DNA of 64,000 nucleotides, from positions 248,001 through 312,000 of the forward strand of contig NZ_RCCE01000002.1 of the NCBI RefSeq assembly GCF_003663885.1, read 5' to 3'. Each line of letters starts with the position of its first letter. Position 1 is the stretch's first letter. The notes below the pieces were generated by a model. The model saw only the letters and a list, made by a program, of their open reading frames with translations. It was not told where the DNA came from and did no database searches. Source of the DNA: Litoreibacter meonggei (GTDB taxonomy: Bacteria > Pseudomonadota > Alphaproteobacteria > Rhodobacterales > Rhodobacteraceae). A program made the position numbers and the translations under genes. Shown here piece by piece: positions 1 to 64,000 of the stretch.

Positions 1-375
1 ATCAATGGCGGTAAGCACTGAATCCGATTGCGCGTGCTCGAAGAATACCCAGCCCTTGTCTAAAACCACCTTGAAGCTTGCGTCATAGTTGTGCAGATCG
101 CAGCCTTTGCAATGATATGTGCCAACGCGGGTTTCTTCCCAAAGCGGGCTGGATTTGCGCGCTTCGGTGAAGCCTTCGCGCATGATGGCGTAGCTCTGCT
201 CCCCCAGCTGGGTATACCATTCGTCGATGGTGCGTACGACTTCGTACTGGAAATCCGACGCGCTACCAGCTGCGACGCTGGCCGATGCGGGTGAGCTTAC
301 TACGGTGAGTGCCGCGGCACCGGTACTGGCGAAAAATCCGCGGCGAGTGAGGTCATGGGCTGCGTTTTGTGTCAT
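1..375 (-). CDS. msrB: Tat-exported methionine-(R)-sulfoxide reductase MsrB, partial
   Basis: The first 125 codons are present; the C-terminal part, including the expected catalytic Cys, lies beyond position 1. The N-terminus has a twin-arginine motif (RRGFFAST) followed by an Ala-rich hydrophobic stretch, so export to the periplasm by Tat is likely. The mature part matches the start of MsrB domains: a YxxMREGxTE-like region, then GTYHCKGC, where the CxxC is the first half of the usual zinc site, then DAS.K...GW.FF. MsrB reduces methionine-R-sulfoxide in proteins. A periplasmic form would repair exported proteins. Start ATG is at 375. The family call rests on an incomplete domain. Confidence 0.8.
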   Translation of the reverse strand, partial: MTQNAAHDLTRRGFFASTGAAALTVVSSPASASVAAGSASDFQYEVVRTIDEWYTQLGEQSYAIMREGFTEARKSSPLWEETRVGTYHCKGCDLHNYDASFKVVLDKGWVFFEHAQSDSVLTAID

Positions 376-430
376 GGGAAAGCCTTTCGGGTTTATCAGC
401 GGTACACGCGCCTTTTGGTGGTCGATGTCG

Positions 431-466
431 AAAAAACGGGCGAGCCACGTTTCCACGGCCCGCCCG
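431..466 (-). terminator. Rho-independent terminator, leftward
   Basis: Read on the minus strand, a stem of about 13 bp (with G-U pairs) closed by a GAAA loop is followed by six T. It lies 25 bp past the stop of the small secreted protein gene at 491-808 and separates it from the msrB gene. Confidence 0.8.
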
Positions 467-490
467 GAAAGCTCATCGCGTGATGCGGGT

Positions 491-808
491 TTAGTTTCCG
501 GCGGACGATTCAATTTCGGCGGACATTTCTGCCGCACTGTTGCTGTCGCCGAACAGCTGGATGTTCTTCAGAATCCGTTGGCGAGAAACAGTGTCGGAGT
601 CGAAGAATGTCTGGCGTTCAGCAGCGCTCATATTGCCAAGAGCCAAACGCACACGGGCGGCTGTCGTGTCACCCATGGAGGTTTCGCGGACGATGGTTTC
701 GGCAGCTGAGGCGTTGCTCATTGCGAACAGTTCTGCGGCCGAGGTATCGGCAAAGGACGGGGCTGCAAAGGCCAGTGTCGCGGCGGCGGTTGTGAGAAAG
801 AGTTTCAT
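491..808 (-). CDS. Small secreted protein of unknown function
   Basis: 105 aa. It starts with a typical Sec signal peptide (MKLFLTTAAATLAFAAPSFA, cleavage after the AxA-like SFA). The mature part is Ala/Ser rich, without Cys or transmembrane segments, with repeated S/A-A-A-E patterns suggesting helices. I chose the ATG at 808 rather than an upstream one because it places the signal peptide at the N-terminus. Monocistronic, with its own strong terminator. I do not recognise the family; a periplasmic location is the only supportable statement. Confidence 0.65.
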   Translation of the reverse strand: MKLFLTTAAATLAFAAPSFADTSAAELFAMSNASAAETIVRETSMGDTTAARVRLALGNMSAAERQTFFDSDTVSRQRILKNIQLFGDSNSAAEMSAEIESSAGN

Positions 809-1111
809 GATCGTTATCTCCGAATTATGCAGGGTTTGGCCCAGACCCGGTCTGGACATCTGCGGAGCCTCAGGTAATCGTCATTTCAGTCCGCTAGAGC
901 TCCACCCTTCAAATCCTAAGCACACGGGGCTGGCGCGATAGTGCCGTCCGTCCGGCTTTACTTGCAGATCGTCCAAAGCGACGCGCATCGTCGCGCAAAT
1001 GTGTAAGGCTTGACGCCAACGTGTTTAGGGGGCGCTTTTCCGTCGCGCCAACGTGTTGCAGGTCGCACCGACGTGTATAGCGCGTGATCAACTTCTTCGA
1101 GATCAAGGAGT
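809..1111. other. Gene-free divergent intergenic region
   Basis: About 300 bp between the leftward secreted-protein gene and the rightward AraC gene. The right half carries four related short repeats, listed separately. I see no RNA gene or ORF that I would defend. Confidence 0.6.
993..1076 (+). promoter_or_regulatory. Four spaced direct repeats, likely AraC-type operator
   Basis: Four copies of a motif resembling CGC-CCAACGTGT end with GTGT at 1001, 1021, 1053 and 1073: spacings 20, 32 and 20 bp, that is two, three and two helical turns. Direct repeats about two turns apart are the usual binding layout of AraC-family regulators, and an AraC-family gene starts at 1112. Autoregulation or control of the divergent gene is inferred. 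Confidence 0.6.
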
Positions 1112-1990
1112 ATGAGCCATGAAGTCCCAGAACTCCTTGACCTGATGCGTGTTCGCAGCACCGCCTGCATTGGCGAACACCTCACCTATCCATGGAGCGT
1201 CCGTATGGACGAAGACACCGGCACGGCGTGCTTTTTGCTGGTCTTGGAGGGGCGGAGCTGGCTCAACGTTGAGGGCGTGACGAAGGACATTCAGCTCTTT
1301 GAGGGGGACATTGTGTTACTCCCACACGGGAAGGCTCATACCCATTCCGACAAGCCGGAACACGGTTTCAATGACGAGGGTTTGCCGCATAGGGATGCGC
1401 ATATACTCAGCGGTCATTTCCAGTTTTCCGACACGACGCCCCATGCGATCATCTCGCGCCTTCCGGACATTCTGGTCGAACGCAGCAGCGACCGTCACCG
1501 TGCACACAAGCTCGATCTGTTGGTGCAACTCATCAACGTGGAACTCGGCAAGCACTCAAACCCGCTGCCAAGCGCTCTGAACCATCTGACGGAGGTTTTG
1601 TGCCTTCACGCCATGCAAAACTGGATGCAGCAGACCATAACCCATGACGAGGCATTGCAGGCTTTGGCCAGCCCACGCATTAAAGAGGTCATTGACTGCA
1701 TCCATTCCGAACCGGCGGCGGCTTGGTCGGTCGAGAGCCTTGCGAAGGTCTACGGGCAGTCACGCACCGCCTTCGCGGCGCATTTCAAGTTCGCGACGGG
1801 ACATTCGCCGATCAACTACGTCCGGCAATGCCGGATCAGGCAGGCCTGCAAGATGCTGGAAGACACGTTCTTGTCAGTGGGCGAGGTTGCGTATAATTCC
1901 GGCTATGCCGACGCCAATGCGTTTAACCGCGCGTTCCGGCGCGAGGTTGGCGCCTCGCCCGGTGCTTACCGTCGGATGCCACGCGCATAG
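1112..1990 (+). CDS. AraC family transcriptional regulator with cupin sensor domain
   Basis: 292 aa. N-terminal cupin-like ligand domain (about 1-110; PHGKAHTHSD and following residues). C-terminal double HTH of the AraC/XylS type at about 185-290, ending in the typical VAYNSGYADANAFNRAFRR and GASPGAYRR. It probably senses a small molecule and activates nearby genes. It ends one base before the stop of betA, which is convergent, so it could regulate choline metabolism, but nothing in the sequence proves this. The only in-frame ATG at the start lies just one base after an AAGGAG, which is unusually close. Confidence 0.85.
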   Translation: MSHEVPELLDLMRVRSTACIGEHLTYPWSVRMDEDTGTACFLLVLEGRSWLNVEGVTKDIQLFEGDIVLLPHGKAHTHSDKPEHGFNDEGLPHRDAHILSGHFQFSDTTPHAIISRLPDILVERSSDRHRAHKLDLLVQLINVELGKHSNPLPSALNHLTEVLCLHAMQNWMQQTITHDEALQALASPRIKEVIDCIHSEPAAAWSVESLAKVYGQSRTAFAAHFKFATGHSPINYVRQCRIRQACKMLEDTFLSVGEVAYNSGYADANAFNRAFRREVGASPGAYRRMPRA

Positions 1991-3649
1991 CTATCGTTGC
2001 TCTGTGCGCCAGTTCGGGTGAATCCACGGCTCGGAATTATCCGCCGGTAGCGGGTCACGGCCAAGGATGTGATCAGCGGCCTTCTCACTCACCATGATCG
2101 ACGGCGCGTTCAGATTGCCATTGGTGATCCGCGGGAAGATCGAACTGTCTGCGAGGCGCAATCCGTCGACACCAATCACCCGACAGTCCGGATCGACCAC
2201 CGCCATAGCATCATTGGACCGCCCCATGCGCGCGGTGCCGCAAGGGTGATACGCGCTTTCGGCATGCTCCGCGATGAAGGCGTCGATTTGTGCGTCTGTC
2301 TGGACGCTCTCACCGGGCTGGATTTCATGGCGGGTGAACTCGGCGAATGCGTCTTGCCCGAAAATCTCGCGTGTCAGGCGTATGCAGGTGCGAAAGTCCT
2401 CCCAATCGTCGGGATGGGACATGTAGTTGAATTCGATCTTCGGCGCGTCCGCCGGATCGGCAGACCGCAATGTGACCTGCCCGCGTGACTTGGACCGCAT
2501 GGGGCCGACATGGGCTTGATAGCCATGCCCCTCTGCCGCCGCCTGCCCGTCATAGCGCACAGCTATGGGCAGGAAGTGGAACTGGATGTCAGGATAGCGC
2601 ACACCCGCCTTGGAGCGGATAAAACCACCGGATTCAAACTGGTTGGAGGCCCCGAGGCCCAGCTTTGCCAACAGCCATTGTGTACCGACCCAGCCTTTGC
2701 CGGGGATGTTCCAGTAGCGGTACAGGCTGACCGGCTTGGAGGCCGCCATTTGCAGGTAGATTTCCAGATGGTCTTGTAGATTTTGCCCGACGCCTTGACG
2801 ATCTGCGACGACCTCGATCCCGTGGTCACGCAGGTGTTGCGCGGGGCCGATACCCGACAGCATGAGCAGTTTAGGGCTGTTGATGGATGAGGCAGACAGA
2901 ATGACTTCTTTTCCGGCTTTGATCACCTCGGTTTTGCCGCCGCGAATAACCTCAACCCCCGTCGCGCGACCATTTTCAATCACCACCTTCTGAGCCAAGG
3001 CCTGAACAAGTGTGCAATTCTCGCGCTTCAGGGCGGGTCGCAAATAGGCGTTCGCCGCCGACCAACGCCGCCCGTTCTTGATCGTGGCATCAAACGGCCC
3101 TACGCCCTCTTGCTGCCTGCCGTTGTAATCAGGCGTGACTTGGTATCCGGCCTGCTTCCCCGCCTCAATGAATGCCTTGGTCAACGGATTCTTGCCCGGA
3201 CCGCGCGTCACATTCAACGGGCCATTCTTGCCGCGCCAGTCGCGATCACCACCGCGTCCGCCATCCGACCAGTTTTCCATGCGCTTGTAGTAGGGCAGCA
3301 CATGGGCGTAGGACCAGCCGTCCGCCCCCTGCTCTGCCCAGTGATCAAAATCGCCTGCGTGGCCGCGCACGTAAACCATTCCATTGATTGAAGACGAACC
3401 GCCAACGACTTTGCCCCGTGGCGTCACCAGTTCGCGGTTGTTGAGGTGCGGCTCGGGTTCGGAATGGTAGCCCCAATCATAGCGCGACATGTTCATCGGG
3501 TAGCTGAGCGCGCCGGGCATCTGGATGAACGGCCCCCAGTCGGTGCCGCCATGCTCGATCACCAGCACGGATTTCCCTGCTTCCGCCAAACGGTAAGCCA
3601 TAGCACAGCCAGCGGAGCCGGCACCGACGATGACGTAATCTGCTTGCAT
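1991..3649 (-). CDS. betA: Choline dehydrogenase (GMC oxidoreductase)
   Basis: 552 aa, normal length for BetA. FAD-dependent GMC oxidoreductase: the N-terminal Rossmann motif [17 protein letters not shown] binds FAD, a GMC signature region follows ([18 protein letters not shown]), and the C-terminal HPCGTARMG region carries the catalytic His. It oxidises choline to betaine aldehyde (and may continue to betaine), usually at the inner membrane. It is last in the betI-betC-betB-betA series and is separated from betB by 68 bp containing two perfect hairpins. The stop abuts that of the convergent AraC gene. Confidence 0.95.
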
Positions 3650-3662
3650 AATGTTCCTCGCT

Positions 3663-3710
3663 CAAACTTTCATTGAAAGTTTGGGGCCAATTTCTCCAAG
3701 AGAAATTGGC
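3663..3710. repeat. Two adjacent perfect inverted repeats between betB and betA
   Basis: First palindrome at 3663-3683: 9-bp arms (CAAACTTTC) with a 3-nt loop. Second at 3686-3710: 11-bp arms (GCCAATTTCTC) with a 3-nt loop. Neither has a T-run, so simple rho-independent termination is unlikely. They could stabilise or separate the betB and betA parts of the transcript. Confidence 0.75.
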
Positions 3711-3717
3711 TCCTTGA

Positions 3718-5172
3718 TCAAAATTGCGCCTCGACCGGAGTCATCGCGACGTAGACGGTTTTAACCTCGGTATAGTGATTGATTGCCTCTTTGGAGTTTT
3801 CACGTCCAACGCCCGATGCCTTGGAGCCCCCGAACGGGGCCTCCACGGGTGCAAGATTGTAAGTGTTGATGTAGCAGGTGCCCGCCTCGAACCCCGCAAC
3901 CACGCGGTGCGCGCGGGTCAGGTCGTTGGTGAAGACGCCCGCTGCGAGACCGAATTCTGTGTCGTTGGCGCGGGCCATCACCTCCTCCTCGGTATCAAAA
4001 TCAAACACTGCCATGACAGGGCCGAAGATTTCTTCGCGGGCGATGGTCATATCGTCGGTGACATCTGCGAAGACGGTCGGCTCGATGAAGAAGCCGTCGC
4101 GGTCTGCCATCTTGCCGCCCGCCACCAGAGTCGCGCCTTCATCCGTGCCTTTGTTGATGTATCCCAACACGATATCCATCTGGTCGACGGAGACCATCGG
4201 GCCGAAATTCGTGGCCTCGTCTAGCGGGTCCCCCATCACCGCCCCTTGCAGTCGTTCTTTGAGACGTTTCAGGAAAGCCGCCTTAATGTCTTTCTGAACG
4301 AACACGCGCGTGCCGTTGGAACAGACCTGCCCAGACGAATAAAAGTTGCCGAGGATTGCACCGGACACTGCGTTGTCGATGTCAGCATCCTCGAACACGA
4401 TCAGGGGTGACTTGCCGCCCAATTCCATGGTGACATGCTTCATACGCTCTGCGGCAGCGGCGTAGACTTTGCGGCCTGTCGGGACCGAGCCCGTCAACGA
4501 CACCTTGGCGGCCCGCGGGTCGGTGACCAGCGACGCCCCGACGGCACCGCGACCTTGGATTACGTTGTAGACGCCTGCGGGCAAGCCCGCTTCGTGCAGG
4601 ATTTCGGCGACTTTCAAGGCGCATAGCGGGGTCGTCTCGGACGGTTTAAACACCATGGAGTTGCCGCAAGCCAATGCAGGGGCACCTTTCCAGCAGGCGA
4701 TTTGCGTGGGGTAGTTCCATGCCCCGATGCCCACGCACACGCCCAAAGGTTCGCGGATCGTGTAGACCCAATCCTGACCCAACTGGATATGCTCCCCCGT
4801 CAAGGTCGCGGCCAAGCCGCCGAAATATTCCAGTGCATCCGCACCGGAGGTCGCATCAGCGACCAGCGTTTCTTGCAGGGGTTTTCCCGTATCGAGGGTT
4901 TCCAGAATGGACAGCTCGCGGTTGCGGTCGCGAATGATGTCGGCGGCACGGCGCAGAATGCGTCCCCGTTCAGTGCCGGTCATTGCGGCCCAGATTTTCT
5001 GGCCCGCATGCGCGGCACTCAGCGCTTGGTCGATGATCGCTGGCGTCGCCTCATGCAACGTGGCAATCACCTTTCCCGTCGCGGGGTAGATGCACTCTAT
5101 CGGCGCACCGGATGTGTCTTCGACATAAGCGCCGTTGATGAAGTGGCTGGCGTTGGGTTGTGCGTTTTGCAT
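3718..5172 (-). CDS. betB: Betaine aldehyde dehydrogenase
   Basis: 484 aa, NAD(P)-dependent aldehyde dehydrogenase converting betaine aldehyde to glycine betaine. Catalytic Glu250 (in MELGGKSP) and nucleophile Cys284 (in [11 protein letters not shown]) are present, with the cofactor-binding [10 protein letters not shown] region before them. The open frame continues upstream to 5592, but that part is a shadow of betC; the ATG at 5172 gives the usual BetB N-terminus and length. It follows betC by 37 bp, consistent with one operon. Confidence 0.95.
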
Positions 5173-5209
5173 GGGGTCAGGCTCCTGCAGAGTGATCTTT
5201 GAAACGGGT

Positions 5210-6721
5210 TTATTCGCCCCGAGGAAAGCGCTGGCTTTCCTCGAGAATGTTGAGGTCCATGTGGTTGCGCATATACCGCTCAGACGCTTTTTGAAGGGGC
5301 TGGTAGTCCCATGGGTAGTAGCCGCCTTTGCGCAACGCCTCGTAGACCACCCAGCGGCCCGCTTGGCTGTGGCGAACGGCGGCGTCATAGGCATCCAGAT
5401 CCCAGCGGGCCTCGGCCTTGGCTTGCAGGGACGCGAGCGTGCCAGCATGTGCCGGATCAGCGGCAAGGTCGGACAACTCGTGCGGGTCCGCCTCAAGGTC
5501 GAACAGCTGATCGGGGTCCAACGCACAGCGGTTGTACTTCCATTTTCCGTATCGCAACGACACCAGCGGCGCATAGCTGGCCTCGGCGGCATATTCCATG
5601 GCGACGGGGGCGTCGCGGCTTTCGCCTTTGCCCAAAGGGGCGATGGACTGGCCGTCTGTCCACGGCATGACCTCGGACATATCGACCCCCGCGAGGTCGC
5701 ACAGCGTCGGGCAGAAGTCGATATTCGACACGGGCTCTGTCACGAGACCCGCCTTCATATCCGGCGAGGACACCATAAACGGCACGCGCGACGAGCCTTC
5801 ATAGAAACTCATCTTAAACCACAATCCGCGATCGCCCAGCATGTCGCCATGGTCCGATACGAACAGGATTGTTGCCTCCTGACGCGTGGCTTCCAGCGCC
5901 TCCATGACCTCGCCGATTTTGTCGTCGAGATAGGAGATGTTGGCAAAATACGCGCGGCGGGCGCGTCGAATGTGGTCTTCTGTGATGTTGAAGTTATCGC
6001 GGTCATTGGCGTCGAGGATGCGCTTGGAATGGGCGTCCTGCTCCTCGTAGGGGATCGGGCCGACGTCGGGCATCAGATGCTCGCAATCCTCATAGAGGTC
6101 CCAGTATTTCTTGCGGGCCACATAGGGGTCATGCGGGTGGGTGAAGCTGGCCATCAGGCACCAAGGGCGCGCGTCCTTACCTCGCGCCAGATCATAGATT
6201 TTGCGGGTCGCGTGATAGGCGACCTCGTCGTCATATTCCATCTGGTTGGAGATTTCGGCTACTCCAGCCCCCGTGACGGAACCCATGTTGTGATACCACC
6301 ACTCGATCCGCTCTCCGGGTTTGCGGTAGTCCGGCGTCCAGCCAAAATCGGCGGGGTAGATATCGGTGGTCAGGCGTTCCTCGAACCCGTGCAACTGGTC
6401 GGGGCCAACAAAGTGCATCTTGCCCGACAGGCAGGTTTGATACCCCGCGCGACGCAGGTGGTGCGCGAAGGTCGGAATGGCCGAAGAGAACTCCGCCGCG
6501 TTGTCATAGACACCCGTGCGCGACGGCAACTGGCCGGACATAAAGCTTGCCCGCCCCGGCGCGCATAAAGGCGATGCGGTGTAGGCGTTTTTGAAACGGG
6601 TGGATTTCGCGGCTAGTTTCTTAAGGTTCGGGGCGTGCAGCCAGTCGGCAGGGCCGTCGGGGAAGAATGTGCCGTTGAGTTGATCAACCATGAAGATCAG
6701 GAAGTTGGGCTGTTTCATCAT
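5210..6721 (-). CDS. betC: Choline-sulfatase
   Basis: 503 aa, sulfatase family. The site [14 protein letters not shown] contains the C-x-P-x-R motif whose Cys53 is converted to formylglycine. The metal-binding Asp near the N-terminus (FMVDQLNG) and the later [11 protein letters not shown] are also present. It hydrolyses choline-O-sulfate to choline and sulfate, feeding BetA and BetB. No signal peptide, so it is cytoplasmic. It overlaps betI by 4 bp (ATGA), indicating translational coupling. Confidence 0.95.
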
Positions 6722-7287
6722 TCGTCCTCAAGATGCGGCGCTGCGAACGCAAGGATTGTGGCGGCGGAATCGCGGGAGATGGGCGCACCAAGGGCCGCGC
6801 GGATATAGAGCCCGTCGATCAAGGCGGCGATGGCGTCGGCAAGTTCATCCGGTTGGCGGGCAATCGGACGCAAAGCATGGATCAGGTTGGAGCGTAGGCG
6901 GCGCTGGTACACACGCAAGAGGCGCATCGCGTCGGGGCTGCTATGGGCTTTGACGTAGAAATTCAGCCACGCAGAGATCACTTCGGGATCAAAGCACGAT
7001 TGCGCAAAACTTGCCTCTACCAGCGCCTTGAGCCGATCGCGCGGCGTGCCGGCCAAACTCAGGCGGCTGTGCACCTCGACAGCAAACCCCGCAAGGATAT
7101 GGCGCATGGCGGCAAGGAATATCTGGTCCTTGTTGCCGAAGTAGTGATGCGCCAGAGCCGACGACATGCCCGCCCGTTTCGAGATCGCACTAACGGTGAC
7201 ATCAAGCGACCCCGCGGCGCCGATTTCGGCAATCGCGGCAGTGACAAGAGCCTCGCGGCGTATGGGTTCCATTCCAAGCTTTGGCAT
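6718..7287 (-). CDS. betI: TetR family repressor BetI
   Basis: 189 aa. N-terminal TetR HTH at about 12-60 (ISKRAGMSSALAHHYFGNKDQIF), with a C-terminal ligand domain matching the BetI family. BetI represses bet genes and is relieved by choline. First gene of the leftward betI-betC-betB-betA series. A palindrome typical of TetR operators lies about 25 bp upstream of its start, so autorepression is likely. No bet-type choline transporter is in the window. Confidence 0.9.
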   Translation of the reverse strand: MPKLGMEPIRREALVTAAIAEIGAAGSLDVTVSAISKRAGMSSALAHHYFGNKDQIFLAAMRHILAGFAVEVHSRLSLAGTPRDRLKALVEASFAQSCFDPEVISAWLNFYVKAHSSPDAMRLLRVYQRRLRSNLIHALRPIARQPDELADAIAALIDGLYIRAALGAPISRDSAATILAFAAPHLEDE

Positions 7288-7308
7288 GGTGTCAGGCTTG
7301 GTGGTTTT

Positions 7309-7326
7309 TTATTGACTCGTCAATCA
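7309..7326. promoter_or_regulatory. Putative BetI operator
   Basis: An ATTGA-CTCG-TCAAT palindrome (core 7311-7324) lies 24 bp upstream of the betI start, in an AT-rich promoter-like stretch. Its shape fits TetR/BetI operators. Assignment is inferred from position and symmetry. Confidence 0.6.
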
Positions 7327-7348
7327 ATAATAAATTCGCGGATAAGGG

Positions 7349-8248
7349 CTAGACCTTTGTCGCCGGAACAGGCGGCGTGGTTGCGCGTTTTAAAACAGCC
7401 TCGCGCCACGTGATGAAACTGACGGACGCGAGGATGATCATACCGCCAAAAATCACCCAGCCGTCGATCCCTTCGCCAAAAACGAGCGCGCCCAGCAAGA
7501 CCGCCCAGAACAGCTGCAGGAAGGTTACCGGTTGCGTGACCGTGACGGGCGCGGCCTGAAAGGCCAGCGTCATGGTGAAGTGCCCGGCGGTGGCAAAGCA
7601 GGCAAGCAGGAACATCCAGCCCAATTGTTCAATTGTCGGCGTTACCCAAACCATTGCGGCTAACGGAGCCAAGCCGATGGTCACAGTGATCGAGAGCATA
7701 CCGACAACAACCGCAGGGCTGACCTCATCCGCCATAACCTTGGCCGTCAGGTAGGAGCCCGCGAACATCACAGCCGTGATCAACATGGCGATATGGCCCG
7801 GCGATAGCTCTCGAAAGCCCGGACGCAAGATGACCATGGCCCCCACAAGCGCTGCGACGACTGCCAACATCCGGCGCAAAGCCAGCTTTTCGCCCAAGAA
7901 GAAGGCCGCGCCCAAGGTGACATAAACCGGTGCCAAGTAGTTCATCGCGGTCACTTCGGCGATGGAGATTTGAGTCATGGCATAAAACCACAGGGTCACG
8001 CCAAGCGTGTGCACCACGCCGCGAAAGCCGAAAAATTTCAGGGCGCGCGGTGTAAGTTTTGCCCTGCGGATCGGGCCAATCATCGGGATCAGGAAGACCA
8101 AGCCGAGCAGATACCGCAAGAAAGCCGCTTCAGCTGCAGGAAGCTCGGAGCCCACGTATTTAACGATCGCCGTGACGGCCACGAACATAAGCCCGGTGAT
8201 CAACATCCAAATGACGCCCGCGACGGGCCTGTTTTGCGATTGTGCCAT
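7349..8248 (-). CDS. DMT (EamA) family transporter
   Basis: 299 aa with about ten predicted transmembrane helices and two EamA repeats (about 10-140 and 150-280), including the conserved GEKLALRR region at the end of the first repeat. Such proteins usually export metabolites or amino acids; the substrate cannot be read from the sequence. It precedes betI on the same strand with the betI promoter between, so it is probably a separate unit. Confidence 0.85.
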   Translation of the reverse strand: MAQSQNRPVAGVIWMLITGLMFVAVTAIVKYVGSELPAAEAAFLRYLLGLVFLIPMIGPIRRAKLTPRALKFFGFRGVVHTLGVTLWFYAMTQISIAEVTAMNYLAPVYVTLGAAFFLGEKLALRRMLAVVAALVGAMVILRPGFRELSPGHIAMLITAVMFAGSYLTAKVMADEVSPAVVVGMLSITVTIGLAPLAAMVWVTPTIEQLGWMFLLACFATAGHFTMTLAFQAAPVTVTQPVTFLQLFWAVLLGALVFGEGIDGWVIFGGMIILASVSFITWREAVLKRATTPPVPATKV

Positions 8249-8286
8249 TGCGCCACCTGAAACCCAAGCGCGCGCGGGTGCAAGCC

Positions 8287-8889
8287 CTATCCTTTGACGA
8301 TCAAACTAATGGCGATCACCCACATGGTCGCACCGACCATCGCGTCGAGCAGGCGCCACGCTTTCGGGCGGGCGAACAAAGGCGCGACGAGGCGCGCGCC
8401 GAACCCCAACAATGTGAAGAAGACAATAGATGCGCTCGCAGCCCCTGCCCCGAACACCGTGCGTTGATCACCGTACTGTGCCGCGATGGACCCGAGCAGG
8501 ATCACCGTATCAAGATAGACATGCGGATTGAGGAACGTCAGTGCCAGCAAAGTCGCCGCGACCTTGCGCCAATCGCTGCGGGCGCGCCCTTCGACATTTA
8601 GCGCCTCGGTGCTGGTTGCCGCGGACCAAAACGCCATCGCCCCGTACGCCAGTAAAAACAGCGCCCCACCGTATCGCATGATCGGCCCCAACCACGGCAT
8701 CTGCTCGTTCAGCACGCCGAAGCTGGTCACGCCAAGAGTGATGAGCAATGCATCCGATACGCCGCAAATCGCCACGCAAAGCAACACATGCTCGCGCCTA
8801 ATTCCCTGACGCAACACGAAGGCATTTTGTGCCCCAATGGCCATAATCAATGTAAAGCTGAGGACGAACCCCGAGAAGAAGACTGGCAT
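8287..8889 (-). CDS. argO: LysE/ArgO family basic amino-acid exporter
   Basis: 200 aa, about six transmembrane helices. The N-terminal half has MAIGAQNAFVLRQG, the signature of LysE/ArgO exporters, and LNPHVYLDTVILLG in the middle is also typical. It exports arginine or lysine. A LysR-type regulator of the ArgP/LysG type is divergent, 92 bp away, which is the classical arrangement. Confidence 0.88.
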   Translation of the reverse strand: MPVFFSGFVLSFTLIMAIGAQNAFVLRQGIRREHVLLCVAICGVSDALLITLGVTSFGVLNEQMPWLGPIMRYGGALFLLAYGAMAFWSAATSTEALNVEGRARSDWRKVAATLLALTFLNPHVYLDTVILLGSIAAQYGDQRTVFGAGAASASIVFFTLLGFGARLVAPLFARPKAWRLLDAMVGATMWVIAISLIVKG

Positions 8890-8981
8890 ATCACGGCCTT
8901 AAGTATAGATTTTGACATGTCAGTACCCAGCTTGGTCAGAACATACTAGCTAATCATTCTAAAGTAAGATTAGATTGTCTA

Positions 8982-9857
8982 ATGTATGATTACAGCCAGC
9001 TAGAGGCGCTCTGCGCCGTGATCCGAACTGGCAGCTTTGACGCCGCCGCCGCGCAACTGGGTGTCACCCAGTCCGCGATTTCGCAACGGATCAAACAACT
9101 TGAAGAAAGGGTCGGCACGGTGCTTGTGAAGCGCGGCCAGCCTTGCACCGGGACGGACGCAGGGCTGAAACTGGCAACGCACACTGACCAAGTGCGCCTG
9201 ATGGAGAAAGCGTTGGAATTCGAACCGTCCGGCTCGGAGCGGCATACGCCAGTACGTATCGCGGTGAATGCCGACAGTCTTGCAACGTGGCTGCTTCCCG
9301 CGTTGGCTGAGCATGACTACTTTCTTTACGACCTGATTATTGACGACCAAGACCATAGCGCGGATTGGTTACGCGCCGGCGAAGTTGCCGCGGCGGTCAC
9401 GGGCCATCCGGGCCCAGTGCAGGGATGCGATAGTCATGCGCTTGGATCTATGCGTTATTTCGCGACGGCGTCACCGGACTATATGGCCCGCCACATGCCC
9501 AACGGCCCAACCCCGGAGGCGTTCGAGCGCGCACCCGCAATGACTTTTAACGACAAAGACCGCCTACAAACGGATTGGGCGAAGGGTATCGCTGGCCGCC
9601 CTGTTAATTTGCCAAAACACCGCCTCGCCTCTTCACAAGGCTTTGTGGAAGCCGCAGGTTTTGGTTTGGGCTGGGGAATGAACCCCGAGAGCCTGAGCCG
9701 GGACGCGCTGTCATCGGGCAAGCTTGTGGAGGTTGCCCCGAACGCCCCCATGGACGTGCCGCTGTACTGGCAAGTGTCGCGGATCACGGCGGACCCGCTT
9801 CGCCCGCTCACCAAATCGGTTATGCGGAGCGCGCGCGAAGCGCTTATCCAACACTGA
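8982..9857 (+). CDS. argP: LysR family regulator ArgP/LysG
   Basis: 291 aa. N-terminal winged HTH (about 3-62: LEALCAVIRTGSFDAAAAQL, then TQSAISQRIKQLE), then a LysR substrate-binding domain. The N-terminus and size match ArgP/IciA, which activates the divergent argO/lysE exporter in response to arginine or lysine. The intergenic region is AT-rich and probably contains the shared operator. Confidence 0.88.
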   Translation: MYDYSQLEALCAVIRTGSFDAAAAQLGVTQSAISQRIKQLEERVGTVLVKRGQPCTGTDAGLKLATHTDQVRLMEKALEFEPSGSERHTPVRIAVNADSLATWLLPALAEHDYFLYDLIIDDQDHSADWLRAGEVAAAVTGHPGPVQGCDSHALGSMRYFATASPDYMARHMPNGPTPEAFERAPAMTFNDKDRLQTDWAKGIAGRPVNLPKHRLASSQGFVEAAGFGLGWGMNPESLSRDALSSGKLVEVAPNAPMDVPLYWQVSRITADPLRPLTKSVMRSAREALIQH

Positions 9858-9934
9858 ACGCAATCGAGAAAGGGCGCAGCCACTGGCCACGCCCCAATAA
9901 ATAATCGTGCCGCGCAGAAGGCGTGCCCGTTAGC

Positions 9935-10675
9935 TCAGAGTTGCTCCATGACCTCGTCGCTTGCCTCGAAATTGGATGTGACGGTTTGGATATCGTCGTC
10001 ATCTTCCAGCGCGTCGATCAGCTTCATCAGCTTGGTCATGCCTTCCAGGTCCAACTCGGTCGTCATGTTAGGGGACCAGATCAACTTGGTCGAATCCGAC
10101 TCGCCCAACTCGGCCTCCAACGCAGTGGAAACCGTGTTCAGGTCCGTATCTGCACAGATAATCACATGGCCATCTTCAGAGCTTTCGCAATCCTCGGCGC
10201 CCGCTTCGATCGCGGCCATCATCACGGTATCAGCATCACCTGCAGACGCTGGGTAGGTTACCTGCCCCTTGCGGTCGAACATGAACCCGACAGAACCGGT
10301 TTCACCCAGATTGCCGCCGTTCTTGGTAAACGTTGAGCGCACTGTGGACGCGGTGCGGTTCTTGTTGTCGGTCATAGTCTCGACAATAACGGCCACACCG
10401 CCCGGGCCGTAACCTTCGTAGCGGATTTCGTCATAGTTCTCGGCGTCGCCGCCTTGCGATTTCTTGATCGCACGGTCGATCACGTCCTTGGGGACGGATT
10501 GCGACTTGGCCTCTTTGACAGCCATCCGCAGCCGGGGGTTTTTGTCGGGATCGGGATCACCCATCTTGGCGGCCACAGTGATTTCCTTGGCAAGCTTCGA
10601 GAATAGCTTGGAGCGCAGTTTATCCTGACGCCCTTTGCGGTGCTGGATGTTTGCCCATTTTGAGTGGCCGGCCAT
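9935..10675 (-). CDS. yebC: YebC/PmpR family protein
   Basis: 246 aa. Starts [18 protein letters not shown], the diagnostic N-terminus of the YebC/PmpR family, with the conserved [10 protein letters not shown] and [10 protein letters not shown] in the middle and an acidic C-terminus (EDDDDIQTV). Members are DNA-binding regulators and, more recently, have been linked to translation. In many bacteria yebC sits near ruvC; here it stands alone, divergent from a permease gene. Confidence 0.93.
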
Positions 10676-10794
10676 GGGTGTCTCCCCTTAAATGCAGTAT
10701 CGAGCCGCTTTTATGCAAGCACCTGCACCTGCGCAAGATGCTCGCGCATGTTTCACTGCTTTCCGCTCCCTGCAAAGGCCGATACATTGAGGAC

Positions 10795-12576
10795 ATGACA
10801 CAAGATCAAATCATCCTCTTCTCGCTGTTCGGCGCTGTCTTCGCGCTCCTTCTTTGGGGCCGCTGGCGCTACGATCTCATCGCCTTCACGGCCCTTATGG
10901 CCGGCGTGGTATTGGGCGTGGTCGACACAAAACACGCCTTCGACGGCTTCGGGCATCCCGCCACATTGGTCGTGGCGCTGGTGCTGGTGGTTTCCGCGGG
11001 GTTGGTTCGTTCTGGCGCGGTTTTTTTGATCACCCGCACCTTGGTGGATAGCGCGCGCTCCCTTGGGGCGCATATTGCGCTCATGGGATTGATCGGCGGC
11101 GTTCTGTCAGCCTTCATGAACAACGTCGCAGCCTTGGCCTTGTTGATGCCAGTCGACATCCAAACCGCCCGCAAAGCAGGGCGTGGGCCGGGATTGTCGC
11201 TGATGCCGCTTTCATTCGCCACTATTTTGGGCGGAATGGCGACCTTGATCGGCACACCGCCAAACATCATTATCGCGGCGATCCGCGAGGACATGTTGGG
11301 CGAGCCCTTTAAAATGTTCGACTTCGCTCCCGTGGGGGGCGTCACTGCCATCGTAGGGTTGATTTTTGTAGCGCTGATCGGTTGGCGGCTTATCCCGCAA
11401 GGCAGCGACGAAGGTCTTCGAGGCGATCCAATGGATGACTATGCCGACTACATAGCCGAGCTCACGATTCCAGAAAAATCCAAGCTCGAAGGTAAGCGGC
11501 TACGAGAACTGCTAGAAGATGCGGAAAAGGCGGATGTGGCGATCCTTGGCCTGGTGCGTGATGGCAAGCGGCGTTATGGCACCGCACAAAGCGTAGGCTT
11601 AAAGGCAGGAGATGCGCTGGTCTTGGAGGCCACGCCAGACGCGCTGGACGAGTTCCGCAGTGCTCTGTCACTAGATTTTTCTGATGCTGTGCGAGAAGAG
11701 CATCTGCGTGCCGAGAACGACGGCCTCAAGGTTATTGAAGTGGTCGTGACGGAGCAAAGTCGTATCAACGGCAAAACGGCGCAAAGCATTGGTTTAGCGT
11801 GGCGGCAACGCTCGGTGCTGATGGGGATCTCCCGCAGAGGCAAAAGTATCCGCCAGCAAGTACGCAAGACGGTTGTGGAGACCGGCGATATCTTGCTGCT
11901 TCTTGTGCCTCAGGATAGCGCCAATGACGTCACCGAATGGCTGGGTTGCCTGCCACTTGCCGCGCGTGGTTTGGCGGTGACGGAAGACCGGAAAACGTGG
12001 CTTGCCATTGGGCTATTTGCTGCCGCGGTTATCGCGGCCTCTGTCGGGCTTATCTACCTGCCCGTTGCCTTGGGCATCGTAGTCGTAGCGTTCGTGCTGA
12101 CACGCATTGTTCCCCTCTCGGAGCTCTATACCCATATCGAGTGGCCAGTAGTCGTCCTGCTGGGGTCAATGATCCCTCTCGGTGCCGCGCTGGAAACTTC
12201 TGGCGGGACCGAACTCATCGCAGAGGCACTCGTGTCACTCACAGGAGGTATGCCGGCTTGGGCGGTTTTGACCATCCTTATGATTGTTACGATGACCTTG
12301 TCGGATGTCCTCAACAACACTGCCACCGCGATTGTTGCAGCGCCCGTTGGGATAACCATGGCGCAATCCATGGGCGTAAACCCTGATCCGTTCCTAATGG
12401 CTGTGGCGGTAGCGGCCTCTTGCGCGTTTATGACGCCCATCGGCCACAAGAACAACACGCTGATCCTCGGCCCAGGCGGCTACAGCTTCGGCGACTACTG
12501 GCGCATGGGGTTGCCGTTGGAAATTCTGGTGGTCGCGGTGTCGATACCGGCTATTCTGACGTTCTGGCCACTTTAA
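10795..12576 (+). CDS. SLC13/CitM-type permease with two RCK_C domains
   Basis: 593 aa. N-terminal membrane half (about 1-195) with GTPPNIIIAAIRE at the first substrate/sodium site, a soluble middle with two RCK_C (TrkA_C)-like domains (about 215-300 and 305-385), and a C-terminal membrane half ending FMTPIGHKNNTLILGPGGYS. Family members carry di- or tricarboxylates, sulfate or similar anions with Na+. The start was moved to the ATG at 10795; the upstream extension overlaps the yebC promoter. Converges on a lipoprotein gene and a second protein of the same build. Confidence 0.85.
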   Translation: MTQDQIILFSLFGAVFALLLWGRWRYDLIAFTALMAGVVLGVVDTKHAFDGFGHPATLVVALVLVVSAGLVRSGAVFLITRTLVDSARSLGAHIALMGLIGGVLSAFMNNVAALALLMPVDIQTARKAGRGPGLSLMPLSFATILGGMATLIGTPPNIIIAAIREDMLGEPFKMFDFAPVGGVTAIVGLIFVALIGWRLIPQGSDEGLRGDPMDDYADYIAELTIPEKSKLEGKRLRELLEDAEKADVAILGLVRDGKRRYGTAQSVGLKAGDALVLEATPDALDEFRSALSLDFSDAVREEHLRAENDGLKVIEVVVTEQSRINGKTAQSIGLAWRQRSVLMGISRRGKSIRQQVRKTVVETGDILLLLVPQDSANDVTEWLGCLPLAARGLAVTEDRKTWLAIGLFAAAVIAASVGLIYLPVALGIVVVAFVLTRIVPLSELYTHIEWPVVVLLGSMIPLGAALETSGGTELIAEALVSLTGGMPAWAVLTILMIVTMTLSDVLNNTATAIVAAPVGITMAQSMGVNPDPFLMAVAVAASCAFMTPIGHKNNTLILGPGGYSFGDYWRMGLPLEILVVAVSIPAILTFWPL

Positions 12577-12595
12577 AAATAAGGGCTAAAAGCCC
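12572..12595 (-). terminator. Weak leftward terminator for the lipoprotein gene
   Basis: On the minus strand a short hairpin (GGGCT, 3-nt loop, AGCCC at 12583-12595) is followed by a T-rich tract (TTATTTTT). The lipoprotein stop codon overlaps the hairpin. Only 5 bp of stem, so modest confidence. Confidence 0.4.
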
Positions 12596-13029
12596 GCACT
12601 GCTTTCAAAGCGGTAGGGTTTGCCATTCAGGTCTGTGACAGTGACCACAACAAGCGGCCGGAAGGGCACCTCGGCCTCGTCGATGAGCACGGCGCTTTGC
12701 ACTTCTTGCAGCGGCACCTGCCCTGGTAAAGTCCCAGCGGCCAACACCACCTCGTAGGTGTAAGGATACGGACATTCCGCCAATGTCCCCGTCCAGCCAT
12801 TGGCGCGGCCTGCGGCACCTGCTGCACCCAGACATTGCGACCCGTCGTCCATTGCCACAAGCACGGCGTCTGCATCCAACGCAACCTGTACAGGGCGCGT
12901 CTCGCGTTCGGGTCGTGGCTCGGGCACTTCGAAGGGTTCACCGCGATCAAACAAACCGCCCCGCAAAATTCCACAGCTGGACACGGAAACTACTATGAGG
13001 GCAAAAAGGCTACAAGTTGTGGCGCGCAT
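12586..13029 (-). CDS. Small lipoprotein of unknown function
   Basis: 147 aa. The ATG at 13029 is preceded by a GGAGG and gives a lipoprotein signal (MRATTCSLFALIVVSVSSCG) with a lipobox Cys at about residue 18-19. The mature region is Pro/Glu/Arg-rich at first (VPEPRPERETRPV), then a small domain with CLGAAG and CPYPYTYEV. Probably anchored to a membrane. Located between two convergent SLC13 permeases; whether it works with them is unknown. Family not recognised. Confidence 0.7.
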   Translation of the reverse strand: MRATTCSLFALIVVSVSSCGILRGGLFDRGEPFEVPEPRPERETRPVQVALDADAVLVAMDDGSQCLGAAGAAGRANGWTGTLAECPYPYTYEVVLAAGTLPGQVPLQEVQSAVLIDEAEVPFRPLVVVTVTDLNGKPYRFESSAGF

Positions 13030-13118
13030 GGGGCCTCCGCAGGATAACTCGCCAAATAAATACACAGCACTCAATCCGCATGGAATGCCCAAAGGCAACT
13101 TAGGCGAAAATGCTCTGG

Positions 13119-14897
13119 TCAGAGTGGCCAGATTATCGGAATCATGAAGGATGCAAGCAACCCGATGGACAGGTTCAGTGGGATACCCACGCGTAAGAAG
13201 TCGGTGAAACGATACCCACCGGGGCCATACACCAACATATTGGTCTGATACCCAATGGGGGTGGCGAAGCTGGCAGAGGCGGCCACCATCACCGCAATCA
13301 CCAGCGGCCTTGGGTCCAGCCCCATAGCAGAGGCCAATCCGATTGCGATGGGTGTGACCACCACCGCCACAGCATTATTGGAGACCAATTCGGTCAACAC
13401 AGACGTCAAAAGATAAATACCCCAGACCACAAAGAACGGCGGCAGGTTCATCATCCAAGGGGCAAGTGCCTCAACGATTAGCGTCACAGCACCAGATGCT
13501 TCTAGGGCCGCGCCAATCGCGAGCATCGCAAAAATGAGCGCCAGAAGGCGGCCATCCACATGGGAAAACGCCTCGTCTGCATCGATGCAGCGTGTCAGCA
13601 GGACAATGGCGACCGCTAGGACTGACAGGAGAAAAATGGGGGCAAGACCAAGGCCCGCGAGCGCCACAAGCGCCAGAAGAGCGACAATGGCAATCGGTGC
13701 GTGAGACCGTCGGAACGCACGAGCGGAGGGGTGCGAGACGTCCACCAACTCCATGTCGTTGGCGAGGCGCGAGATGTCCTCTTGAGCGCCCTCAAGCAAC
13801 AACGTGTCGCCCACGCGAACAATCAGGTCATCCAGCTGACGTCCAATATTCTGGTTCCTGCGATGTACCGCCAACGGGTAAACACCATAGCGGCGACGCA
13901 GGCGCATGGAGCCAAGCGAGCGGCCAATCATTTTGCACCCCGGCGTGATCAACACTTCGACGGTCGACGTCTCAACAGCAGACAGCTGGTCCACGCGTTT
14001 CAGCTCTTTGTTGCTTTGCAGAGACAACAGCTCGGTCATCTCGGTGCGCAACACAACGCGGTCGCCTGTTTGCAGGGTCACGTCCTTGAGATTACGGCGC
14101 AGAGACGTATCTCCGCGGACCACATCGACCAATCGCACGCCTTCGCGTTTGAACAGCTGAACGTCGAGAACCTCTCGCCCGATCAAGTTGCTCTCGGGTG
14201 GGATCGCCGCCTCGGTAAAAAACTTCATTTTCGAGCGATCAGAGAGCATCATTGCCATGCTGTCACGGTCTGGCAACAAGCGTGGTGCAATGAAACGTAG
14301 GTAGACCATTCCCCAAGCGACCAACACAATACCCAGCGGCGTAACTTCAAAAATAGTGAACGCTGCCAATCCATTGGCGCGTGCAACGCCATCAACCAGC
14401 AAGTTTGTCGAGGTGCCGATCAGTGTAAGCGTACCGCCCAGAATGGCCGCGTATGACAGCGGGATAAGAAGCTTGGATGCGGAAACCCCCAAAGTTCGTG
14501 ACAACTGCACAAACACAGGGATCATCACGACGACGACCGGCGTGTTGGAAACGATGGCGGAAGAGATAACAACGAAAGCGAACATCCCCACCAATGCCAA
14601 CGCGGGCCGTTTTGCAGCATTTCTGTCTGCGATGCGTGTGAACCAGTCAAGCGCCCCGGTGCGAACCAGCGATCCCATGATGATAAACATAGCAGCAATG
14701 GTCCAAGGTGCCGGATTCGACAGCACCGACAGCGCGGCGTTATAGGGAAGAACCCCTGTCGCGAGCAGAACGGAAGCCCCCCCGATTGCCACGACCTCGG
14801 TCGGATAGGTCTCGCGCACGAACAGCGCAAACATTCCCAGAACGACCAACAATGCCAGAACGGCACGTGCGTTTTGGGACAGATCGAAAAGCTCCAT
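13119..14897 (-). CDS. SLC13-type permease with two RCK_C domains
   Basis: 592 aa, same architecture as the protein at 10795-12576: N-terminal membrane half with GTSTNLLVDG (the SNT-like motif of SLC13), two RCK_C-like soluble domains at about 205-285 and 295-375, and a C-terminal membrane half with FATPIGYQTNMLVYGPGGY. Likely a sodium-coupled anion transporter with a regulatory or nucleotide-sensing insert. The ATG at 14897 overlaps the stop of the upstream DMT gene by one base (TGATG), so the two are translationally coupled. Substrate unknown. Confidence 0.88.
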   Translation of the reverse strand: MELFDLSQNARAVLALLVVLGMFALFVRETYPTEVVAIGGASVLLATGVLPYNAALSVLSNPAPWTIAAMFIIMGSLVRTGALDWFTRIADRNAAKRPALALVGMFAFVVISSAIVSNTPVVVVMIPVFVQLSRTLGVSASKLLIPLSYAAILGGTLTLIGTSTNLLVDGVARANGLAAFTIFEVTPLGIVLVAWGMVYLRFIAPRLLPDRDSMAMMLSDRSKMKFFTEAAIPPESNLIGREVLDVQLFKREGVRLVDVVRGDTSLRRNLKDVTLQTGDRVVLRTEMTELLSLQSNKELKRVDQLSAVETSTVEVLITPGCKMIGRSLGSMRLRRRYGVYPLAVHRRNQNIGRQLDDLIVRVGDTLLLEGAQEDISRLANDMELVDVSHPSARAFRRSHAPIAIVALLALVALAGLGLAPIFLLSVLAVAIVLLTRCIDADEAFSHVDGRLLALIFAMLAIGAALEASGAVTLIVEALAPWMMNLPPFFVVWGIYLLTSVLTELVSNNAVAVVVTPIAIGLASAMGLDPRPLVIAVMVAASASFATPIGYQTNMLVYGPGGYRFTDFLRVGIPLNLSIGLLASFMIPIIWPL

Positions 14898-15802
14898 CAC
14901 GGCTCCAATGGTTCAGGTTCTGCGAGCGGGCGCGGCTGAACCAGCGCCAGCCCGACGAGCAGTATAGCGAACGCGGCCCAGACCCAAAGCGAATAGCGCT
15001 CGCCCAGCAGCCACATGGCCCAAACGACACCGAAAGCCGTTACCAAATAGCTGACCTGCACAGCAAATACCGGCCCTGCGCGCCCGACAAGCCACACATA
15101 AGCCGCATAGACGCCTGCGTGGATTACCGCCGATGCGATCAGGGACCACTCTGCCGCCCCATAGGGCCGAAGGGGGTTGATGAACTGCCCCTGCCAAATT
15201 GCCAAGGGACCAGAGATCACGGCAGAAATAGCGCTCGCGCCAAACAATAGCTGCAACGGGTCAAGGCCAGCGGTCCCCCAACGCGCTACGTAGTTGCCTT
15301 CGACGGCGTAAAATAGCGGGGCAATCATGGCGACAGGAATAAACACCACCATTGCCCGATCGGGTAGGCTGGCCTCAGGAAGTACGATCAGCAGCACTCC
15401 ACAAAGGCCCAGCGCCAACCCTGCAAGCCGTGACCACACGAAGTTCTCGTTGCCCAACAACACCGCCACAGGAAAGGCGAGCATGGGCACCAGCGACAAC
15501 AGGATTGAGACAAGACCCGAGGGCAAATAAACCAATGCGGTGTAAGAACCGGCCCCCGGCAAAACAGTGCCGATCAGCGCAATCACAAGGCAGGCCCAAA
15601 GTTGCGGGATGCCAAGACGCATGGGTTTGCCACGCAATGCGCATAACAATCCCAAGATCACGCCGGAGATCACCACCTGCCAAAACACCAGACCGAATTG
15701 GCGGTGACCGCCCTCCACGGCGAGTTTGCCTAAAGGTTGTGTCAATCCCCAGCCCGCGCCCATGACGAACAACGCGGCAAACAAACCATTCCGTTCGCTC
15801 AT
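14897..15802 (-). CDS. DMT (EamA) family transporter
   Basis: 301 aa, about ten transmembrane segments in two EamA repeats. I placed the start at the ATG at 15802 (MSERNGLFAALFVMGAGW), as the upstream extension is basic and overlaps the neighbouring gene. Coupled to the SLC13 permease downstream. Export of a small metabolite is typical for the family; substrate unknown. C-terminus is Pro/Glu-rich (PLAEPEPLEP). Confidence 0.85.
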   Translation of the reverse strand: MSERNGLFAALFVMGAGWGLTQPLGKLAVEGGHRQFGLVFWQVVISGVILGLLCALRGKPMRLGIPQLWACLVIALIGTVLPGAGSYTALVYLPSGLVSILLSLVPMLAFPVAVLLGNENFVWSRLAGLALGLCGVLLIVLPEASLPDRAMVVFIPVAMIAPLFYAVEGNYVARWGTAGLDPLQLLFGASAISAVISGPLAIWQGQFINPLRPYGAAEWSLIASAVIHAGVYAAYVWLVGRAGPVFAVQVSYLVTAFGVVWAMWLLGERYSLWVWAAFAILLVGLALVQPRPLAEPEPLEP

Positions 15803-15851
15803 TCGCCTAAATCCGTTGGGATAGCTGCTATCCACGGCAGCATGAGTTCGA

Positions 15852-16667
15852 TCACGCAGGCCCAGAGGGCGACAGCCACCCGCCTTGGCGCACCATCTCA
15901 ATACGGGTCGCGGCGCCAGTGCGGTCGTCGGTTTCAACATAGAGGCCAGAAAGCGTTGCTTCTTCCATCGCGGGGGTGAAACGACCTTTGACCATCCCCG
16001 TCACGAAGCGACGCATCGGCTCCGCCTTCTCCATTCCAATCACAGAATTGTAGTCACCACACATTCCGGCATCTGACAGGTAGGCGCAACCTGCTGGCAT
16101 TATCATGGCATCGGCTGTGGGAACGTGGGTGTGCGTCCCAACGCAAACGCTGGCACGCCCATCGCACCAGTGACCCATAGCCATTTTCTCGGACGTGGCT
16201 TCACAATGCACATCAACGAGCGACGCTTGCACCATGCCACCACGCGGGTGAGTCTTGAGCACCTGCTCAAGCTTGCCGAAGGGGTCCTCGAAGGGGCGCT
16301 TCATAAACACCTGCCCCAGCACTTGCGTGACCAAAATCTTACGTCCGCGACCGGCCTCGAAGACACCATACCCTCGACCCGGTGCGTCTTTTGCAAAGTT
16401 CAGCGGGCGGATGATGCGCGGCTCTTTTTCGATAAATTGCAGCATATCGCGCTGGTCGAAGGCGTGGTCGCCCAAGGTCAGGCAATTAGCCCCAGCATCC
16501 AGCAAAGATGTTGCATGAGCGGCTGTTAGTCCAGCGCCGGAACTGGCGTTTTCCCCGTTTACCACGACGAAATCCAAAGCCCAATCAGCCCGTAGCTTGG
16601 GCAACCGATCCACGATGGCCGCGCGTCCGGCACGCCCCATCACATCTCCAAGAAACAAAATCTTCAT
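15852..16667 (-). CDS. YmdB-like metallophosphoesterase (TIGR00282 family)
   Basis: 271 aa. Conserved blocks match the YmdB family of cyclic-nucleotide/2',3'-phosphodiesterases: MKILFLGDVMGRAGR, VVNGENASSGAGL, LGDHAFDQ, DVHCEATSEKMAMG and GTHTHVPTADA provide the metal-binding Asp, Glu, Asn and His residues. The start ATG at 16667 overlaps the stop of the 5-formyl-THF cyclo-ligase gene by 4 bp; a TTG six bases earlier is in frame but less typical. Cytoplasmic. Confidence 0.88.
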   Translation of the reverse strand: MKILFLGDVMGRAGRAAIVDRLPKLRADWALDFVVVNGENASSGAGLTAAHATSLLDAGANCLTLGDHAFDQRDMLQFIEKEPRIIRPLNFAKDAPGRGYGVFEAGRGRKILVTQVLGQVFMKRPFEDPFGKLEQVLKTHPRGGMVQASLVDVHCEATSEKMAMGHWCDGRASVCVGTHTHVPTADAMIMPAGCAYLSDAGMCGDYNSVIGMEKAEPMRRFVTGMVKGRFTPAMEEATLSGLYVETDDRTGAATRIEMVRQGGWLSPSGPA

Positions 16668-17251
16668 GCGCAAGACCTAGGCTGGATGTTTTTCATGCGC
16701 AACACGCCCTCGTCGGTGATAATAGCGTCAAGCGGCTGATCAGTTTGTTCCAGCGGTAAGCCCTTGGCCTCTTGCGCAGCGAAAGCGTAGCCGATTGCAG
16801 TAACATTGCCGCCTGCGCGCAACCCTTCCAAGGTTCGGTCATAGAAGCCGCCACCGTACCCCAAGCGCCCGCCCTTTCGGTCAAACGCCACGAGCGGCAC
16901 GATCAAAACCTCAGGCACAATCACTTCGGCACTGGCCGGCACAAAGGTCCCGAATCCGCCATCAACCATTTTACAGCCCGGCTCCCAGCGGTGGAACTCA
17001 AGTGGCTGCCCCTTTGCCTTGATGACAGGTACACAAACCGGGCCCCAAGCAGCCATGGCGGCCATAACGGGAACCGGATCAATTTCCGTGCGGATCGGAA
17101 GATACCCCGACAAGGCGCGGCCTTTATAAGGCAGCACGACCTCCAAAAGATGTGCCACGGCGGCGGCATCCTTGTCAGAGGATTTCGCGTCCTTGCGACG
17201 GGCGAATGCGGCTTTGCGCGCGGCGGCTTTTGCTTGGGTCAAATCATCCAT
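16664..17251 (-). CDS. 5-formyltetrahydrofolate cyclo-ligase
   Basis: 195 aa, usual length. Contains the family signature GRLGYGGGFYDRTLEGL near 140-155 and an N-terminal basic KAAARKAAFARRK helix. It converts 5-formyl-THF to 5,10-methenyl-THF with ATP in one-carbon metabolism. Coupled by overlap to the YmdB-like gene, a pairing also common elsewhere. Confidence 0.92.
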   Translation of the reverse strand: MDDLTQAKAAARKAAFARRKDAKSSDKDAAAVAHLLEVVLPYKGRALSGYLPIRTEIDPVPVMAAMAAWGPVCVPVIKAKGQPLEFHRWEPGCKMVDGGFGTFVPASAEVIVPEVLIVPLVAFDRKGGRLGYGGGFYDRTLEGLRAGGNVTAIGYAFAAQEAKGLPLEQTDQPLDAIITDEGVLRMKNIQPRSCA

Positions 17252-17315
17252 CTTTGTGTTGTTGCCCGCTACTGCTCTCTTGGCAAGACCCTGTCTGCGG
17301 ACCTATCGTGGATCT

Positions 17316-17939
17316 ATGAACCTTCTCAGATTAGATCATCTTGCGCTGGCCGCCGAAACCTTGGACGCAGCGCGTGCCCATGTAGAGAGCGCGCTAGGCG
17401 TCCAGCTTGCAACGCGGGGCGAGCATCCGCAGATGGGCACCCACAATCACCTGATGTCCTTAGGGCCAGATATCTATTTCGAGGCGATTGCAATTAATCC
17501 TGATGCAACTGCGCCCAATCGTCCACGCTGGTTTAACCTCGACCATTTCGATGGACCGCCACGCCTGACCAACTGGATTTTGGCGACTGATGACCTTGAG
17601 GCGGCCTTGGCGGAGCTTCCAAACGGGTTTGGCACCCCAATATCGCTTCAGCGCGGCGATTTTAGATGGTCGATGGCAGTTCCTGACGACGGCATTTTGC
17701 CATGGGGCGGCTGGGGGCCTGCGTTGATCCAATGGCATGGTGACCTGCATCCTGCACCATTGTTACCTGAACAGGGCATACGTTTGGGTACGTTTGTCCT
17801 TCATCATCCGCAAGCCACCGAAATTGCTGCGACCCTTGCCCCCCTCTTGCCGCGCGACACGGTGCTGTTCGCGGAGGCCGAGACCCCAGGCCTTTCGGCA
17901 AATTTCGACACACCGCACGGGCGACGGGTTCTGACATGA
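17316..17939 (+). CDS. VOC/glyoxalase-like domain protein
   Basis: 207 aa. Starts MNLLRLDHLALAAETLDAA, the typical first strand-helix of a VOC (glyoxalase/dioxygenase fold, Glyoxalase_3-like) domain with HLAL as metal-ligand region, and GTHNHLMSLG shortly after. The start at 17316 avoids overlap with the divergent cyclo-ligase gene. Reaction unknown. Overlaps the following acetyltransferase gene by 4 bp. Confidence 0.8.
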   Translation: MNLLRLDHLALAAETLDAARAHVESALGVQLATRGEHPQMGTHNHLMSLGPDIYFEAIAINPDATAPNRPRWFNLDHFDGPPRLTNWILATDDLEAALAELPNGFGTPISLQRGDFRWSMAVPDDGILPWGGWGPALIQWHGDLHPAPLLPEQGIRLGTFVLHHPQATEIAATLAPLLPRDTVLFAEAETPGLSANFDTPHGRRVLT

Positions 17940-18427
17940 CTCTTGTCCGCCCAGCTCGACCTGACGACGCCGCAGGGATTTTGGCCATTCTCAATCCGCT
18001 TATTTCCGAGACTACGATCACTTTCTCCGCTGAGCAGTTATCAGTGTCCAATTTGCATGAGGCGTTATCCGAGAATCAAAGGCAAAGTGCACCCTATCTC
18101 GTCGCGGATAGCAGCGGCGCTATAGATGGCTACGCCAAGTACGGCCCGTTCCGTGCTGGTGATGGATATGCCCGCACCGCCGAGATTACCGTGCATGTAG
18201 CCCCCGCCGCGCGCGGCCGGAAATTAGGCCGTCGATTGGTCAATGCGTTGAACGATCATGCCAGTAATGCCGGGATACATAGTCTGATTGCAGGCATCTC
18301 TGCAGAGAATGTGCCTGCGATGGAATTCCATAGAAAACTGGGCTTCGAGCAAGTCGGGTTGGTCCCGCAGGCCGGGTACAAATTCGGACGGTTCATCGAC
18401 CTTGTGCTGATGCAGAAATTTGTCTGA
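17936..18427 (+). CDS. GNAT family N-acetyltransferase
   Basis: 163 aa. GNAT fold: acetyl-CoA loop APAARGRKLGRRLV (about residues 88-101) and the C-terminal NVPAMEFHRKLGFEQVG typical of the phosphinothricin/methionine-sulfoximine acetyltransferase branch. Acetylates a small amine or amino-acid analogue; substrate not deducible. Translationally coupled to the VOC gene. Confidence 0.88.
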   Translation: MTLVRPARPDDAAGILAILNPLISETTITFSAEQLSVSNLHEALSENQRQSAPYLVADSSGAIDGYAKYGPFRAGDGYARTAEITVHVAPAARGRKLGRRLVNALNDHASNAGIHSLIAGISAENVPAMEFHRKLGFEQVGLVPQAGYKFGRFIDLVLMQKFV

Positions 18428-18459
18428 CAAGCTGAACCGAATAGTTTAGTCTACTTCCG

Positions 18460-19149
18460 ATGTCAGTTTGGACCCGCATATCAAACGCACTTGCTGCACT
18501 GGCCGCAGGCGAAAGCCTGTCGGACGTTTTTTCGCACTTGCGCACCCCCCCCGAGCGGCGCGTAGGCTTCACGATCGCCGTCATCGCACTCGGTGCAAAG
18601 ATGGCGAAAGCCGACGGACATGTGACCCGTGACGAGGTCACCGCGTTCCGCGAGGTGTTCACCATTCCGCCAGAGGACGAAGCACAGGCAGCGAAACTGT
18701 TTAACCTTGCCCGTCAGGATGTTGCCGGATTTGATGACTACGCGCGCAAGATCGCCGCGATGTTCGAGGACAACCACGCAACGCTTTGTGACTTGGTTGA
18801 GGGGCTGTTCCATATCGCGGTCGCAGACGGCAGTTATCACCCGCTTGAAGACGAGTTTTTGCTGAGAGTGGCGCGCATTTTCAAGATCACGGAACAGGAG
18901 TTCCGCTGCCTGCGCGCGCGGTTCGTCGCCGATGCAACGCCAGATCCATACGCGGTGCTAGACGCCTCTCCGGAGATGGCGCTTGAAGATGTCCGCAAGC
19001 GTTGGCGGAAACTTGTAAAGGACACCCATCCAGATGTGATGGCTGCAAGAGGCGTCCCTCATGAAGCCGTCAAAATGGCCGAAAAACGCCTGATCCGCAT
19101 CAACGCCGCGTGGGCCGAGATTTTGGCAGAGCGTGAGCCCGTTGCATGA
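18460..19149 (+). CDS. TerB-like plus DnaJ-domain protein (DjlA-like, soluble)
   Basis: 229 aa. Residues about 35-145 look like a TerB helical domain (LGAKMAKADGHVTRDEV, VADGSYHPLEDEF). Residues about 162-229 form a J domain with the HPD tripeptide in KDTHPDVMAARG, needed to stimulate DnaK. DjlA has this order but also an N-terminal membrane helix, absent here, so this is a cytosolic version. Overlaps the next gene by 4 bp. Confidence 0.85.
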   Translation: MSVWTRISNALAALAAGESLSDVFSHLRTPPERRVGFTIAVIALGAKMAKADGHVTRDEVTAFREVFTIPPEDEAQAAKLFNLARQDVAGFDDYARKIAAMFEDNHATLCDLVEGLFHIAVADGSYHPLEDEFLLRVARIFKITEQEFRCLRARFVADATPDPYAVLDASPEMALEDVRKRWRKLVKDTHPDVMAARGVPHEAVKMAEKRLIRINAAWAEILAEREPVA

Positions 19150-20156
19150 GGATTGCCACCTACAACGTCGAATGGTTCACCTATCTGTTCGATGACGCCA
19201 ATGAGCTGATCCAGAACGGCACATGGTCGTCGCGCTACAATGTCACCAAAGCCATGCAAGCGCAGGCCTTGAGCGTCGTCTTTCATTCCATTGACGCTGA
19301 CGTTGTGATGGTGATTGAGGCTCCGGACACCTCACCCAACCGATCCGGACGTGTGGCATTGGAAAATTTTGCAGAACATTTCGGGCTACGTACCACGAAG
19401 GCGCTCATCGGGTACGACAACGACACCCAGCAGGAAATAGCCCTGCTCTATGACCCGAACGTCGTAACCGCGGTTCATGATCCTCGCGAGAGCAAGGCGG
19501 CCCCACACTTTGACAACACCTTCCAGATGGATCTCGACATTGATGCAAAACTGGACGACGTGGTTTTTTCCAAACCGCCTTTGGAAGTCGCACTGACGAC
19601 CAAGGCTGGTGCAGAGTTGCGGTTGATTGGCGCGCATCTGAAATCAAAAGCCCCGCATGGGGCGCGAAATGATGCGGATGCGATGCGGATATCCATTGCC
19701 AACCGGCGCAAACAACTAGCGCAGTGTATTTGGCTGCGCGCGCGAGTCACCGAACATCTAACCGCAGGCGACTCGGTGATCGTGCTGGGCGATTTCAACG
19801 ATGGACCAGGTCTGGACGGGTACGAAAAGCTCTTTGGGCGCTCTGGAGTGGAAATCGTGTTGGGGCAATCAGGCGATCCCGCTCAGACACTTTTTGACCC
19901 GCATGCCCACCAGATCATGACCCATCCTTTCGGTGCGCGGCCCACCACATCACGTTTCTATGTACGCCATGAAAAGCGCTATCTGAACGCCATGTTGGAC
20001 TACATCATGGTCTCGGCCGATCTGGCCGCCAGAACTCCGCAATGGCATATCTGGCACCCGTTCGATGACCCAGATTGCTGGAATACCCCAGAATTAAGGG
20101 AGGCGCTGCTCATTGCCTCCGACCACTTCCCTGTGACGCTGGACATTCAACTCTAG
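19146..20156 (+). CDS. Endonuclease/exonuclease/phosphatase family protein
   Basis: 336 aa, EEP superfamily. Catalytic blocks are seen in order: ATYNVEWF (Asn), VVMVIEAPD (Glu), LGDFNDGPG (Asp-Asn), and SDHFPVTLDI (Asp-His). No signal peptide, so cytoplasmic. Such proteins hydrolyse phosphodiesters (nucleic acid, lipid or nucleotide); the substrate is not predictable. Translationally coupled to the J-domain gene. Confidence 0.88.
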   Translation: MRIATYNVEWFTYLFDDANELIQNGTWSSRYNVTKAMQAQALSVVFHSIDADVVMVIEAPDTSPNRSGRVALENFAEHFGLRTTKALIGYDNDTQQEIALLYDPNVVTAVHDPRESKAAPHFDNTFQMDLDIDAKLDDVVFSKPPLEVALTTKAGAELRLIGAHLKSKAPHGARNDADAMRISIANRRKQLAQCIWLRARVTEHLTAGDSVIVLGDFNDGPGLDGYEKLFGRSGVEIVLGQSGDPAQTLFDPHAHQIMTHPFGARPTTSRFYVRHEKRYLNAMLDYIMVSADLAARTPQWHIWHPFDDPDCWNTPELREALLIASDHFPVTLDIQL

Positions 20157-20194
20157 GGTTTGAATTGTTGGGGCTAAGACCCCATATTCTACGT

Positions 20195-20506
20195 ATGAAG
20201 CAGGTGTTCTTGATATGCGCGGTGGCACTGGCCCCATTTTCAGCTTCGGCACAAGAGAACGAGCCGCCCTTCGGATTAGGCGACCTAGCCCCCTTGGCCG
20301 ATAACTTTCGCGATTTTTTTGATGCGTTCACCGAGGACATGATGCCCCTGATGAAGCAATTGTCCGAGAAGATGTCCGACCTAAATGCGTTTGAAGCACC
20401 GGAAGTCCTACCGAATGGCGACATTATCATCCGGCGCAAGCCGAAAGTAGAGGAAGCACCGGACGTTGAACCTAAGGTCAATCCAGATGGTAGCATCGAC
20501 CTTTAG
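20195..20506 (+). CDS. Small secreted protein of unknown function
   Basis: 103 aa starting with a Sec signal peptide (MKQVFLICAVALAPFSASAQ). The mature part is short and acidic, with a predicted amphipathic helix (FRDFFDAFTEDMMPLMKQL) and a Pro/Glu/Val tail. The ATG at 20195 is chosen because the longer frame overlaps the preceding gene. Probably periplasmic. Function not recognised. Confidence 0.7.
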   Translation: MKQVFLICAVALAPFSASAQENEPPFGLGDLAPLADNFRDFFDAFTEDMMPLMKQLSEKMSDLNAFEAPEVLPNGDIIIRRKPKVEEAPDVEPKVNPDGSIDL

Positions 20507-20586
20507 GCAGGTTTTTTTGCCCTTGGCCTGAATTTCTCTCTTGCAGCCCACGCGCACCGTCGCTAAATCACGGCTCACCAACGGAT

Positions 20587-20661
20587 GCGGGCGTAGCTCA
20601 GGGGTAGAGCATAACCTTGCCAAGGTTAGGGTCGAGAGTTCGAATCTCTTCGCCCGCTCCA
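20587..20661 (+). tRNA. tRNA-Gly (GCC)
   Basis: 75 nt with encoded CCA. Acceptor GCGGGCG/CGCCCGC, anticodon loop TTGCCAA with anticodon GCC, and the T-loop TTCGAAT. Its 3' 45 nt are the attL repeat of the island that follows. Integration restored an intact tRNA. Confidence 0.97.
20617..20661 (+). repeat. attL: 45-bp direct repeat inside tRNA-Gly
   Basis: Identical over 45 bp to 35542-35586. It begins at the anticodon loop (TTGCCAAGG) and runs to the CCA end. Typical of tyrosine-integrase targets in tRNA genes. Confidence 0.95.
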
Positions 20662-20730
20662 GTTTGGTCCAACAAAAACAGTTGGTTACGTTTAGGGTCA
20701 CCTTCGGGTGGCCCTTCGTCGTTTCAGGGA

Positions 20731-20748
20731 TTGCCAAATATTGCCAAA
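20731..20748 (+). repeat. Paired TTGCCAAA repeats next to attL
   Basis: TTGCCAAA occurs at 20731-20738 and 20741-20748. The same octamer occurs twice near attR (35420-35436), in the same orientation. Likely integrase arm-type sites; inferred from symmetry with the other end. Confidence 0.6.
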
Positions 20749-20749
20749 C

Positions 20750-21874
20750 TCATTCAGGTTTTTCTGGGATATCGAGTTCGAAAACCGTGTTCCGAAGCGA
20801 AGATTCGGGGATGTGAAGGTAGTGTGCTTCGGTCACCCGTGAGTTCGGAGAGTGGCCCACAAGCTTCTTGATCGTGCTGAGTGGCACCCCCCGCAGATAC
20901 TGATAACTGGTGAATGCCTTCCGCGCATACTTCGGGGTGAACTTCATGGGCTTCCCATACCGTTCCACCCCAGATCGTTTGACTGCTGACTTCAACGACT
21001 TGCGATAATTGTCCATCGGCTTGTTCTTACCATCACGGTTCGGGAACACCCACTCCAGGTTGGTAGATCGCTTCAACTTCAGCAAATCAGCGGCCAGACC
21101 GTCACCGAAGGCCATTTCCCGATTGGACAGTCCCGTTTTGGGCGTCTCACCATTCACAACGCCGACCTTCAGCACTTTACGGTCAAGGTCGATGGCATCC
21201 CACTTTAGCCTCTTTGCCTCACTTGGACGCAACCCAGTCTCAATCATCAACCTAGTCAGCACTGCTGGCATCTCTGGTAACTGCTGAAGAATCAGGACGA
21301 TTTCATCCTGCATGGGGACCTCTGTGTCCACGGGGACCTCATTCAGCATCGGCACCTTAGGCATGACTTCTATCAGTCGATGGTTGTGGCACCAGTTCAT
21401 CAATGCCCGCAGCTTTCGGCATTCGGTGTTGATCGTCACGGGTTTTACCTGCTCACCCAGACGATGACGCTGGTAAGCTTCGATACGTGCCGCATTTATC
21501 TTTGAGATATCTTCGTCTTTGAAGAAGCCCATCACGTGGCGCAGCCCATTCAGGTCAGTGCGCAAAGAACTCTCTTTCTTTAGACCACTCGTGACCCGAA
21601 GTTGCTGACCCTCCAACCACCTTCCAAACACATCATGCAACCCCAGCCCGCATTGGCCCTGATTCTGCATCATCTCGCCAAGCTGCAAATCCTTGTTCAT
21701 TTGCCGAGCAGCCATCATTGCTGCTGACTTTGATGGATGCCGATGCCGCCGACGCTTTTCGTTACCGTTGAAGTTTGGGGGAACATCTACGAACCAATTT
21801 CCAGTCCCCTGCCCCTTCACGACCTCAGCCCGAACCGTAAGCGCACCAACCTTTTGTGTGGTCTTCTTAGTCAT
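20750..21874 (-). CDS. int: Tyrosine-type site-specific integrase
   Basis: 374 aa. N-terminal arm-binding and SAM-like core-binding regions (about 1-185), catalytic domain about 190-360. Catalytic residues visible: Arg216 in ETGLRPSEAKRLKW, Lys246, Arg318 in TPKYARKAF, His341 in LVGHSPNSR, and Tyr352 in EAHYLHI. Box II has Lys rather than the usual His at position 315. It lies 88 bp from attL and points into it, as integrase genes of tRNA islands usually do. It should excise and integrate the island. Confidence 0.95.
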   Translation of the reverse strand: MTKKTTQKVGALTVRAEVVKGQGTGNWFVDVPPNFNGNEKRRRHRHPSKSAAMMAARQMNKDLQLGEMMQNQGQCGLGLHDVFGRWLEGQQLRVTSGLKKESSLRTDLNGLRHVMGFFKDEDISKINAARIEAYQRHRLGEQVKPVTINTECRKLRALMNWCHNHRLIEVMPKVPMLNEVPVDTEVPMQDEIVLILQQLPEMPAVLTRLMIETGLRPSEAKRLKWDAIDLDRKVLKVGVVNGETPKTGLSNREMAFGDGLAADLLKLKRSTNLEWVFPNRDGKNKPMDNYRKSLKSAVKRSGVERYGKPMKFTPKYARKAFTSYQYLRGVPLSTIKKLVGHSPNSRVTEAHYLHIPESSLRNTVFELDIPEKPE

Positions 21875-21875
21875 C

Positions 21876-22289
21876 CTAAGCCCCCTTCATCGCTTTGAGG
21901 GCAAGGTCAGCGGGGTTCTGATCCACAACGAATGGGGTTGGCGCTGAACGTTCCTTGGGACACCCACGACCTGTGCCACGCTTGGCGACATTCTTTCGCC
22001 CAGTGACATAACTTTCGATGTCCGACCGAAGATAGAGAACAGAACGACCAACACCTTCGTAGGTTGGCAGTTCATCGATAGGAATGCGCCGCAGCGTATC
22101 AACGGAACAATGCAGCAGTTCAGCAGCCTGTTTGATATGCAGGATGGTAGCTGACTGAGCCGCCAAGGCGTTGATCGCTGTGGTCAGCGCCTCTTCATCA
22201 GCCTGAGGAGGCAAAGCTGGCAATGGGCTACCCTGCTGTGCTTCAGATAGTTGACGAATGAACTCGTCAGGGTTTGTAGTGATAGGCAT
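21876..22289 (-). CDS. HTH/excisionase-like DNA-binding protein
   Basis: 137 aa. A MerR/AlpA-type HTH at about 50-95 (LHIKQAAELLHCSVDTLRRI, then VLYLRSDIESYV). Low-complexity N-terminus and basic C-terminus. It lies one base upstream of the integrase gene on the same strand, so it is probably a directionality factor or integrase regulator. An ATG at 22301 is also in frame; I prefer 22289, which has an AGGA at good distance. A perfect inverted repeat lies just upstream. Confidence 0.75.
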   Translation of the reverse strand: MPITTNPDEFIRQLSEAQQGSPLPALPPQADEEALTTAINALAAQSATILHIKQAAELLHCSVDTLRRIPIDELPTYEGVGRSVLYLRSDIESYVTGRKNVAKRGTGRGCPKERSAPTPFVVDQNPADLALKAMKGA

Positions 22290-22305
22290 GTGGGTCCTCA
22301 TGGAT

Positions 22306-22325
22306 CAAAACATCAATTTGTTTTG
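22306..22325. promoter_or_regulatory. Inverted repeat upstream of the excisionase-like gene
   Basis: CAAAACA-(6 nt)-TGTTTTG, a perfect 7-bp inverted repeat 16 bp upstream of the ATG at 22289. Probably an operator. Confidence 0.45.
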
Positions 22326-22428
22326 CCCAGGACCTCCCCGAACCTCGTAACTGTCATCGCCTCGATGACCCGATTGGCATGATAATTGGGAACGATCCTG
22401 TGAATTACAAGATGTGAGGTTTAATCAG

Positions 22429-23016
22429 CTAAGCGGTGTGCCGCAGTGCTTGATAATAACTGCTGCGCGATATCCCCAGAGATGCACAAACGTCTTTGAC
22501 AGATACTTCTGGGTCATCGTGCATCGCCTGGACCTGACGAATGATCACTGGCGTGACTTTGCGCGGTCTACCAAGCTCAACACCACGTTCCTTTAGGACA
22601 CGCAAAGAGCTTTTCGTTCGGTCCGATATCAACGATCTCTCGTACTGGGCGACCACCGAGAGAAGTGTCAGGAACATATCGGCGACCATACCTGTGCCAG
22701 TATCGATACCATCGGTGATGCTAACAAGCCTGGCACCCGCACCTTTGATTTTCTCGACAATGGTAAGCAGGTCTGATGTGGAGCGACCAAGGCGGTCAGT
22801 TCGGTAGATGTAGACGACATCGGTATCGGTAAGCTGGGCCAACAACTGGTGTAGCTTCGGTCTCTTGGTGTGGTGAAGCCCACCTGACACCTGCTCGACA
22901 AAGATGTCCCTGCGATCAAGCTGGTTGTCATTGGCCAGAAGTGCTTCGATTTGAACATCTATTCCATTGTGTTGATCCGCTGTGGATGTGCGGACATACC
23001 CGAACCGTTTCCCTAT
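22429..23016 (-). CDS. Serine recombinase (resolvase/invertase) with ATA in place of a start codon
   Basis: 195 aa if read from the ATA at 23016. Full-length resolvase/invertase: FGYVRTSTADQ with the catalytic Ser, YIYRTDRLGRSTSDL, MFLTLLSVVAQYERSLISDR, and a C-terminal HTH of the resolvase type (VKDVCASLGISRSSYYQAL). An AGGAGG lies five bases before the ATA and an in-frame TAG just upstream. The first standard start codon in frame is a GTG at 22890, which would remove the catalytic Ser. Either the ATA works poorly or the gene is silenced by a start-codon mutation. Confidence 0.75.
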   Translation of the reverse strand: MGKRFGYVRTSTADQHNGIDVQIEALLANDNQLDRRDIFVEQVSGGLHHTKRPKLHQLLAQLTDTDVVYIYRTDRLGRSTSDLLTIVEKIKGAGARLVSITDGIDTGTGMVADMFLTLLSVVAQYERSLISDRTKSSLRVLKERGVELGRPRKVTPVIIRQVQAMHDDPEVSVKDVCASLGISRSSYYQALRHTA

Positions 23017-23224
23017 GGTCGCCTCCTATGATGAACCCGCCGAACATCACTCCGCAAAAGGGTGTCCAAAAATGGACATCCCTTGTTTTCGAAATGGACG
23101 GGTTTGATGCACAGTTTGTATAGCGGGATCGGTACGATTCTTGGAGTCCCTGACCCTGTGCAAAAAACGATGGTTTGTTGGACACCTGCTTCGTCAAGGA
23201 CTGCCCCGATGGTCATTCTCACCT

Positions 23225-24259
23225 TCAGGGACCGAGTGCCCCCCGTTCCTGAGGTGGACCACGGCATCCATCGCAACCAGTCTGTTTGCGACGCGGATCA
23301 TAGACACTGCTAGAATGGTGTTTCACTACGGTTGTGGTAACGCAAGCTACGTGCAGACCATGGACACGACGATATGATATCAGAGCGGGCTTCCTCATCG
23401 GTTGCCGTCGATCCTGATGATGGTCCGTCTTTACTGCTGTTTGTGCTCGTGCCTGAGCCTCTGCCTTGGCCTCTGCCAGTGCAACGGTCAGTCGCTCCCT
23501 GAGCCACCGCCGTGGACGGTGATAGCTGTCACGTGTGTAGTCCCAGGCCACTGGATCGTTCTTTCGCAATTGGCTGAGCCGCTGCGGAGTGTGGAAGCGT
23601 CCTTGCCCGGTGCGGAGACCGCGTTCGTTCATCTCATCACAGATATCTCGATACGGCGGCATATGCCCGCGTCCATCAATGACCATCTGCTTTACAACTT
23701 TCAGCACGTCAGACTGCCGATCCTTTGCCAACTGTCTGCTCTTGGCAGCGGCCTGCTTCGACCAATTGCCGATGTCCGGCGACCCCATGGTTCCTCCGGC
23801 AGCCTGATACCGTTTAATACCAATGTAACGGGCGTTGTGTTGTGCTTTTGTGTCTTTGTGAATCTTGATGTGATCACCCGACTCGACCACTTGATCCAGG
23901 CACAAGCCTGTTGATGCATCGAAAATACGATGCCCCAGACCCTGGCGTTGAATCAGTTCAAAGATATCTGGTCGTCGGGCAATACGGTCGATGTTCGATA
24001 CCAAGATGATAGCGAATGGATTGCGCTGAAGCAGTCGAAGGCACTTGCCGAGACCTGACGCCATCCTGATCTCAGGGTCTGCAAGACCAGAAACATGTTC
24101 AGTGATGTTATCAATGCATGAGTGAGAAATACTGAAATCAGGATAAACTGATTTGATAATATCAAGCTGGCTACGATACTCTTGTTTCGATTGTTCTTTG
24201 GTGCTCACTCTTCGGTATAGAATGAAACCACATGAGGAAATCCTCGGATTGATCGCCAT
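23225..24259 (-). CDS. Large serine recombinase-like protein
   Basis: 344 aa from the ATG at 24259. N-terminal serine recombinase domain (about 10-150): FILYRRVSTKEQSKQEYRSQ with the catalytic Ser, and ILVSNIDRIARRPDIFELI with the conserved DRxxR. The middle (about 170-280) resembles the Recombinase/HTH region, and the C-terminus is Arg/Gln-rich low complexity. The frame stays open to 24403, but the added N-terminus looks non-coding. Shorter than typical large serine integrases. Probably related to a past or alternative mobilisation route. Confidence 0.7.
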   Translation of the reverse strand: MAINPRISSCGFILYRRVSTKEQSKQEYRSQLDIIKSVYPDFSISHSCIDNITEHVSGLADPEIRMASGLGKCLRLLQRNPFAIILVSNIDRIARRPDIFELIQRQGLGHRIFDASTGLCLDQVVESGDHIKIHKDTKAQHNARYIGIKRYQAAGGTMGSPDIGNWSKQAAAKSRQLAKDRQSDVLKVVKQMVIDGRGHMPPYRDICDEMNERGLRTGQGRFHTPQRLSQLRKNDPVAWDYTRDSYHRPRRWLRERLTVALAEAKAEAQARAQTAVKTDHHQDRRQPMRKPALISYRRVHGLHVACVTTTVVKHHSSSVYDPRRKQTGCDGCRGPPQERGALGP

Positions 24260-24629
24260 TGATGATACTGAGTTTTTATATGTAAAATCCGAACTAGAGG
24301 ATGAACCACAGAAGCCCTGCTCTGCTTGGCCTGGAGCCGCCACTTCCGCCGGAACAATCTGGCCATCCGGCGCTCCGGTCGATCTGCCCCAATCGTATTT
24401 CATCGAATGATCAATGCCCTTAGTTTTCGTTAGTCCGATTGAAGATAGTGAAAAAATCGCGGAGGCGGTAATTCAGCCCCCGCAGATGATGATGCTGATC
24501 ACACCATGACCTTCGGATTATGGTATTTAGTCGGACCGCTGTCTGACAGAGCCACTTGAGTCAAACAGGCAGCAAACTTCATGACTCCAAACGATGCCAT
24601 CCGCCTAAATACTAGGAGGAGGATGACCC
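24260..24629. other. Gene-free stretch in the island
   Basis: About 370 bp between the serine recombinase start and the RHH gene. It holds a leftward terminator (24451-24483) and a good AGGAGGAGG ribosome site (24614-24622) for the RHH gene. No other defendable ORF or RNA. Confidence 0.5.
24451..24483 (-). terminator. Leftward rho-independent terminator
   Basis: Minus strand: an 8-bp stem (GCGGGGGC/GCCTCCGC with one G-U pair), 9-nt loop, then a T-rich tail. It would end transcripts coming from the lipoprotein/HTH genes to its right, shielding the recombinase genes. Confidence 0.6.
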
Positions 24630-24803
24630 ATGATGAAACGCTTTTCCGTGCGGAACCTGAACGAGGATGCCATCGATATGCTGGCAGAGATCAAGGCTGA
24701 GGAACGCCGTGAACTAGGCGCGATCCTGGAAGATTGTATCAACACATATTGGCAGGACCTGTTTGGAGACGACGACGTTGATGACCTGACAGAAGCGGCG
24801 TAG
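24630..24803 (+). CDS. Small ribbon-helix-helix-like protein
   Basis: 57 aa, MMKRFSVRNLNEDAIDMLAE at the start, like the strand-helix of RHH (CopG/FitA-type) DNA-binding proteins; acidic C-terminus (GDDDVDDLTEAA). A near-perfect AGGAGGAGG ribosome site lies 8 bp upstream. No toxin gene follows it, so an orphan antitoxin or a small regulator are both possible. Confidence 0.65.
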   Translation: MMKRFSVRNLNEDAIDMLAEIKAEERRELGAILEDCINTYWQDLFGDDDVDDLTEAA

Positions 24804-24936
24804 CGGCTTTACAATGTTAGCCCACGGCTGACGTAAACATCCATGAAGGCCGGAGGTTCGATCAAGGGCTTACGTCATTGTATTCATAATTTGTGTCTTC
24901 CTAGTTTTCTACTGGTGATTGGGATAACGGAGGGGG

Positions 24937-25299
24937 TCAAAGTCCGTTGGCCCAGTCGATGCAAGCGTCCAGGCGAGTGATATCGCGGCTCTGCACGTCA
25001 CCTCGACTGATCGCACTGCCATGGTTCTGGCCCCGCCCCATCTCTCGGCGGAAGATGTTTGCATTCTCGGCGTCCCAGTTCACAGGGGCTGGGAATGAGC
25101 GAGACGCACGGTCGGCCACTCGTTGAAACGTGCCACGAGGATACCGAAGATGGCCACGTTGGATGGCCACTTCAGCGTGAGGGTAAATGCCAACGCAGTA
25201 TCCATAGAAAATCGCATCGCTCTCAGTAATGGATGGCTGACAAGCTGCTAGGCCCGTGAGTGCCGTGGCGAAGGCCGTCGCCCTGATCGTCGCTATCAA
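24937..25299 (-). CDS. Small lipoprotein of unknown function
   Basis: 120 aa. Lipoprotein signal MIATIRATAFATALTGLAAC with the lipobox LAAC at residues 17-20. The mature part is about 100 aa with two further Cys (YGYCVGIYPH, LDACIDWANG) that could pair after export. It overlaps the stop of the repressor-like gene by 4 bp, so the two are one unit. A phage-type superinfection or surface-exclusion lipoprotein is possible but not proven. Family not recognised. Confidence 0.65.
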   Translation of the reverse strand: MIATIRATAFATALTGLAACQPSITESDAIFYGYCVGIYPHAEVAIQRGHLRYPRGTFQRVADRASRSFPAPVNWDAENANIFRREMGRGQNHGSAISRGDVQSRDITRLDACIDWANGL

Positions 25300-25514
25300 C
25301 TTGTGTGCCCTCCTTTTTCTTTTTTCGGTATCTCCACCAAATCGTTCGCGCTTACCGCTCCGTCCGTTGCTACGACAATTGCAGTGAGGGTGGATCGATG
25401 TGGAAACACCCGCCCCGTCCTGATCCGAAAGACAGTGGCTGGGTTCACGCCAATTCGCTCTGCGAACGAAGCGCCCGAAATTCCATTGATCTTCAGATAC
25501 TCATCCAACTTCAT
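25296..25514 (-). CDS. Small XRE-family (CI/Cro-like) repressor
   Basis: 72 aa from the ATG at 25514 (MKLDEYLKINGISGASFAER). HTH at about 10-45 with VNPATVFRIRTGRVFPHRST as recognition region. Divergent from another HTH gene at 25645, with palindromes between them: the layout of a CI/Cro-type switch. It probably represses its own promoter and possibly the restriction operon. Confidence 0.8.
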   Translation of the reverse strand: MKLDEYLKINGISGASFAERIGVNPATVFRIRTGRVFPHRSTLTAIVVATDGAVSANDLVEIPKKEKGGHTS

Positions 25515-25515
25515 T

Positions 25516-25542
25516 GATATGCATAGTAAGCATATCATGCAT
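25516..25542. promoter_or_regulatory. Operator palindrome at the divergent HTH promoter (left)
   Basis: GATATGC-(7 nt)-GCATATC is a perfect inverted repeat at 25516-25536. It continues into GCATATCATGCAT (25530-25542), which recurs with one change at 25597-25609. It sits immediately upstream of the start of the small repressor. Confidence 0.65.
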
Positions 25543-25594
25543 GATTCGCAATATATGGAGATGAACAAATGTCATTCTGCACCTGTCACCATTC

Positions 25595-25609
25595 ATGCAT
25601 ATCGTGCAT
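25595..25609. promoter_or_regulatory. Operator palindrome at the divergent HTH promoter (right)
   Basis: ATGCA-(5 nt)-TGCAT inverted repeat; contains GCATATCGTGCAT, 12 of 13 identical to 25530-25542. It lies 36 bp upstream of the rightward HTH gene. Two like sites in a divergent region suggest cooperative repressor binding. Confidence 0.6.
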
Positions 25610-25644
25610 TATGGGTATAGCACTGGAGCAACAAAGGCCGCGAA

Positions 25645-26073
25645 ATGCTGCACAGGAAACTCAAGGAAGCGCGATTAGGTGCTGGTCTCACGATGGAGGC
25701 CGCAGCAGAGAAGCTGAGCCTCACGCAGAGCACCATCAGCCGCATCGAGGCTGGCGACACGGGTGTGACTTCACAGCGGCTCGTAGACTTGGCCTCCGCC
25801 TATGGCGTGTCACCAAGTGCTTTGCTCGATGGGTCGGTAGTGCGCAGCATGTCTGAGACGGACCTGGACCGACTGGGGATGGTGATTGAGTTTGTCGAAG
25901 CATCATTGGCTGATGCCAAACCCCGCCCACAGCCAAGCCAAATCAAGGATGTTGTGGTGACCATCTTTAAACAGGAAACCGCGATTGCTTGGGAGACCGG
26001 AGCCTCGTTCGACCCATCAAGATACCAAGACCTCGTGGCTCTTCTATTCAAGCAAAAGGGCCAAGCACGATGA
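25645..26073 (+). CDS. XRE-family HTH regulator of the restriction operon
   Basis: 142 aa. N-terminal XRE HTH (about 3-60: LKEARLGAGLTMEAAAEKLS, LTQSTISRIEAG), then a helical C-terminal part without a known domain. First gene of the rightward hsd operon and overlapping the next ORF by 4 bp. By position it acts like a controller protein that times methylase and nuclease expression, an inference. Confidence 0.8.
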   Translation: MLHRKLKEARLGAGLTMEAAAEKLSLTQSTISRIEAGDTGVTSQRLVDLASAYGVSPSALLDGSVVRSMSETDLDRLGMVIEFVEASLADAKPRPQPSQIKDVVVTIFKQETAIAWETGASFDPSRYQDLVALLFKQKGQAR

Positions 26074-26174
26074 ACGCCGTCGAGATCGAACAGGCCATCG
26101 TCCCGGCCGTTCAAGCAGAACAACCGGATGTGAATGCATCCCAAGAACAAGAATGTGAGTTTCTACCGTGGTGA
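26070..26174 (+). CDS. 34-aa ORF between the HTH gene and hsdM
   Basis: Begins with an ATG that overlaps the stop of the HTH gene (ATGA) and ends inside the GTG start of hsdM (GTGGTGA). The peptide is acidic (EIEQAIVPAVQAEQPD near the N-terminus) and has one Cys. The coupled starts and stops suggest it is translated, perhaps as a link that carries ribosomes to hsdM. No homologue recognised. Confidence 0.5.
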   Translation: MNAVEIEQAIVPAVQAEQPDVNASQEQECEFLPW

Positions 26175-28171
26175 ACCATCAGGAAAAGACGACTTTTATC
26201 TGGTCCATCGCTGACCTGCTGCGAGGTGACTACAAGCAGTCAGAATACGGGCGTGTGGTTCTTCCATTCACAGTCCTTCGTCGTCTGGACTGTATCCAGG
26301 CCCACAGCAAGGATCAGGTGTTGGCCAGGGCCAAGATGTTGTCCGACGCAGCAGCCCCAGAGATGCGGGAGCAGGCGTTGAAGTCCGCGTCCGGTCACGG
26401 TTTCTACAACACGTCGCCCTATGATTTTGGCAAGCTGCTCGATGATCCAGATGACCTCGCTGACAATCTAAAGGCTTACGTGAACGCTTTTTCCACCGAC
26501 ATCCGTGAGACCGTCGGCGTTCATTTCAAGTTCTTCGACCAAGTGCAGAGGCTAGAGGATGCCGATCTGCTGTTCCGTGTCGTGGAACGGTTTGCCAATC
26601 TCGATCTTGATCCAGCCCGCGTCAGCAACATGCAAATGGGGTATGTATTCGAAGAACTAATCCGGCGTTTCTCTGAACAGTCGAACGAAACAGCAGGTGA
26701 GCACTTCACCCCCCGTGAGGTTATCCGCCTCATGGTTGATCTTCTGTTCACCGAAGACGGGGATGCCCTCACCCAACCAGGTGTGATCAAAACGCTATAC
26801 GATCCTGCATGTGGCACTGGCGGCATGATGTCCGTAGCCGAGGACTATCTCCGCGACATGGCACCGGATGCAAAGCTCATCGTGTTTGGTCAGGAACTGA
26901 ACGGTGAGTCATATGCCACCTGTAAGTCAGACATGCTGATCAAGGGCCAGCGGGCCGAGAACATCGCCCAGGGGAACACATTTACGACGGACGCACATGC
27001 AGGCCGCACCTTTGATTACATGCTGTCCAACCCACCTTTCGGCGTGGAATGGAAGAAGGTTGAGAAAACCATTCGTGACGAAGCAGCCCTTGGCTTCTCC
27101 GGCAGGTTCGGGGCAGGACTGCCACGGGTCAGCGATGGGTCCCTACTGTTCCTCCAGCACATGATTTCTAAGTTCCATGATGATGCACCGTCCAAGCTGG
27201 CTATCGTGCTCAACGGCTCCCCTTTGTTCACGGGCGGGGCCGGATCGGGCGAGTCCGAAATCCGTCGCTGGGTCATCGAGCAGGACTGGCTAGAGGCCAT
27301 CGTCGCCATGCCTGATAACCTCTTCTACAACACAGGTATCAGCACATATGTCTGGGTCGTGACCAACCGCAAACCCAAACGCCGTAAAGGCATAGTTCAA
27401 CTGATCGATGCATCTGCCATGTGGACCAAGATGCGTCGGTCGTTGGGCGAGAAGCGCAAAGAGATCACAGAGCCTGACATCCACCGCATCGCCCGAATCT
27501 TTGGGGATATGGAGGTGTCTGACATCTCCAAGGTCTTCGACAACACTGACTTCGGCTACCACCGGATCACAGTCGAACGTCCGCTACGTCTGAACTTTGC
27601 CTTCACACCGGACCGCATCGCCCTGGTGGAGGCCGCGAAGCCATTTCAGAACCTCGCCTCGTCCAAGAAGAAGGGTGCGGCCAAGGAGCAAGAGATCACC
27701 GACGGTGAACTTCTTCAGGCCGACATCCTGTCCACCCTGCGTGGCATGGAGGGCGGGGAAGTCTGGACCAATAGAGAGGCGTTCACGGCTCACCTGAAGG
27801 CCGCGTTCAAGACCACGGGCGTGACCCTCGCCGCAGCCCCCTTCAAGGCCGTCCTGATGGCCCTGAGTGAGCGCGACCCAAAGGCGGATATCTGCCGTGA
27901 CAAGAAGGGCAACGCCGAACCGGATGCCGACTTGCGGGACAACGAGAACGTGCCGCTGAAAGAAGACATCGCCGATTACTTCGAACGCGAAGTTCTGCCC
28001 CACGTCCCTGACGCCTGGATCGACCATTCCAAGACGAAGGTAGGCTATGAAATCCCCTTCAATCGTCACTTCTATCGCTATGAACCGCCCCGCCCACTGG
28101 CCGAGATCGACGCCGACTTGCAGGTGCTCGGTCGGGAAATTCACGACCTTTTGTCGGAGGTCATCACATGA
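26168..28171 (+). CDS. hsdM: Type I restriction-modification N6-adenine methyltransferase HsdM
   Basis: 667 aa. N-terminal HsdM_N helical region (about 5-150), SAM-binding motif DPACGTGG at 212-219, and catalytic NPPF at 288-291 (SNPPFGVEW). A C-terminal extension of about 180 aa beyond the core makes it longer than the classical 500-530 aa HsdM, as in a known long subgroup. It methylates adenine in the target set by HsdS. Start is GTG (26168, or the next codon). Overlaps the OLD gene by 4 bp. Confidence 0.95.
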   Translation: MVNHQEKTTFIWSIADLLRGDYKQSEYGRVVLPFTVLRRLDCIQAHSKDQVLARAKMLSDAAAPEMREQALKSASGHGFYNTSPYDFGKLLDDPDDLADNLKAYVNAFSTDIRETVGVHFKFFDQVQRLEDADLLFRVVERFANLDLDPARVSNMQMGYVFEELIRRFSEQSNETAGEHFTPREVIRLMVDLLFTEDGDALTQPGVIKTLYDPACGTGGMMSVAEDYLRDMAPDAKLIVFGQELNGESYATCKSDMLIKGQRAENIAQGNTFTTDAHAGRTFDYMLSNPPFGVEWKKVEKTIRDEAALGFSGRFGAGLPRVSDGSLLFLQHMISKFHDDAPSKLAIVLNGSPLFTGGAGSGESEIRRWVIEQDWLEAIVAMPDNLFYNTGISTYVWVVTNRKPKRRKGIVQLIDASAMWTKMRRSLGEKRKEITEPDIHRIARIFGDMEVSDISKVFDNTDFGYHRITVERPLRLNFAFTPDRIALVEAAKPFQNLASSKKKGAAKEQEITDGELLQADILSTLRGMEGGEVWTNREAFTAHLKAAFKTTGVTLAAAPFKAVLMALSERDPKADICRDKKGNAEPDADLRDNENVPLKEDIADYFEREVLPHVPDAWIDHSKTKVGYEIPFNRHFYRYEPPRPLAEIDADLQVLGREIHDLLSEVIT

Positions 28172-30039
28172 GCCTCCACGTAACGAAAATTGACATTCGA
28201 AATTTCCGATCCGTTCGTAACCTCACTTTGTCTCCAGCGAAGCTTGCCGTGCTTGTTGGAAAGAATGATGCTGGAAAGTCCAATGTGCTCAGGGCACTCA
28301 ACTTGTTCTTCAATGGGCGGACGATGCCTGGAGATGAATTGGATTTCTCGACTGATCACAATGTATTCCACCAACCCAATCGTCGGGCGAAAGAAATCTC
28401 GATCAAACTCGAACTCGAACTCCCAGGGTCATATCGTGACACCAACGGTGACTTTATTCAGTGGGAACGTCGATGGCGGGCCGAGGGCCTAGTTCATGAC
28501 CAATACGAAGGTAGGCGGAGGGTTGCTGGGCCGCGTGGCGGTGCAGGTCTGGAAGTGGTGGACATACCAGACCGCTCCAACGTTCACGCACTTCTGCGAA
28601 ACATCAACTTCGTCTACGTCCCAGCCATCAAAGACTTGGAATACTTCTCCGAGCTTCGTGCAAGCATCTACGACGTGATCGCCGAGGTTGCTGATCGGCA
28701 GTTCAGGGACTCCAGTCACGAGTTCGAAAATTCAATTTCTGATCAACTTGGCGACCTGACAACACAGATAACTGCATCGTTGGGGCTCAGGTCTCGTTTG
28801 GCGCTACCTAAAGACCTGAGCCACATTTTCGAGAGCCTGGATTTCTTGAGTGAGGGGCAAGACATCTCACTGGATGCACGTGGTGATGGTATCAAGGCAC
28901 GACACATCCCGCTGATATTGAAATTCATGGCTGATAAGAAGCGGAGCCTCCAAGTCAGAGGCGCACAACCCCACACGTTTATCTGGGGATATGAAGAACC
29001 GGAGAACAACCTGGAACTGTCCAGTTGTGTCGAACTGGCAGATCAGTTCTGGGACTTCATCGATGAGGGCGTGTCACAAGTCTTTCTGACCACGCACTCC
29101 CCCGTATTCTACAACCTACATCGCAAGCAGGAAGAGCCGGAACGCCGGATAACCTGCCATCATATATTCAGAGAAGCTGAGGAGGACGGAACGCAGCAGG
29201 CAACCGAGCTTGGCGACCTAGATGATCGTATGGGAACGACAGCACTGTTCGCCCCAATGATAACCGAGCTTGAAGACAAAGTTCGACGGAAAGAACAGGC
29301 GCGTATCGATGTCGAGCAACTGGCTCAGGCCAATCGACGGAAAGTCTTTGTCGAGGGAGACTCAGACCAACTGATATTGCGAAAGGCACTGGCGGTCTTT
29401 GCACCGGACAGGGCCGGTGAGATAGATGTTGAGACCAAAGTGGGCGGAGGGATCAACTATGTGGTGGACATGTTGCAGTCGTGGCGAAGCAGAGCAAAGC
29501 ATCACCCCGAACTTCCAAAGGCGGCAGGGCTTTTGGACCTCGATCCTGAAGCGCAGGCGGCGATCACGAACTGGAACGGTGTGGCTGGCAACACCAAATC
29601 CGCCAAGTGCTTCAGGCTACCGACACCAACGCACTTGATACCCGCTCTGCAAGCAGGCTTCAGTGTGCCCATTGTTCTTGAGTGCCTCTATGACCGGGAT
29701 GCATGGGAATGGGCTGATGGGCGCAATCATCTCAAGGTTCGCCATGTCCCAAGCGTCATCTCCAAAGAATTAAACAACCAGATTGTCACGGGGCAAACGG
29801 CGCTGGACGATCACCTCGACGATGCATGGGCGATCTTCGTCAAGAAAGACTTCGAGCAAGCGGGCAAGATGCCCATGGCACGGCATTTTTCAAACAAGTC
29901 AAATGATGATTTCAGGGCGCGATTGCCTTTCCTGGCCCCTCTGATCGACAGTATCGTAGACTATTTGTTCCCTGCCGCTGACGACGCGGCCCCAGCGGAT
30001 GTCGCACAGGATGGTCAAGGCAACGAGGTGGCTGAATGA
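28168..30039 (+). CDS. OLD-family ATPase/TOPRIM nuclease inside the hsd operon
   Basis: 623 aa. N-terminal RecF/SMC-like ATPase: Walker A GKNDAGKS (31-38), ABC-type region ARGDGIKARHIP (about 237-247), Walker B with EEPE (276-279), and His310 in LTTHSP. The C-terminal half has a TOPRIM-like domain: Glu397 in KVFVEGDSDQ and the acidic pair in LLDLDPEA (457-459). Gabija GajA and other OLD nucleases have the same order. No GajB-type helicase is nearby. Overlaps both hsdM and the next small ORF (ATGA), so it is made with the restriction enzyme. Confidence 0.92.
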   Translation: MSLHVTKIDIRNFRSVRNLTLSPAKLAVLVGKNDAGKSNVLRALNLFFNGRTMPGDELDFSTDHNVFHQPNRRAKEISIKLELELPGSYRDTNGDFIQWERRWRAEGLVHDQYEGRRRVAGPRGGAGLEVVDIPDRSNVHALLRNINFVYVPAIKDLEYFSELRASIYDVIAEVADRQFRDSSHEFENSISDQLGDLTTQITASLGLRSRLALPKDLSHIFESLDFLSEGQDISLDARGDGIKARHIPLILKFMADKKRSLQVRGAQPHTFIWGYEEPENNLELSSCVELADQFWDFIDEGVSQVFLTTHSPVFYNLHRKQEEPERRITCHHIFREAEEDGTQQATELGDLDDRMGTTALFAPMITELEDKVRRKEQARIDVEQLAQANRRKVFVEGDSDQLILRKALAVFAPDRAGEIDVETKVGGGINYVVDMLQSWRSRAKHHPELPKAAGLLDLDPEAQAAITNWNGVAGNTKSAKCFRLPTPTHLIPALQAGFSVPIVLECLYDRDAWEWADGRNHLKVRHVPSVISKELNNQIVTGQTALDDHLDDAWAIFVKKDFEQAGKMPMARHFSNKSNDDFRARLPFLAPLIDSIVDYLFPAADDAAPADVAQDGQGNEVAE

Positions 30040-30182
30040 GTGTTGCAGCATTTTCAGTCTTGGAGAACCTACTTCCTGCGACGAAGGCAAGGCTTGCCAA
30101 GGCCGATCTGGATCAGCGGCAAGAGTTTTACACACAACTGACCAATCACTGCTGGTCACCTGACCGGCTGTTGGAGGTGTGA
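30036..30182 (+). CDS. 48-aa ORF after the OLD nuclease
   Basis: ATG at 30036 overlaps the OLD stop (ATGA). The peptide has an amphipathic helix (ATKARLAKADLDQRQEFYTQ) and no other recognisable feature. The next gene starts two bases after its stop. The tight packing argues that it is translated. It could be a linker ORF or the remnant of a longer N-terminal part of the next protein. Confidence 0.5.
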   Translation: MSVAAFSVLENLLPATKARLAKADLDQRQEFYTQLTNHCWSPDRLLEV

Positions 30183-30183
30183 T

Positions 30184-30582
30184 GTGACGAAAGATACCTT
30201 CAACGGGGACTTCCACAAGGCGGTCACGCAACTGATCCAGCACCATGACAACATCACACCGTGGAACACATATGACCTGATGCCCGAAGAGGGTGGCTTG
30301 GATACCTCGTCCATCAAATTCTACGAATGCGGTAACGGAAAGCCCTTGGTGCATCATACGGCCCCACGTCGTGGTGGGCTGTGGATTCGGTCAATCGATA
30401 TGCACGAAGATGCCTATGTCGGTGAGGGCATGAACCCGTTGGCCGATGATCCGGCACGGGCAGCCATGGCACCGGCGTCCCACATCCTGAAGCTCCCAGC
30501 GATGCAGGAAGGGCGGCTGATGTCCTATGACGGTCGCGACCTGTGGCGAGTGGTCGATATCATCAGGGAGTTGGCCGGATGA
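30184..30582 (+). CDS. 132-aa protein of unknown function in the hsd operon
   Basis: Starts with GTG at 30184 and overlaps hsdS by 4 bp. Mixed composition with no transmembrane segment; conserved-looking features are IQHHDNITPWNTYDLMPEEG, a single Cys, and IRSIDMHEDAYVGEGMNPL. I do not recognise the family. Its place between an OLD nuclease and HsdS suggests a role in the same defence complex. Confidence 0.75.
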   Translation: MTKDTFNGDFHKAVTQLIQHHDNITPWNTYDLMPEEGGLDTSSIKFYECGNGKPLVHHTAPRRGGLWIRSIDMHEDAYVGEGMNPLADDPARAAMAPASHILKLPAMQEGRLMSYDGRDLWRVVDIIRELAG

Positions 30583-31901
30583 ATGTTCAATCCTCAGCCT
30601 ACGTAAGCACAGCCTCAGAATGGCTACCCACGCCGCCTTCTCACTGGCAGGTAAAACCTTTCCGTCATTGTTTTCGACCAAGTGACGAACGCAACGGGCC
30701 AACGCCAATCGGTGAGATGCTTTCCGTGTCGGGCTATCGCGGTGTTGTCGTAAAAAACTATGAGTTCGAAGAACAGAAGCGCAGTGCGGAGGAACTAGAA
30801 ACCTACCGCGTCGTCCGGCCTGGACAATTGGCCGTCAACACCATGTGGTTAAACTACACTGGCCTCGGTGTTTCTGAGCATCTTGGCTACGTTAGTCCGG
30901 CCTACCGAGCCTATTGGGTTCAGCCGGGACTTCATGGCCGCTACGTTCACCATCTTCTTCGTTCATCAGTCTACGTGGCCGGATACACGTCGCTGCTTCA
31001 AGGTATCCGCCCTAACTCACTTCAAGTGCCCACAGACTCATTTCATTCGATCCCGATCCTTGTTCCCCCCCTTGAAGAACAACAGATCATCGCCGGGTAT
31101 TTGGATCGGGAAACGGGGCGGATTGATGCGTTGGTGGAGCGGCTGGAGCGGCTCATTGCGCTGCTGACCGAAAAGCGTCAGGCCGTCATCTCTCACGCCG
31201 TCATCAAGGGCCTCAACCCCGACGCCCCCATGAAAGACAGCGGCATCGATTGGCTCGGCGAGGTTCCAGCGCATTGGGATGTTAAACCACTGCGATATGC
31301 AATTTGGTATCAGGAGGGTCCGGGCATTCTTGCGGATGACTTTTATGAGGAAGGTGTGCCGCTTATACGAGTTTCTGGTGTTCGTGGTCGTTGGGCATCG
31401 CTGGATGGCTGTAACTACCTTGACCCTGAAAAAGTTGAAAGGCGCTGGAAACACTTCAAGGTGACATTGGGCGATCTTCTGATCAGTGCGAGTGCATCAA
31501 TGGGTGTTGTAACTGAAGTAGGACCTGATGTTGTCGGTGCAGTCCCATACACGGGCATCATCAGAATGCGTCCGATCCTAGGTGAAACTACTCGCGATTT
31601 CATTAGGTCCTTTTTCGTTTCAAACCAGTTTATGACACAAGTTGATCTTCTGAAGGCAGGTGCCACCATTCAACATTTCGGTCCATCGCATCTAAGCCAA
31701 ATGCAAATGGCGGTGCCACCTATCGAAGAGCAGGAGCGGATTACTAGTTTTGTTGATGCTGCAATCAACGAGTATATGGAAACGGAGGCGAAGGCTCAGT
31801 CGGTGTTGGATGCTGTAAAAGAACGCCGCTCCGCGATGATCTCCGCCGCCGTCACAGGCCAAATCCCTCTCGCCGATATGACCGAGGAGGATCCGGCATG
31901 A
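30579..31901 (+). CDS. hsdS: Type I restriction specificity subunit HsdS
   Basis: 440 aa. Two target-recognition domains, each followed by a conserved helix. The first half ends with VPPLEEQQIIAGYLDRETGR and the second with VPPIEEQERITSFVD. WLPTPPSHWQVKPF and WLGEVPAHWDVKPL mark the start of each TRD. It sets the DNA target for both methylation and cleavage. Start at 30579 overlaps the unknown gene; its stop overlaps the next gene. Confidence 0.95.
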   Translation: MNVQSSAYVSTASEWLPTPPSHWQVKPFRHCFRPSDERNGPTPIGEMLSVSGYRGVVVKNYEFEEQKRSAEELETYRVVRPGQLAVNTMWLNYTGLGVSEHLGYVSPAYRAYWVQPGLHGRYVHHLLRSSVYVAGYTSLLQGIRPNSLQVPTDSFHSIPILVPPLEEQQIIAGYLDRETGRIDALVERLERLIALLTEKRQAVISHAVIKGLNPDAPMKDSGIDWLGEVPAHWDVKPLRYAIWYQEGPGILADDFYEEGVPLIRVSGVRGRWASLDGCNYLDPEKVERRWKHFKVTLGDLLISASASMGVVTEVGPDVVGAVPYTGIIRMRPILGETTRDFIRSFFVSNQFMTQVDLLKAGATIQHFGPSHLSQMQMAVPPIEEQERITSFVDAAINEYMETEAKAQSVLDAVKERRSAMISAAVTGQIPLADMTEEDPA

Positions 31902-32329
31902 ATGAACTTCACGATTTCGTTGATGGGCTGATGACCTTCCAAAGGCCAGACCACGGATCGCCCCAAAAATCCGCGTTCATGCTGGAACATCGGGTTGGCC
32001 TCTTCATCACGCTTCTGAACCTTCACAACGTCGGTGCCATCAGCCTTGGTGCCGAACATCCCGACCCACCAGAAAGCTGTGACTTGTGCAGCAAACTACT
32101 GTCCGGCCAGCCGGTTTTCATCGACGGCCAGACACAGCGCGACGGCAACACCCAGTTCTCACCATGGGCGAACATGTGCTCCGACTGCTTTATGCAGGAA
32201 GGGCGTGGGATCGGTTGGGGCGTTGGGCAACTCTACCGAGGGGTCATCACTGACGGACAAGAGGGATGGTTCTTACTGGGTGGCGGTGATCCCGATGGTG
32301 TTTCAACTCCAACGGAGCCTTGGTCATGA
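31898..32329 (+). CDS. 143-aa CxxC protein between hsdS and hsdR
   Basis: Contains two CxxC pairs, CDLC (about residue 62) and CSDC (about 94), separated by 28 residues with FIDGQT and SPWANMC: a likely zinc-binding ribbon. The C-terminus is Gly-rich (GGGDPDGV). Small proteins with a similar pattern occur near phage and plasmid genes, but I cannot name a family. Overlaps both neighbours by 4 bp, so it is part of the hsd transcript. Confidence 0.8.
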   Translation: MNELHDFVDGLMTFQRPDHGSPQKSAFMLEHRVGLFITLLNLHNVGAISLGAEHPDPPESCDLCSKLLSGQPVFIDGQTQRDGNTQFSPWANMCSDCFMQEGRGIGWGVGQLYRGVITDGQEGWFLLGGGDPDGVSTPTEPWS

Positions 32330-35322
32330 ACATTCACACGGAACGCACCTTTCAGGATATCATCAAGGCCAGCCTCTGCGAGGGTGGAGGCTATACCGAA
32401 GGGGACAGGACCACATTTGACGCCGAACGCGGTCTGTTCCCGCCGTCGATCTTCCGGTTCATCCAGACCACCCAGCCCGACACTTGGGACGCCCTGCAAA
32501 AGGCATATGGCCCCAAGGCCGAAGCCCGCATCCTAGAACGGATCATGGAGACGAAGGCCAAAGACGGGACGCTGCACCTGCTGCGCCACGGCTTCCGCGA
32601 TGTCACCGTGGGGCAAGTGCGGCTTGCCTATTTCCGACCCAACACGGGCCTGAACCCCGATACCGCCGCCCGCTATGCCGCCAACGTCCTCGAAGTGACG
32701 GATGAGGTGCACCACTCCCTGCGCACCCCCAAGGACCGTCTGGACCTTGTGCTGTCGCTCAACGGTATCCCCGTCGCCACGGCAGAGTTGAAGAACAGCT
32801 TCACAGGGCAGACCGTCGCCAATGCGGTCAAGCAATACAAGTTCGACCGATCCCCCAAGGATGCAATGTTGGCCTTCAAGTCCGGTGCGCTAGTCCACTT
32901 TGCCGTTGATGGCTCCGAGGTTTACATGGCGACCAAGCTGGCGGGGAAGGCCACGTTCTTTCTGCCGTTCAACCGTGGCCGCGATGGCGGTGCGGGCAAC
33001 CCCGATCACGCTTCGGGCCACCGGACGGCCTATCTGTGGGAGGATGTGTGGTCGAAAGATCGATGGCTCGACATTATGCAACGGTTCGTATTCCTCGACC
33101 GCAAGGAAGAGAAGGACGATAAGGGCAAGCTGAAGGTTAAAGAGACGATGATCTTCCCCCGCTATCATCAGCTTGATGTGGTCACCGCCCTGATCGCGGA
33201 TGCCAAGGCCAACGGGGCGGGTCAGAACTACCTCGTCCAGCACTCCGCAGGGTCCGGCAAGTCGAACTCCATCGCATGGTTGTCGCATCGTCTGGCGGGG
33301 CTGCACGACGCCCAGGACAGCCGCATCTTTGATAGCGTGATCATCATCACCGACCGGCGGGTGTTAGATGCCCAGTTGCAGGAAACGGTGTTCGGCATCG
33401 ACCACAAGTCCGGCATGGTGGAACGCATTGATCCCGCCAAGGGATCGAAGTCCCCGCAACTGGCCAAGGCCCTGAACGAGGGCAAGCAGATCATCGTCTG
33501 CACCTTGCAAAGCTTCTCTGCCGTCTATGGCAGCGAGGCCCATGATGTGTTGGACCAATCCGGCAAACGCTTCGCAGTGATCGTGGACGAGGCCCACGGC
33601 AGCCAGCACGGCACCGCCGCTGAAGATGTGCGCAAGGTGCTGGGATCGGACGGAAAAGACGCGGTGGAGATCGCCGATGGTGACATCGACCCGCTGATCG
33701 TCAATGCGATCCGTCAGAAGGGCAAGCAGCCGAACCTAAGCTTCTTTGCCTTCACCGCAACGCCCAAGAAGCGGACCGTCGAGACGTTTGGCCACTACCC
33801 CGCTGGATCAATTGAACCGATGCCGTTCCACATCTATTCGATGCGGCAGGCCATCGAGGAGGGATTCATCCACGATGTCCTGAAGGGTTACACGACCTAC
33901 AAGGCGTTCTATCGCCTGGAAAAGACCATCGAGGACGATCCCGAACTGGAGAAGAAGAAGGCCCAGAAAGCGATTGCGCGGTTTATGTCGCTGCACCCGC
34001 ACAACTTGGCTCAGAAGACTGAAGTGATGGTAGAACACTACCGCACCCATGTCCGGCATCGATTGGGTGGCAAGGCAAAGGCGATGGTCGTAACATCCAG
34101 CCGTCTTCATGCTGTCCGGTATCATCAGGCATTCCAGAAATACATCACGGACAAAGGGTATGACCTTGGTGTTCTGGTGGCCTTCTCCGGTGCTGTGCCT
34201 GATCCTGACATCGCAGGGCAAGAGTATACCGAGCCTGGGATGAACGGCTTCAAGGAAACCGAACTGCCGGACAAATTCGGCAAGGCGGACCAGCACTTTT
34301 TGATCGTCGCCGAGAAGTATCAAACGGGTTTCGATCAGCCGTTGTTGCATACGATGTATGTAGACAAACGATTGCAGGACCTTGCGGCGGTGCAAACACT
34401 GTCACGCCTCAACCGGACGACATCGGGCAAGGACGATACCTTCGTGCTCGACTTCGTGAACGAGGCTGACGAGATCAAGGAAGCCTTCAAGCCATATTTC
34501 GAGACTGCCGAGATCGACGAGCCAACCGATCCTAACATGATCTATCGGCTGCATTCTGATCTGGTGGCGTTCCAGTATTTCTGGGCCCAGGAGGTCGAGG
34601 CATTTGCCAGTGCGTTCTACGACCCCAAACGTAAGCCTCAGGACCAGGGTAAGCTCTACGCCGCCACAGACCCTGCTGTGGGACGCTTCAGTGATGAACC
34701 TGATGAAGACCGACAGGAGACCTTCAGGAAGACGCTGACGCAGTTCCTCAGGCTCTATGCGGCGATCACACAGATGGTGCGGATCGAGGACACGGACCTC
34801 GAAAAACTCTACACGTTCGGGCGGTTGCTCAGGGCAAGGCTTCCCAAGCGCGAAGGCGGCGGTGCATTAGCCATAGATGGGGATGTGGGGCTGGAATACT
34901 ACCGTCTCAAGAAAACGTCGGAGGGAGATGCATCGCTTAACCAGGGTGACTTGGTGCCGCTGTCTGGCACGACCAGCGTTGGCACCAGTGGGGCTGGTGA
35001 ACCTGAGTTGGCACAACTGTCGGAAATCCTGGGGACGGTGAACCAACGGTTCAACTATGATTTCACGGACGCGGACAAGATCGCCGTGGACCAGTGGGCC
35101 GCAGACATGATGGCTGACGAAGTGGTGGTGGCTCAAGCTCGGACCAATAGCTACGAGAACTTCACCATGGCCAATGCTGATGCCGTCATGGAGAAAGCGT
35201 TCGCCAGGAATGAACGAAACCCTGAGGTGCTGGCAAAGCTACTGGGTAATGCGGAAGCCTGGGCCATGGTGCGGGATGCGGTGCTGAAGGCTGTGTATGA
35301 CAGTTCGCAGCATAGGCACTAA
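32326..35322 (+). CDS. hsdR: Type I restriction endonuclease subunit HsdR
   Basis: 998 aa from the ATG at 32326 (overlapping the preceding stop; a TTG six bases earlier is also in frame). N-terminal HSDR_N nuclease domain with the Asp and the ELK of LVLSLNGIPVATAELKN (about 140-155). SF2 helicase core with Walker A SAGSGKSNS (about 307-315) and DEAH at about 420-423, then the TATPKK region. It translocates DNA and cleaves when HsdS sites are unmethylated. Last gene of the operon. Confidence 0.95.
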   Translation: MNIHTERTFQDIIKASLCEGGGYTEGDRTTFDAERGLFPPSIFRFIQTTQPDTWDALQKAYGPKAEARILERIMETKAKDGTLHLLRHGFRDVTVGQVRLAYFRPNTGLNPDTAARYAANVLEVTDEVHHSLRTPKDRLDLVLSLNGIPVATAELKNSFTGQTVANAVKQYKFDRSPKDAMLAFKSGALVHFAVDGSEVYMATKLAGKATFFLPFNRGRDGGAGNPDHASGHRTAYLWEDVWSKDRWLDIMQRFVFLDRKEEKDDKGKLKVKETMIFPRYHQLDVVTALIADAKANGAGQNYLVQHSAGSGKSNSIAWLSHRLAGLHDAQDSRIFDSVIIITDRRVLDAQLQETVFGIDHKSGMVERIDPAKGSKSPQLAKALNEGKQIIVCTLQSFSAVYGSEAHDVLDQSGKRFAVIVDEAHGSQHGTAAEDVRKVLGSDGKDAVEIADGDIDPLIVNAIRQKGKQPNLSFFAFTATPKKRTVETFGHYPAGSIEPMPFHIYSMRQAIEEGFIHDVLKGYTTYKAFYRLEKTIEDDPELEKKKAQKAIARFMSLHPHNLAQKTEVMVEHYRTHVRHRLGGKAKAMVVTSSRLHAVRYHQAFQKYITDKGYDLGVLVAFSGAVPDPDIAGQEYTEPGMNGFKETELPDKFGKADQHFLIVAEKYQTGFDQPLLHTMYVDKRLQDLAAVQTLSRLNRTTSGKDDTFVLDFVNEADEIKEAFKPYFETAEIDEPTDPNMIYRLHSDLVAFQYFWAQEVEAFASAFYDPKRKPQDQGKLYAATDPAVGRFSDEPDEDRQETFRKTLTQFLRLYAAITQMVRIEDTDLEKLYTFGRLLRARLPKREGGGALAIDGDVGLEYYRLKKTSEGDASLNQGDLVPLSGTTSVGTSGAGEPELAQLSEILGTVNQRFNYDFTDADKIAVDQWAADMMADEVVVAQARTNSYENFTMANADAVMEKAFARNERNPEVLAKLLGNAEAWAMVRDAVLKAVYDSSQHRH

Positions 35323-35419
35323 CTCATGTTTGGCATCACCGCGATGGATTGATGGTGGTGTTGCTTACGGACTGATTTTCTGCTAACATAACAGCAACCG
35401 TTGGAACTGGCGGAAAAAA

Positions 35420-35436
35420 TTGCCAAAGTTGCCAAA
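35420..35436 (+). repeat. Paired TTGCCAAA repeats near attR
   Basis: TTGCCAAA at 35420-35427 and 35429-35436, in the same orientation as the pair near attL. Followed in both cases by a GGTTTT stretch. Likely integrase arm sites. Confidence 0.55.
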
Positions 35437-35541
35437 TGAAGGTTTTGGCCTCCCTTCATGAGCCACAACTCAAGCACATTTTTTTGGCAGCCCAATTTCG
35501 AAAACACCAATAAAATAAGGCATTTTAGGTAGGCAGCCCAA

Positions 35542-35586
35542 TTGCCAAGGTTAGGGTCGAGAGTTCGAATCTCTTCGCCCGCTCCA
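35542..35586 (+). repeat. attR: 45-bp copy of the tRNA-Gly 3' end
   Basis: Perfect match to 20617-20661. It marks the right border of the island; it lacks the 5' half of the tRNA and cannot make a tRNA. Confidence 0.95.
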
Positions 35587-35601
35587 ATTGGTAAAAAGAA
35601 A

Positions 35602-35627
35602 AAGCCTCGGCGCAAGCCGGGGCTTTT
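35602..35627. terminator. Bidirectional terminator beyond attR
   Basis: AAGCCTCGGC-GCAA-GCCGGGGCTT stem (about 10 bp) with A-run before and T-run after. On the plus strand it is placed right after the tRNA-Gly 3' copy, so it is probably the original tRNA-Gly terminator; on the minus strand it would serve the other side weakly. Confidence 0.8.
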
Positions 35628-35652
35628 CTACATCTGGAGCCTAAAGTCGGGA

Positions 35653-37299
35653 CTAAGCCGCAAGAATGTGTGCCAATGATCCTGAAACGCTCGTTCGTAC
35701 GGAACGGCCATATTGCGCCACGTTTGACCGCAATTCAGGGAAAACGTCGAATAATTCCTCACGCGCGCCGTCATGCAGACCCGGCAAACTGAAATCGCCG
35801 GGCTGGTAGCTTTCGGTCGCAATTCCGTTTGCGGTGATAACCTGGTGTCTGTCAAACATCAGGTGGTAATAACTGACCTGACCGCTTGGCAATTGGCGCA
35901 CGTTAATCCCGTCAACCATGTGACGGGCGGCAATGAGAACCTCTTCGTGACCAAAATAAAGCTGTGGCAGATGTCCTTCGCGCAAGATGCGATGCTGCGG
36001 CGAAACACGTAGGGGCAGTGCGTTACCCATCGCCCCGGCTATAAATTCGATTGGTGCATGGCGGGCGCTTGCCTTCATGTGACGACTACCAACCCACCGA
36101 ATAGGCTGCGGGCCGTCATCCCGCGTCAGAACCAGATCACCCACGCGCAACGCCTCGACGAGTCTAGGTCCGCTAGGGGTCTCGATTAGTGTTCCATCGC
36201 AAAAGCAGATCGGCGCCGCGTTGAAAGTCACGAAAGCGCTGTCGGTATTCCCGTCTGTGTCCTCGATCGTATAGCTGAAGGATGTCTGACCGGTCGCACC
36301 ACCTGTGTTGACCAAGGTGATGGTGCCGTTGGCATTCAGCGTAACGTCCTGCCCTGTTGCCAGCGTCACTGTTTGCCCAGAGACAACGTTCACACCATTG
36401 ATTTGGGTTATGGTTAGCGCTTGTCCAGTAGGATCAGAGTCATTGGCAAGGATATTGACCGTCTTGGGATTGCTGCCAAAGGTATTAATCCCCGTGTCAT
36501 CGGTTGCGATCGGATCTGTGTCGGACGTGTCTGGCACATTGTTCGACGCTATGACGATAGAGCTGTCATAAGCAGTGTCACCGACATCGGCGATCCCGAT
36601 CATCAAGTCGTAAGACACGCCCGGCGTGACGGGAATATCAAGTGATAGCGTAACCGTGAACCCGTCCATCTCGGTCGCGTAGGTTCCGCTGGCGTTGTCG
36701 ACATATAGGTTCGGATTTGCGCTATCGAATTGGCCGTTGCCCGGATTGGGGTCGTTGGCCTCTGAGCCATTGGACGGGTTGAAGGTGCCAGCATTGTTGA
36801 TCCCGTTCACCGATATCTCACCGGATCCCACCGAAATCGGCTGCGTTACGCCATTCAGTTGAACCAAAGCAATGTCGTTAAAGTTCGAATAGACGTACTC
36901 GTTATATTCTTCCGAGTAGAAGCGAAACTCTATGTTGATTGACGTTTGGCCAGGCTCTGGCGTGAAATTGATCTCTAGAAAAGACGCATCGAAGGTGCTC
37001 TGTCCCGCAGCCGCATTGAACGCGGCATTACCGTCAATACCCGCGGTGTTTGTCGTCGTGCCACCGCCCGTGTTGTTCGCACCGGTTGCATTGGCGAATG
37101 AGGCGACGTTGCCGGTCGAGAAAATAACACCGGAGTCAGACGGAAGGACACCCGGGTTCGTGGTATCCCCGTCGGTATATGTAGCCGACGATCCCGACGC
37201 ACCAGAATAGGTCGCAGAGTTGATGGTAAACCCTGACCCCAAAATTTCTGACGCCATCGCTACTGCGCTGGCGCTGGTATCTGCGTTTAACGCCGCCAC
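35653..37299 (-). CDS. Secreted Hint-domain protein with choice-of-anchor-type N-terminus
   Basis: 548 aa. The N-terminal half is Gly/Ser/Thr/Asn-rich and acidic, of the choice-of-anchor-L type (about 15-240; FRFYSEEYNEYVYSNFND). Then a short cadherin/Ig-like module (about 250-355, NILANDSDPTGQ). The last 180 aa are a Hint domain of the Rhodobacteraceae type, starting CFCDGTLIETPSGPRLVEAL. No classical signal peptide; such proteins are often exported by type I systems and the Hint part may self-process. First chromosomal gene beyond the island. Confidence 0.88.
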   Translation of the reverse strand: MAALNADTSASAVAMASEILGSGFTINSATYSGASGSSATYTDGDTTNPGVLPSDSGVIFSTGNVASFANATGANNTGGGTTTNTAGIDGNAAFNAAAGQSTFDASFLEINFTPEPGQTSINIEFRFYSEEYNEYVYSNFNDIALVQLNGVTQPISVGSGEISVNGINNAGTFNPSNGSEANDPNPGNGQFDSANPNLYVDNASGTYATEMDGFTVTLSLDIPVTPGVSYDLMIGIADVGDTAYDSSIVIASNNVPDTSDTDPIATDDTGINTFGSNPKTVNILANDSDPTGQALTITQINGVNVVSGQTVTLATGQDVTLNANGTITLVNTGGATGQTSFSYTIEDTDGNTDSAFVTFNAAPICFCDGTLIETPSGPRLVEALRVGDLVLTRDDGPQPIRWVGSRHMKASARHAPIEFIAGAMGNALPLRVSPQHRILREGHLPQLYFGHEEVLIAARHMVDGINVRQLPSGQVSYYHLMFDRHQVITANGIATESYQPGDFSLPGLHDGAREELFDVFPELRSNVAQYGRSVRTSVSGSLAHILAA

Positions 37300-37566
37300 T
37301 TGGCAAACCTTTCTAAATACTCTTGTTGGAACAATCGCCTAGGGGTGTTCGAAATATGGCGCGAGGGTGGAGAATTTACGAAAACTGCACAGATTTGCAG
37401 CTTTTAAGCCAATCGCGGTCAACCTTATGCCACGTTATCCACCTCGCTAACGCTGCATCGAACTATTTCGGCATTTTCGCGACAGCTACTTTCCGGCCAT
37501 ACGCGCCCCCTTGGCCTGCACGACCGCCCTGCGTATAAGGCAGCCAATTGCCTGAAGGAGAGACCG

Positions 37567-38154
37567 ATGCGGACAGCTAAAATCACCCGCAGCACTGCTG
37601 AGACTGATATTTCTGTCGAGATCAACCTCGACGGCACCGGCGTGTATGACAACCAAACTGGGGTTGGCTTCTTCGACCACATGTTGGACCAACTGGCCCG
37701 CCACGCGCTGATCGACATGAAAATCAGCGCCAAAGGCGATTTACATATCGACGACCACCACACCGTCGAAGACACTGGCATCGCGCTTGGTCAGGCTCTG
37801 GCGGAGGCGCTAGGCGACAAGCGCGGCATCCGTCGCTATGGAGAATGTCACCTTGCCATGGACGACGCTCAGGTGCGTTGTGCTCTGGACTTGTCCGCCC
37901 GCCCGTTTCTCATTTGTAATCTTGAAATTCCTACCCAGAAAATCGGCACCTTCGATACCGAATTGGTGCGCGAATTCTTTCAAGCGTTTTCGACCCATGG
38001 CGGTATCACGTTGCATATTGATCGCCTGCACGGGTTTAACAGCCACCACATCGTGGAAGCGGCGTTCAAAGCTGTGGCGCGGGCGTTGCGCAGTGCGGTC
38101 GAGACCGATCCGCGCAAGTCCGACGCTATCCCGTCCACCAAGGGCACACTTTGA
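37567..38154 (+). CDS. hisB: Imidazoleglycerol-phosphate dehydratase
   Basis: 195 aa, monofunctional HisB. Metal-binding His clusters [29 protein letters not shown] and [20 protein letters not shown]. Sixth step of histidine synthesis. Good GGAG ribosome site before the ATG. Followed by hisH after 51 bp. Confidence 0.97.
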
Positions 38155-38205
38155 TGGCGCGTAGCCGCACCGTCGAAGCCTTTTGATCTTTATCGGAGCA
38201 TCCCT

Positions 38206-38856
38206 ATGCTGACCGTTCTCGTCGACTATGACAGTGGTAATCTGCACTCTGCAGAGAAGTCTTTTCAACGCATGTCCGCCGAAGTGAATGGTGGTGATGT
38301 TATTGTGTCGTCTAAACCTGAGGATGTTGCGCGCGCGGACCGGATTGTGCTGCCCGGCGACGGAGCATTTCCTGCCTGTCGCAACGCCCTAACCCGTGAC
38401 CGCGCCGCCCTATTCGAGGCGATTGTCTTATCAGTGATCGACAAAGGACGCCCCTTCATGGGGATCTGCGTCGGCATGCAGATGATGGCCAGCTGGGGCC
38501 ATGAATATGAAGATACCAAAGGCTTCGACTGGATCGCTGGTGATATCTCGAAGATCACCCCGTCTGACCCATCGCTGAAAGTGCCTCATATGGGGTGGAA
38601 CGACCTGATTTTAAGTTCCACAGAGCCACGGCATCCTGTTCTGAACGGTATCGAGACAGGTAACCACGCCTATTTCGTGCACTCTTACAGTTTTCGGGTC
38701 GCAAATCCCGCACATCGCTTGGCGCATGTGGATTATGGGGGCGACATCACCGCAGTGGTCGGCCGTGACAATATGATCGGCATGCAGTTCCACCCGGAGA
38801 AAAGCCAACAAACCGGCCTTCGTATGATTGGTAATTTTTTGAGCTGGAAACCCTGA
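38206..38856 (+). CDS. hisH: Imidazole glycerol phosphate synthase, glutamine amidotransferase subunit
   Basis: 216 aa. Class I glutamine amidotransferase: nucleophile Cys in MGICVGMQMM and the His-Glu pair in GMQFHPEKSQQTG. It passes ammonia to HisF, encoded about 2 kb downstream. Confidence 0.97.
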   Translation: MLTVLVDYDSGNLHSAEKSFQRMSAEVNGGDVIVSSKPEDVARADRIVLPGDGAFPACRNALTRDRAALFEAIVLSVIDKGRPFMGICVGMQMMASWGHEYEDTKGFDWIAGDISKITPSDPSLKVPHMGWNDLILSSTEPRHPVLNGIETGNHAYFVHSYSFRVANPAHRLAHVDYGGDITAVVGRDNMIGMQFHPEKSQQTGLRMIGNFLSWKP

Positions 38857-38859
38857 AGT

Positions 38860-39015
38860 CTACCAGTTCATTGCCAGCACTGGCACGCCTTTCGCGTCGC
38901 TGTCGGAGAGCAGTTGCACCCAACCGTCGACACCGGCCAAGGGTATCGCGACCTGAATTGGCGAACACCCCGCTGCAAGCGTGCAGCCGCATATCAAAGC
39001 AAACGCAAGTTTCAT
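38860..39015 (-). CDS. Very small lipoprotein
   Basis: 51 aa. Lipoprotein signal MKLAFALICGCTLAAGCSPI with lipobox AAGC. The mature part is about 34 aa (VQLLSDSDAKGVPVLAMNW at the end). GGGAG before the ATG. Convergent to hisH with a 3-bp gap. Function unknown; small lipoproteins at this place in his loci are seen in relatives. Confidence 0.65.
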   Translation of the reverse strand: MKLAFALICGCTLAAGCSPIQVAIPLAGVDGWVQLLSDSDAKGVPVLAMNW

Positions 39016-39146
39016 TGCCCACTCCCTATATCCACTGATTATTTGACCTAACCAAACCATCGGCGGCGGGAGCTAAAATTTGATGAACGGGAAAAACGAA
39101 AAAGGCCGAGACTGAATCCCGACCCTAAACTCGTGGACGATCCGTC

Positions 39147-39533
39147 TTACTTGATGCGTGTCCAAGTTTGCTTGGAACAAAGCAACCCACCCGCGATACA
39201 ACCCGCGAGTTTCAGGCTATTCGCGGCCAGATCGATCTTGCCGATGTAGATCTTGTTGTTAGATGGGCGCCAGACTTTACCCTCGTATTTGCCACCACCG
39301 ACGGGCTTCATCGAGCGCACAATCTGCTTGCCAAGATTTGGCGATTTGTATTCACCGGCCTCGTTGAACGTCCGCGAAATGGTGCCACATATCGCTGCCC
39401 CGCACGTCTTGATCGTAACATGTGCGTAAGCACCGTCATCAACCTGGGTTTTCCAGACACCTTCTGCCGGATCGGCCATCGCCTGCCCTGCAAATGCCAC
39501 AGCAAACGCTGCTGCAAACTTAAGTGATTTCAT
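39147..39533 (-). CDS. DUF2147 family secreted protein
   Basis: 128 aa. Signal peptide MKSLKFAAAFAVAFAGQAMA, then a DUF2147 domain starting DPAEGVWKTQVDDGAYAHVTI, with paired Cys (CGAAICG, CIAGGLLC). Periplasmic; role unknown, sometimes linked to envelope stress or adhesion. Confidence 0.85.
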   Translation of the reverse strand: MKSLKFAAAFAVAFAGQAMADPAEGVWKTQVDDGAYAHVTIKTCGAAICGTISRTFNEAGEYKSPNLGKQIVRSMKPVGGGKYEGKVWRPSNNKIYIGKIDLAANSLKLAGCIAGGLLCSKQTWTRIK

Positions 39534-39651
39534 GATTTCCTCCCTGTTCTGGGGACAATGGTGCGAAATACAGGGCGCAAATCAAGCGTGACGTTGGGGC
39601 GCGGATGTGGAATAGACCGCGCAAATACAGCTTACACGAAGGCCTGACGCT

Positions 39652-40374
39652 ATGATCCTTTACCCTGCAATCGACCTCAAAGACGGCAACTGCGTCCGGC
39701 TCTATAAGGGGGAAATGGAGCAAGCCACTGTCTTCAATGACGATCCGGCAGCTCAGGCCTTGGCCTTTGTCGAGGCGGGGTGTGAATGGTTGCATCTGGT
39801 TGATCTAAACGGTGCATTTGCGGGGGAGCCTGTAAACGGTGCCGCCGTGGATGCGATTTTAGAGCAAACCAAGGTTCCAGCACAGCTCGGCGGCGGTATA
39901 CGCGATATGGCGACAATCGAACGGTGGTTGGAAAAAGGTCTGGCCCGCGTGATCCTCGGCACCGTGGCTGTTGAGAACCCGGACCTTGTCCGTGAAGCGG
40001 CACGAGCCTACCCCGGTCACGTCGCAATCGGATTGGATGCGCGAAACGGTATGGTCGCAACCCGCGGTTGGGCGGAAGAAACCGACATAGAAGTCACGGC
40101 ACTGGCCCGCCAGTTCGAGGACGCAGGCGTAGCCGCGCTGATCTACACAGACATTAACCGCGACGGAGCCATGCAGGGCCCGAACGTAGAGGCCACGGCA
40201 GCTCTGTCGCGCGCTGTATCAATCCCGGTGATCGCATCGGGCGGCGTGTCGTCGCTGGACGACTTGCGTGCGCTCAAAGCGACCGGCGCACCACTGAACG
40301 GCGCTATTTCAGGCCGAGCGCTTTATGACGGCGCGATCGACCTGAAAGAGGCGTTGGACTTGCTGAAAGCCTAA
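39652..40374 (+). CDS. hisA: ProFAR isomerase
   Basis: 240 aa, TIM barrel. Catalytic Asp near the N-terminus in [17 protein letters not shown] and the second Asp in [15 protein letters not shown]-terminal phosphate site [11 protein letters not shown]. Fourth step of histidine synthesis. Opposite strand to its immediate neighbours. Confidence 0.97.
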
Positions 40375-40378
40375 ACCC

Positions 40379-40819
40379 CTACTTCGCAGCCGCGCCAGTA
40401 AGTTTACCCAGAGCGCCCTGCATCGTTTTCACAAACGGCGCGTCGGCTGGAATATCCAGATCAGCGAACATATCTACCGGATCTTCGTAGACAAGAACCG
40501 ATCCGCCATCGGCCTCGTGCACAGCGACCTTCAACGGCAAATATAACGACGCGCGTATATCCGTATTCATAGCGGGCGTTCCAAGCTTGGGATTGCCAAA
40601 AATCAGCACTTGAGCCGCAGGCAATTTCAGATCAACGCTTGCGGCCCCCTTTTGGTGATCAATCCGCGCGAAGACCGTCGCACCCGCATTGCCCACGGCG
40701 GCCTCCAAGGCATCCATGGTTTCAGCCACTGATTTACTGGATTTTACAGTGATTAGATCGGCAAAGGCAGGCATAGCAACACTCACGATTATGGCCGCAG
40801 ACATAATTATCTGACGCAT
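40379..40819 (-). CDS. DUF302 family secreted protein
   Basis: 146 aa from the ATG at 40819 (GGAGA upstream). Signal peptide [20 protein letters not shown]. The DUF302 domain is in the middle ([20 protein letters not shown] is the signature). Periplasmic; function unknown. Convergent with hisA, 4 bp between the stops. Confidence 0.88.
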
Positions 40820-40942
40820 GATAGGTCTCCTCATAATACAATGGCGATTACAACACGACACCTACACCGAAAACACCAATCACTTCGCTGGCATCGGCAA
40901 GGAATTGCCGTTACACCAAGCTCGCAAACCGGAGCCGCCATT

Positions 40943-41707
40943 ATGCTGAAGACACGCATCATCCCCTGCCTCGACGTCAAAGACGGCCGCGTGGTCAAGG
41001 GCATCAACTTCGTTGACCTGATCGACGCTGGCGACCCTGTGGAGGCGGCGAAAGCCTATGACGCGGCTGGCGCGGACGAGCTTTGCTTTCTTGATATCAA
41101 CGCCACCCATGAGAACCGTGGAACCATGTTCGACGTGGTCACCCGCACTGCAGAGGCTTGCTATATCCCGCTGACGGTCGGCGGTGGCGTGCGGAGCCAT
41201 GAAGACGTGCGCAAGCTGCTGCTGGCCGGAGCCGACAAGGTGAGTTTCAACTCAGCCGCCGTCGCCAATCCCGATGTCGTGGCGGAAGCCGCAGACCGGT
41301 TTGGCTCGCAATGCATAGTGGTCGCTATCGACGCCAAAACCGTGTCGCCGGGCAAGTGGGAAATCTTCACCCATGGGGGGCGCAAGTCCACTGGAATTGA
41401 CGCCGTCGAGTTCGCGAAAACTGTTGTGGCCAAGGGCGCAGGGGAAATATTGCTGACCTCCATGGATCGCGACGGCACACGCGCAGGGTTCAACCTGCCC
41501 CTGACCCGCGCCATTGCCGATGCAGTGTCAGTTCCCGTGATCGCATCTGGCGGGGTGGGCACGTTGGATCACCTTGTCGAAGGGGTCACCAAGGGTCACG
41601 CCGATGCCGTGCTGGCGGCGTCGATCTTCCACTTTGGCGATTTCACCATTGCCCAAGCCAAAGCCCATATGGCCGAGGCCGGGCTGAACATGAGGTTGGG
41701 CGCATGA
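40943..41707 (+). CDS. hisF: Imidazole glycerol phosphate synthase cyclase subunit
   Basis: 254 aa. TIM barrel with catalytic Asp11 in [15 protein letters not shown] and Asp130 in [12 protein letters not shown]. Forms a complex with HisH. The open frame extends upstream to 40841 but the ATG at 40943 gives the universal HisF N-terminus. Overlaps hisE by 4 bp. Confidence 0.97.
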
Positions 41708-42012
41708 CATTAGACGAGTTGGAAACCATTATCATTTCTCGCAAAGCTGCGGACCCTGACGGATCGTGGACAGCCAAGCTGTTGGCCAAAGGTCCAGATA
41801 AATGTGCTGAAAAGTTTGGCGAAGAAGCCATTGAAGCCATCATAGCGGCCGCGAAGAACGACCGTAGCAACCTTACATCTGAAGCCGCCGACGTGCTGTA
41901 TCACCTGCTGGTGATGCTCGCGTCACGCGACGTCGCTCTGAGTGATGTTATGGCTGTACTTGCGGCCCGCACAGGCCAGTCCGGCATTTCCGAGAAAGCA
42001 GCGCGCAGCTAG
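41704..42012 (+). CDS. hisE: Phosphoribosyl-ATP pyrophosphatase
   Basis: 102 aa, alpha-helical MazG-like. Metal-binding motif [14 protein letters not shown] and [14 protein letters not shown]. Second step of histidine synthesis. Coupled to hisF. Confidence 0.96.
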
Positions 42013-42016
42013 CGCG

Positions 42017-43069
42017 TCACCGCAACCAAAGCTTTGCCCGTTTGATCTGGTTTCGTATGGCCTGCTCGCGGCGTGGAAGATTGCTACGGTCAAACATATC
42101 GCGCACCTTGTGGCCCTTTCTCTGGTAGACGATGCGCCGGATCGGCTCGTATTGCTTGAGCACTTTTTTCAGCTTGTTAGGCGCAGCGGTCTCTTCCAAC
42201 AAGCGCACAACCTCATCGCGTTCACGCGCATAAAGCAGCGGTAAAACTCGATAGTGACATGTCACTTCATGATCGAGCATGTCGGAAACTTCGGGTACGC
42301 GACCACCACCAAATGAGTGGATCGTCAGAGGCAGCGCCACCTGATCAAGCCACGGCTTCATCTCTTGGCACACAAGCTCTTCCGGAGGATCGTCGCGGAT
42401 GAGGCGCGCGTAGTCCAAGAAACGGTCGCCGAACTCTCTTGGGCAACGGAAGTAGAAAAAGCCTGCATTGAAATAGAGGTAGCGGCGCCAGTATTCGTCA
42501 GGGTAGCTGGTATCAAGTGAGCTTTCAAAATCCAGACCGAACTTGTTGTAGAGCGACCCCCAGATTTGATTATACCCGGGGCCGTATAGTTCCTGCTGTG
42601 GCCAGGTATTCTCTCGCTTCATTGATGCTGTTGGGCGATCAAAATCGAACGGAACAGTGCTTAAGTCGCCCGTGATCAGCGTGTCAGTATCTAAAAACAG
42701 AAAGGGCTCATCTTCGGGCAATATCTGCAGGGCCTCGATCTTATTGCCATACGGATACGCCCCCCCAAAAACTTGGTTCTCGAATGGTATGATTTCCGCG
42801 CCAAGCGCACCAAGTGCCTCTCGTACATCATTGTTGGCCATGCGTGGATCGGTATCCCAACGATGATTATTCTGCGGCTCCGCGACAATCACACGGCCTT
42901 TGAAATTCGGATTAGTGTGGCGCAACGAGGCCACTTGCAAAAGCGCCTCGAATTGCAGCCGACCACCCTGCCCCACCATCATAATATTGAAGTCTTGGAC
43001 TTTAGCCGGTTTCGTCTTTTTCGGCGTGGTCGCTGCCGTTTTGGATTTCGTCTTGCTGCTCTTCGCCAT
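42017..43069 (-). CDS. Glycosyltransferase-like protein
   Basis: 350 aa from the ATG at 43069. A Lys/Thr-rich N-terminal tail (MAKSSKTKSKTAATTPKKTK), then a GT-A-like fold with FLDTDTLITGDL providing a DxD-type metal site (about residues 120-130). The C-terminus is basic. No membrane segment. Donor and acceptor unknown. Convergent with hisE, 4 bp apart. Confidence 0.7.
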   Translation of the reverse strand: MAKSSKTKSKTAATTPKKTKPAKVQDFNIMMVGQGGRLQFEALLQVASLRHTNPNFKGRVIVAEPQNNHRWDTDPRMANNDVREALGALGAEIIPFENQVFGGAYPYGNKIEALQILPEDEPFLFLDTDTLITGDLSTVPFDFDRPTASMKRENTWPQQELYGPGYNQIWGSLYNKFGLDFESSLDTSYPDEYWRRYLYFNAGFFYFRCPREFGDRFLDYARLIRDDPPEELVCQEMKPWLDQVALPLTIHSFGGGRVPEVSDMLDHEVTCHYRVLPLLYARERDEVVRLLEETAAPNKLKKVLKQYEPIRRIVYQRKGHKVRDMFDRSNLPRREQAIRNQIKRAKLWLR

Positions 43070-43213
43070 CTGGTCACTTCTTTTTGCTTGGTCGGAGCAT
43101 AGGGTCAAAGTGTCCACGCCGGAAGTCATATGGCCGATGGTGTGCTAAAAGTTTGCGTCATCCCCGCAAGTTGCGCGATACTGGAGGCAAGCCCACAAAC
43201 CGGAGCCTCACGA

Positions 43214-43621
43214 ATGCGCGTTTTCCTCATTGCACTGTCACTTCTGTTACCTAGTCTCTGCGCCGCGCAAAATTTCACCACATCAGCTGGCGTGAAGCCA
43301 ATTCTGGAACTGATCCGCCCGCAATGGATCGCAATCAGGCCCTATGACGGCCAAGACCTGCTTTATATGACGACCCTGCTGACCTATCGTTGCGGTATTG
43401 AGCAGATCCGGTTTTCCTACAATGGCGGAGAGTTACAGGTTTGGGACGGGGAGCCATGTTACTGGGACGAAGCCTCCCCCATGGCGTTGAAAGTTGAAAC
43501 GCACCTTCCATATGCTGTCGCGCCGCTTGATAGCTTGCAAACCGTGACCATCAATCTGCTGTTCGACGACGGCACCACGATGGAGCAGAGCTATCAGCGC
43601 AAAGATGTCCAAATCAACTAA
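43214..43621 (+). CDS. Secreted protein of unknown function
   Basis: 135 aa from the ATG at 43214. Signal peptide MRVFLIALSLLLPSLCAAQ. Two Cys in the mature part (YRCGIEQIRF, GEPCYWDE) may form a disulfide. Divergent from the glycosyltransferase-like gene. Conserved-looking hypothetical, family not recognised. Confidence 0.7.
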   Translation: MRVFLIALSLLLPSLCAAQNFTTSAGVKPILELIRPQWIAIRPYDGQDLLYMTTLLTYRCGIEQIRFSYNGGELQVWDGEPCYWDEASPMALKVETHLPYAVAPLDSLQTVTINLLFDDGTTMEQSYQRKDVQIN

Positions 43622-43646
43622 CCGTCGGGATACCTAATCGGTCCAG

Positions 43647-44234
43647 TCAACTTGAAACCAGTGCCGCTGCTGCTGTCGACCTCATCACTTCGATGTAGCG
43701 ATCCTGTGTCCAGCCACAGTCCTTTCTAAGCATCTCCCAATTGCGGACTGACAAAAGTGTCCAGAGGAAATCTGTGGCCTCAGCTTCCGAAAGCCCAACT
43801 ACAAGTTTGCCGTCATCTTTAAGTGCAGAAACCGCAGCAGCACAGCCGTGGCGGACGGCGTGCATGCGGTCATTCCACGCCAACATCGCTTCTTCGTCAC
43901 TATCCTTGATGGCCAAAAGAGCTTTGGAAACTCCGTAGACAGTTGGGATATATCCCCCCCAAAAATTGATCCATGCTGAAAGCCTTTCAATACCTGAATT
44001 GGCCGCCCTGCTTTCGATGAGCTTACCTTCGATTTCATGAAGTTCGTCTAGGTAACGCGTTGTGGCGACGAGCAATTCCGCGCGGTTCGGGAAGTGAAGA
44101 TACAACGCTTGCCTGCTGATTTTCGCAGCCTTGGCAATGTCGGACATTCGCACCGCGCTACCACCTCCTGCTTCTAAAAGGTTCAGAGTGGCAAGAAGTA
44201 TGCGATCGCGAGTTGAGTTTATTTTACTTGACAT
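43647..44234 (-). CDS. TetR family transcriptional regulator
   Basis: 195 aa from the ATG at 44234. N-terminal TetR HTH (about 10-55, MSDIAKAAKISRQALYLHFP). Divergent from an NAD(P)-binding protein gene and separated from it by a strong palindrome, so it most likely represses that gene and itself. Confidence 0.85.
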   Translation of the reverse strand: MSSKINSTRDRILLATLNLLEAGGGSAVRMSDIAKAAKISRQALYLHFPNRAELLVATTRYLDELHEIEGKLIESRAANSGIERLSAWINFWGGYIPTVYGVSKALLAIKDSDEEAMLAWNDRMHAVRHGCAAAVSALKDDGKLVVGLSEAEATDFLWTLLSVRNWEMLRKDCGWTQDRYIEVMRSTAAAALVSS

Positions 44235-44267
44235 GATGTAAAGTTGCTCGTTATTTCGGCACATGTC

Positions 44268-44288
44268 AACTTGACGCCGTGTCAAGTT
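44268..44288. promoter_or_regulatory. TetR-type operator between divergent genes
   Basis: AACTTGAC-(5 nt)-GTCAAGTT, a perfect 8-bp inverted repeat. It lies between the TetR gene (start 44234) and the NAD(P)-binding protein gene (44317). A related ACTTGACA half-site lies at the TetR start. Confidence 0.75.
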
Positions 44289-44316
44289 TCGAATCTAAAT
44301 TTTGGAGGACGCAAAA

Positions 44317-44946
44317 ATGAAAACGATTGTATTCGGCGCATCCGGCACTGTTGGAAAACTGGCGGTGCAGCAGATGTTGGACGACGGACACGAAGTCACC
44401 GCCTTTTCACGCAACCCCGAAAAACTCTCCATAGACCACCCAAAACTGTCCTACATCGCCGGAGACGCCCTTTCCGCGCACTCGGTCGCGAATGCGGTTA
44501 GTGGACACGACGCGGTCGTCATTACGCTGGGGTCTGGCATGTCGCGAAAAAGCAAAATCCGGTCCCAAGGAACGCTGAACATTATTCAGGCCATGCAGCG
44601 GCACGGTGTCCAACGGTTAATTTGTCAATCCACCCTTGGCGCACATGAAAGCTGGAGCAACCTGAACTTCTTTTGGAAGCGCATAATGTTTGGGGCACTC
44701 CTCCGACCGGTTTTTCAGGATCACGAGCTGCAAGAAAACTTCGTGCGCGCCAGTGGCCTGGAGTGGACAATTGTCCGACCCAGCGCATTTGCAGATGGCC
44801 CGGCTACCGGAGCCTACAAGGAAGACATCAAGCCGATGGATCGCGCCCTCACGCTAAGTATCTCGCGCGCCGACATCGCTAAATTTCTGGCCCGCCAGCT
44901 ATCCGAACTTCAATACGCGCAGCGTGCCGTTGGAATTTCGAACTGA
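44317..44946 (+). CDS. NAD(P)-binding atypical SDR (NmrA-like)
   Basis: 209 aa from the ATG at 44317 with GGAGGA upstream. Dinucleotide motif VFGASGTVGKLAVQQM at the N-terminus (GxxGxxG form), and PSAFADGPATGAYK later. NmrA/SDR-like proteins act as redox sensors or small reductases. Divergently controlled by the TetR protein. Confidence 0.85.
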   Translation: MKTIVFGASGTVGKLAVQQMLDDGHEVTAFSRNPEKLSIDHPKLSYIAGDALSAHSVANAVSGHDAVVITLGSGMSRKSKIRSQGTLNIIQAMQRHGVQRLICQSTLGAHESWSNLNFFWKRIMFGALLRPVFQDHELQENFVRASGLEWTIVRPSAFADGPATGAYKEDIKPMDRALTLSISRADIAKFLARQLSELQYAQRAVGISN

Positions 44947-45141
44947 GTGTTTGGTAGCTTTGGAACGTAACCTCACGGCCTGAGCAATTGTTTTGGCGTG
45001 AGAGGTGAAATTCCAAAACCCGTCTTAGGACGGTGATCTCGAAGTAAACTTCCAGAGAAATTCAGCGACCAGTATTGGGAAATGAAGTCTCTTCAAACGT
45101 AACTAACTCAAGGCCAGAAGAGTTGGCCTGTGGGTCAAAAA

Positions 45142-45696
45142 CTAGAAGGTCGGTGGCGTGCAGGCGCTGATAATTCGGCACATAGAGTCGCTAACATTGC
45201 GGAAACGGTGTGGTAATTGACTGTCGAACAGGTATCCTTCGCCAACGCGGAGCACCTTAACCTGATCTGCAACGGTAATCTCAATTTCGCCTTGGGTAAC
45301 GATTCCCGCCTCTTCACCAATATGGGACAGCAGTTCGGGCCCGGTGTCGGCATTTGGTGGATAAGCTTCGTCGAGAATTTGCAACGCATGATGGCTGGCT
45401 TGCCCGAGTTGGCGCAACGACACCGTTGGGCCGTCAGATTGTGGGGCAATTTCGATGAACTCATCCGCAGCATAGAAATACGTAGCCTGTTGCTCTTGCT
45501 CGATATTCGCGAAAAATTCTGCAATGCTCATCGGAATTGCGTCGAGAAGACTTTTGAGCGAAGCGACCGAAGGACTGGTCTTGTTCTGCTCGATCAGCGA
45601 AATCGTTCCGTTCGTCAAACCTGCGCGAGAGGCAAGTTCCCGCTGCGACAGACCATGTGCCTTCCGGAGCGCTTGTAGTCTTTTTCCAATATCCAC
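45142..45696 (-). CDS. HTH-cupin regulator (PuuR-like)
   Basis: 184 aa from the GTG at 45696 (VDIGKRLQALRKAHGLSQRE). XRE HTH at about 5-60, cupin domain at about 105-180 (GEGYLFDSQLPHRFRN). The frame is open up to 45849; an ATT at 45735 has an AGGAG five bases before it, so a longer form is possible. Size and domain order match PuuR-type repressors of polyamine/GABA genes, and a 4-aminobutyrate-type aminotransferase is divergent. Ligand unproven. Confidence 0.8.
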   Translation of the reverse strand: MDIGKRLQALRKAHGLSQRELASRAGLTNGTISLIEQNKTSPSVASLKSLLDAIPMSIAEFFANIEQEQQATYFYAADEFIEIAPQSDGPTVSLRQLGQASHHALQILDEAYPPNADTGPELLSHIGEEAGIVTQGEIEITVADQVKVLRVGEGYLFDSQLPHRFRNVSDSMCRIISACTPPTF

Positions 45697-45941
45697 ACGT
45701 GTGCCTTTGCCGATTTTCGGTTTTTTGTTCTTAATAACAACTCCTAATCCAACATCGTGCTTACCGAAATACCATTCGAACAGCAGATTGCCACCATTTT
45801 GGGTGGCCGGAGCAATAGGTTTGAACTGTACGATTGCATATTGACACATATAATAAACGTATTACTGAGAATTTTAAACGCTCGACCATACGGGGAAACC
45901 CCGCGAGATAAATTTCCTTCAGCCCTACAAGGACGCCAGAA

Positions 45942-47327
45942 ATGACGAATACCGTGAAAAAGAAGCCTCGCAAAACCGCCGCGAAGATCAAGCCGAGCAT
46001 TTCGATTGTTCCAGAATCCGTACAAGCCACCAAGACCAATGCGGATCTGGTGGCCCGTCGCGAAGCCGCGGTAGCACGCGGAGTTGCGTCCGCCGCGCCG
46101 ATCTTTGCGAGTCATGCTGAAAACGCCGAGCTTTGGGACGTCGAAGGCAATCGCTTTGTCGATTTTGCAGGCGGCATTGCCGTTCTTAACACCGGCCACC
46201 GCCACCCGAAGGTTGTTGCTGCCGCCAAGGCGCAAGAGGACCTTTACACCCACACCAGCTTTCAGGTTGTCCCCTACGAGCCCTATGTCGCGCTCGCCGA
46301 AAAGCTGAACGCGCTGGCACCCGGAGATCACGCCAAAAAGTCGCTGCTTGTCACGACAGGTGCCGAGGCTGTGGAAAATGCGGTCAAGATCGCCCGCGCC
46401 GCCACGGGACGTCCGGGGGTGATCGCGTTTACCGGTAGCTACCATGGTCGCACCTTGTTGACGCTGGGCATGACTGGCAAAATCTCGCCTTACAAAAAGG
46501 ACGTGGGCCCGTTTCCGTCCGATATCTTCCGCGCACCCTTCCCAAGTCTGCGTGATGGCATCACAGTGCAGGACGCACTGACGGGTTTGCAAAACCTGTT
46601 CCTGACCGATGCCCAGCCAGAGCGCGTTGCTGCGATCATCATCGAGCCCGTGCTGGGCGAAGGCGGCTACACTCCTGTGCCGTTCGAAATGCTCAAAGCC
46701 TTGCGAGAAATCTGCGACACCCACGGCATCATGCTGATCGCCGACGAAATTCAAGCTGGCTTCGGCCGGACTGGAACGTGGTTTGCAATTGAGCATTCCG
46801 GCGTGGTGCCTGATCTGATCACTGTTGCAAAATCCATGGCGGGTGGCTACCCGATCGCGGGTGTGATCGGTCGCGCCGACGTGATGGATGCGGTCATTCC
46901 GGGCGGTCTGGGCGGTACATATGGCGGCAACCCCGTTGCCTGCGCTGCCGCTCTTGCTGCGATTGAGGCCATTGAGGAAGAAGGTCTTCTGGCCCGCTCG
47001 ACAGCCCTCGGTGCGTATTTCCGCGAGCGGTTTGCCGAAATCGGCGCACGTATTTCGCCCCTTCGCATGTGGGACATCCGTGGGCTTGGCGCTATGCTGG
47101 CCGTTGAGTTCGTGACCGATTTTGAAACAGCCACACCTGATGCGGCGCTAACGAAATCCGTGATAGCCCACGCCTTGCAGCGCGGCTTGATCTTGCTGGG
47201 TTGCGGTATGCACGGCAATGCGCTGCGGATCATGGTGCCGCTGACAGCTTCAGACGAGATTGTCGACGAAGGGTTGGCCATCTTTGAGGCATCCCTTGCA
47301 GCAGCGATTGCAGAGCAGCACGCCTAA
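45942..47327 (+). CDS. gabT: 4-aminobutyrate-type aminotransferase
   Basis: 461 aa, class III PLP aminotransferase. PLP Lys in [30 protein letters not shown], and [19 protein letters not shown] are typical of GABA transaminases. It has an extra Lys-rich N-terminus of about 30 residues ([17 protein letters not shown]). Likely GABA or related omega-amino acids with 2-oxoglutarate. Controlled by the divergent HTH-cupin gene. Confidence 0.88.
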
Positions 47328-47349
47328 GGTGAGACCTCGAGCTAACGAG

Positions 47350-47380
47350 GAAAGGGCGGACCAATGTGGTTCGCCCTTTT
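47350..47380. terminator. Bidirectional terminator between gabT and mgtE
   Basis: AAAGGGCG-ACC stem against GGT-CGCCCTTT with a 5-nt loop and one mismatch, flanked by A and T runs. It lies between the convergent stops. Confidence 0.8.
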
Positions 47381-47384
47381 CGTT

Positions 47385-48767
47385 TCAATTTAGAAGTAGC
47401 GGCATCATCAGTGTCGCAAGACTAAGAACCAGAAAAAATCCGGCCATATCGGTGATGGTCGTTAGCAAAGGGCCGGACGCCACGGCGGGGTCTTGGCCGA
47501 TACGCTTGAGCAACAATGGCACTACACCTCCAATAGACACGGCGATCATAGTGTTCAGCGCCAAGGCCAAACCTATCACGAGGCCCAGATAAGCGTTGCC
47601 CTTCCAAACCCAACACACAATGCCGATCAAAATGCCCAGCACCACCCCATTTATCACGCCGACAGAAACCTCCTTGAGCCAGACGCGCATCGCGTCTTTG
47701 GGCCGTACAAGCCCCAAGGAAAGCTCTCTCATGGTGACACCGACAGCTTGATTGCCCGAACAACCGCTCATGTCTGACACCATGGGAAGGAAGACGGCGA
47801 TGGCGATGACGGCCGCAAGGGTTTCTTCGTAGGCGGAAATAACGCTGGCCGCGACGATATTGAGAACGATGTTGGCCGACAGCCACGCCAGTCGCCGCCG
47901 AGATCGGATAGCAAGCGGCATGGTTCGCAACTCGTCCCCGACGATACCTTGCATACGCAAGTTTTCGGTTTCGGAGCGGGCGAGAATGGCCGCGTCGACG
48001 GCTGTACGCGAAACCACGCCAACAAGCGCACCATCCTCGTCGACCACTGGAAAGCCGAGGAAGTCGTAGTCATTAAACAGGTCTTGAAGTTCGGTCAGGG
48101 AGGCGTGCACAGGCACTGTCATCGGCTTGACCATAATGTCTTCAAGCCTACCACTGCGCTTCGCGGTCAATAGTCCGCGAAGTGAGACCACACCGACCGG
48201 ATGGTTCTTGTCGTCGATAATATAGGGATGTTGCCCGTTGTAGCGCTCAAGATCTTCATCATCGCTGGCGAGGCTACGCAGAACGGCCCCAACGGTTTGG
48301 TCGCGCCTGAACTGAAAGGCATCAGCTAGCATCAAGCCACCCGCCGTTTCCGCCGCATATTGGGTCAGGCGACGCACTCCGGCGGCGTCTTCGGGGTCGA
48401 TCCCGGCTAAAAGCGCTTCGGCGTCCTCAGCGTCCAGTTCGGCGATGACATCTGCCTGCACATCGGAGTCCAGCTCGTCGAAAATCTCGACCGCCTTCGC
48501 CGGGGCCTGCCCTTCCATCAGGTCGCCCGCGACCTCCAATGGGGCTTCGTCGATTAACCGAGAAGCCAATTCAGGCGTTAGAAGCGAGATAATGCTGTCT
48601 CGGTCTTGCGGTGAGAAGTCCAGAACGACCCGCAGCGCCTCGCTAATTGTGACACGTTCAAGGATTTCATTGAGTGACGTGGCGTCTTCTTGCGCGAAGG
48701 CTACTTCGACCGCATCTGAGATGTCGGTCTCTCGCGTTTCGCTGTTGTCCAATAAAGGTGTGTTCAC
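47385..48767 (-). CDS. mgtE: MgtE family magnesium transporter (divergent copy)
   Basis: 460 aa. N-domain (about 15-130), two CBS domains (about 135-250), and five C-terminal transmembrane helices. The first membrane loop reads MVSDMSGCSGNQAVGVTMRE, where canonical MgtE has GGNAG, so selectivity may differ from the second copy at 61890. Starts with GTG. Likely Mg2+ or another divalent cation importer. Confidence 0.88.
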   Translation of the reverse strand: MNTPLLDNSETRETDISDAVEVAFAQEDATSLNEILERVTISEALRVVLDFSPQDRDSIISLLTPELASRLIDEAPLEVAGDLMEGQAPAKAVEIFDELDSDVQADVIAELDAEDAEALLAGIDPEDAAGVRRLTQYAAETAGGLMLADAFQFRRDQTVGAVLRSLASDDEDLERYNGQHPYIIDDKNHPVGVVSLRGLLTAKRSGRLEDIMVKPMTVPVHASLTELQDLFNDYDFLGFPVVDEDGALVGVVSRTAVDAAILARSETENLRMQGIVGDELRTMPLAIRSRRRLAWLSANIVLNIVAASVISAYEETLAAVIAIAVFLPMVSDMSGCSGNQAVGVTMRELSLGLVRPKDAMRVWLKEVSVGVINGVVLGILIGIVCWVWKGNAYLGLVIGLALALNTMIAVSIGGVVPLLLKRIGQDPAVASGPLLTTITDMAGFFLVLSLATLMMPLLLN

Positions 48768-49163
48768 TTGGTGCCCTTGTGTCGTGGCTTGCGAGGCCGG
48801 TTTGCATCGTCGCCAATCACACTAACTGAACTCAGCACACGTAACTTCGGTGGGTCAGAGGGCTCCAGCGTCGCGCATTGTCACGGGTTAGCTTACATGG
48901 TTTCATCAGAATACACGCGCTTTGATCGAAATATTAAACATTTTTACCCGCATTTCATGAATCTTGTTGCAAGAGAAGGTCGAGTTCGGCAGACTTTTGA
49001 ATTCTTGTTGCCTAAGTTTTTTTGGCCCTTGCTTGGTCAAACCAAATTGTGGCGTACGCCGATCACCTGTTTCCGTTCCGGATGTTAGGGCTTAGAAGAT
49101 GCGTGAAACAATGAGATGGACGACCCCGATGGGACGCCTCTGTTTTCACGGAGTATTCAAGAC
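48768..49163. other. Gene-free region between mgtE and the amidase gene
   Basis: About 400 bp. The middle (about 48890-49020) is AT-rich and promoter-like. A rightward frame of about 100 codons overlaps it, but its composition is not gene-like. No riboswitch or RNA recognised. Confidence 0.45.
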
Positions 49164-50138
49164 ATGACCCCTTTCGCAATTGCAGGCGTGCAGATGTACG
49201 TCAACGCCCTTCAGCCCAATGTTGAGGGCATGATGCAGCGCCTCGACGTTCTGATGATGCGCTTCCCGTGGACCCAAATGGTGTTGTTCAGCGAACTCGC
49301 GCCATTTGGCCCTTTGGAAAAATTCAAGCTGCCACCCGAGAACGACGTCATCGACCGGTTTTGTGAAGCGGCCCGTCGCCACAAGATCTGGCTGATCCCC
49401 GGCTCGATGTTCCTGACGAATCCAGAGGATGGTAAGGTTTACAATACGTCTCTGGTTATCAATCCAGATGGCGACATCATTCGCCGCTACGCCAAGATGT
49501 TCCCATTCCTTCCCTACGAGGCGGGTGTCGCCGCGGGCACGGATTTTTGCGTCTTTGATGTGCCAGATGTGGGCCGCTTTGGGCTGTCGATCTGCTACGA
49601 TATGTGGTTTCCCGAGACGACGCGCCAACTTACGTCGCAGGGCGTGGAGGTGCTGTTGCACCCGGTCTTGACCGGCACAACTGACCGCGACGCGGAACTT
49701 GCCATCGCGCGGGCGACCGCAGCTCAGTTCCAATGTTATGTCATTGACGTCAATGGATTGGGCGCCGGCGGTGTCGGCAAGTCACTCGTCGTTGATCCAA
49801 CATCTCTGGTTTTGCACCAGTCAGCGGGTCAAGAAGACATGTTCCCGATCGAAGTCGATCTTTCGATGGTTCGCCGCCAACGCGAGACCGGCATGAAAGG
49901 TCTGGGTCAGGTCCTCAAAAGCTTCCGCGACCGACCCACAGATTTCTCTGTCTATGATCGCACCAGCGGTACCGACGCATTCTTGAACACGCTTGGGCCT
50001 CTTAAGGTGCCTCATCAGGGCTCCCGTGCAGGGCTGCATGTAGATGTACCTGCCAGCGCTGAGGCCGAAGTATTTGACCGCGAACCGAAACTAGGGTTCG
50101 GGGTTTCGCCCGCCATGGGCAAGACACCAGGTAACTAA
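49164..50138 (+). CDS. Carbon-nitrogen hydrolase (nitrilase superfamily)
   Basis: 324 aa. Catalytic triad Glu44 (LFSELAPFG), Lys111 (YAKMFPFLPYEAG) and Cys144 (LSICYDMWFPE). Hydrolyses amides; by its neighbours the substrate may be a carbamoyl or amide of a decarboxylated amino acid. Start at 49164 with GGAG upstream. First gene of a four-gene same-strand group. Confidence 0.9.
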   Translation: MTPFAIAGVQMYVNALQPNVEGMMQRLDVLMMRFPWTQMVLFSELAPFGPLEKFKLPPENDVIDRFCEAARRHKIWLIPGSMFLTNPEDGKVYNTSLVINPDGDIIRRYAKMFPFLPYEAGVAAGTDFCVFDVPDVGRFGLSICYDMWFPETTRQLTSQGVEVLLHPVLTGTTDRDAELAIARATAAQFQCYVIDVNGLGAGGVGKSLVVDPTSLVLHQSAGQEDMFPIEVDLSMVRRQRETGMKGLGQVLKSFRDRPTDFSVYDRTSGTDAFLNTLGPLKVPHQGSRAGLHVDVPASAEAEVFDREPKLGFGVSPAMGKTPGN

Positions 50139-50204
50139 AACAGAGGGTCTGCGGCATACAGCTGCGGGTTCATCGTGTTTTAGCCCTAATTGGGAGAACG
50201 ACCG

Positions 50205-52946
50205 ATGGATTCCGTCAGCGACTACTATTCCGCGACCCAACTTCGCGCCGACAGATGGAGCGCTTTGCGTGAGGCCGTGACGTCACTGTGCCGTGAGCAA
50301 AATGCCAAGAAAGCGGCAGCCACCAAGGTTCGGATCACCGATCTATTCAGTTCGCTTGCATTGATCGAACCCTATTGGGCGTTTCCAGGAATGGCTGCGT
50401 TCGACCACATGCGCCGCCAATTTGAACATGGAAACTTTGACGACCTGTCATTTACCGTGAATCGGGTCAAGCGCGCGCTGACCTCGGGGGCGTATCGCCG
50501 CCGCAGCATCCCGCTGGACCGTGACAGCACCGACGACGAAGAACACAACGACGAGGCACTGCTGTCGCCCGAAGCGCGCGCGATGGCCCGCCCCTACTTC
50601 GAGGTTTTGATCGTAGACAACGTCAACGACCAACAAGAACGCTGGCTAAAAAGCAATGTAGCACGCATGCGCCGCCCCGAGGACCCCTTTCACTATGAAG
50701 CTGTGGTCGTCCCCAGCCTTGAGGACGCGCTGATCGCGGTGCTTTTCAACCACAACATTCAAGCTATCGTGGTACGCCCCGGTTTGGCTCTGAAATCCAA
50801 GAACGAGAACGAAATCCTCGGAAAATATATCACCAATGCCAGCGAGACTGGCGAAATAGAGGCCATGTTGCCCGAGGACTACGGACCGGAGTTGTGCCGC
50901 CTGATCGCCCGCGTCCGCCCCGAATTGGACGCCTATCTCGTGACGGAGCGGTCTGTCGAAGACATCGCGGGGCTTGATCTGGGAATTTGCCGACGGGTTT
51001 TCTACAATCAAGAAGACTTTATGGAGCTGCACCTCAACATCCTGCGCGGCGTGGCCGCACGCAACAAGACCCCGTTCTTTACGGCCTTGGTGGAGTACTC
51101 CAAACAGCCAACCGGCGTGTTCCATGCGATGCCGATCAGCCGCGGTAAGTCCATCACCCGATCCCACTGGATTCAGGATATGGGTGCGTTTTATGGCCCC
51201 AACATCTTCCTCGCCGAAACCTCAGCCACGTCCGGTGGTCTCGATAGCCTGCTGGAACCGCAGGGGCCCATCAAAGAAGCTCAGGAACTGGCCAGCCGTG
51301 CCTTCGGGTCCAAGCAAACCTTCTTTGCCACCAATGGCACATCAACCTGCAACAAGATTGTGGTGCAAGCCGTGGTGCGTCCGGGCGACATCGTGCTGGT
51401 GGATCGGGACTGCCACAAGTCGCATCACTACGGCATGGTTCTGGCGGGCGCCGAAGTTGTCTATCTCGACAGCTATCCGCTGAACGAATATTCCATGTAC
51501 GGTGCCGTTCCGCTTAAGGAAATCAAGCACCAGTTGCTGGCTTTAAAAGCGGCGGGTAAATTGCACCGGGTTCGCATGCTCTTGCTCACCAACTGCACTT
51601 TCGATGGTCTGGTTTACAATGTAGAGCGGGTAATGGAGGAATGTCTGGCGATCAAGCCCGACCTTGTTTTCCTGTGGGACGAGGCATGGTTTGCGTTCGC
51701 CCGCTTTAGCCCCACATACCGTCAGCGCACTGGAATGCGCACTGCCAACAACCTACGCGTCCGGCTACGGACTGACACGCATAAGCGGGCCTATGAGGCT
51801 CAACAATTGGAACTGGCTGACGCGACGGACGAGACGTTACTCAATACGCGGCTAATCGCCCCGCCCGATGCTAGGATCAGGGTTTACGCCACACAGTCGA
51901 CCCACAAAACTCTGACGTCTCTGCGGCAAGGCTCGATGATCCATGTCAACGATCAGGACTTCAAAGGCGAAGTGGAGCAGTCATTTCATGAGGCGTATAT
52001 GACCCATACGTCGACCTCGCCCAATTACCAGATCATTGCGTCGCTGGACGTGGGCCGCCGACAAGTGGAACTGGAAGGCTTCGAGTTTGTGCAACGCCAG
52101 ATCGAAGCGGCCATGTCGATGCGCAAAGCAGTCAGCAGTCATCCGCAGTTGCAAAAGTACTTTAAGGTTCTGACCGCAGGCGAAATGATCCCCGAAGAGC
52201 ACCGCCAAAGCGGTGTGACCAGCTATTTTGACAACGATCAGGGCTGGACGGACATGTGGGACTGCTGGGAGCAGGATGATTTTGTGCTGGATGCGACCCG
52301 TGTCACCTTGGCCGTGGGGGGGACCGGGTGGGATGGCGATACATTTAAGACAAAGATATTGATGGATAAATACGGCATTCAAATCAACAAAACCTCGCGC
52401 AACACGGTCCTGTTCATGACCAATATCGGCACGACCCGCTCCTCGGTGGCCTATTTGATCGAGGTCTTGGTCGAGATCGCTAACGAATTGGATGACTTGC
52501 TGGATGATGCGTCCAAGATGGAACGGATATCGTTTGATCGCCGAGTTAAAAATCTGACGGAAAACCATCCACCGCTGCCTGACTTCAGCAGATTCCACGA
52601 CGCGTTCCGGCCTGATCAAGTGACGCCGGAGGGTGACATTCGCACAGCCTATTACCTCAGTTACGAGGAAACCAACTGCGATTATCTAGAATTGGACGGC
52701 TCGCTACAGGAGGCTCTGGATGCAGGCCAAGAGGTCGTGTCGGCCGGATTCATCATACCCTATCCGCCTGGCTTCCCGATCTTGGTGCCGGGTCAGGTCG
52801 TCAGCCAGGAAATTCTAGCATTCATGCTGGCGCTCGACGTCAGCGAAATCCACGGCTACCGCCCCGATCTGGGGCTACGGGTATTCACGCCGGAGGCATT
52901 GGCCGCCTTGCCGAAGGCTAAATCACTTCCAGCCACCGCCAAATAA
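50205..52946 (+). CDS. Large Orn/Lys/Arg decarboxylase-like PLP enzyme
   Basis: 913 aa, longer than the 700-780 aa of typical fold-I decarboxylases. PLP Lys568 in QSTHKTLTSLRQGSM. The first 130 residues form an N-terminal helical extension, followed by a wing-like receiver domain (about 130-250), then the large domain with FFATNGTSTCNKIV and the conserved DRDCHKSHHYG. Probably decarboxylates arginine, lysine or a related amino acid. Cytoplasmic. 24 bp before the ATP-grasp gene. Confidence 0.88.
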   Translation: MDSVSDYYSATQLRADRWSALREAVTSLCREQNAKKAAATKVRITDLFSSLALIEPYWAFPGMAAFDHMRRQFEHGNFDDLSFTVNRVKRALTSGAYRRRSIPLDRDSTDDEEHNDEALLSPEARAMARPYFEVLIVDNVNDQQERWLKSNVARMRRPEDPFHYEAVVVPSLEDALIAVLFNHNIQAIVVRPGLALKSKNENEILGKYITNASETGEIEAMLPEDYGPELCRLIARVRPELDAYLVTERSVEDIAGLDLGICRRVFYNQEDFMELHLNILRGVAARNKTPFFTALVEYSKQPTGVFHAMPISRGKSITRSHWIQDMGAFYGPNIFLAETSATSGGLDSLLEPQGPIKEAQELASRAFGSKQTFFATNGTSTCNKIVVQAVVRPGDIVLVDRDCHKSHHYGMVLAGAEVVYLDSYPLNEYSMYGAVPLKEIKHQLLALKAAGKLHRVRMLLLTNCTFDGLVYNVERVMEECLAIKPDLVFLWDEAWFAFARFSPTYRQRTGMRTANNLRVRLRTDTHKRAYEAQQLELADATDETLLNTRLIAPPDARIRVYATQSTHKTLTSLRQGSMIHVNDQDFKGEVEQSFHEAYMTHTSTSPNYQIIASLDVGRRQVELEGFEFVQRQIEAAMSMRKAVSSHPQLQKYFKVLTAGEMIPEEHRQSGVTSYFDNDQGWTDMWDCWEQDDFVLDATRVTLAVGGTGWDGDTFKTKILMDKYGIQINKTSRNTVLFMTNIGTTRSSVAYLIEVLVEIANELDDLLDDASKMERISFDRRVKNLTENHPPLPDFSRFHDAFRPDQVTPEGDIRTAYYLSYEETNCDYLELDGSLQEALDAGQEVVSAGFIIPYPPGFPILVPGQVVSQEILAFMLALDVSEIHGYRPDLGLRVFTPEALAALPKAKSLPATAK

Positions 52947-52969
52947 ACAAGAACAAGAAAGGGAAAACT

Positions 52970-54427
52970 ATGCCAACAGTGCTCAAGAATATCTCGGAGA
53001 TCCGCCGGTTCTTCCACCGCAACGAGGATCCCATCTACTTTATTTCGGCCACGAACTTCAACCTTCTGGGCCTTGATGAATGGGTCAAGAACTTCAAATA
53101 TATCTGCTACATCGACTGTTACGGTGGCAAGCATCCCAACGTGTTCTGCCCGTCCGAGCAGCCCCATGCGGAGTTTCAGTCCATCGAGGACATCAACAAC
53201 TACCTGCTGCAGCACAAGGAAGTCATCGACTTCATCAAGCGGCGCGGTGGCAAACCCAAATTCGTGTTTTTGATGTTTGACGAAGAGACCGAACGGCTGT
53301 CCAAAGAGTTGGGAGCGGACGTTTGGTTCCCGAAAGCCAAGCTGCGTACGAGCATGGACAACAAAATCGAGACTGTACGCATCGGCAACAAGGCCGGTGT
53401 GCCATCGGTGCCGAACGTGCTGGCGGAGGTGAAAGATTACGACGACCTACGCGCCACCTGCGAAAAAGCGGGCATTGGGCATGATCTGGTTTTGCAATCG
53501 GCGTTTGGCGACAGTGGACACACGACGTTCTTTATCAAGTCCGAGGCGGACTTCCGCCGTCACGAGCACGAGATCGTGGGCGAAGGTGAGATCAAGATCA
53601 TGAAGCGTATCGACTGCCGTGGCTCTGCCATTGAGGCCTGTGCCACCAAGGAAGGTACGATTGTTGGCCCGCTGATGACCGAGTTGGTGGGCTTCAAGGA
53701 ATTGACTCCATATCGTGGCGGCTGGTGTGGCAACGAAATCCTGTCCACCGCCTTTCCACCCAAGGTGCGCGAAAAGGCCCGTGACCTGACCTTCAAGTTC
53801 GGTGAACAACTGCGCAAGGAAGGCTATCGTGGCTATTTCGAGCTGGACTTCCTGATCGACAAAAAAACAGGCGATTTGTGGCTGGGTGAGTTAAACCCGC
53901 GCATCACTGGTGCGTCGTCCATGACAAACCACGCGGCGTTCGCCCATGCGGACGCGCCGTTGTTCCTGTTCCACCTGCTTGAGTTCTCGAAGAAAAAGTT
54001 TGATCTGGATGTGGACGAATTGAACGATCGCTGGGCGGACCCCAACATGATTGATAGCTGGTCGCAGATGGTGATCAAGCACACCAATGACGGCGTGGAC
54101 ATCTGCACCGAAGCGCCCGAGACGGGCATCTACAAGATGCTCGAAGATGGCAGTGTCGTCTATGACCGCTTTGACTACCACCGCCGCGCGGTCGAATCCG
54201 AGAACGAAGCGTTCTTTCTACGAATCTTGCAACCGGGCGACTACCGTTACGAGGGCGCAGATATTGGCATTCTAGTGACGCGTGGGCGTTCTATGACCAA
54301 GAGCTTCCAGTTGAACGAACGAGCCAAAAAATGGATCCACGGCATCAAGAGAACCGTGGACGGCAAGCCTCTGCCCGTGGCAAATGCCGGTCCTGCACTG
54401 GCAGATCCGGCATTCAAGATCCTGTAA
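52970..54427 (+). CDS. ATP-grasp ligase
   Basis: 485 aa. ATP-grasp fold: GYFELDFLID and LWLGELNPRITGASSM contain the metal/ATP Glu, Asp and Asn residues, as in biotin carboxylase and D-Ala ligases. The N-terminus (about 1-110) is a pre-ATP-grasp Rossmann-like domain. It forms an amide or carboxylates with ATP. Its position after the decarboxylase suggests it acts on the amine product. Followed closely by the C45 gene (9 bp). Confidence 0.88.
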   Translation: MPTVLKNISEIRRFFHRNEDPIYFISATNFNLLGLDEWVKNFKYICYIDCYGGKHPNVFCPSEQPHAEFQSIEDINNYLLQHKEVIDFIKRRGGKPKFVFLMFDEETERLSKELGADVWFPKAKLRTSMDNKIETVRIGNKAGVPSVPNVLAEVKDYDDLRATCEKAGIGHDLVLQSAFGDSGHTTFFIKSEADFRRHEHEIVGEGEIKIMKRIDCRGSAIEACATKEGTIVGPLMTELVGFKELTPYRGGWCGNEILSTAFPPKVREKARDLTFKFGEQLRKEGYRGYFELDFLIDKKTGDLWLGELNPRITGASSMTNHAAFAHADAPLFLFHLLEFSKKKFDLDVDELNDRWADPNMIDSWSQMVIKHTNDGVDICTEAPETGIYKMLEDGSVVYDRFDYHRRAVESENEAFFLRILQPGDYRYEGADIGILVTRGRSMTKSFQLNERAKKWIHGIKRTVDGKPLPVANAGPALADPAFKIL

Positions 54428-54436
54428 GGAGACGGC

Positions 54437-55408
54437 ATGCATTGGCGCGCCCTCAAAGAAGAAGTGCCCGGCCCTAAATGGGCCGGGCTTTTCGCCGAAT
54501 ATTGGCCCGACTACAAGCGTTGGTGGCTCAAAGAGGGCGATACTGCGCGCGCCAGCTATCTGGAAAGCAGGCGCGCCCTCAAAAAACACATGCCCGAAAT
54601 CGTGCCGTTGTATGACGAGCTGTGCGATTTGGCGGGGGGCGGTGATCAGGCCGCCCGGTTCCTCAGCTTCTATTGTCCGCCGCCGTATCTAGCGGGCTGC
54701 AGTCAAGCGATATGGCCGGGCAAGGAGCCGGTCATTGTACGGAATTACGACTACAATCCTAACGCGTTTGACAGCTTGATACTGCACACAGGTTGGCAGG
54801 GTCGACGAGTAATCGGCACCTCCGACGGGCTGTGGGGCTTGGTCGACGGCATGAACGATGCGGGCCTTGCGATTTCCCTGACTTTTGGCGGGCGGCGCGT
54901 TGTTGGTGACGGCTTCGGCGTCCCACTGATCTTGCGATACGTATTACAAACCTGCTCGACGGCGGAAGAGGCTGGTGCTGTGCTGGCCCGCGTTCCCACC
55001 CACATGAGCTACAACGTCACCGTTTTGGATGCCAAACGCCGCTATTTAACAGCGATGATGGCGCCGGACAGACCTGCCGTCATCACCCATGCCGCTGTGG
55101 CAACAAACCACCAAGAGCACGTTGAATGGGTCAGCCACGCCCGGTTCACCGCCACGGTTGAGCGGGAGCGGTTCTTGCTGCAGCGCTTGACCCTCCACCG
55201 CGACCCAGAGGAGAAGTTCATCAGCGCGTTTCTCCAACCTCCGCTCTATTCCACAGCATTCGATGCTGGCTTTGGCACGCTATACACTGCCGTATACCGG
55301 CCTCGCCTTCAACAGATGGAAGTCCGATGGCCCGGCACCACATGGAGCTTTGCAATGGATGATTTTAACGAAGGACGGCGGCAGGTCCAAATACCTGGTG
55401 CGGCTTAA
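54437..55408 (+). CDS. C45/choloylglycine-hydrolase-like Ntn enzyme
   Basis: 323 aa. An Ntn-hydrolase of the C45 (isopenicillin acyltransferase-like) type: Gly87-Cys88 in YLAGCSQAIW is the expected autocleavage and nucleophile, followed by VIVRNYDYNP and LVDGMNDAGLAIS typical of the family. Transfers or removes acyl groups on amides. Last of the four-gene group. Confidence 0.85.
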   Translation: MHWRALKEEVPGPKWAGLFAEYWPDYKRWWLKEGDTARASYLESRRALKKHMPEIVPLYDELCDLAGGGDQAARFLSFYCPPPYLAGCSQAIWPGKEPVIVRNYDYNPNAFDSLILHTGWQGRRVIGTSDGLWGLVDGMNDAGLAISLTFGGRRVVGDGFGVPLILRYVLQTCSTAEEAGAVLARVPTHMSYNVTVLDAKRRYLTAMMAPDRPAVITHAAVATNHQEHVEWVSHARFTATVERERFLLQRLTLHRDPEEKFISAFLQPPLYSTAFDAGFGTLYTAVYRPRLQQMEVRWPGTTWSFAMDDFNEGRRQVQIPGAA

Positions 55409-55545
55409 AGAGCGGGCATTCCGTTGCTGCACTTTAGTTCATCCATGCGGTGTTGAGAGAGACAACATCCCGATAACAGACAGTCATGTTTAGTATGGTG
55501 TGCTTGGTGCAGCTTGCAGCCATAAAAACAGCATGTTGAGTATGA

Positions 55546-55629
55546 TGGTGGGCGACCCTGGAATCGAACCAGGCGTGCGTCTCCGCGAGGGAGTTACAGT
55601 CCCCTGCCACACCTTGCGGCCTGTCGCCC
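55546..55629 (-). tRNA. tRNA-Tyr (GTA)
   Basis: 84 nt with encoded CCA. Acceptor GGGCGAC/GTCGCCC, anticodon loop CTGTAAC (anticodon GTA), long variable arm, T-arm CCTGG-TTCGATT-CCAGG. Confidence 0.95.
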
Positions 55630-55723
55630 ACTGCAGCGCTGGATATTAGTCATCCACTGCCCCGTCAACACGAAAACACGCCGCCGCTTGCGCTTTTCTC
55701 CATCAGGTGATCTAGACCACCTT

Positions 55724-56500
55724 ATGAAACAGAAAAAACCCACTTGGGTCGTCCAGAAAGAACGCGACCGCCGCGCCGCTGCTGCCGAAACCGTTTGGCT
55801 CTTTGGCATTCATGCCGTACGCGATGCGCTTTCCAACCCGATGCGCGAGCGCTTGCGTCTCGTGGTGACCAAGAACGCAGCAGACCGTTTAGCCGAAGAT
55901 ATTGCATTATCCGGCATGGAGCCGGAGATTAGCGATCCACGTAAATTTGCAGCCCCAATTGATCCGCAATCCGTCCACCAAGGTGCGGCTTTGGAAGTCA
56001 AACCGCTGGACTGGGGCAGTCTTAGCAACCTGTGCGCGCCACGCGGGAAAAATGCCCGTGTCATTCTGCTCGACCGCGTGACCGACCCTCACAATGTTGG
56101 AGCTATCTTGCGCTCGGCTGAAGTGTTCGGTGCTCGCGCGGTGATTGCTCCGCACCGGCATTCAGCGCCGGAGACGGGCGCATTGGCCAAAACGGCCTCC
56201 GGTTCGCTTGAGCGCCAGCCTTACCTGCGCATCAAGAACCTCGCAACAACCATGGAGGCGCTGCGAGAGATGGGCTACCACCTGGTGGGTCTCGATGCGA
56301 CTGGCGAAAGCGCGCTGGAAGATATCCCGCAAGACCAGCCTATCGCGCTTGTTTTAGGTGCCGAGGGCCCCGGATTGCGTGATAAGACCAAGGAAACTTG
56401 CGACACACTTGCCAGAATTGATCCGGCAGGTGAATTTGGGTCCCTTAACGTCTCGAATGCGGCGGCAGTCTCCCTATATGCAGTGGGACGCCCTAGTTAA
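55724..56500 (+). CDS. rlmB: TrmH/RlmB-type rRNA methyltransferase
   Basis: 258 aa from the ATG at 55724. SPOUT knot motifs: ILLDRVTDPHNVGAILRSAE, LVLGAEGPGLR and SLNVSNAAAVSLYA. N-terminal ribosomal-binding region with a GIHAVRDAL start. 2'-O-methylates a guanosine in 23S rRNA. Upstream longer start is less likely. Confidence 0.93.
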   Translation: MKQKKPTWVVQKERDRRAAAAETVWLFGIHAVRDALSNPMRERLRLVVTKNAADRLAEDIALSGMEPEISDPRKFAAPIDPQSVHQGAALEVKPLDWGSLSNLCAPRGKNARVILLDRVTDPHNVGAILRSAEVFGARAVIAPHRHSAPETGALAKTASGSLERQPYLRIKNLATTMEALREMGYHLVGLDATGESALEDIPQDQPIALVLGAEGPGLRDKTKETCDTLARIDPAGEFGSLNVSNAAAVSLYAVGRPS

Positions 56501-56509
56501 GAGGCCCCT

Positions 56510-56797
56510 ATGCGCCCGAACATCAAGATTGCCACCTGTTGCTACTGCAGCAGCCGCACGATTTTGAAGCCAACCGCCCGCGACGGCCATGAGTTGGCAT
56601 GCGGCAGCTGCGGCGCGCCTTTGCACGAGATGAAGTGGCTTAAAGCCCCAAAGCCCGCGCGCAAAAAGCCTTCGCCGCTCGTGAGCACCCTCTCACCCAG
56701 GAAGAGCAAGCCAAGGCTTAAGAAAAGGCGGAGCACACCGTTCTGGCACCGCGCCTTGGAAGAGATATGGGACGAGGTCGAAGACATCTTCGACTAG
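56510..56797 (+). CDS. Zinc-ribbon protein
   Basis: 95 aa. Two CxxC pairs (CYC-, CGSC; TCCYCSS and LACGSCGAPL) form a zinc ribbon, followed by a Lys/Arg/Pro-rich linker and an acidic helix (EEIWDEVEDIFD). Soluble; function unknown. Nine bp after rlmB, so probably one transcript ending at the terminator at 56909. Confidence 0.8.
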   Translation: MRPNIKIATCCYCSSRTILKPTARDGHELACGSCGAPLHEMKWLKAPKPARKKPSPLVSTLSPRKSKPRLKKRRSTPFWHRALEEIWDEVEDIFD

Positions 56798-56908
56798 TTC
56801 ACGATTTTGTAAGAAAGCTGGAAATGAGCAGATTCCGGCCCCATCTATTCGGCATGGGCATAGCAACGGAACTGCATGCTCAAATTCACTGTCCCTCGTT
56901 CCGTGACT

Positions 56909-56941
56909 GCGCCCGTGGCCCCCCGCCATGGGCGCTTTTTT
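56909..56941 (+). terminator. Strong rho-independent terminator
   Basis: GCGCCCGTGGC against GCCATGGGCGC (11 bp with one wobble), 5-nt loop, then six T. Confidence 0.9.
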
Positions 56942-56982
56942 ATAGGCTTGCCCAAGGCGCTTGGCACTCCCATAAATCCAGT

Positions 56983-57456
56983 ATGGATTACACCGATGAG
57001 CATCTTAGCCGAATTTTGAAAACCACGAAGGTAGTTGCATGCGTTGGGGTTTCGACCAACCCCGTTCGGCCCAGCTACTATGTGGCCCGTTATCTGACAC
57101 TCAAAGGTTATACCGTTATCGGGGTCAATCCCGGCCACGCTGGTAAAATGCTGTTTGGGCAGACCATTGCCGCAAGCCTGTCTGATATTCCAAAAGATGC
57201 CGGCATTGATATGGTCGACATATTTCGCAGACCCGACGCCGTACCCGCGATTGTGGAAGAAGCGCTTGAAAGCCTTCCCCGATTGCGGACAATTTGGATG
57301 CAAATCGGAGTTATTCATACGGAAGCTGCTGCACAGGCGGAAGCCGCGGGAAAAATCGTCATTCAGGACCGCTGCCCAAAAATTGAATATCAACGCTTGT
57401 TCGGAGAACTCCGCATGGGCGGCTTCAACACTGGAGTCATTTCTTCAAAGCTGTGA
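56983..57456 (+). CDS. CoA-binding domain protein (YccU-like)
   Basis: 157 aa from the ATG at 56983. CoA-binding Rossmann fold: VVACVGVSTNPVRPSYYVAR and GYTVIGVNPGHAG, then the conserved QDRCPKIEYQRLFGEL. Substrate unknown. Downstream of the terminator, so a separate unit. Confidence 0.88.
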   Translation: MDYTDEHLSRILKTTKVVACVGVSTNPVRPSYYVARYLTLKGYTVIGVNPGHAGKMLFGQTIAASLSDIPKDAGIDMVDIFRRPDAVPAIVEEALESLPRLRTIWMQIGVIHTEAAAQAEAAGKIVIQDRCPKIEYQRLFGELRMGGFNTGVISSKL

Positions 57457-57461
57457 TCAGC

Positions 57462-57875
57462 TTAGCCTGCAAACACGCCTGACAAGTCGCGAAACCCTTT
57501 GATCTCTATCGGGTTTCCAGATGGGTCGCGGAAGAACATCGTCCACTGCTCGCCCGGCTCGCCCTCGAACCGCACGGACGGGGCAAGCACCCATTCGGTT
57601 TTTGCAGCCTCCAACCGATCTGCCAAAGCCCGCCAGTCGTCATAACCAAGCACCAACCCAAGATGGGGCATCGGCACCATGTGATCGCCAACCTTACCGG
57701 TCAGATCATTTGCGAAAGGCGTCCCCAGATGTAGCGACAACTGATGCCCAAAGAAGTCGAAATCCACCCAAGTGTCAGTCGACCGCCCCTCTGCGCAGCC
57801 AAGAAGCCCGCCATAGAAAGCGCGCGCCTCGTCGAGGTCGGTTACGTGATAGGCGAGATGAAATGGAGTCAACAT
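57462..57875 (-). CDS. VOC/glyoxalase family protein
   Basis: 137 aa, two beta-alpha-beta-beta-beta modules. MLTPFHLAYHVTDLDEARAF has the typical first metal His; the second half ends FRDPSGNPIEIKGFRD. Dioxygenase or lyase-like; substrate unknown. Convergent with the CoA-binding gene. Confidence 0.85.
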   Translation of the reverse strand: MLTPFHLAYHVTDLDEARAFYGGLLGCAEGRSTDTWVDFDFFGHQLSLHLGTPFANDLTGKVGDHMVPMPHLGLVLGYDDWRALADRLEAAKTEWVLAPSVRFEGEPGEQWTMFFRDPSGNPIEIKGFRDLSGVFAG

Positions 57876-57955
57876 GAAGATGATTTACATACCATTGTGG
57901 CGGGTCTGCCAACCCACTAGTGTCCCCGACAACAAAAATTCTCAGGGAGACCAAA

Positions 57956-59248
57956 ATGTCCGACACAGCAAACTACGGCTTTGACACACTGCAAATCCAC
58001 GCAGGTGCCCGCCCCGATCCGGCAACTGGCGCACGCCAAACCCCAATTTACCAAACAACCGCCTATGTATTCCGCGACGCCGAGCATGCCGCCGCGTTGT
58101 TTAACCTGCAAGAGGTCGGCTACATTTACTCCCGCCTGACGAACCCCACGGTTGCCGTGCTGCAAGAACGCATCGCGACCCTTGAGGGTGGCGTCGGCGC
58201 GGTCTGTTGCTCCTCCGGTCACGCGGCGCAAATCATGGCGCTGTTCCCTTTGATGCAGCCGGGATGCAATATTGTCGTCTCCACACGCTTGTATGGCGGT
58301 TCGGTCACGCAGTTCTCGCAGACCATCAAACGCTTTGGCTGGGAAGCCAAATTTGTGGACATTGACGATCTGGCAGCGGTCGAAGCGGCCGTCGATGACA
58401 ACACCCGCGCAATCTTCGGTGAAGCAATTGCCAACCCCGGCGGTCACGTCATGGACGTGCGCGCCGTCGCCGACATCGCGGACAAAGCAGGCATTCCGCT
58501 GATCATCGACAACACCACGGCCACGCCGTACCTGTGCAACCCCATCGCACTGGGTGCGACATTGGTTGTGCACTCGACCACCAAATACCTGACCGGCAAC
58601 GGCACGGTCACCGGTGGGTGCGTCGTAGACAGTGGCAAGTTCGATTGGACAGCATCCGACAAGTTCCCGTCCCTGTCGCAGCCAGAGCCCGCTTACCATG
58701 GCCTCAAATTCGCCGAGACCTTTGGCCCCCTCGCCTTCACCTTCCACGGCATCGCAATCGGTTTGCGTGACCTTGGCATGACCATGAACCCACAAGCCGC
58801 GCATTACACACTGATGGGCATTGAAACCCTGTCACTGCGGATGGAGCGCCATGTCTCAAACGCCGAGGCAATCGCCGAGTGGCTGGAAAATGATCCGCGC
58901 ATTGACGCGGTGACCTATGCCGGCCTGAAGTCCTCGCCCTATAATAAGTTGGCGAAACGGGTTTGCCCTAAAGGCGCAAGCGGTCTGTTCACCTTCGCAG
59001 TCAAAGGCGGTTACGACGCCTGCGTTAAGTTGGTTGATAGCCTAGAGATTTTCTCTCACGTTGCAAATCTGGGCGACACTCGCTCGCTGATCATTCACTC
59101 CGCCTCGACGACGCACCGCCAGCTAACGCCGGAGCAACAAGAAGCGGCTGGCGCCGGTGCAAATATGGTGCGGGTTTCTATCGGCACCGAGAATGTGGAA
59201 GATCTGATCGCTGATCTGGATCAGGCGTTGGCAAAAGCCACGGCCTGA
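57956..59248 (+). CDS. metY: O-acetylhomoserine sulfhydrylase
   Basis: 430 aa from the ATG at 57956 (AGGGAGA upstream). Cys/Met PLP family: PLP Lys in VHSTTKYLTGNG, YSRLTNPTVAVLQERIA, and the long MetY-type C-terminus with LIIHSASTTHRQL. Makes homocysteine from O-acetylhomoserine and sulfide. Confidence 0.93.
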   Translation: MSDTANYGFDTLQIHAGARPDPATGARQTPIYQTTAYVFRDAEHAAALFNLQEVGYIYSRLTNPTVAVLQERIATLEGGVGAVCCSSGHAAQIMALFPLMQPGCNIVVSTRLYGGSVTQFSQTIKRFGWEAKFVDIDDLAAVEAAVDDNTRAIFGEAIANPGGHVMDVRAVADIADKAGIPLIIDNTTATPYLCNPIALGATLVVHSTTKYLTGNGTVTGGCVVDSGKFDWTASDKFPSLSQPEPAYHGLKFAETFGPLAFTFHGIAIGLRDLGMTMNPQAAHYTLMGIETLSLRMERHVSNAEAIAEWLENDPRIDAVTYAGLKSSPYNKLAKRVCPKGASGLFTFAVKGGYDACVKLVDSLEIFSHVANLGDTRSLIIHSASTTHRQLTPEQQEAAGAGANMVRVSIGTENVEDLIADLDQALAKATA

Positions 59249-59379
59249 CCCATTTCCGCCTCCGGCATTGTTGTCGGGGGCGGTTTAACTTTCTTCCACC
59301 TCGAATGTGATATATCCTTGGCGTATCAGAGGTTTTGCCTTTGATGTTGCTGGATAACTGACGAGATGGCTCGCTCCGC

Positions 59380-61893
59380 ATGACACCCAATTTTGCCCTC
59401 AATCTGTCTGAGGACGGCATCGTCCTCTTGCACCGCCATTCTTCTGGCGCTGGTTGGGCTGAAGTCGGGGAAGCCCCGCTGAATAGCGATGATCTTGGTG
59501 CAGCGCTTGCAGCATTACGTGACAAAGCGGAGGCGCTTGAGGGGCCTGACTTTTCGACCAAGCTAATCCTACCACCATCACAATTGCTCTACGCGACGAT
59601 TGTGGTCGAAGAAGACGTCAAGGCTGATGTAGAGCACGCCTTGGAAGAACGTACGCCCTACACGGCCGCACAACTCAACTATGACATTTGCGGTGAACCG
59701 CCCGAAGTTATGGTCGTAGCTGTCGCTCGCGAAACGCTAGAAGAAGCTGAAAGCTTCCTTGGCCCGTATGGGTTTAACCCTGTGGGTTTCACGGCCCTTC
59801 CCGACCCGTCCCATTTTAGCGGCTCGCCAGACCTTGGCCCTCTGCCGTCCGTTGGCGGTAAGGTTGTTTCAGCCGACGACGATCCAATCAAAGTTTTGTC
59901 GCCTAAAGAAATTGCGGTGCTTGAGCTTCCAATCGTGGAACCGGAAGAGGAAATCGTCGAGACCGAAGCAGCGTCGGATCTGGATGAGCTTCCTGACGAG
60001 GTGATGCAAGACGATGATCCGGAGGCTGACGAAGAGCTGACCGACGTATCCGCTTCAACGCTGGTGTTGCCGACCCCACCTCCGGCGGCGTTTTCTTCGC
60101 GTCGCAAGCCGGTTTTGGGCCCAGCAACAAGTGAAACAGGTGATCTTGTCACGTCACGCGCACCGCGCATTGCAATTCCAACAGACGAGCTGCGCAAAGC
60201 GCCTGTGAGCAAAAAGCCGCCGAAGGTGGAACCCCGCATCAAAACGGGTGAAGCTGCAAAACAAAAAGCGGCCCCGCCCATTGTTCCACCACCTGCAACC
60301 AAGGCAGCAGACTCAAAGTCAGAAGAACCTAGAACCACCAAGTCCACTCGATTGGGGCAAGGTGTCGCTGCGCTTCGGGCAAAGGCGAGAAACGCGAAAG
60401 ATCGCAAAGCTAAAGCAGAGCCTGCCAAGCCCATCGCTGCGCAGGCCATCCCGATCGCGAAGCCTGATCCTATCGCGGAGCTTGCTGCCCGTCAGGCAGC
60501 GGGCAAGCCTCGCTTCTTGGGATTGATCTTAACCGGCATCCTGATTGTAGTGTTGCTGCTTTTCGCAGCGTTATCTTCCTTCTTGTTACCCGACAACGCA
60601 GTGACGCGCTTCTTCGGAGGCGACACACCCGAAAGCGAAACGGTCGAGCCTGCCACTGCTCAGGCAACTGCACCAGCAATCGAAAACAACGAACGGCTTG
60701 CGTCCCTTCCACTCCAACCGGAGGGCGATATATTTACGATTCCGTCAGAGGAGGAAATCGCCGAGTCCGAGACCCCAGAGCCGGAAATTCTTCTCATCCC
60801 TGCGATGACACAAACCGACGCCGAAACCGCTTATGCGGTATCAGGCGTTTGGCAAATGGCACCAGATTTGCGTACAGAGATCTCGCGGCAGGATCTCGAC
60901 GACCTTTACGAAAGCTCTCTCGATCCTGACCTGGCCTTTGAAGACGCACCGGCCTTGGCAAATTTCGATGCGACCGCGCAAGCACTGGAATTTCAGATAC
61001 CAGCATCACCGCCTTCAGCATCCATTCTGTTTAGCTTGGATGAGCGCGGACTTGTCCGCCCTTCACCGGAGGGTGCCGAAAACCCAGATGGAATTTTAGT
61101 GTTCTCGGGCAAGCCACCAATTGTTCCGCCCCAACGGCCGGATGGATTGGCTCCGAACGCAGCTTCCGCTACCGAACCGGCGGTCGCCGAAATCGTTACT
61201 GCCACTAACCCTCTAGCGGGTTTCAAACCGACGCAACGCCCGTCTGATCTTCAAGAGCAGTTCGAGCGCGCGACACAGGGTGGGCGGTCCATCGCTGAGC
61301 TTGCCAGTATTCGCCCGCAGGTTCGTCCGGACTCTGCACAATTCAAAGCCCGCGAGGACGCAATTGCGCGCGCACTCGCGGAGGCTGATGCGGGCGCACA
61401 AGAAGCAGAAGCACGCGCTGCTGCCGAAGCGGCAGCACAGGCGGAACTAGACAAACCGACCGCGCAGGCAGTCGCCCGCTCGCTACGCCCGGGAAGCCGT
61501 CCGCGCAACTTTGCCCGTGTCGTTGCACGTGCCCGACAAGCCCCGTCTGAGGTACGTAATCCCGCAGCGGCAGCGTCTACCGCCGCAATCTCGCGCGGTA
61601 GCGGACCAGCTGTCGCACGAAACAGCCGCGCCTCACCGACCGGAACCACCCGTGCATCAGTTGCCCGCGCGGCAACGGACAATAACGCAATTTCCCTTGG
61701 TAAGGTTGCCTTGGTTGGGGTGTTTGGCACCTCGTCGAACCGCCGCGCGCTGGTCCGGATGCCGAACGGTCGGTTCAAGAAAGTGGGCATCGGCGATAGG
61801 GTCGATGGCGGTCGCGTTGCGGCAATTGGCGAAGGCCAGCTCAAGTATACCAAAGGTGGGCGTACAGTGACGCTGGCGATGCCGAAAGGCTAG
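59380..61893 (+). CDS. Large membrane protein with PilM/GspL-like N-terminus and PilP/GspC-like C-terminus
   Basis: 837 aa. Residues 1-130 look like the N-terminal actin-like domain of GspL/PilM (LNLSEDGIVLLHRHSSG). A long Pro/Ala/Glu-rich linker follows, with one transmembrane helix at about 377-400 (GLILTGILIVVLLLFAAL). After another long disordered part, the last 65 residues (ISLGKVALVGVFGTSSNRRA, VGIGDRVDGGRVAAIG) match the small beta domain of PilP/GspC. No other pilus or type II secretion genes are nearby. A stand-alone inner-membrane scaffold, function unknown. Confidence 0.7.
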   Translation: MTPNFALNLSEDGIVLLHRHSSGAGWAEVGEAPLNSDDLGAALAALRDKAEALEGPDFSTKLILPPSQLLYATIVVEEDVKADVEHALEERTPYTAAQLNYDICGEPPEVMVVAVARETLEEAESFLGPYGFNPVGFTALPDPSHFSGSPDLGPLPSVGGKVVSADDDPIKVLSPKEIAVLELPIVEPEEEIVETEAASDLDELPDEVMQDDDPEADEELTDVSASTLVLPTPPPAAFSSRRKPVLGPATSETGDLVTSRAPRIAIPTDELRKAPVSKKPPKVEPRIKTGEAAKQKAAPPIVPPPATKAADSKSEEPRTTKSTRLGQGVAALRAKARNAKDRKAKAEPAKPIAAQAIPIAKPDPIAELAARQAAGKPRFLGLILTGILIVVLLLFAALSSFLLPDNAVTRFFGGDTPESETVEPATAQATAPAIENNERLASLPLQPEGDIFTIPSEEEIAESETPEPEILLIPAMTQTDAETAYAVSGVWQMAPDLRTEISRQDLDDLYESSLDPDLAFEDAPALANFDATAQALEFQIPASPPSASILFSLDERGLVRPSPEGAENPDGILVFSGKPPIVPPQRPDGLAPNAASATEPAVAEIVTATNPLAGFKPTQRPSDLQEQFERATQGGRSIAELASIRPQVRPDSAQFKAREDAIARALAEADAGAQEAEARAAAEAAAQAELDKPTAQAVARSLRPGSRPRNFARVVARARQAPSEVRNPAAAASTAAISRGSGPAVARNSRASPTGTTRASVARAATDNNAISLGKVALVGVFGTSSNRRALVRMPNGRFKKVGIGDRVDGGRVAAIGEGQLKYTKGGRTVTLAMPKG

Positions 61894-63275
61894 ACGAGCA
61901 GCACCGCAGCAAGGCCAAGGAAGGCAAAGAAGCCGACCACGTCTGTTACAGTCGTCACAAACGCACCAGACGCCAATGCTGGGTCAACACCGAGTTTTTC
62001 CAAACCGATGGGGATCAGGATACCGGCCAATGCCGCCACAACCATATTCACGACCATCGCCACGGCAATAACAACCGCAAGCATCGGTGTTCCAAACCAT
62101 AAGAAGCCAACGACGCCCATAATCACCGCAAAGATCAGCCCATTGAAAAGTCCTGCAAAGGCTTCCCGCCGGACAACCCGCCAGACGTTGGACCCTGTAA
62201 GATCCCGTGTTGCCATCGCACGCACCGCCACAGTCAGCGACTGGGTGCCGGCGTTCCCTCCCATGGAGGCGACTATCGGCATCAGGACCGCCAAAGCGAC
62301 AATCTGCGTCAGAATTTCCTCAAACTGCGCGATCACGACGCTGGCCAGAATCGCAGTAAGCAAGTTGACCCCTAGCCACGGCAGTCGTTGCCGCACGGTT
62401 TCCAGCGTTCTATCCGACAGGCTTTCTTCGCCACTCACACCTGCGAGGCGGAGGATGTCTTCTTCGGCCTCGTCGTCCAGAACGACCATTGCATCGTCGA
62501 TGGTAATAACCCCGACAAGGCGTTCATCCTCATCAACGACAGGGGCGGAGATCAGGTGATATTGGTTGAAGGCGTAAGCGACGTCCTCTTCCGGCTGTTT
62601 GACCGGAATGGTGCGGAATGTCTCTTCGACGATGGATGTCAGCTTGGTCGCGCGCGGGCTGCCCAGCAGCTTTCCCAAGGTCACATTCCCCGTTGGATGG
62701 TAGGCAGGATTTACGAGAATGACGTGATAAAACTGCTCGGGCAGGTTATCCTCGCGACGCAAGAAATCAATGGTTTGCCCTACATTCCAATGCTCCGGCG
62801 CCACAACAAGCTCGCGCTGCATGAGACGACCGGCAGAGTATTCAGGGTAGCTGAGTGCCAATTCGACCGCGACGCGGTCTACGTCCGTCAATGCCCCCAA
62901 GATCCTCTCTTGGTTGAGGTCTTCCATATCCTCGACAAGGTCGACCACATCATCGGAATCCAGCTCCCGAACAGCCTCGGACAACACCCCTTCCGGCAGG
63001 TAGCCAATAACCTCTTCGCGCAGGTTCTCGTCCAGCTCCGATAGAACTTCGCCGTCGATCCCCATCGACCACAGCCCCAATAGGGCACGCCGCTCACCAG
63101 AGCTGATCTGCTCTAAAAGATCGGCGATGTCGGCAGGGTGAAGTGGGTCTAGCGCAACGTCGATAGCATTGGCATCCATGGCTTCAATCGCGGCATATAC
63201 CGCAGAGATCACCGAACGCTCCAGCTTGTAGTCGTCTTCAGCGGGCTCGTGCGCCTCTATCAAATCATCGGCCAT
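61890..63275 (-). CDS. mgtE: MgtE magnesium transporter (canonical copy)
   Basis: 461 aa from the ATG at 63275 (the frame extends to 63347). N-domain, two CBS domains (VDEDERLVGVITIDDAM), and the C-terminal channel with PIVASMGGNAGTQSLTV, the canonical selectivity region. Imports Mg2+, gated by intracellular Mg2+. Its stop overlaps that of the convergent 837-aa gene. Confidence 0.93.
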   Translation of the reverse strand: MADDLIEAHEPAEDDYKLERSVISAVYAAIEAMDANAIDVALDPLHPADIADLLEQISSGERRALLGLWSMGIDGEVLSELDENLREEVIGYLPEGVLSEAVRELDSDDVVDLVEDMEDLNQERILGALTDVDRVAVELALSYPEYSAGRLMQRELVVAPEHWNVGQTIDFLRREDNLPEQFYHVILVNPAYHPTGNVTLGKLLGSPRATKLTSIVEETFRTIPVKQPEEDVAYAFNQYHLISAPVVDEDERLVGVITIDDAMVVLDDEAEEDILRLAGVSGEESLSDRTLETVRQRLPWLGVNLLTAILASVVIAQFEEILTQIVALAVLMPIVASMGGNAGTQSLTVAVRAMATRDLTGSNVWRVVRREAFAGLFNGLIFAVIMGVVGFLWFGTPMLAVVIAVAMVVNMVVAALAGILIPIGLEKLGVDPALASGAFVTTVTDVVGFFAFLGLAAVLLV

Positions 63276-63390
63276 GATGAAGGTCCTGTAGCTAAAGATG
63301 CGACTAAACCCGTCATAACGAACGCTGAGCGTGAGCAACAGCCGCAATCTTCAATTCACATCCTCTGGCGCGGGCGCTACCACCGTGAGA

Positions 63391-64000
63391 ATGAGCAAAC
63401 CAACACATATCCTGCTGGGCCAGACTCTCAGCTTCTCCGGTGATCCGTTTCTGACCCCATTTGCGGATTCCGTCACTGTTGAGCAACGAGGTGCAGTCGT
63501 CCTTGGCGATGGCAAAATTCTGGCCATCGGTCCGGCGGATGAAATTGCAGCCCCTGAAGGTGTTAAGGTGGACGACTATGGCGATGGGCTGATCATGGCC
63601 GGCTTCGTCGATGCGCATCTACATTATCCCCAAACTGGTATTATCGCCAGCTGGGGCAAGCGTTTGATAGATTGGCTGAACAGCTACACGTTCCCCGAAG
63701 AAGCGCGATTGGCCGATCCCGACTACGCAAAAGAGATAGCGAAGCGCTATTTCGACCTTGCGTTGGCGAACGGGACTACCACGTCGCTCAGCTACGCCAC
63801 AATCCACCCGTCCAGCGTTGACGCTTATTTCACCGAGGCGCAATCGCGCGGTGTGCGGGCGTTGGCGGGTAAAACCTGCATGGATCGCAACGCGCCCGAC
63901 AATCTGCTCGACACTGCGCAAAGTGCTTATGACGACAGCAAGGCGCTGCTGGAAAAATGGCATGGGGTTGATCGACTAGGCTATGTCATCACACCAAGAT
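63391..64000 (+). CDS. guaD: Guanine deaminase, partial
   Basis: N-terminal 203 residues; the gene runs past the window end. Amidohydrolase: AGFVDAHLHYPQTGIIASWG contains the metal-binding HxH (HLH) and the guanine deaminase PQ, then LIDWLNSYTFPEEA. Converts guanine to xanthine. Start at the ATG 63391; a GTG two codons earlier is also possible. Confidence 0.9.
   Translation, partial: MSKPTHILLGQTLSFSGDPFLTPFADSVTVEQRGAVVLGDGKILAIGPADEIAAPEGVKVDDYGDGLIMAGFVDAHLHYPQTGIIASWGKRLIDWLNSYTFPEEARLADPDYAKEIAKRYFDLALANGTTTSLSYATIHPSSVDAYFTEAQSRGVRALAGKTCMDRNAPDNLLDTAQSAYDDSKALLEKWHGVDRLGYVITPR

Follow-up and report, generated by a model that had tools for sequence, protein, structure and literature searches.

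The window, that is the whole 64,000-nt stretch of Litoreibacter meonggei DNA analysed here, carries a type I restriction-modification operon of nine reading frames, all on the + strand at 25645-35322. Their order is HTH, 34-aa ORF (p34), hsdM, OLD, 48-aa ORF (p48), p132, hsdS, p143 and hsdR, as stated in the first-pass annotation, and the single coupled operon claimed there is likewise upheld: six of the eight junctions are 4-bp ATGA overlaps (HTH/p34, HsdM/OLD, OLD/p48, p132/HsdS, HsdS/p143 and p143/HsdR), the p34/HsdM junction is a GTG overlap, and p48 and p132 are separated by a 1-nt gap. The start had been placed at 26070, which is that of the 34-aa ORF; the HTH gene begins at 25645. An hsdM-based scan of 84,980 species returned three near-identical operons, in Cognatishimia (L043), Yoonia (L044) and Jannaschia (L045). 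The features of the locus are as follows.

20617-20661, + strand: attL, the left island end; last 45 nt of a tRNA-Gly gene (20587-20661), a perfect 45-bp direct repeat of 35542-35586
20750-21874, - strand: tyrosine integrase beside tRNA-Gly (Phage_integrase, 4e-19)
25296-25568, - strand: small divergent HTH protein; weak HTH_31/HTH_26 matches; tblastn relatives (43, 40 and 47%) in Cognatishimia, Yoonia and Jannaschia
25530-25612, no strand: promoter region, in which a 16-nt element occurs twice (25530-25545 and 25597-25612)
25645-26073, + strand: HTH controller gene; HTH_3 9.7e-15; PADLOC HTH_VI 9.1e-09, Control_protein 6.9e-06; 35-36% relatives at the same place in all three sister operons
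26070-26174, + strand: 34-aa ORF (p34), of which the last 20 aa alone recur in Cognatishimia
26168-28171, + strand: hsdM; PADLOC MTase_I 2.1e-287; Pfam N6_Mtase 4.2e-57, HsdM_N 4.8e-26; 96/90/90% identity in Cognatishimia/Yoonia/Jannaschia
28168-30039, + strand: OLD-like ATPase; AAA_15 4.9e-24; PADLOC AriA 1.3e-25, Old 8.8e-16
30036-30182, + strand: 48-aa ORF (p48); its C-terminal 34 aa are a GmrSD stump, and it carries the ribosome-binding site of the next gene
30184-30582, + strand: 132-aa protein (p132)
30579-31901, + strand: hsdS; Methylase_S 5.9e-10 (two stretches); PADLOC Specificity_I 1.8e-95
31898-32329, + strand: 143-aa protein (p143); two CxxC pairs; sits as cargo at the hsdS-hsdR junction
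32326-35322, + strand: hsdR; Pfam SWI2_SNF2 3.1e-22, HSDR_N 2e-11; 91-92% identical in the three sister operons
35542-35586, + strand: attR, the right island end; repeat of the tRNA-Gly 3' end

Profile matches cover the HsdM methylase domain, HsdS, and both the nuclease and the translocase domains of HsdR. Judged by its sequence, the type I restriction-modification operon is complete, with predicted restriction and methylation activity. It lies at the end of a 14.9-kb island inserted in tRNA-Gly; a search for an empty site in a congener (G553) found tRNA-Gly about 10.7 kb away from the matched right flank. None of the four small proteins p34, p48, p132 and p143 is matched by a Pfam, PADLOC or NCBIfam profile at an E-value under 0.1, and in a PHROGs scan of these four and OLD p143 alone matched, to two families without known function (2.1e-4 and 9.7e-4).

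Cargo exchange at the hsdM-hsdS junction

HsdM and HsdR are 90-96% identical between the window and the three sister operons, with different cargo at one junction. In Yoonia (HsdM 90%) an OLD gene 79% identical to that of the window stands at the same place, followed by a stump, and the operon is without p132 and p143. Cognatishimia (HsdM 96%, HsdR 92%, p132 92%) holds in place of OLD a gene for a 622-aa protein matching GmrSD_N (1.6e-33) and GmrSD_C (6e-10), with HEC-06 as its best PADLOC match (1.1e-37), and Jannaschia has no cargo at all. The hsdM-hsdS junction thus appears to be an exchangeable cargo slot, occupied by OLD, by a GmrSD-type type IV-like nuclease or by nothing, although the swap rests on few events because only four near-identical operons are known. 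Synonymous divergence between the window and Cognatishimia is uneven (dS 0.16-0.20 for the stump and p132, 0.50 for hsdM and 1.26 for hsdR), and the operon is of mosaic origin.

The previous occupant has left a scar. Window positions 30078-30593 are 92.6% identical to 13786-14301 of the Cognatishimia locus, a segment that opens with 105 nt from the 3' end of the GmrSD gene, and the last 34 residues of p48 are 79% identical to the C-terminus of the GmrSD protein. The longer Yoonia stump matches an intact GmrSD in a Myxococcales locus (L046; 42% across 38 aa; in a comparison of four sequences, E 1e-8 one way and 2e-7 the other), and this outgroup gives the direction of change. As p48 is a 3' fragment of a GmrSD gene by both comparisons, it is rejected as a gene of its own; it lacks GmrSD_N and GmrSD_C and thus membership of the type IV GmrSD enzymes, the intact gene being that of Cognatishimia. 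The motif GGAGGTG lies within the last codons of the stump, upstream of p132 in the window and Cognatishimia and of hsdS in Yoonia. The dN/dS of the stump is about 0.21 between the window and Yoonia over 34 codons, which may reflect some selection on it as a peptide; the ratio is 0.75 against Cognatishimia, and hsdM gives 0.03-0.05. As to p34, the space between HTH and hsdM holds an ORF of 22 codons in both Cognatishimia and Jannaschia and one of 9 codons in Yoonia (DNA read by eye). It is rejected as a conserved protein, since only its last 20 aa are shared with Cognatishimia, and is probably a coupling leader. Of these small ORFs, p132 stands as a real gene, p48 is a gene fragment and p34 is probably only a leader.

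The protein p132 recurs in Cognatishimia (92%) and in locus L116 (23%; 0 of 2000 shuffles reach the score). All three copies found lie between hsdM and hsdS, in agreement with the suggested co-occurrence with hsd genes, one of them (L116) coming from an hsdM-based screen. With a dN/dS of 0.165 against Cognatishimia, p132 is, on these comparisons, a real, rare and apparently slot-linked gene under purifying selection; this selection, together with the adjoining hsdS, may point to a function within the HsdM/S complex. Viral contigs yielded no relatives of p132, plasmid, phage and solved-structure searches gave no lead either, and its AlphaFold model (pLDDT 38.5) is too poor for a fold search. 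For p143 the same association does not hold in the single bacterial locus opened for a relative (L003), which has no hsd match; there the relative adjoins an HNH-like ORF (HNH by eye). It is absent from all three sister operons, in which hsdS overlaps hsdR directly. Partial matches to p143 occur in six phage records, with no relatives in viral contigs and no lead from plasmid searches (made with p143 and its L003 relative) or from solved structures.

These comparisons bear on whether HsdM, OLD, p48, p132, HsdS, p143 and HsdR form a single multi-protein machine. Such a system would suit the nearly continuous overlaps along the operon, but none of the 80 fetched loci holds the full gene set, p48 is a gene fragment and the opened p143 relative lies outside any hsd operon. 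Pieces have been gained and lost independently in Cognatishimia, Yoonia and Jannaschia, so the fixed set of OLD and three unknown small proteins proposed earlier is not supported, the nine-gene system is rejected, and the single machine, largely refuted by the sister loci, is scarcely credible.

We measured the hsdM-to-hsdR distance in the 63 of 80 hsd loci with hsdR in view, leaving out the 17 without it (the family loci L140-L144 stand outside this census), and found two groups, 28 loci at 1196-1425 bp and 35 at 1900-7623 bp. All 35 contain one or more ORFs, other than hsdS, that are 90 aa or longer. Of 72 slot ORFs, some of which, on the opposite strand, may be chance, 20 were scanned against Pfam and 16 of these match a family at E 0.01, several being nuclease families. 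The slot could be a neutral landing place where OLD and p143 hitch-hike for expression, functionally unrelated to restriction. The great diversity of cargo in related hsd loci would fit, as would the occurrence of OLD relatives without hsd and the nature of the slots as ATGA junctions, which a cassette can enter with coupling unbroken. We nevertheless regard this as unlikely: a number of the cargo genes fall into nuclease or defence-type families (a count of the cargo alone), coupling is intact after insertion, and p132 persists under selection.

The OLD-like protein and its relatives

The OLD product had been described as an OLD ATPase/TOPRIM protein. The ATPase half is confirmed by Pfam and PADLOC; the TOPRIM half is seen as a motif, with no TOPRIM profile match. 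Residues of Walker A, EEPENN and LTTHSP, marking an N-terminal OLD-type ABC/AAA_15 ATPase, are invariant in five aligned sequences (window included), and hhalign of residues 1-348 with a three-sequence OLD-type alignment gives a probability of 98.8%, with only the ATPase part aligned. The OLD-like TOPRIM domain PF20469 does not match the C-terminal domain of the window protein. Among the comparison proteins used, from L016, L017 and L005, it matches L016 (1.6e-13) and L017 (3.6e-19) and not the OLD-type ATPase beside a helicase gene in L005 (5569-7395), so that the PF20469 profile is itself not complete. A TOPRIM-like motif, E396/D457/D459, is invariant in the five sequences, D457/D459 in eight; in this region relatives match DUF3226 (L039, 1.3e-05; L038, 0.026), and L038 matches a GajA profile (0.03). 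The nearest solved structures, T. scotoductus OLD (2e-8) and GajA (4e-8), align with the N-terminal part only; a PDB search with the C-terminus gave unrelated proteins (best E 0.48), and the AlphaFold model (pLDDT 34.2) is too poor for a fold search. The protein is probably a nuclease.

Several known classes were considered for it. Gabija (Class 2 OLD) is rejected, there being no helicase gene other than HsdR among the operon genes, as are retron membership (no partner gene in the operon) and two-gene PARIS (Class 4; no AriB among the operon PADLOC matches listed). The top PADLOC family is nevertheless AriA (89 bits, strongest over residues 6-85), and the available part of PMC10568477 mentions AriAB fused into a single gene; OLD may be a relative of fused AriAB. 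From the same source, OLD Class 1 resembles the window protein in having an N-terminal OLD-type ATPase encoded by one gene, without GajB helicase or reverse transcriptase, and differs in that the window C-terminal domain has no OLD-like TOPRIM profile match and that the gene lies inside an hsd operon in two of the loci examined, the window and Yoonia.

The association of OLD with hsd genes implied by the first-pass annotation does not extend to relatives found independently of hsd, which lie away from hsd in 10 of 10 opened loci. Among 394 genomes 45 have an OLD match. Besides the window's own genome, these comprise five that align over at least about 310 residues, which we opened, and 39 with matches of 201 residues or fewer, mostly in the Walker region, which were left out. 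Five of the eight plasmid records were opened; of the others, two match 49 residues only and one repeats a strain already represented, with an identical score. A viral-contig scan found no relatives. Two matches near OLD relatives (L038 to HsdS and L005 to p132, each at E 0.009) were discounted as chance-like.

This pattern weighs on a PrrC-like arrangement in which HsdM/S/R would silence OLD and a phage block of restriction would free it to kill the cell, with p132 as adaptor. Like OLD, prrC is embedded in a type I operon and PrrC is silenced by the restriction enzyme (PMC3874165, PMC2610378, as far as the text available goes), ATGA coupling favours co-production, and p132 is found solely between hsdM and hsdS. 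Against it, an OLD 77% identical to that of the window occurs without hsd (L038), and none of the ten opened relatives stands beside hsd; in general, OLD can do without an hsd partner nearby, as far as linkage in cis tells. Moreover, Yoonia has OLD without p132, and the Cognatishimia slot holds a GmrSD enzyme whose HEC-06-type relatives are said, in the available part of PMC11411939, to act independently. We consider such silencing rather unlikely, and with it the trigger by failed restriction that the first-pass annotation gave as an example. The PrrC/anticodon nuclease family is absent from the complete Pfam and NCBIfam lists for OLD and from the best 25 of its 108 PADLOC families; among the matches listed, this difference from EcoprrI-PrrC, likewise an ATPase-effector in a type I operon, is one of family names.

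Comparison with embedded defence genes and the favoured reading

The mlo genes are named with rlo among the extra genes of Campylobacter type I loci, and the window indeed has, as had been suggested, an extra OLD-like defence-type gene of this kind inside a coupled type I operon. Defence genes embedded in type I loci are already published (PrrC, RloF, TgvAB, DarTG2), and the window operon varies that theme. As in the rlo loci, additional genes that vary by strain lie between hsd genes, and RloF has a GmrS domain; the available parts of these sources name nothing equivalent to the single-chain OLD-like protein, p132 or p143, and the placement between hsdM and hsdS also differs (PMC4619093, PMC2610378). 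TgvAB, encoded within the type I operon on Vibrio pathogenicity island 2, is likewise a second defence enzyme in an hsd operon on an island, of the GmrSD family as in Cognatishimia; in the window the slot holds an OLD-like ATPase, with a GmrSD stump only. According to the text available, TgvAB protects without HsdR activity, and against several phages tgvAB alone protects 10- to 100-fold less than the complete cluster of five genes (PMC11411939). DarTG2, with its RptR controller, similarly combines a small upstream controller with a defence module in an E. coli type I operon, where hsdS-hsdR is called a potential recombination hotspot (PMC12255303, available portion); the cargo is different, OLD occupies another slot, and RptR and the window HTH are likened here by position.

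The reading we favour, and hold to be reasonably likely, is an hsd operon with an exchangeable slot in which OLD is a functionally independent, co-expressed second anti-phage layer that replaced GmrSD and left a stump. A GmrSD-type nuclease, still present in Cognatishimia, would formerly have occupied the slot; OLD would have replaced all of that gene except its end, which was presumably retained because the ribosome-binding site of the following gene lies within its last codons. By analogy, OLD would act on phages that escape restriction, without need of HsdR, p132 would be a slot-linked helper, and p143 a separate insertion at the hsdS-hsdR junction. A more elaborate version, distinctly improbable in our view, makes the junction a dedicated effector socket, in which unrelated nucleases (OLD, GmrSD) would be swapped, coupled by the 3' stump and linked by p132 to HsdM/S, with one methylation sensor serving different killing effectors. 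Cargo exchange is caught here inside a restriction operon, and these matched natural operons offer a means of asking if an embedded nuclease needs the restriction complex around it. The stump suggests a rule, that some 'mystery ORFs' of defence operons may be remnant 3' ends of genes, retained for the ribosome-binding site that they provide to the gene downstream.

In the favoured reading OLD would be transcribed and translated together with HsdM/S/R under the local HTH controller, which we infer to be an autoregulator. A sigma-70 scan of the promoter region gave 0 promoter-like sites, with 5.1 expected by chance. The pair of 16-nt elements there are candidate operators of the HTH controller, and the sister loci have a different paired palindrome at the same upstream place (sequences read by eye).

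Organisation of the operon

The gene order proposed in the first-pass annotation, nine ORFs from an HTH gene to hsdR coupled mostly by ATGA junctions, was borne out: all lie on one strand and ATGA overlaps occur at 6 of the 8 gene junctions.

Genes of the hsd operon in the window
25645-26073, forward strand, HTH gene (family search)
26070-26174, forward strand, 34-aa ORF (p34)
26168-28171, forward strand, hsdM (family search)
28168-30039, forward strand, OLD-like gene, AAA_15/OLD-type ATPase (family search)
30036-30182, forward strand, 48-aa ORF (p48)
30184-30582, forward strand, 132-aa gene (p132)
30579-31901, forward strand, hsdS (family search)
31898-32329, forward strand, 143-aa gene (p143)
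32326-35322, forward strand, hsdR (family search)

Family searches confirmed the HTH protein, HsdM, HsdS, HsdR and the AAA_15/OLD-type ATPase, and p34, p48, p132 and p143 gave no match below E 0.1 in Pfam, PADLOC or NCBIfam.

The hsdM-hsdS junction and its cargo

On its sequence, the operon is a mobile type I operon carrying the OLD-like gene as exchangeable cargo, together with the scar of a previous cargo. An HsdM scan of 84,980 species, from which the best 80 of 530 relatives were kept, retrieved sister operons in Cognatishimia (L043), Yoonia (L044) and Jannaschia (L045), with HsdM and HsdR 90-96% identical to those of the window; the next HsdM among these 80 stands at 61%. In Cognatishimia the OLD-like gene is replaced by one for a 622-aa protein (GmrSD_N, 1.6e-33; GmrSD_C, 6e-10; best PADLOC match, HEC-06), and p132 is present (92%). 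Yoonia has the OLD-like gene (79%) and lacks p132 and p143; in Jannaschia hsdM is followed by hsdS and then hsdR, the slot being empty. The presence of OLD, GmrSD or nothing at the same place indicates that cargo is exchanged at the hsdM-hsdS junction, which acts as a slot. None of the three sisters has a gene between hsdS and hsdR, and p143 is found in the window alone among the four operons. The pieces thus vary, and a fixed set of OLD plus three small proteins is not supported.

Nor is p48 the small protein of unknown kind it had been taken for, since the match to L043 identifies it as the 3' end of a GmrSD-type gene. Window positions 30078-30593 are 92.6% identical to L043 13786-14301, the first 105 nt of which are the 3' end of the Cognatishimia GmrSD gene. 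The corresponding stump in Yoonia is longer than that of the window, and 38 aa of it match an intact GmrSD in the Myxococcales locus L046 at 42% (E 1e-8 one way and 2e-7 the other in a four-sequence comparison), which sets the direction of change as from GmrSD to stump. The motif GGAGGTG lies in the last codons of the stump or gene, immediately ahead of the next gene's start (p132 in the window and L043, hsdS in L044), and we infer that the stump was retained because of this motif. The stump might otherwise be a dead fossil; its dN/dS is 0.75, with few changes, between window and L043, but the value of ~0.21 (34 codons) between window and L044 speaks against that reading (hsdM for comparison, 0.03-0.05).

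Slot use was surveyed in the 63 hsdM-family loci with hsdR in view, leaving out the 17 of 80 without it. The hsdM-to-hsdR distance is 1196-1425 bp in 28 loci, roughly one hsdS gene, and 1900-7623 bp in the other 35, each of which has at least one non-hsdS ORF of at least 90 aa. Twenty of the 72 slot ORFs were scanned, and 16 had a Pfam match at E 0.01, some below the curated cut-off; the families include GmrSD, DUF4268, Schlafen AlbA_2, RhuM/Fic, YhcG nuclease, HNH, cytidine deaminase and an AAA_21/DUF4276 pair.

The OLD-like gene and the small ORFs

The suggested co-occurrence of OLD with hsd genes is seen in Yoonia, the single locus with an OLD orthologue inside the operon among the 80 best of 530 relatives. 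It does not extend to OLD relatives picked without regard to hsd, since none of ten loci opened (5 of 8 plasmid records and 5 of the 44 family genomes, besides the window's, that gave a match, the remaining genomes giving short matches) has hsd genes alongside, L041 being visible on one side only owing to a contig edge. The closest relative found (L038, 77%) lies among ORFs that look metabolic by eye. On an Aminobacter plasmid (L005, 5569-10806) a relative directly follows an AAA ATPase/helicase pair resembling Gabija, and on a Rhizobium plasmid (L007, 9001-10711) another is split over two reading frames and so looks broken.

Of the label 'OLD ATPase/TOPRIM', the first half stands: residues 1-348 align with OLD-type proteins (hhalign, 98.8%), and the solved structures closest in sequence, those of T. 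scotoductus OLD and GajA, correspond to the N-terminal part only. The C-terminal part gave no hhalign alignment to OLD-type proteins and no match to the OLD-like TOPRIM profile, which does match L016 and L017 and also misses a third OLD-type ATPase, in L005. An E396/D457/D459 pattern is conserved, and relatives show weak DUF3226 and GajA matches in this region, making a C-terminal TOPRIM plausible.

Only the last 20 aa of p34 recur in L043, and inspection of the DNA by eye gives an ORF of 22 codons in the HTH-hsdM interval of L043 and L045 and one of 9 codons in that of L044; p34 is therefore likelier to be a coupling leader than a protein. p132 evolves under purifying selection (dN/dS 0.165 against L043). 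A distant homologue (23% identical, with a score that none of 2000 shuffles attains) occupies the hsdM-hsdS slot of Sandarakinorhabdus (L116), and a profile built from two sequences detects it (E 0.008, 26,159 frames searched). Searches blind to hsd detected p132 twice among 394 family genomes (in that of the window and in Cognatishimia) and once among 385 class genomes (again that of the window), and found it in none of the plasmids, viral contigs or phages searched. For p143 there are weak matches to two PHROG families without assigned function (2.1e-4, 9.7e-4), and partial ones, spanning 22-37% of its length at E 6e-5 to 8e-3, to six phage records, two being the same phage. Among 385 class genomes it occurs in two, that of the window and the one with locus L003, where (1489-2699) the relative overlaps by 4 bp an ORF that looks HNH-like by eye, possibly forming a two-gene module.

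Additional defence genes in type I operons have been published, namely PrrC, RloC/RloF, TgvAB and DarTG2 with RptR (PMC3874165, PMC2610378, PMC4619093, PMC11411939, PMC12255303); hsdS-hsdR is called a potential hotspot (PMC12255303), and TgvAB protects without HsdR activity, although for several phages tgvAB alone protected 10- to 100-fold less than the complete cluster (PMC11411939). In Pseudomonas PAO1161 an OLD gene and hsdM were found to act independently, as separate genes of the genome rather than one operon (PMC6945700). The titles and abstract openings listed, from a search that left preprints and most subscription papers outside, name neither an OLD between hsdM and hsdS nor a GmrSD-to-OLD exchange. 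OLD and restriction would most likely form two co-expressed, independent layers. A PrrC-like guard arrangement, OLD being silenced by the HsdM/S/R complex and released when restriction is blocked, is possible, but nothing found supports it specifically.

The island and its history

The operon lies at one end of an island inserted in tRNA-Gly.

20617-35586, 14.9-kb integrative island in tRNA-Gly, bounded by perfect 45-bp repeats

The ends (20617-20661 and 35542-35586) are a perfect repeat of the tRNA-Gly 3' end, with the integrase at the tRNA; besides the hsd operon, the island encodes an HTH_17 protein and has two resolvase-like genes. One resolvase-like ORF (22429-22890) matches its profile from position 47 onward only and so looks N-terminally incomplete; the 392-aa resolvase-domain protein (23225-24403) has a relative (48% over 268 aa) in the Jannaschia island, where it lies upstream of the operon. 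In L043 there is a tRNA-Cys gene together with a 20-bp repeat of its end, and L045, with no whole tRNA in view, has that tRNA-Cys end as two fragments of 18 and 64 nt. Each carries an integrase-like ORF (51% mutual identity), barely similar to the window integrase (24%, 117 aa, E ~0.01). In the window and in the sisters alike, the operon is preceded by a divergent HTH gene and by paired operator-like elements, the motifs differing between them (those of the sisters read by eye).

Measured against L043, the window shows a dS of 0.16-0.20 in the stump and p132, 0.50 in hsdM and 1.26 in hsdR, so the segments differ in their time of exchange.

Beyond the island, a gene at 35653-37299 (reverse strand) encodes a long protein whose C-terminal part resembles a Hint (hedgehog/intein) domain by its motif. 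A congener genome (G553, C2 1308515-1320569), in which OLD, p132 and HsdM found no match, has tRNA-Gly ~10.7 kb away from the sequence matching the right flank (hisB/hisH by eye), and this site may hold a different insertion.
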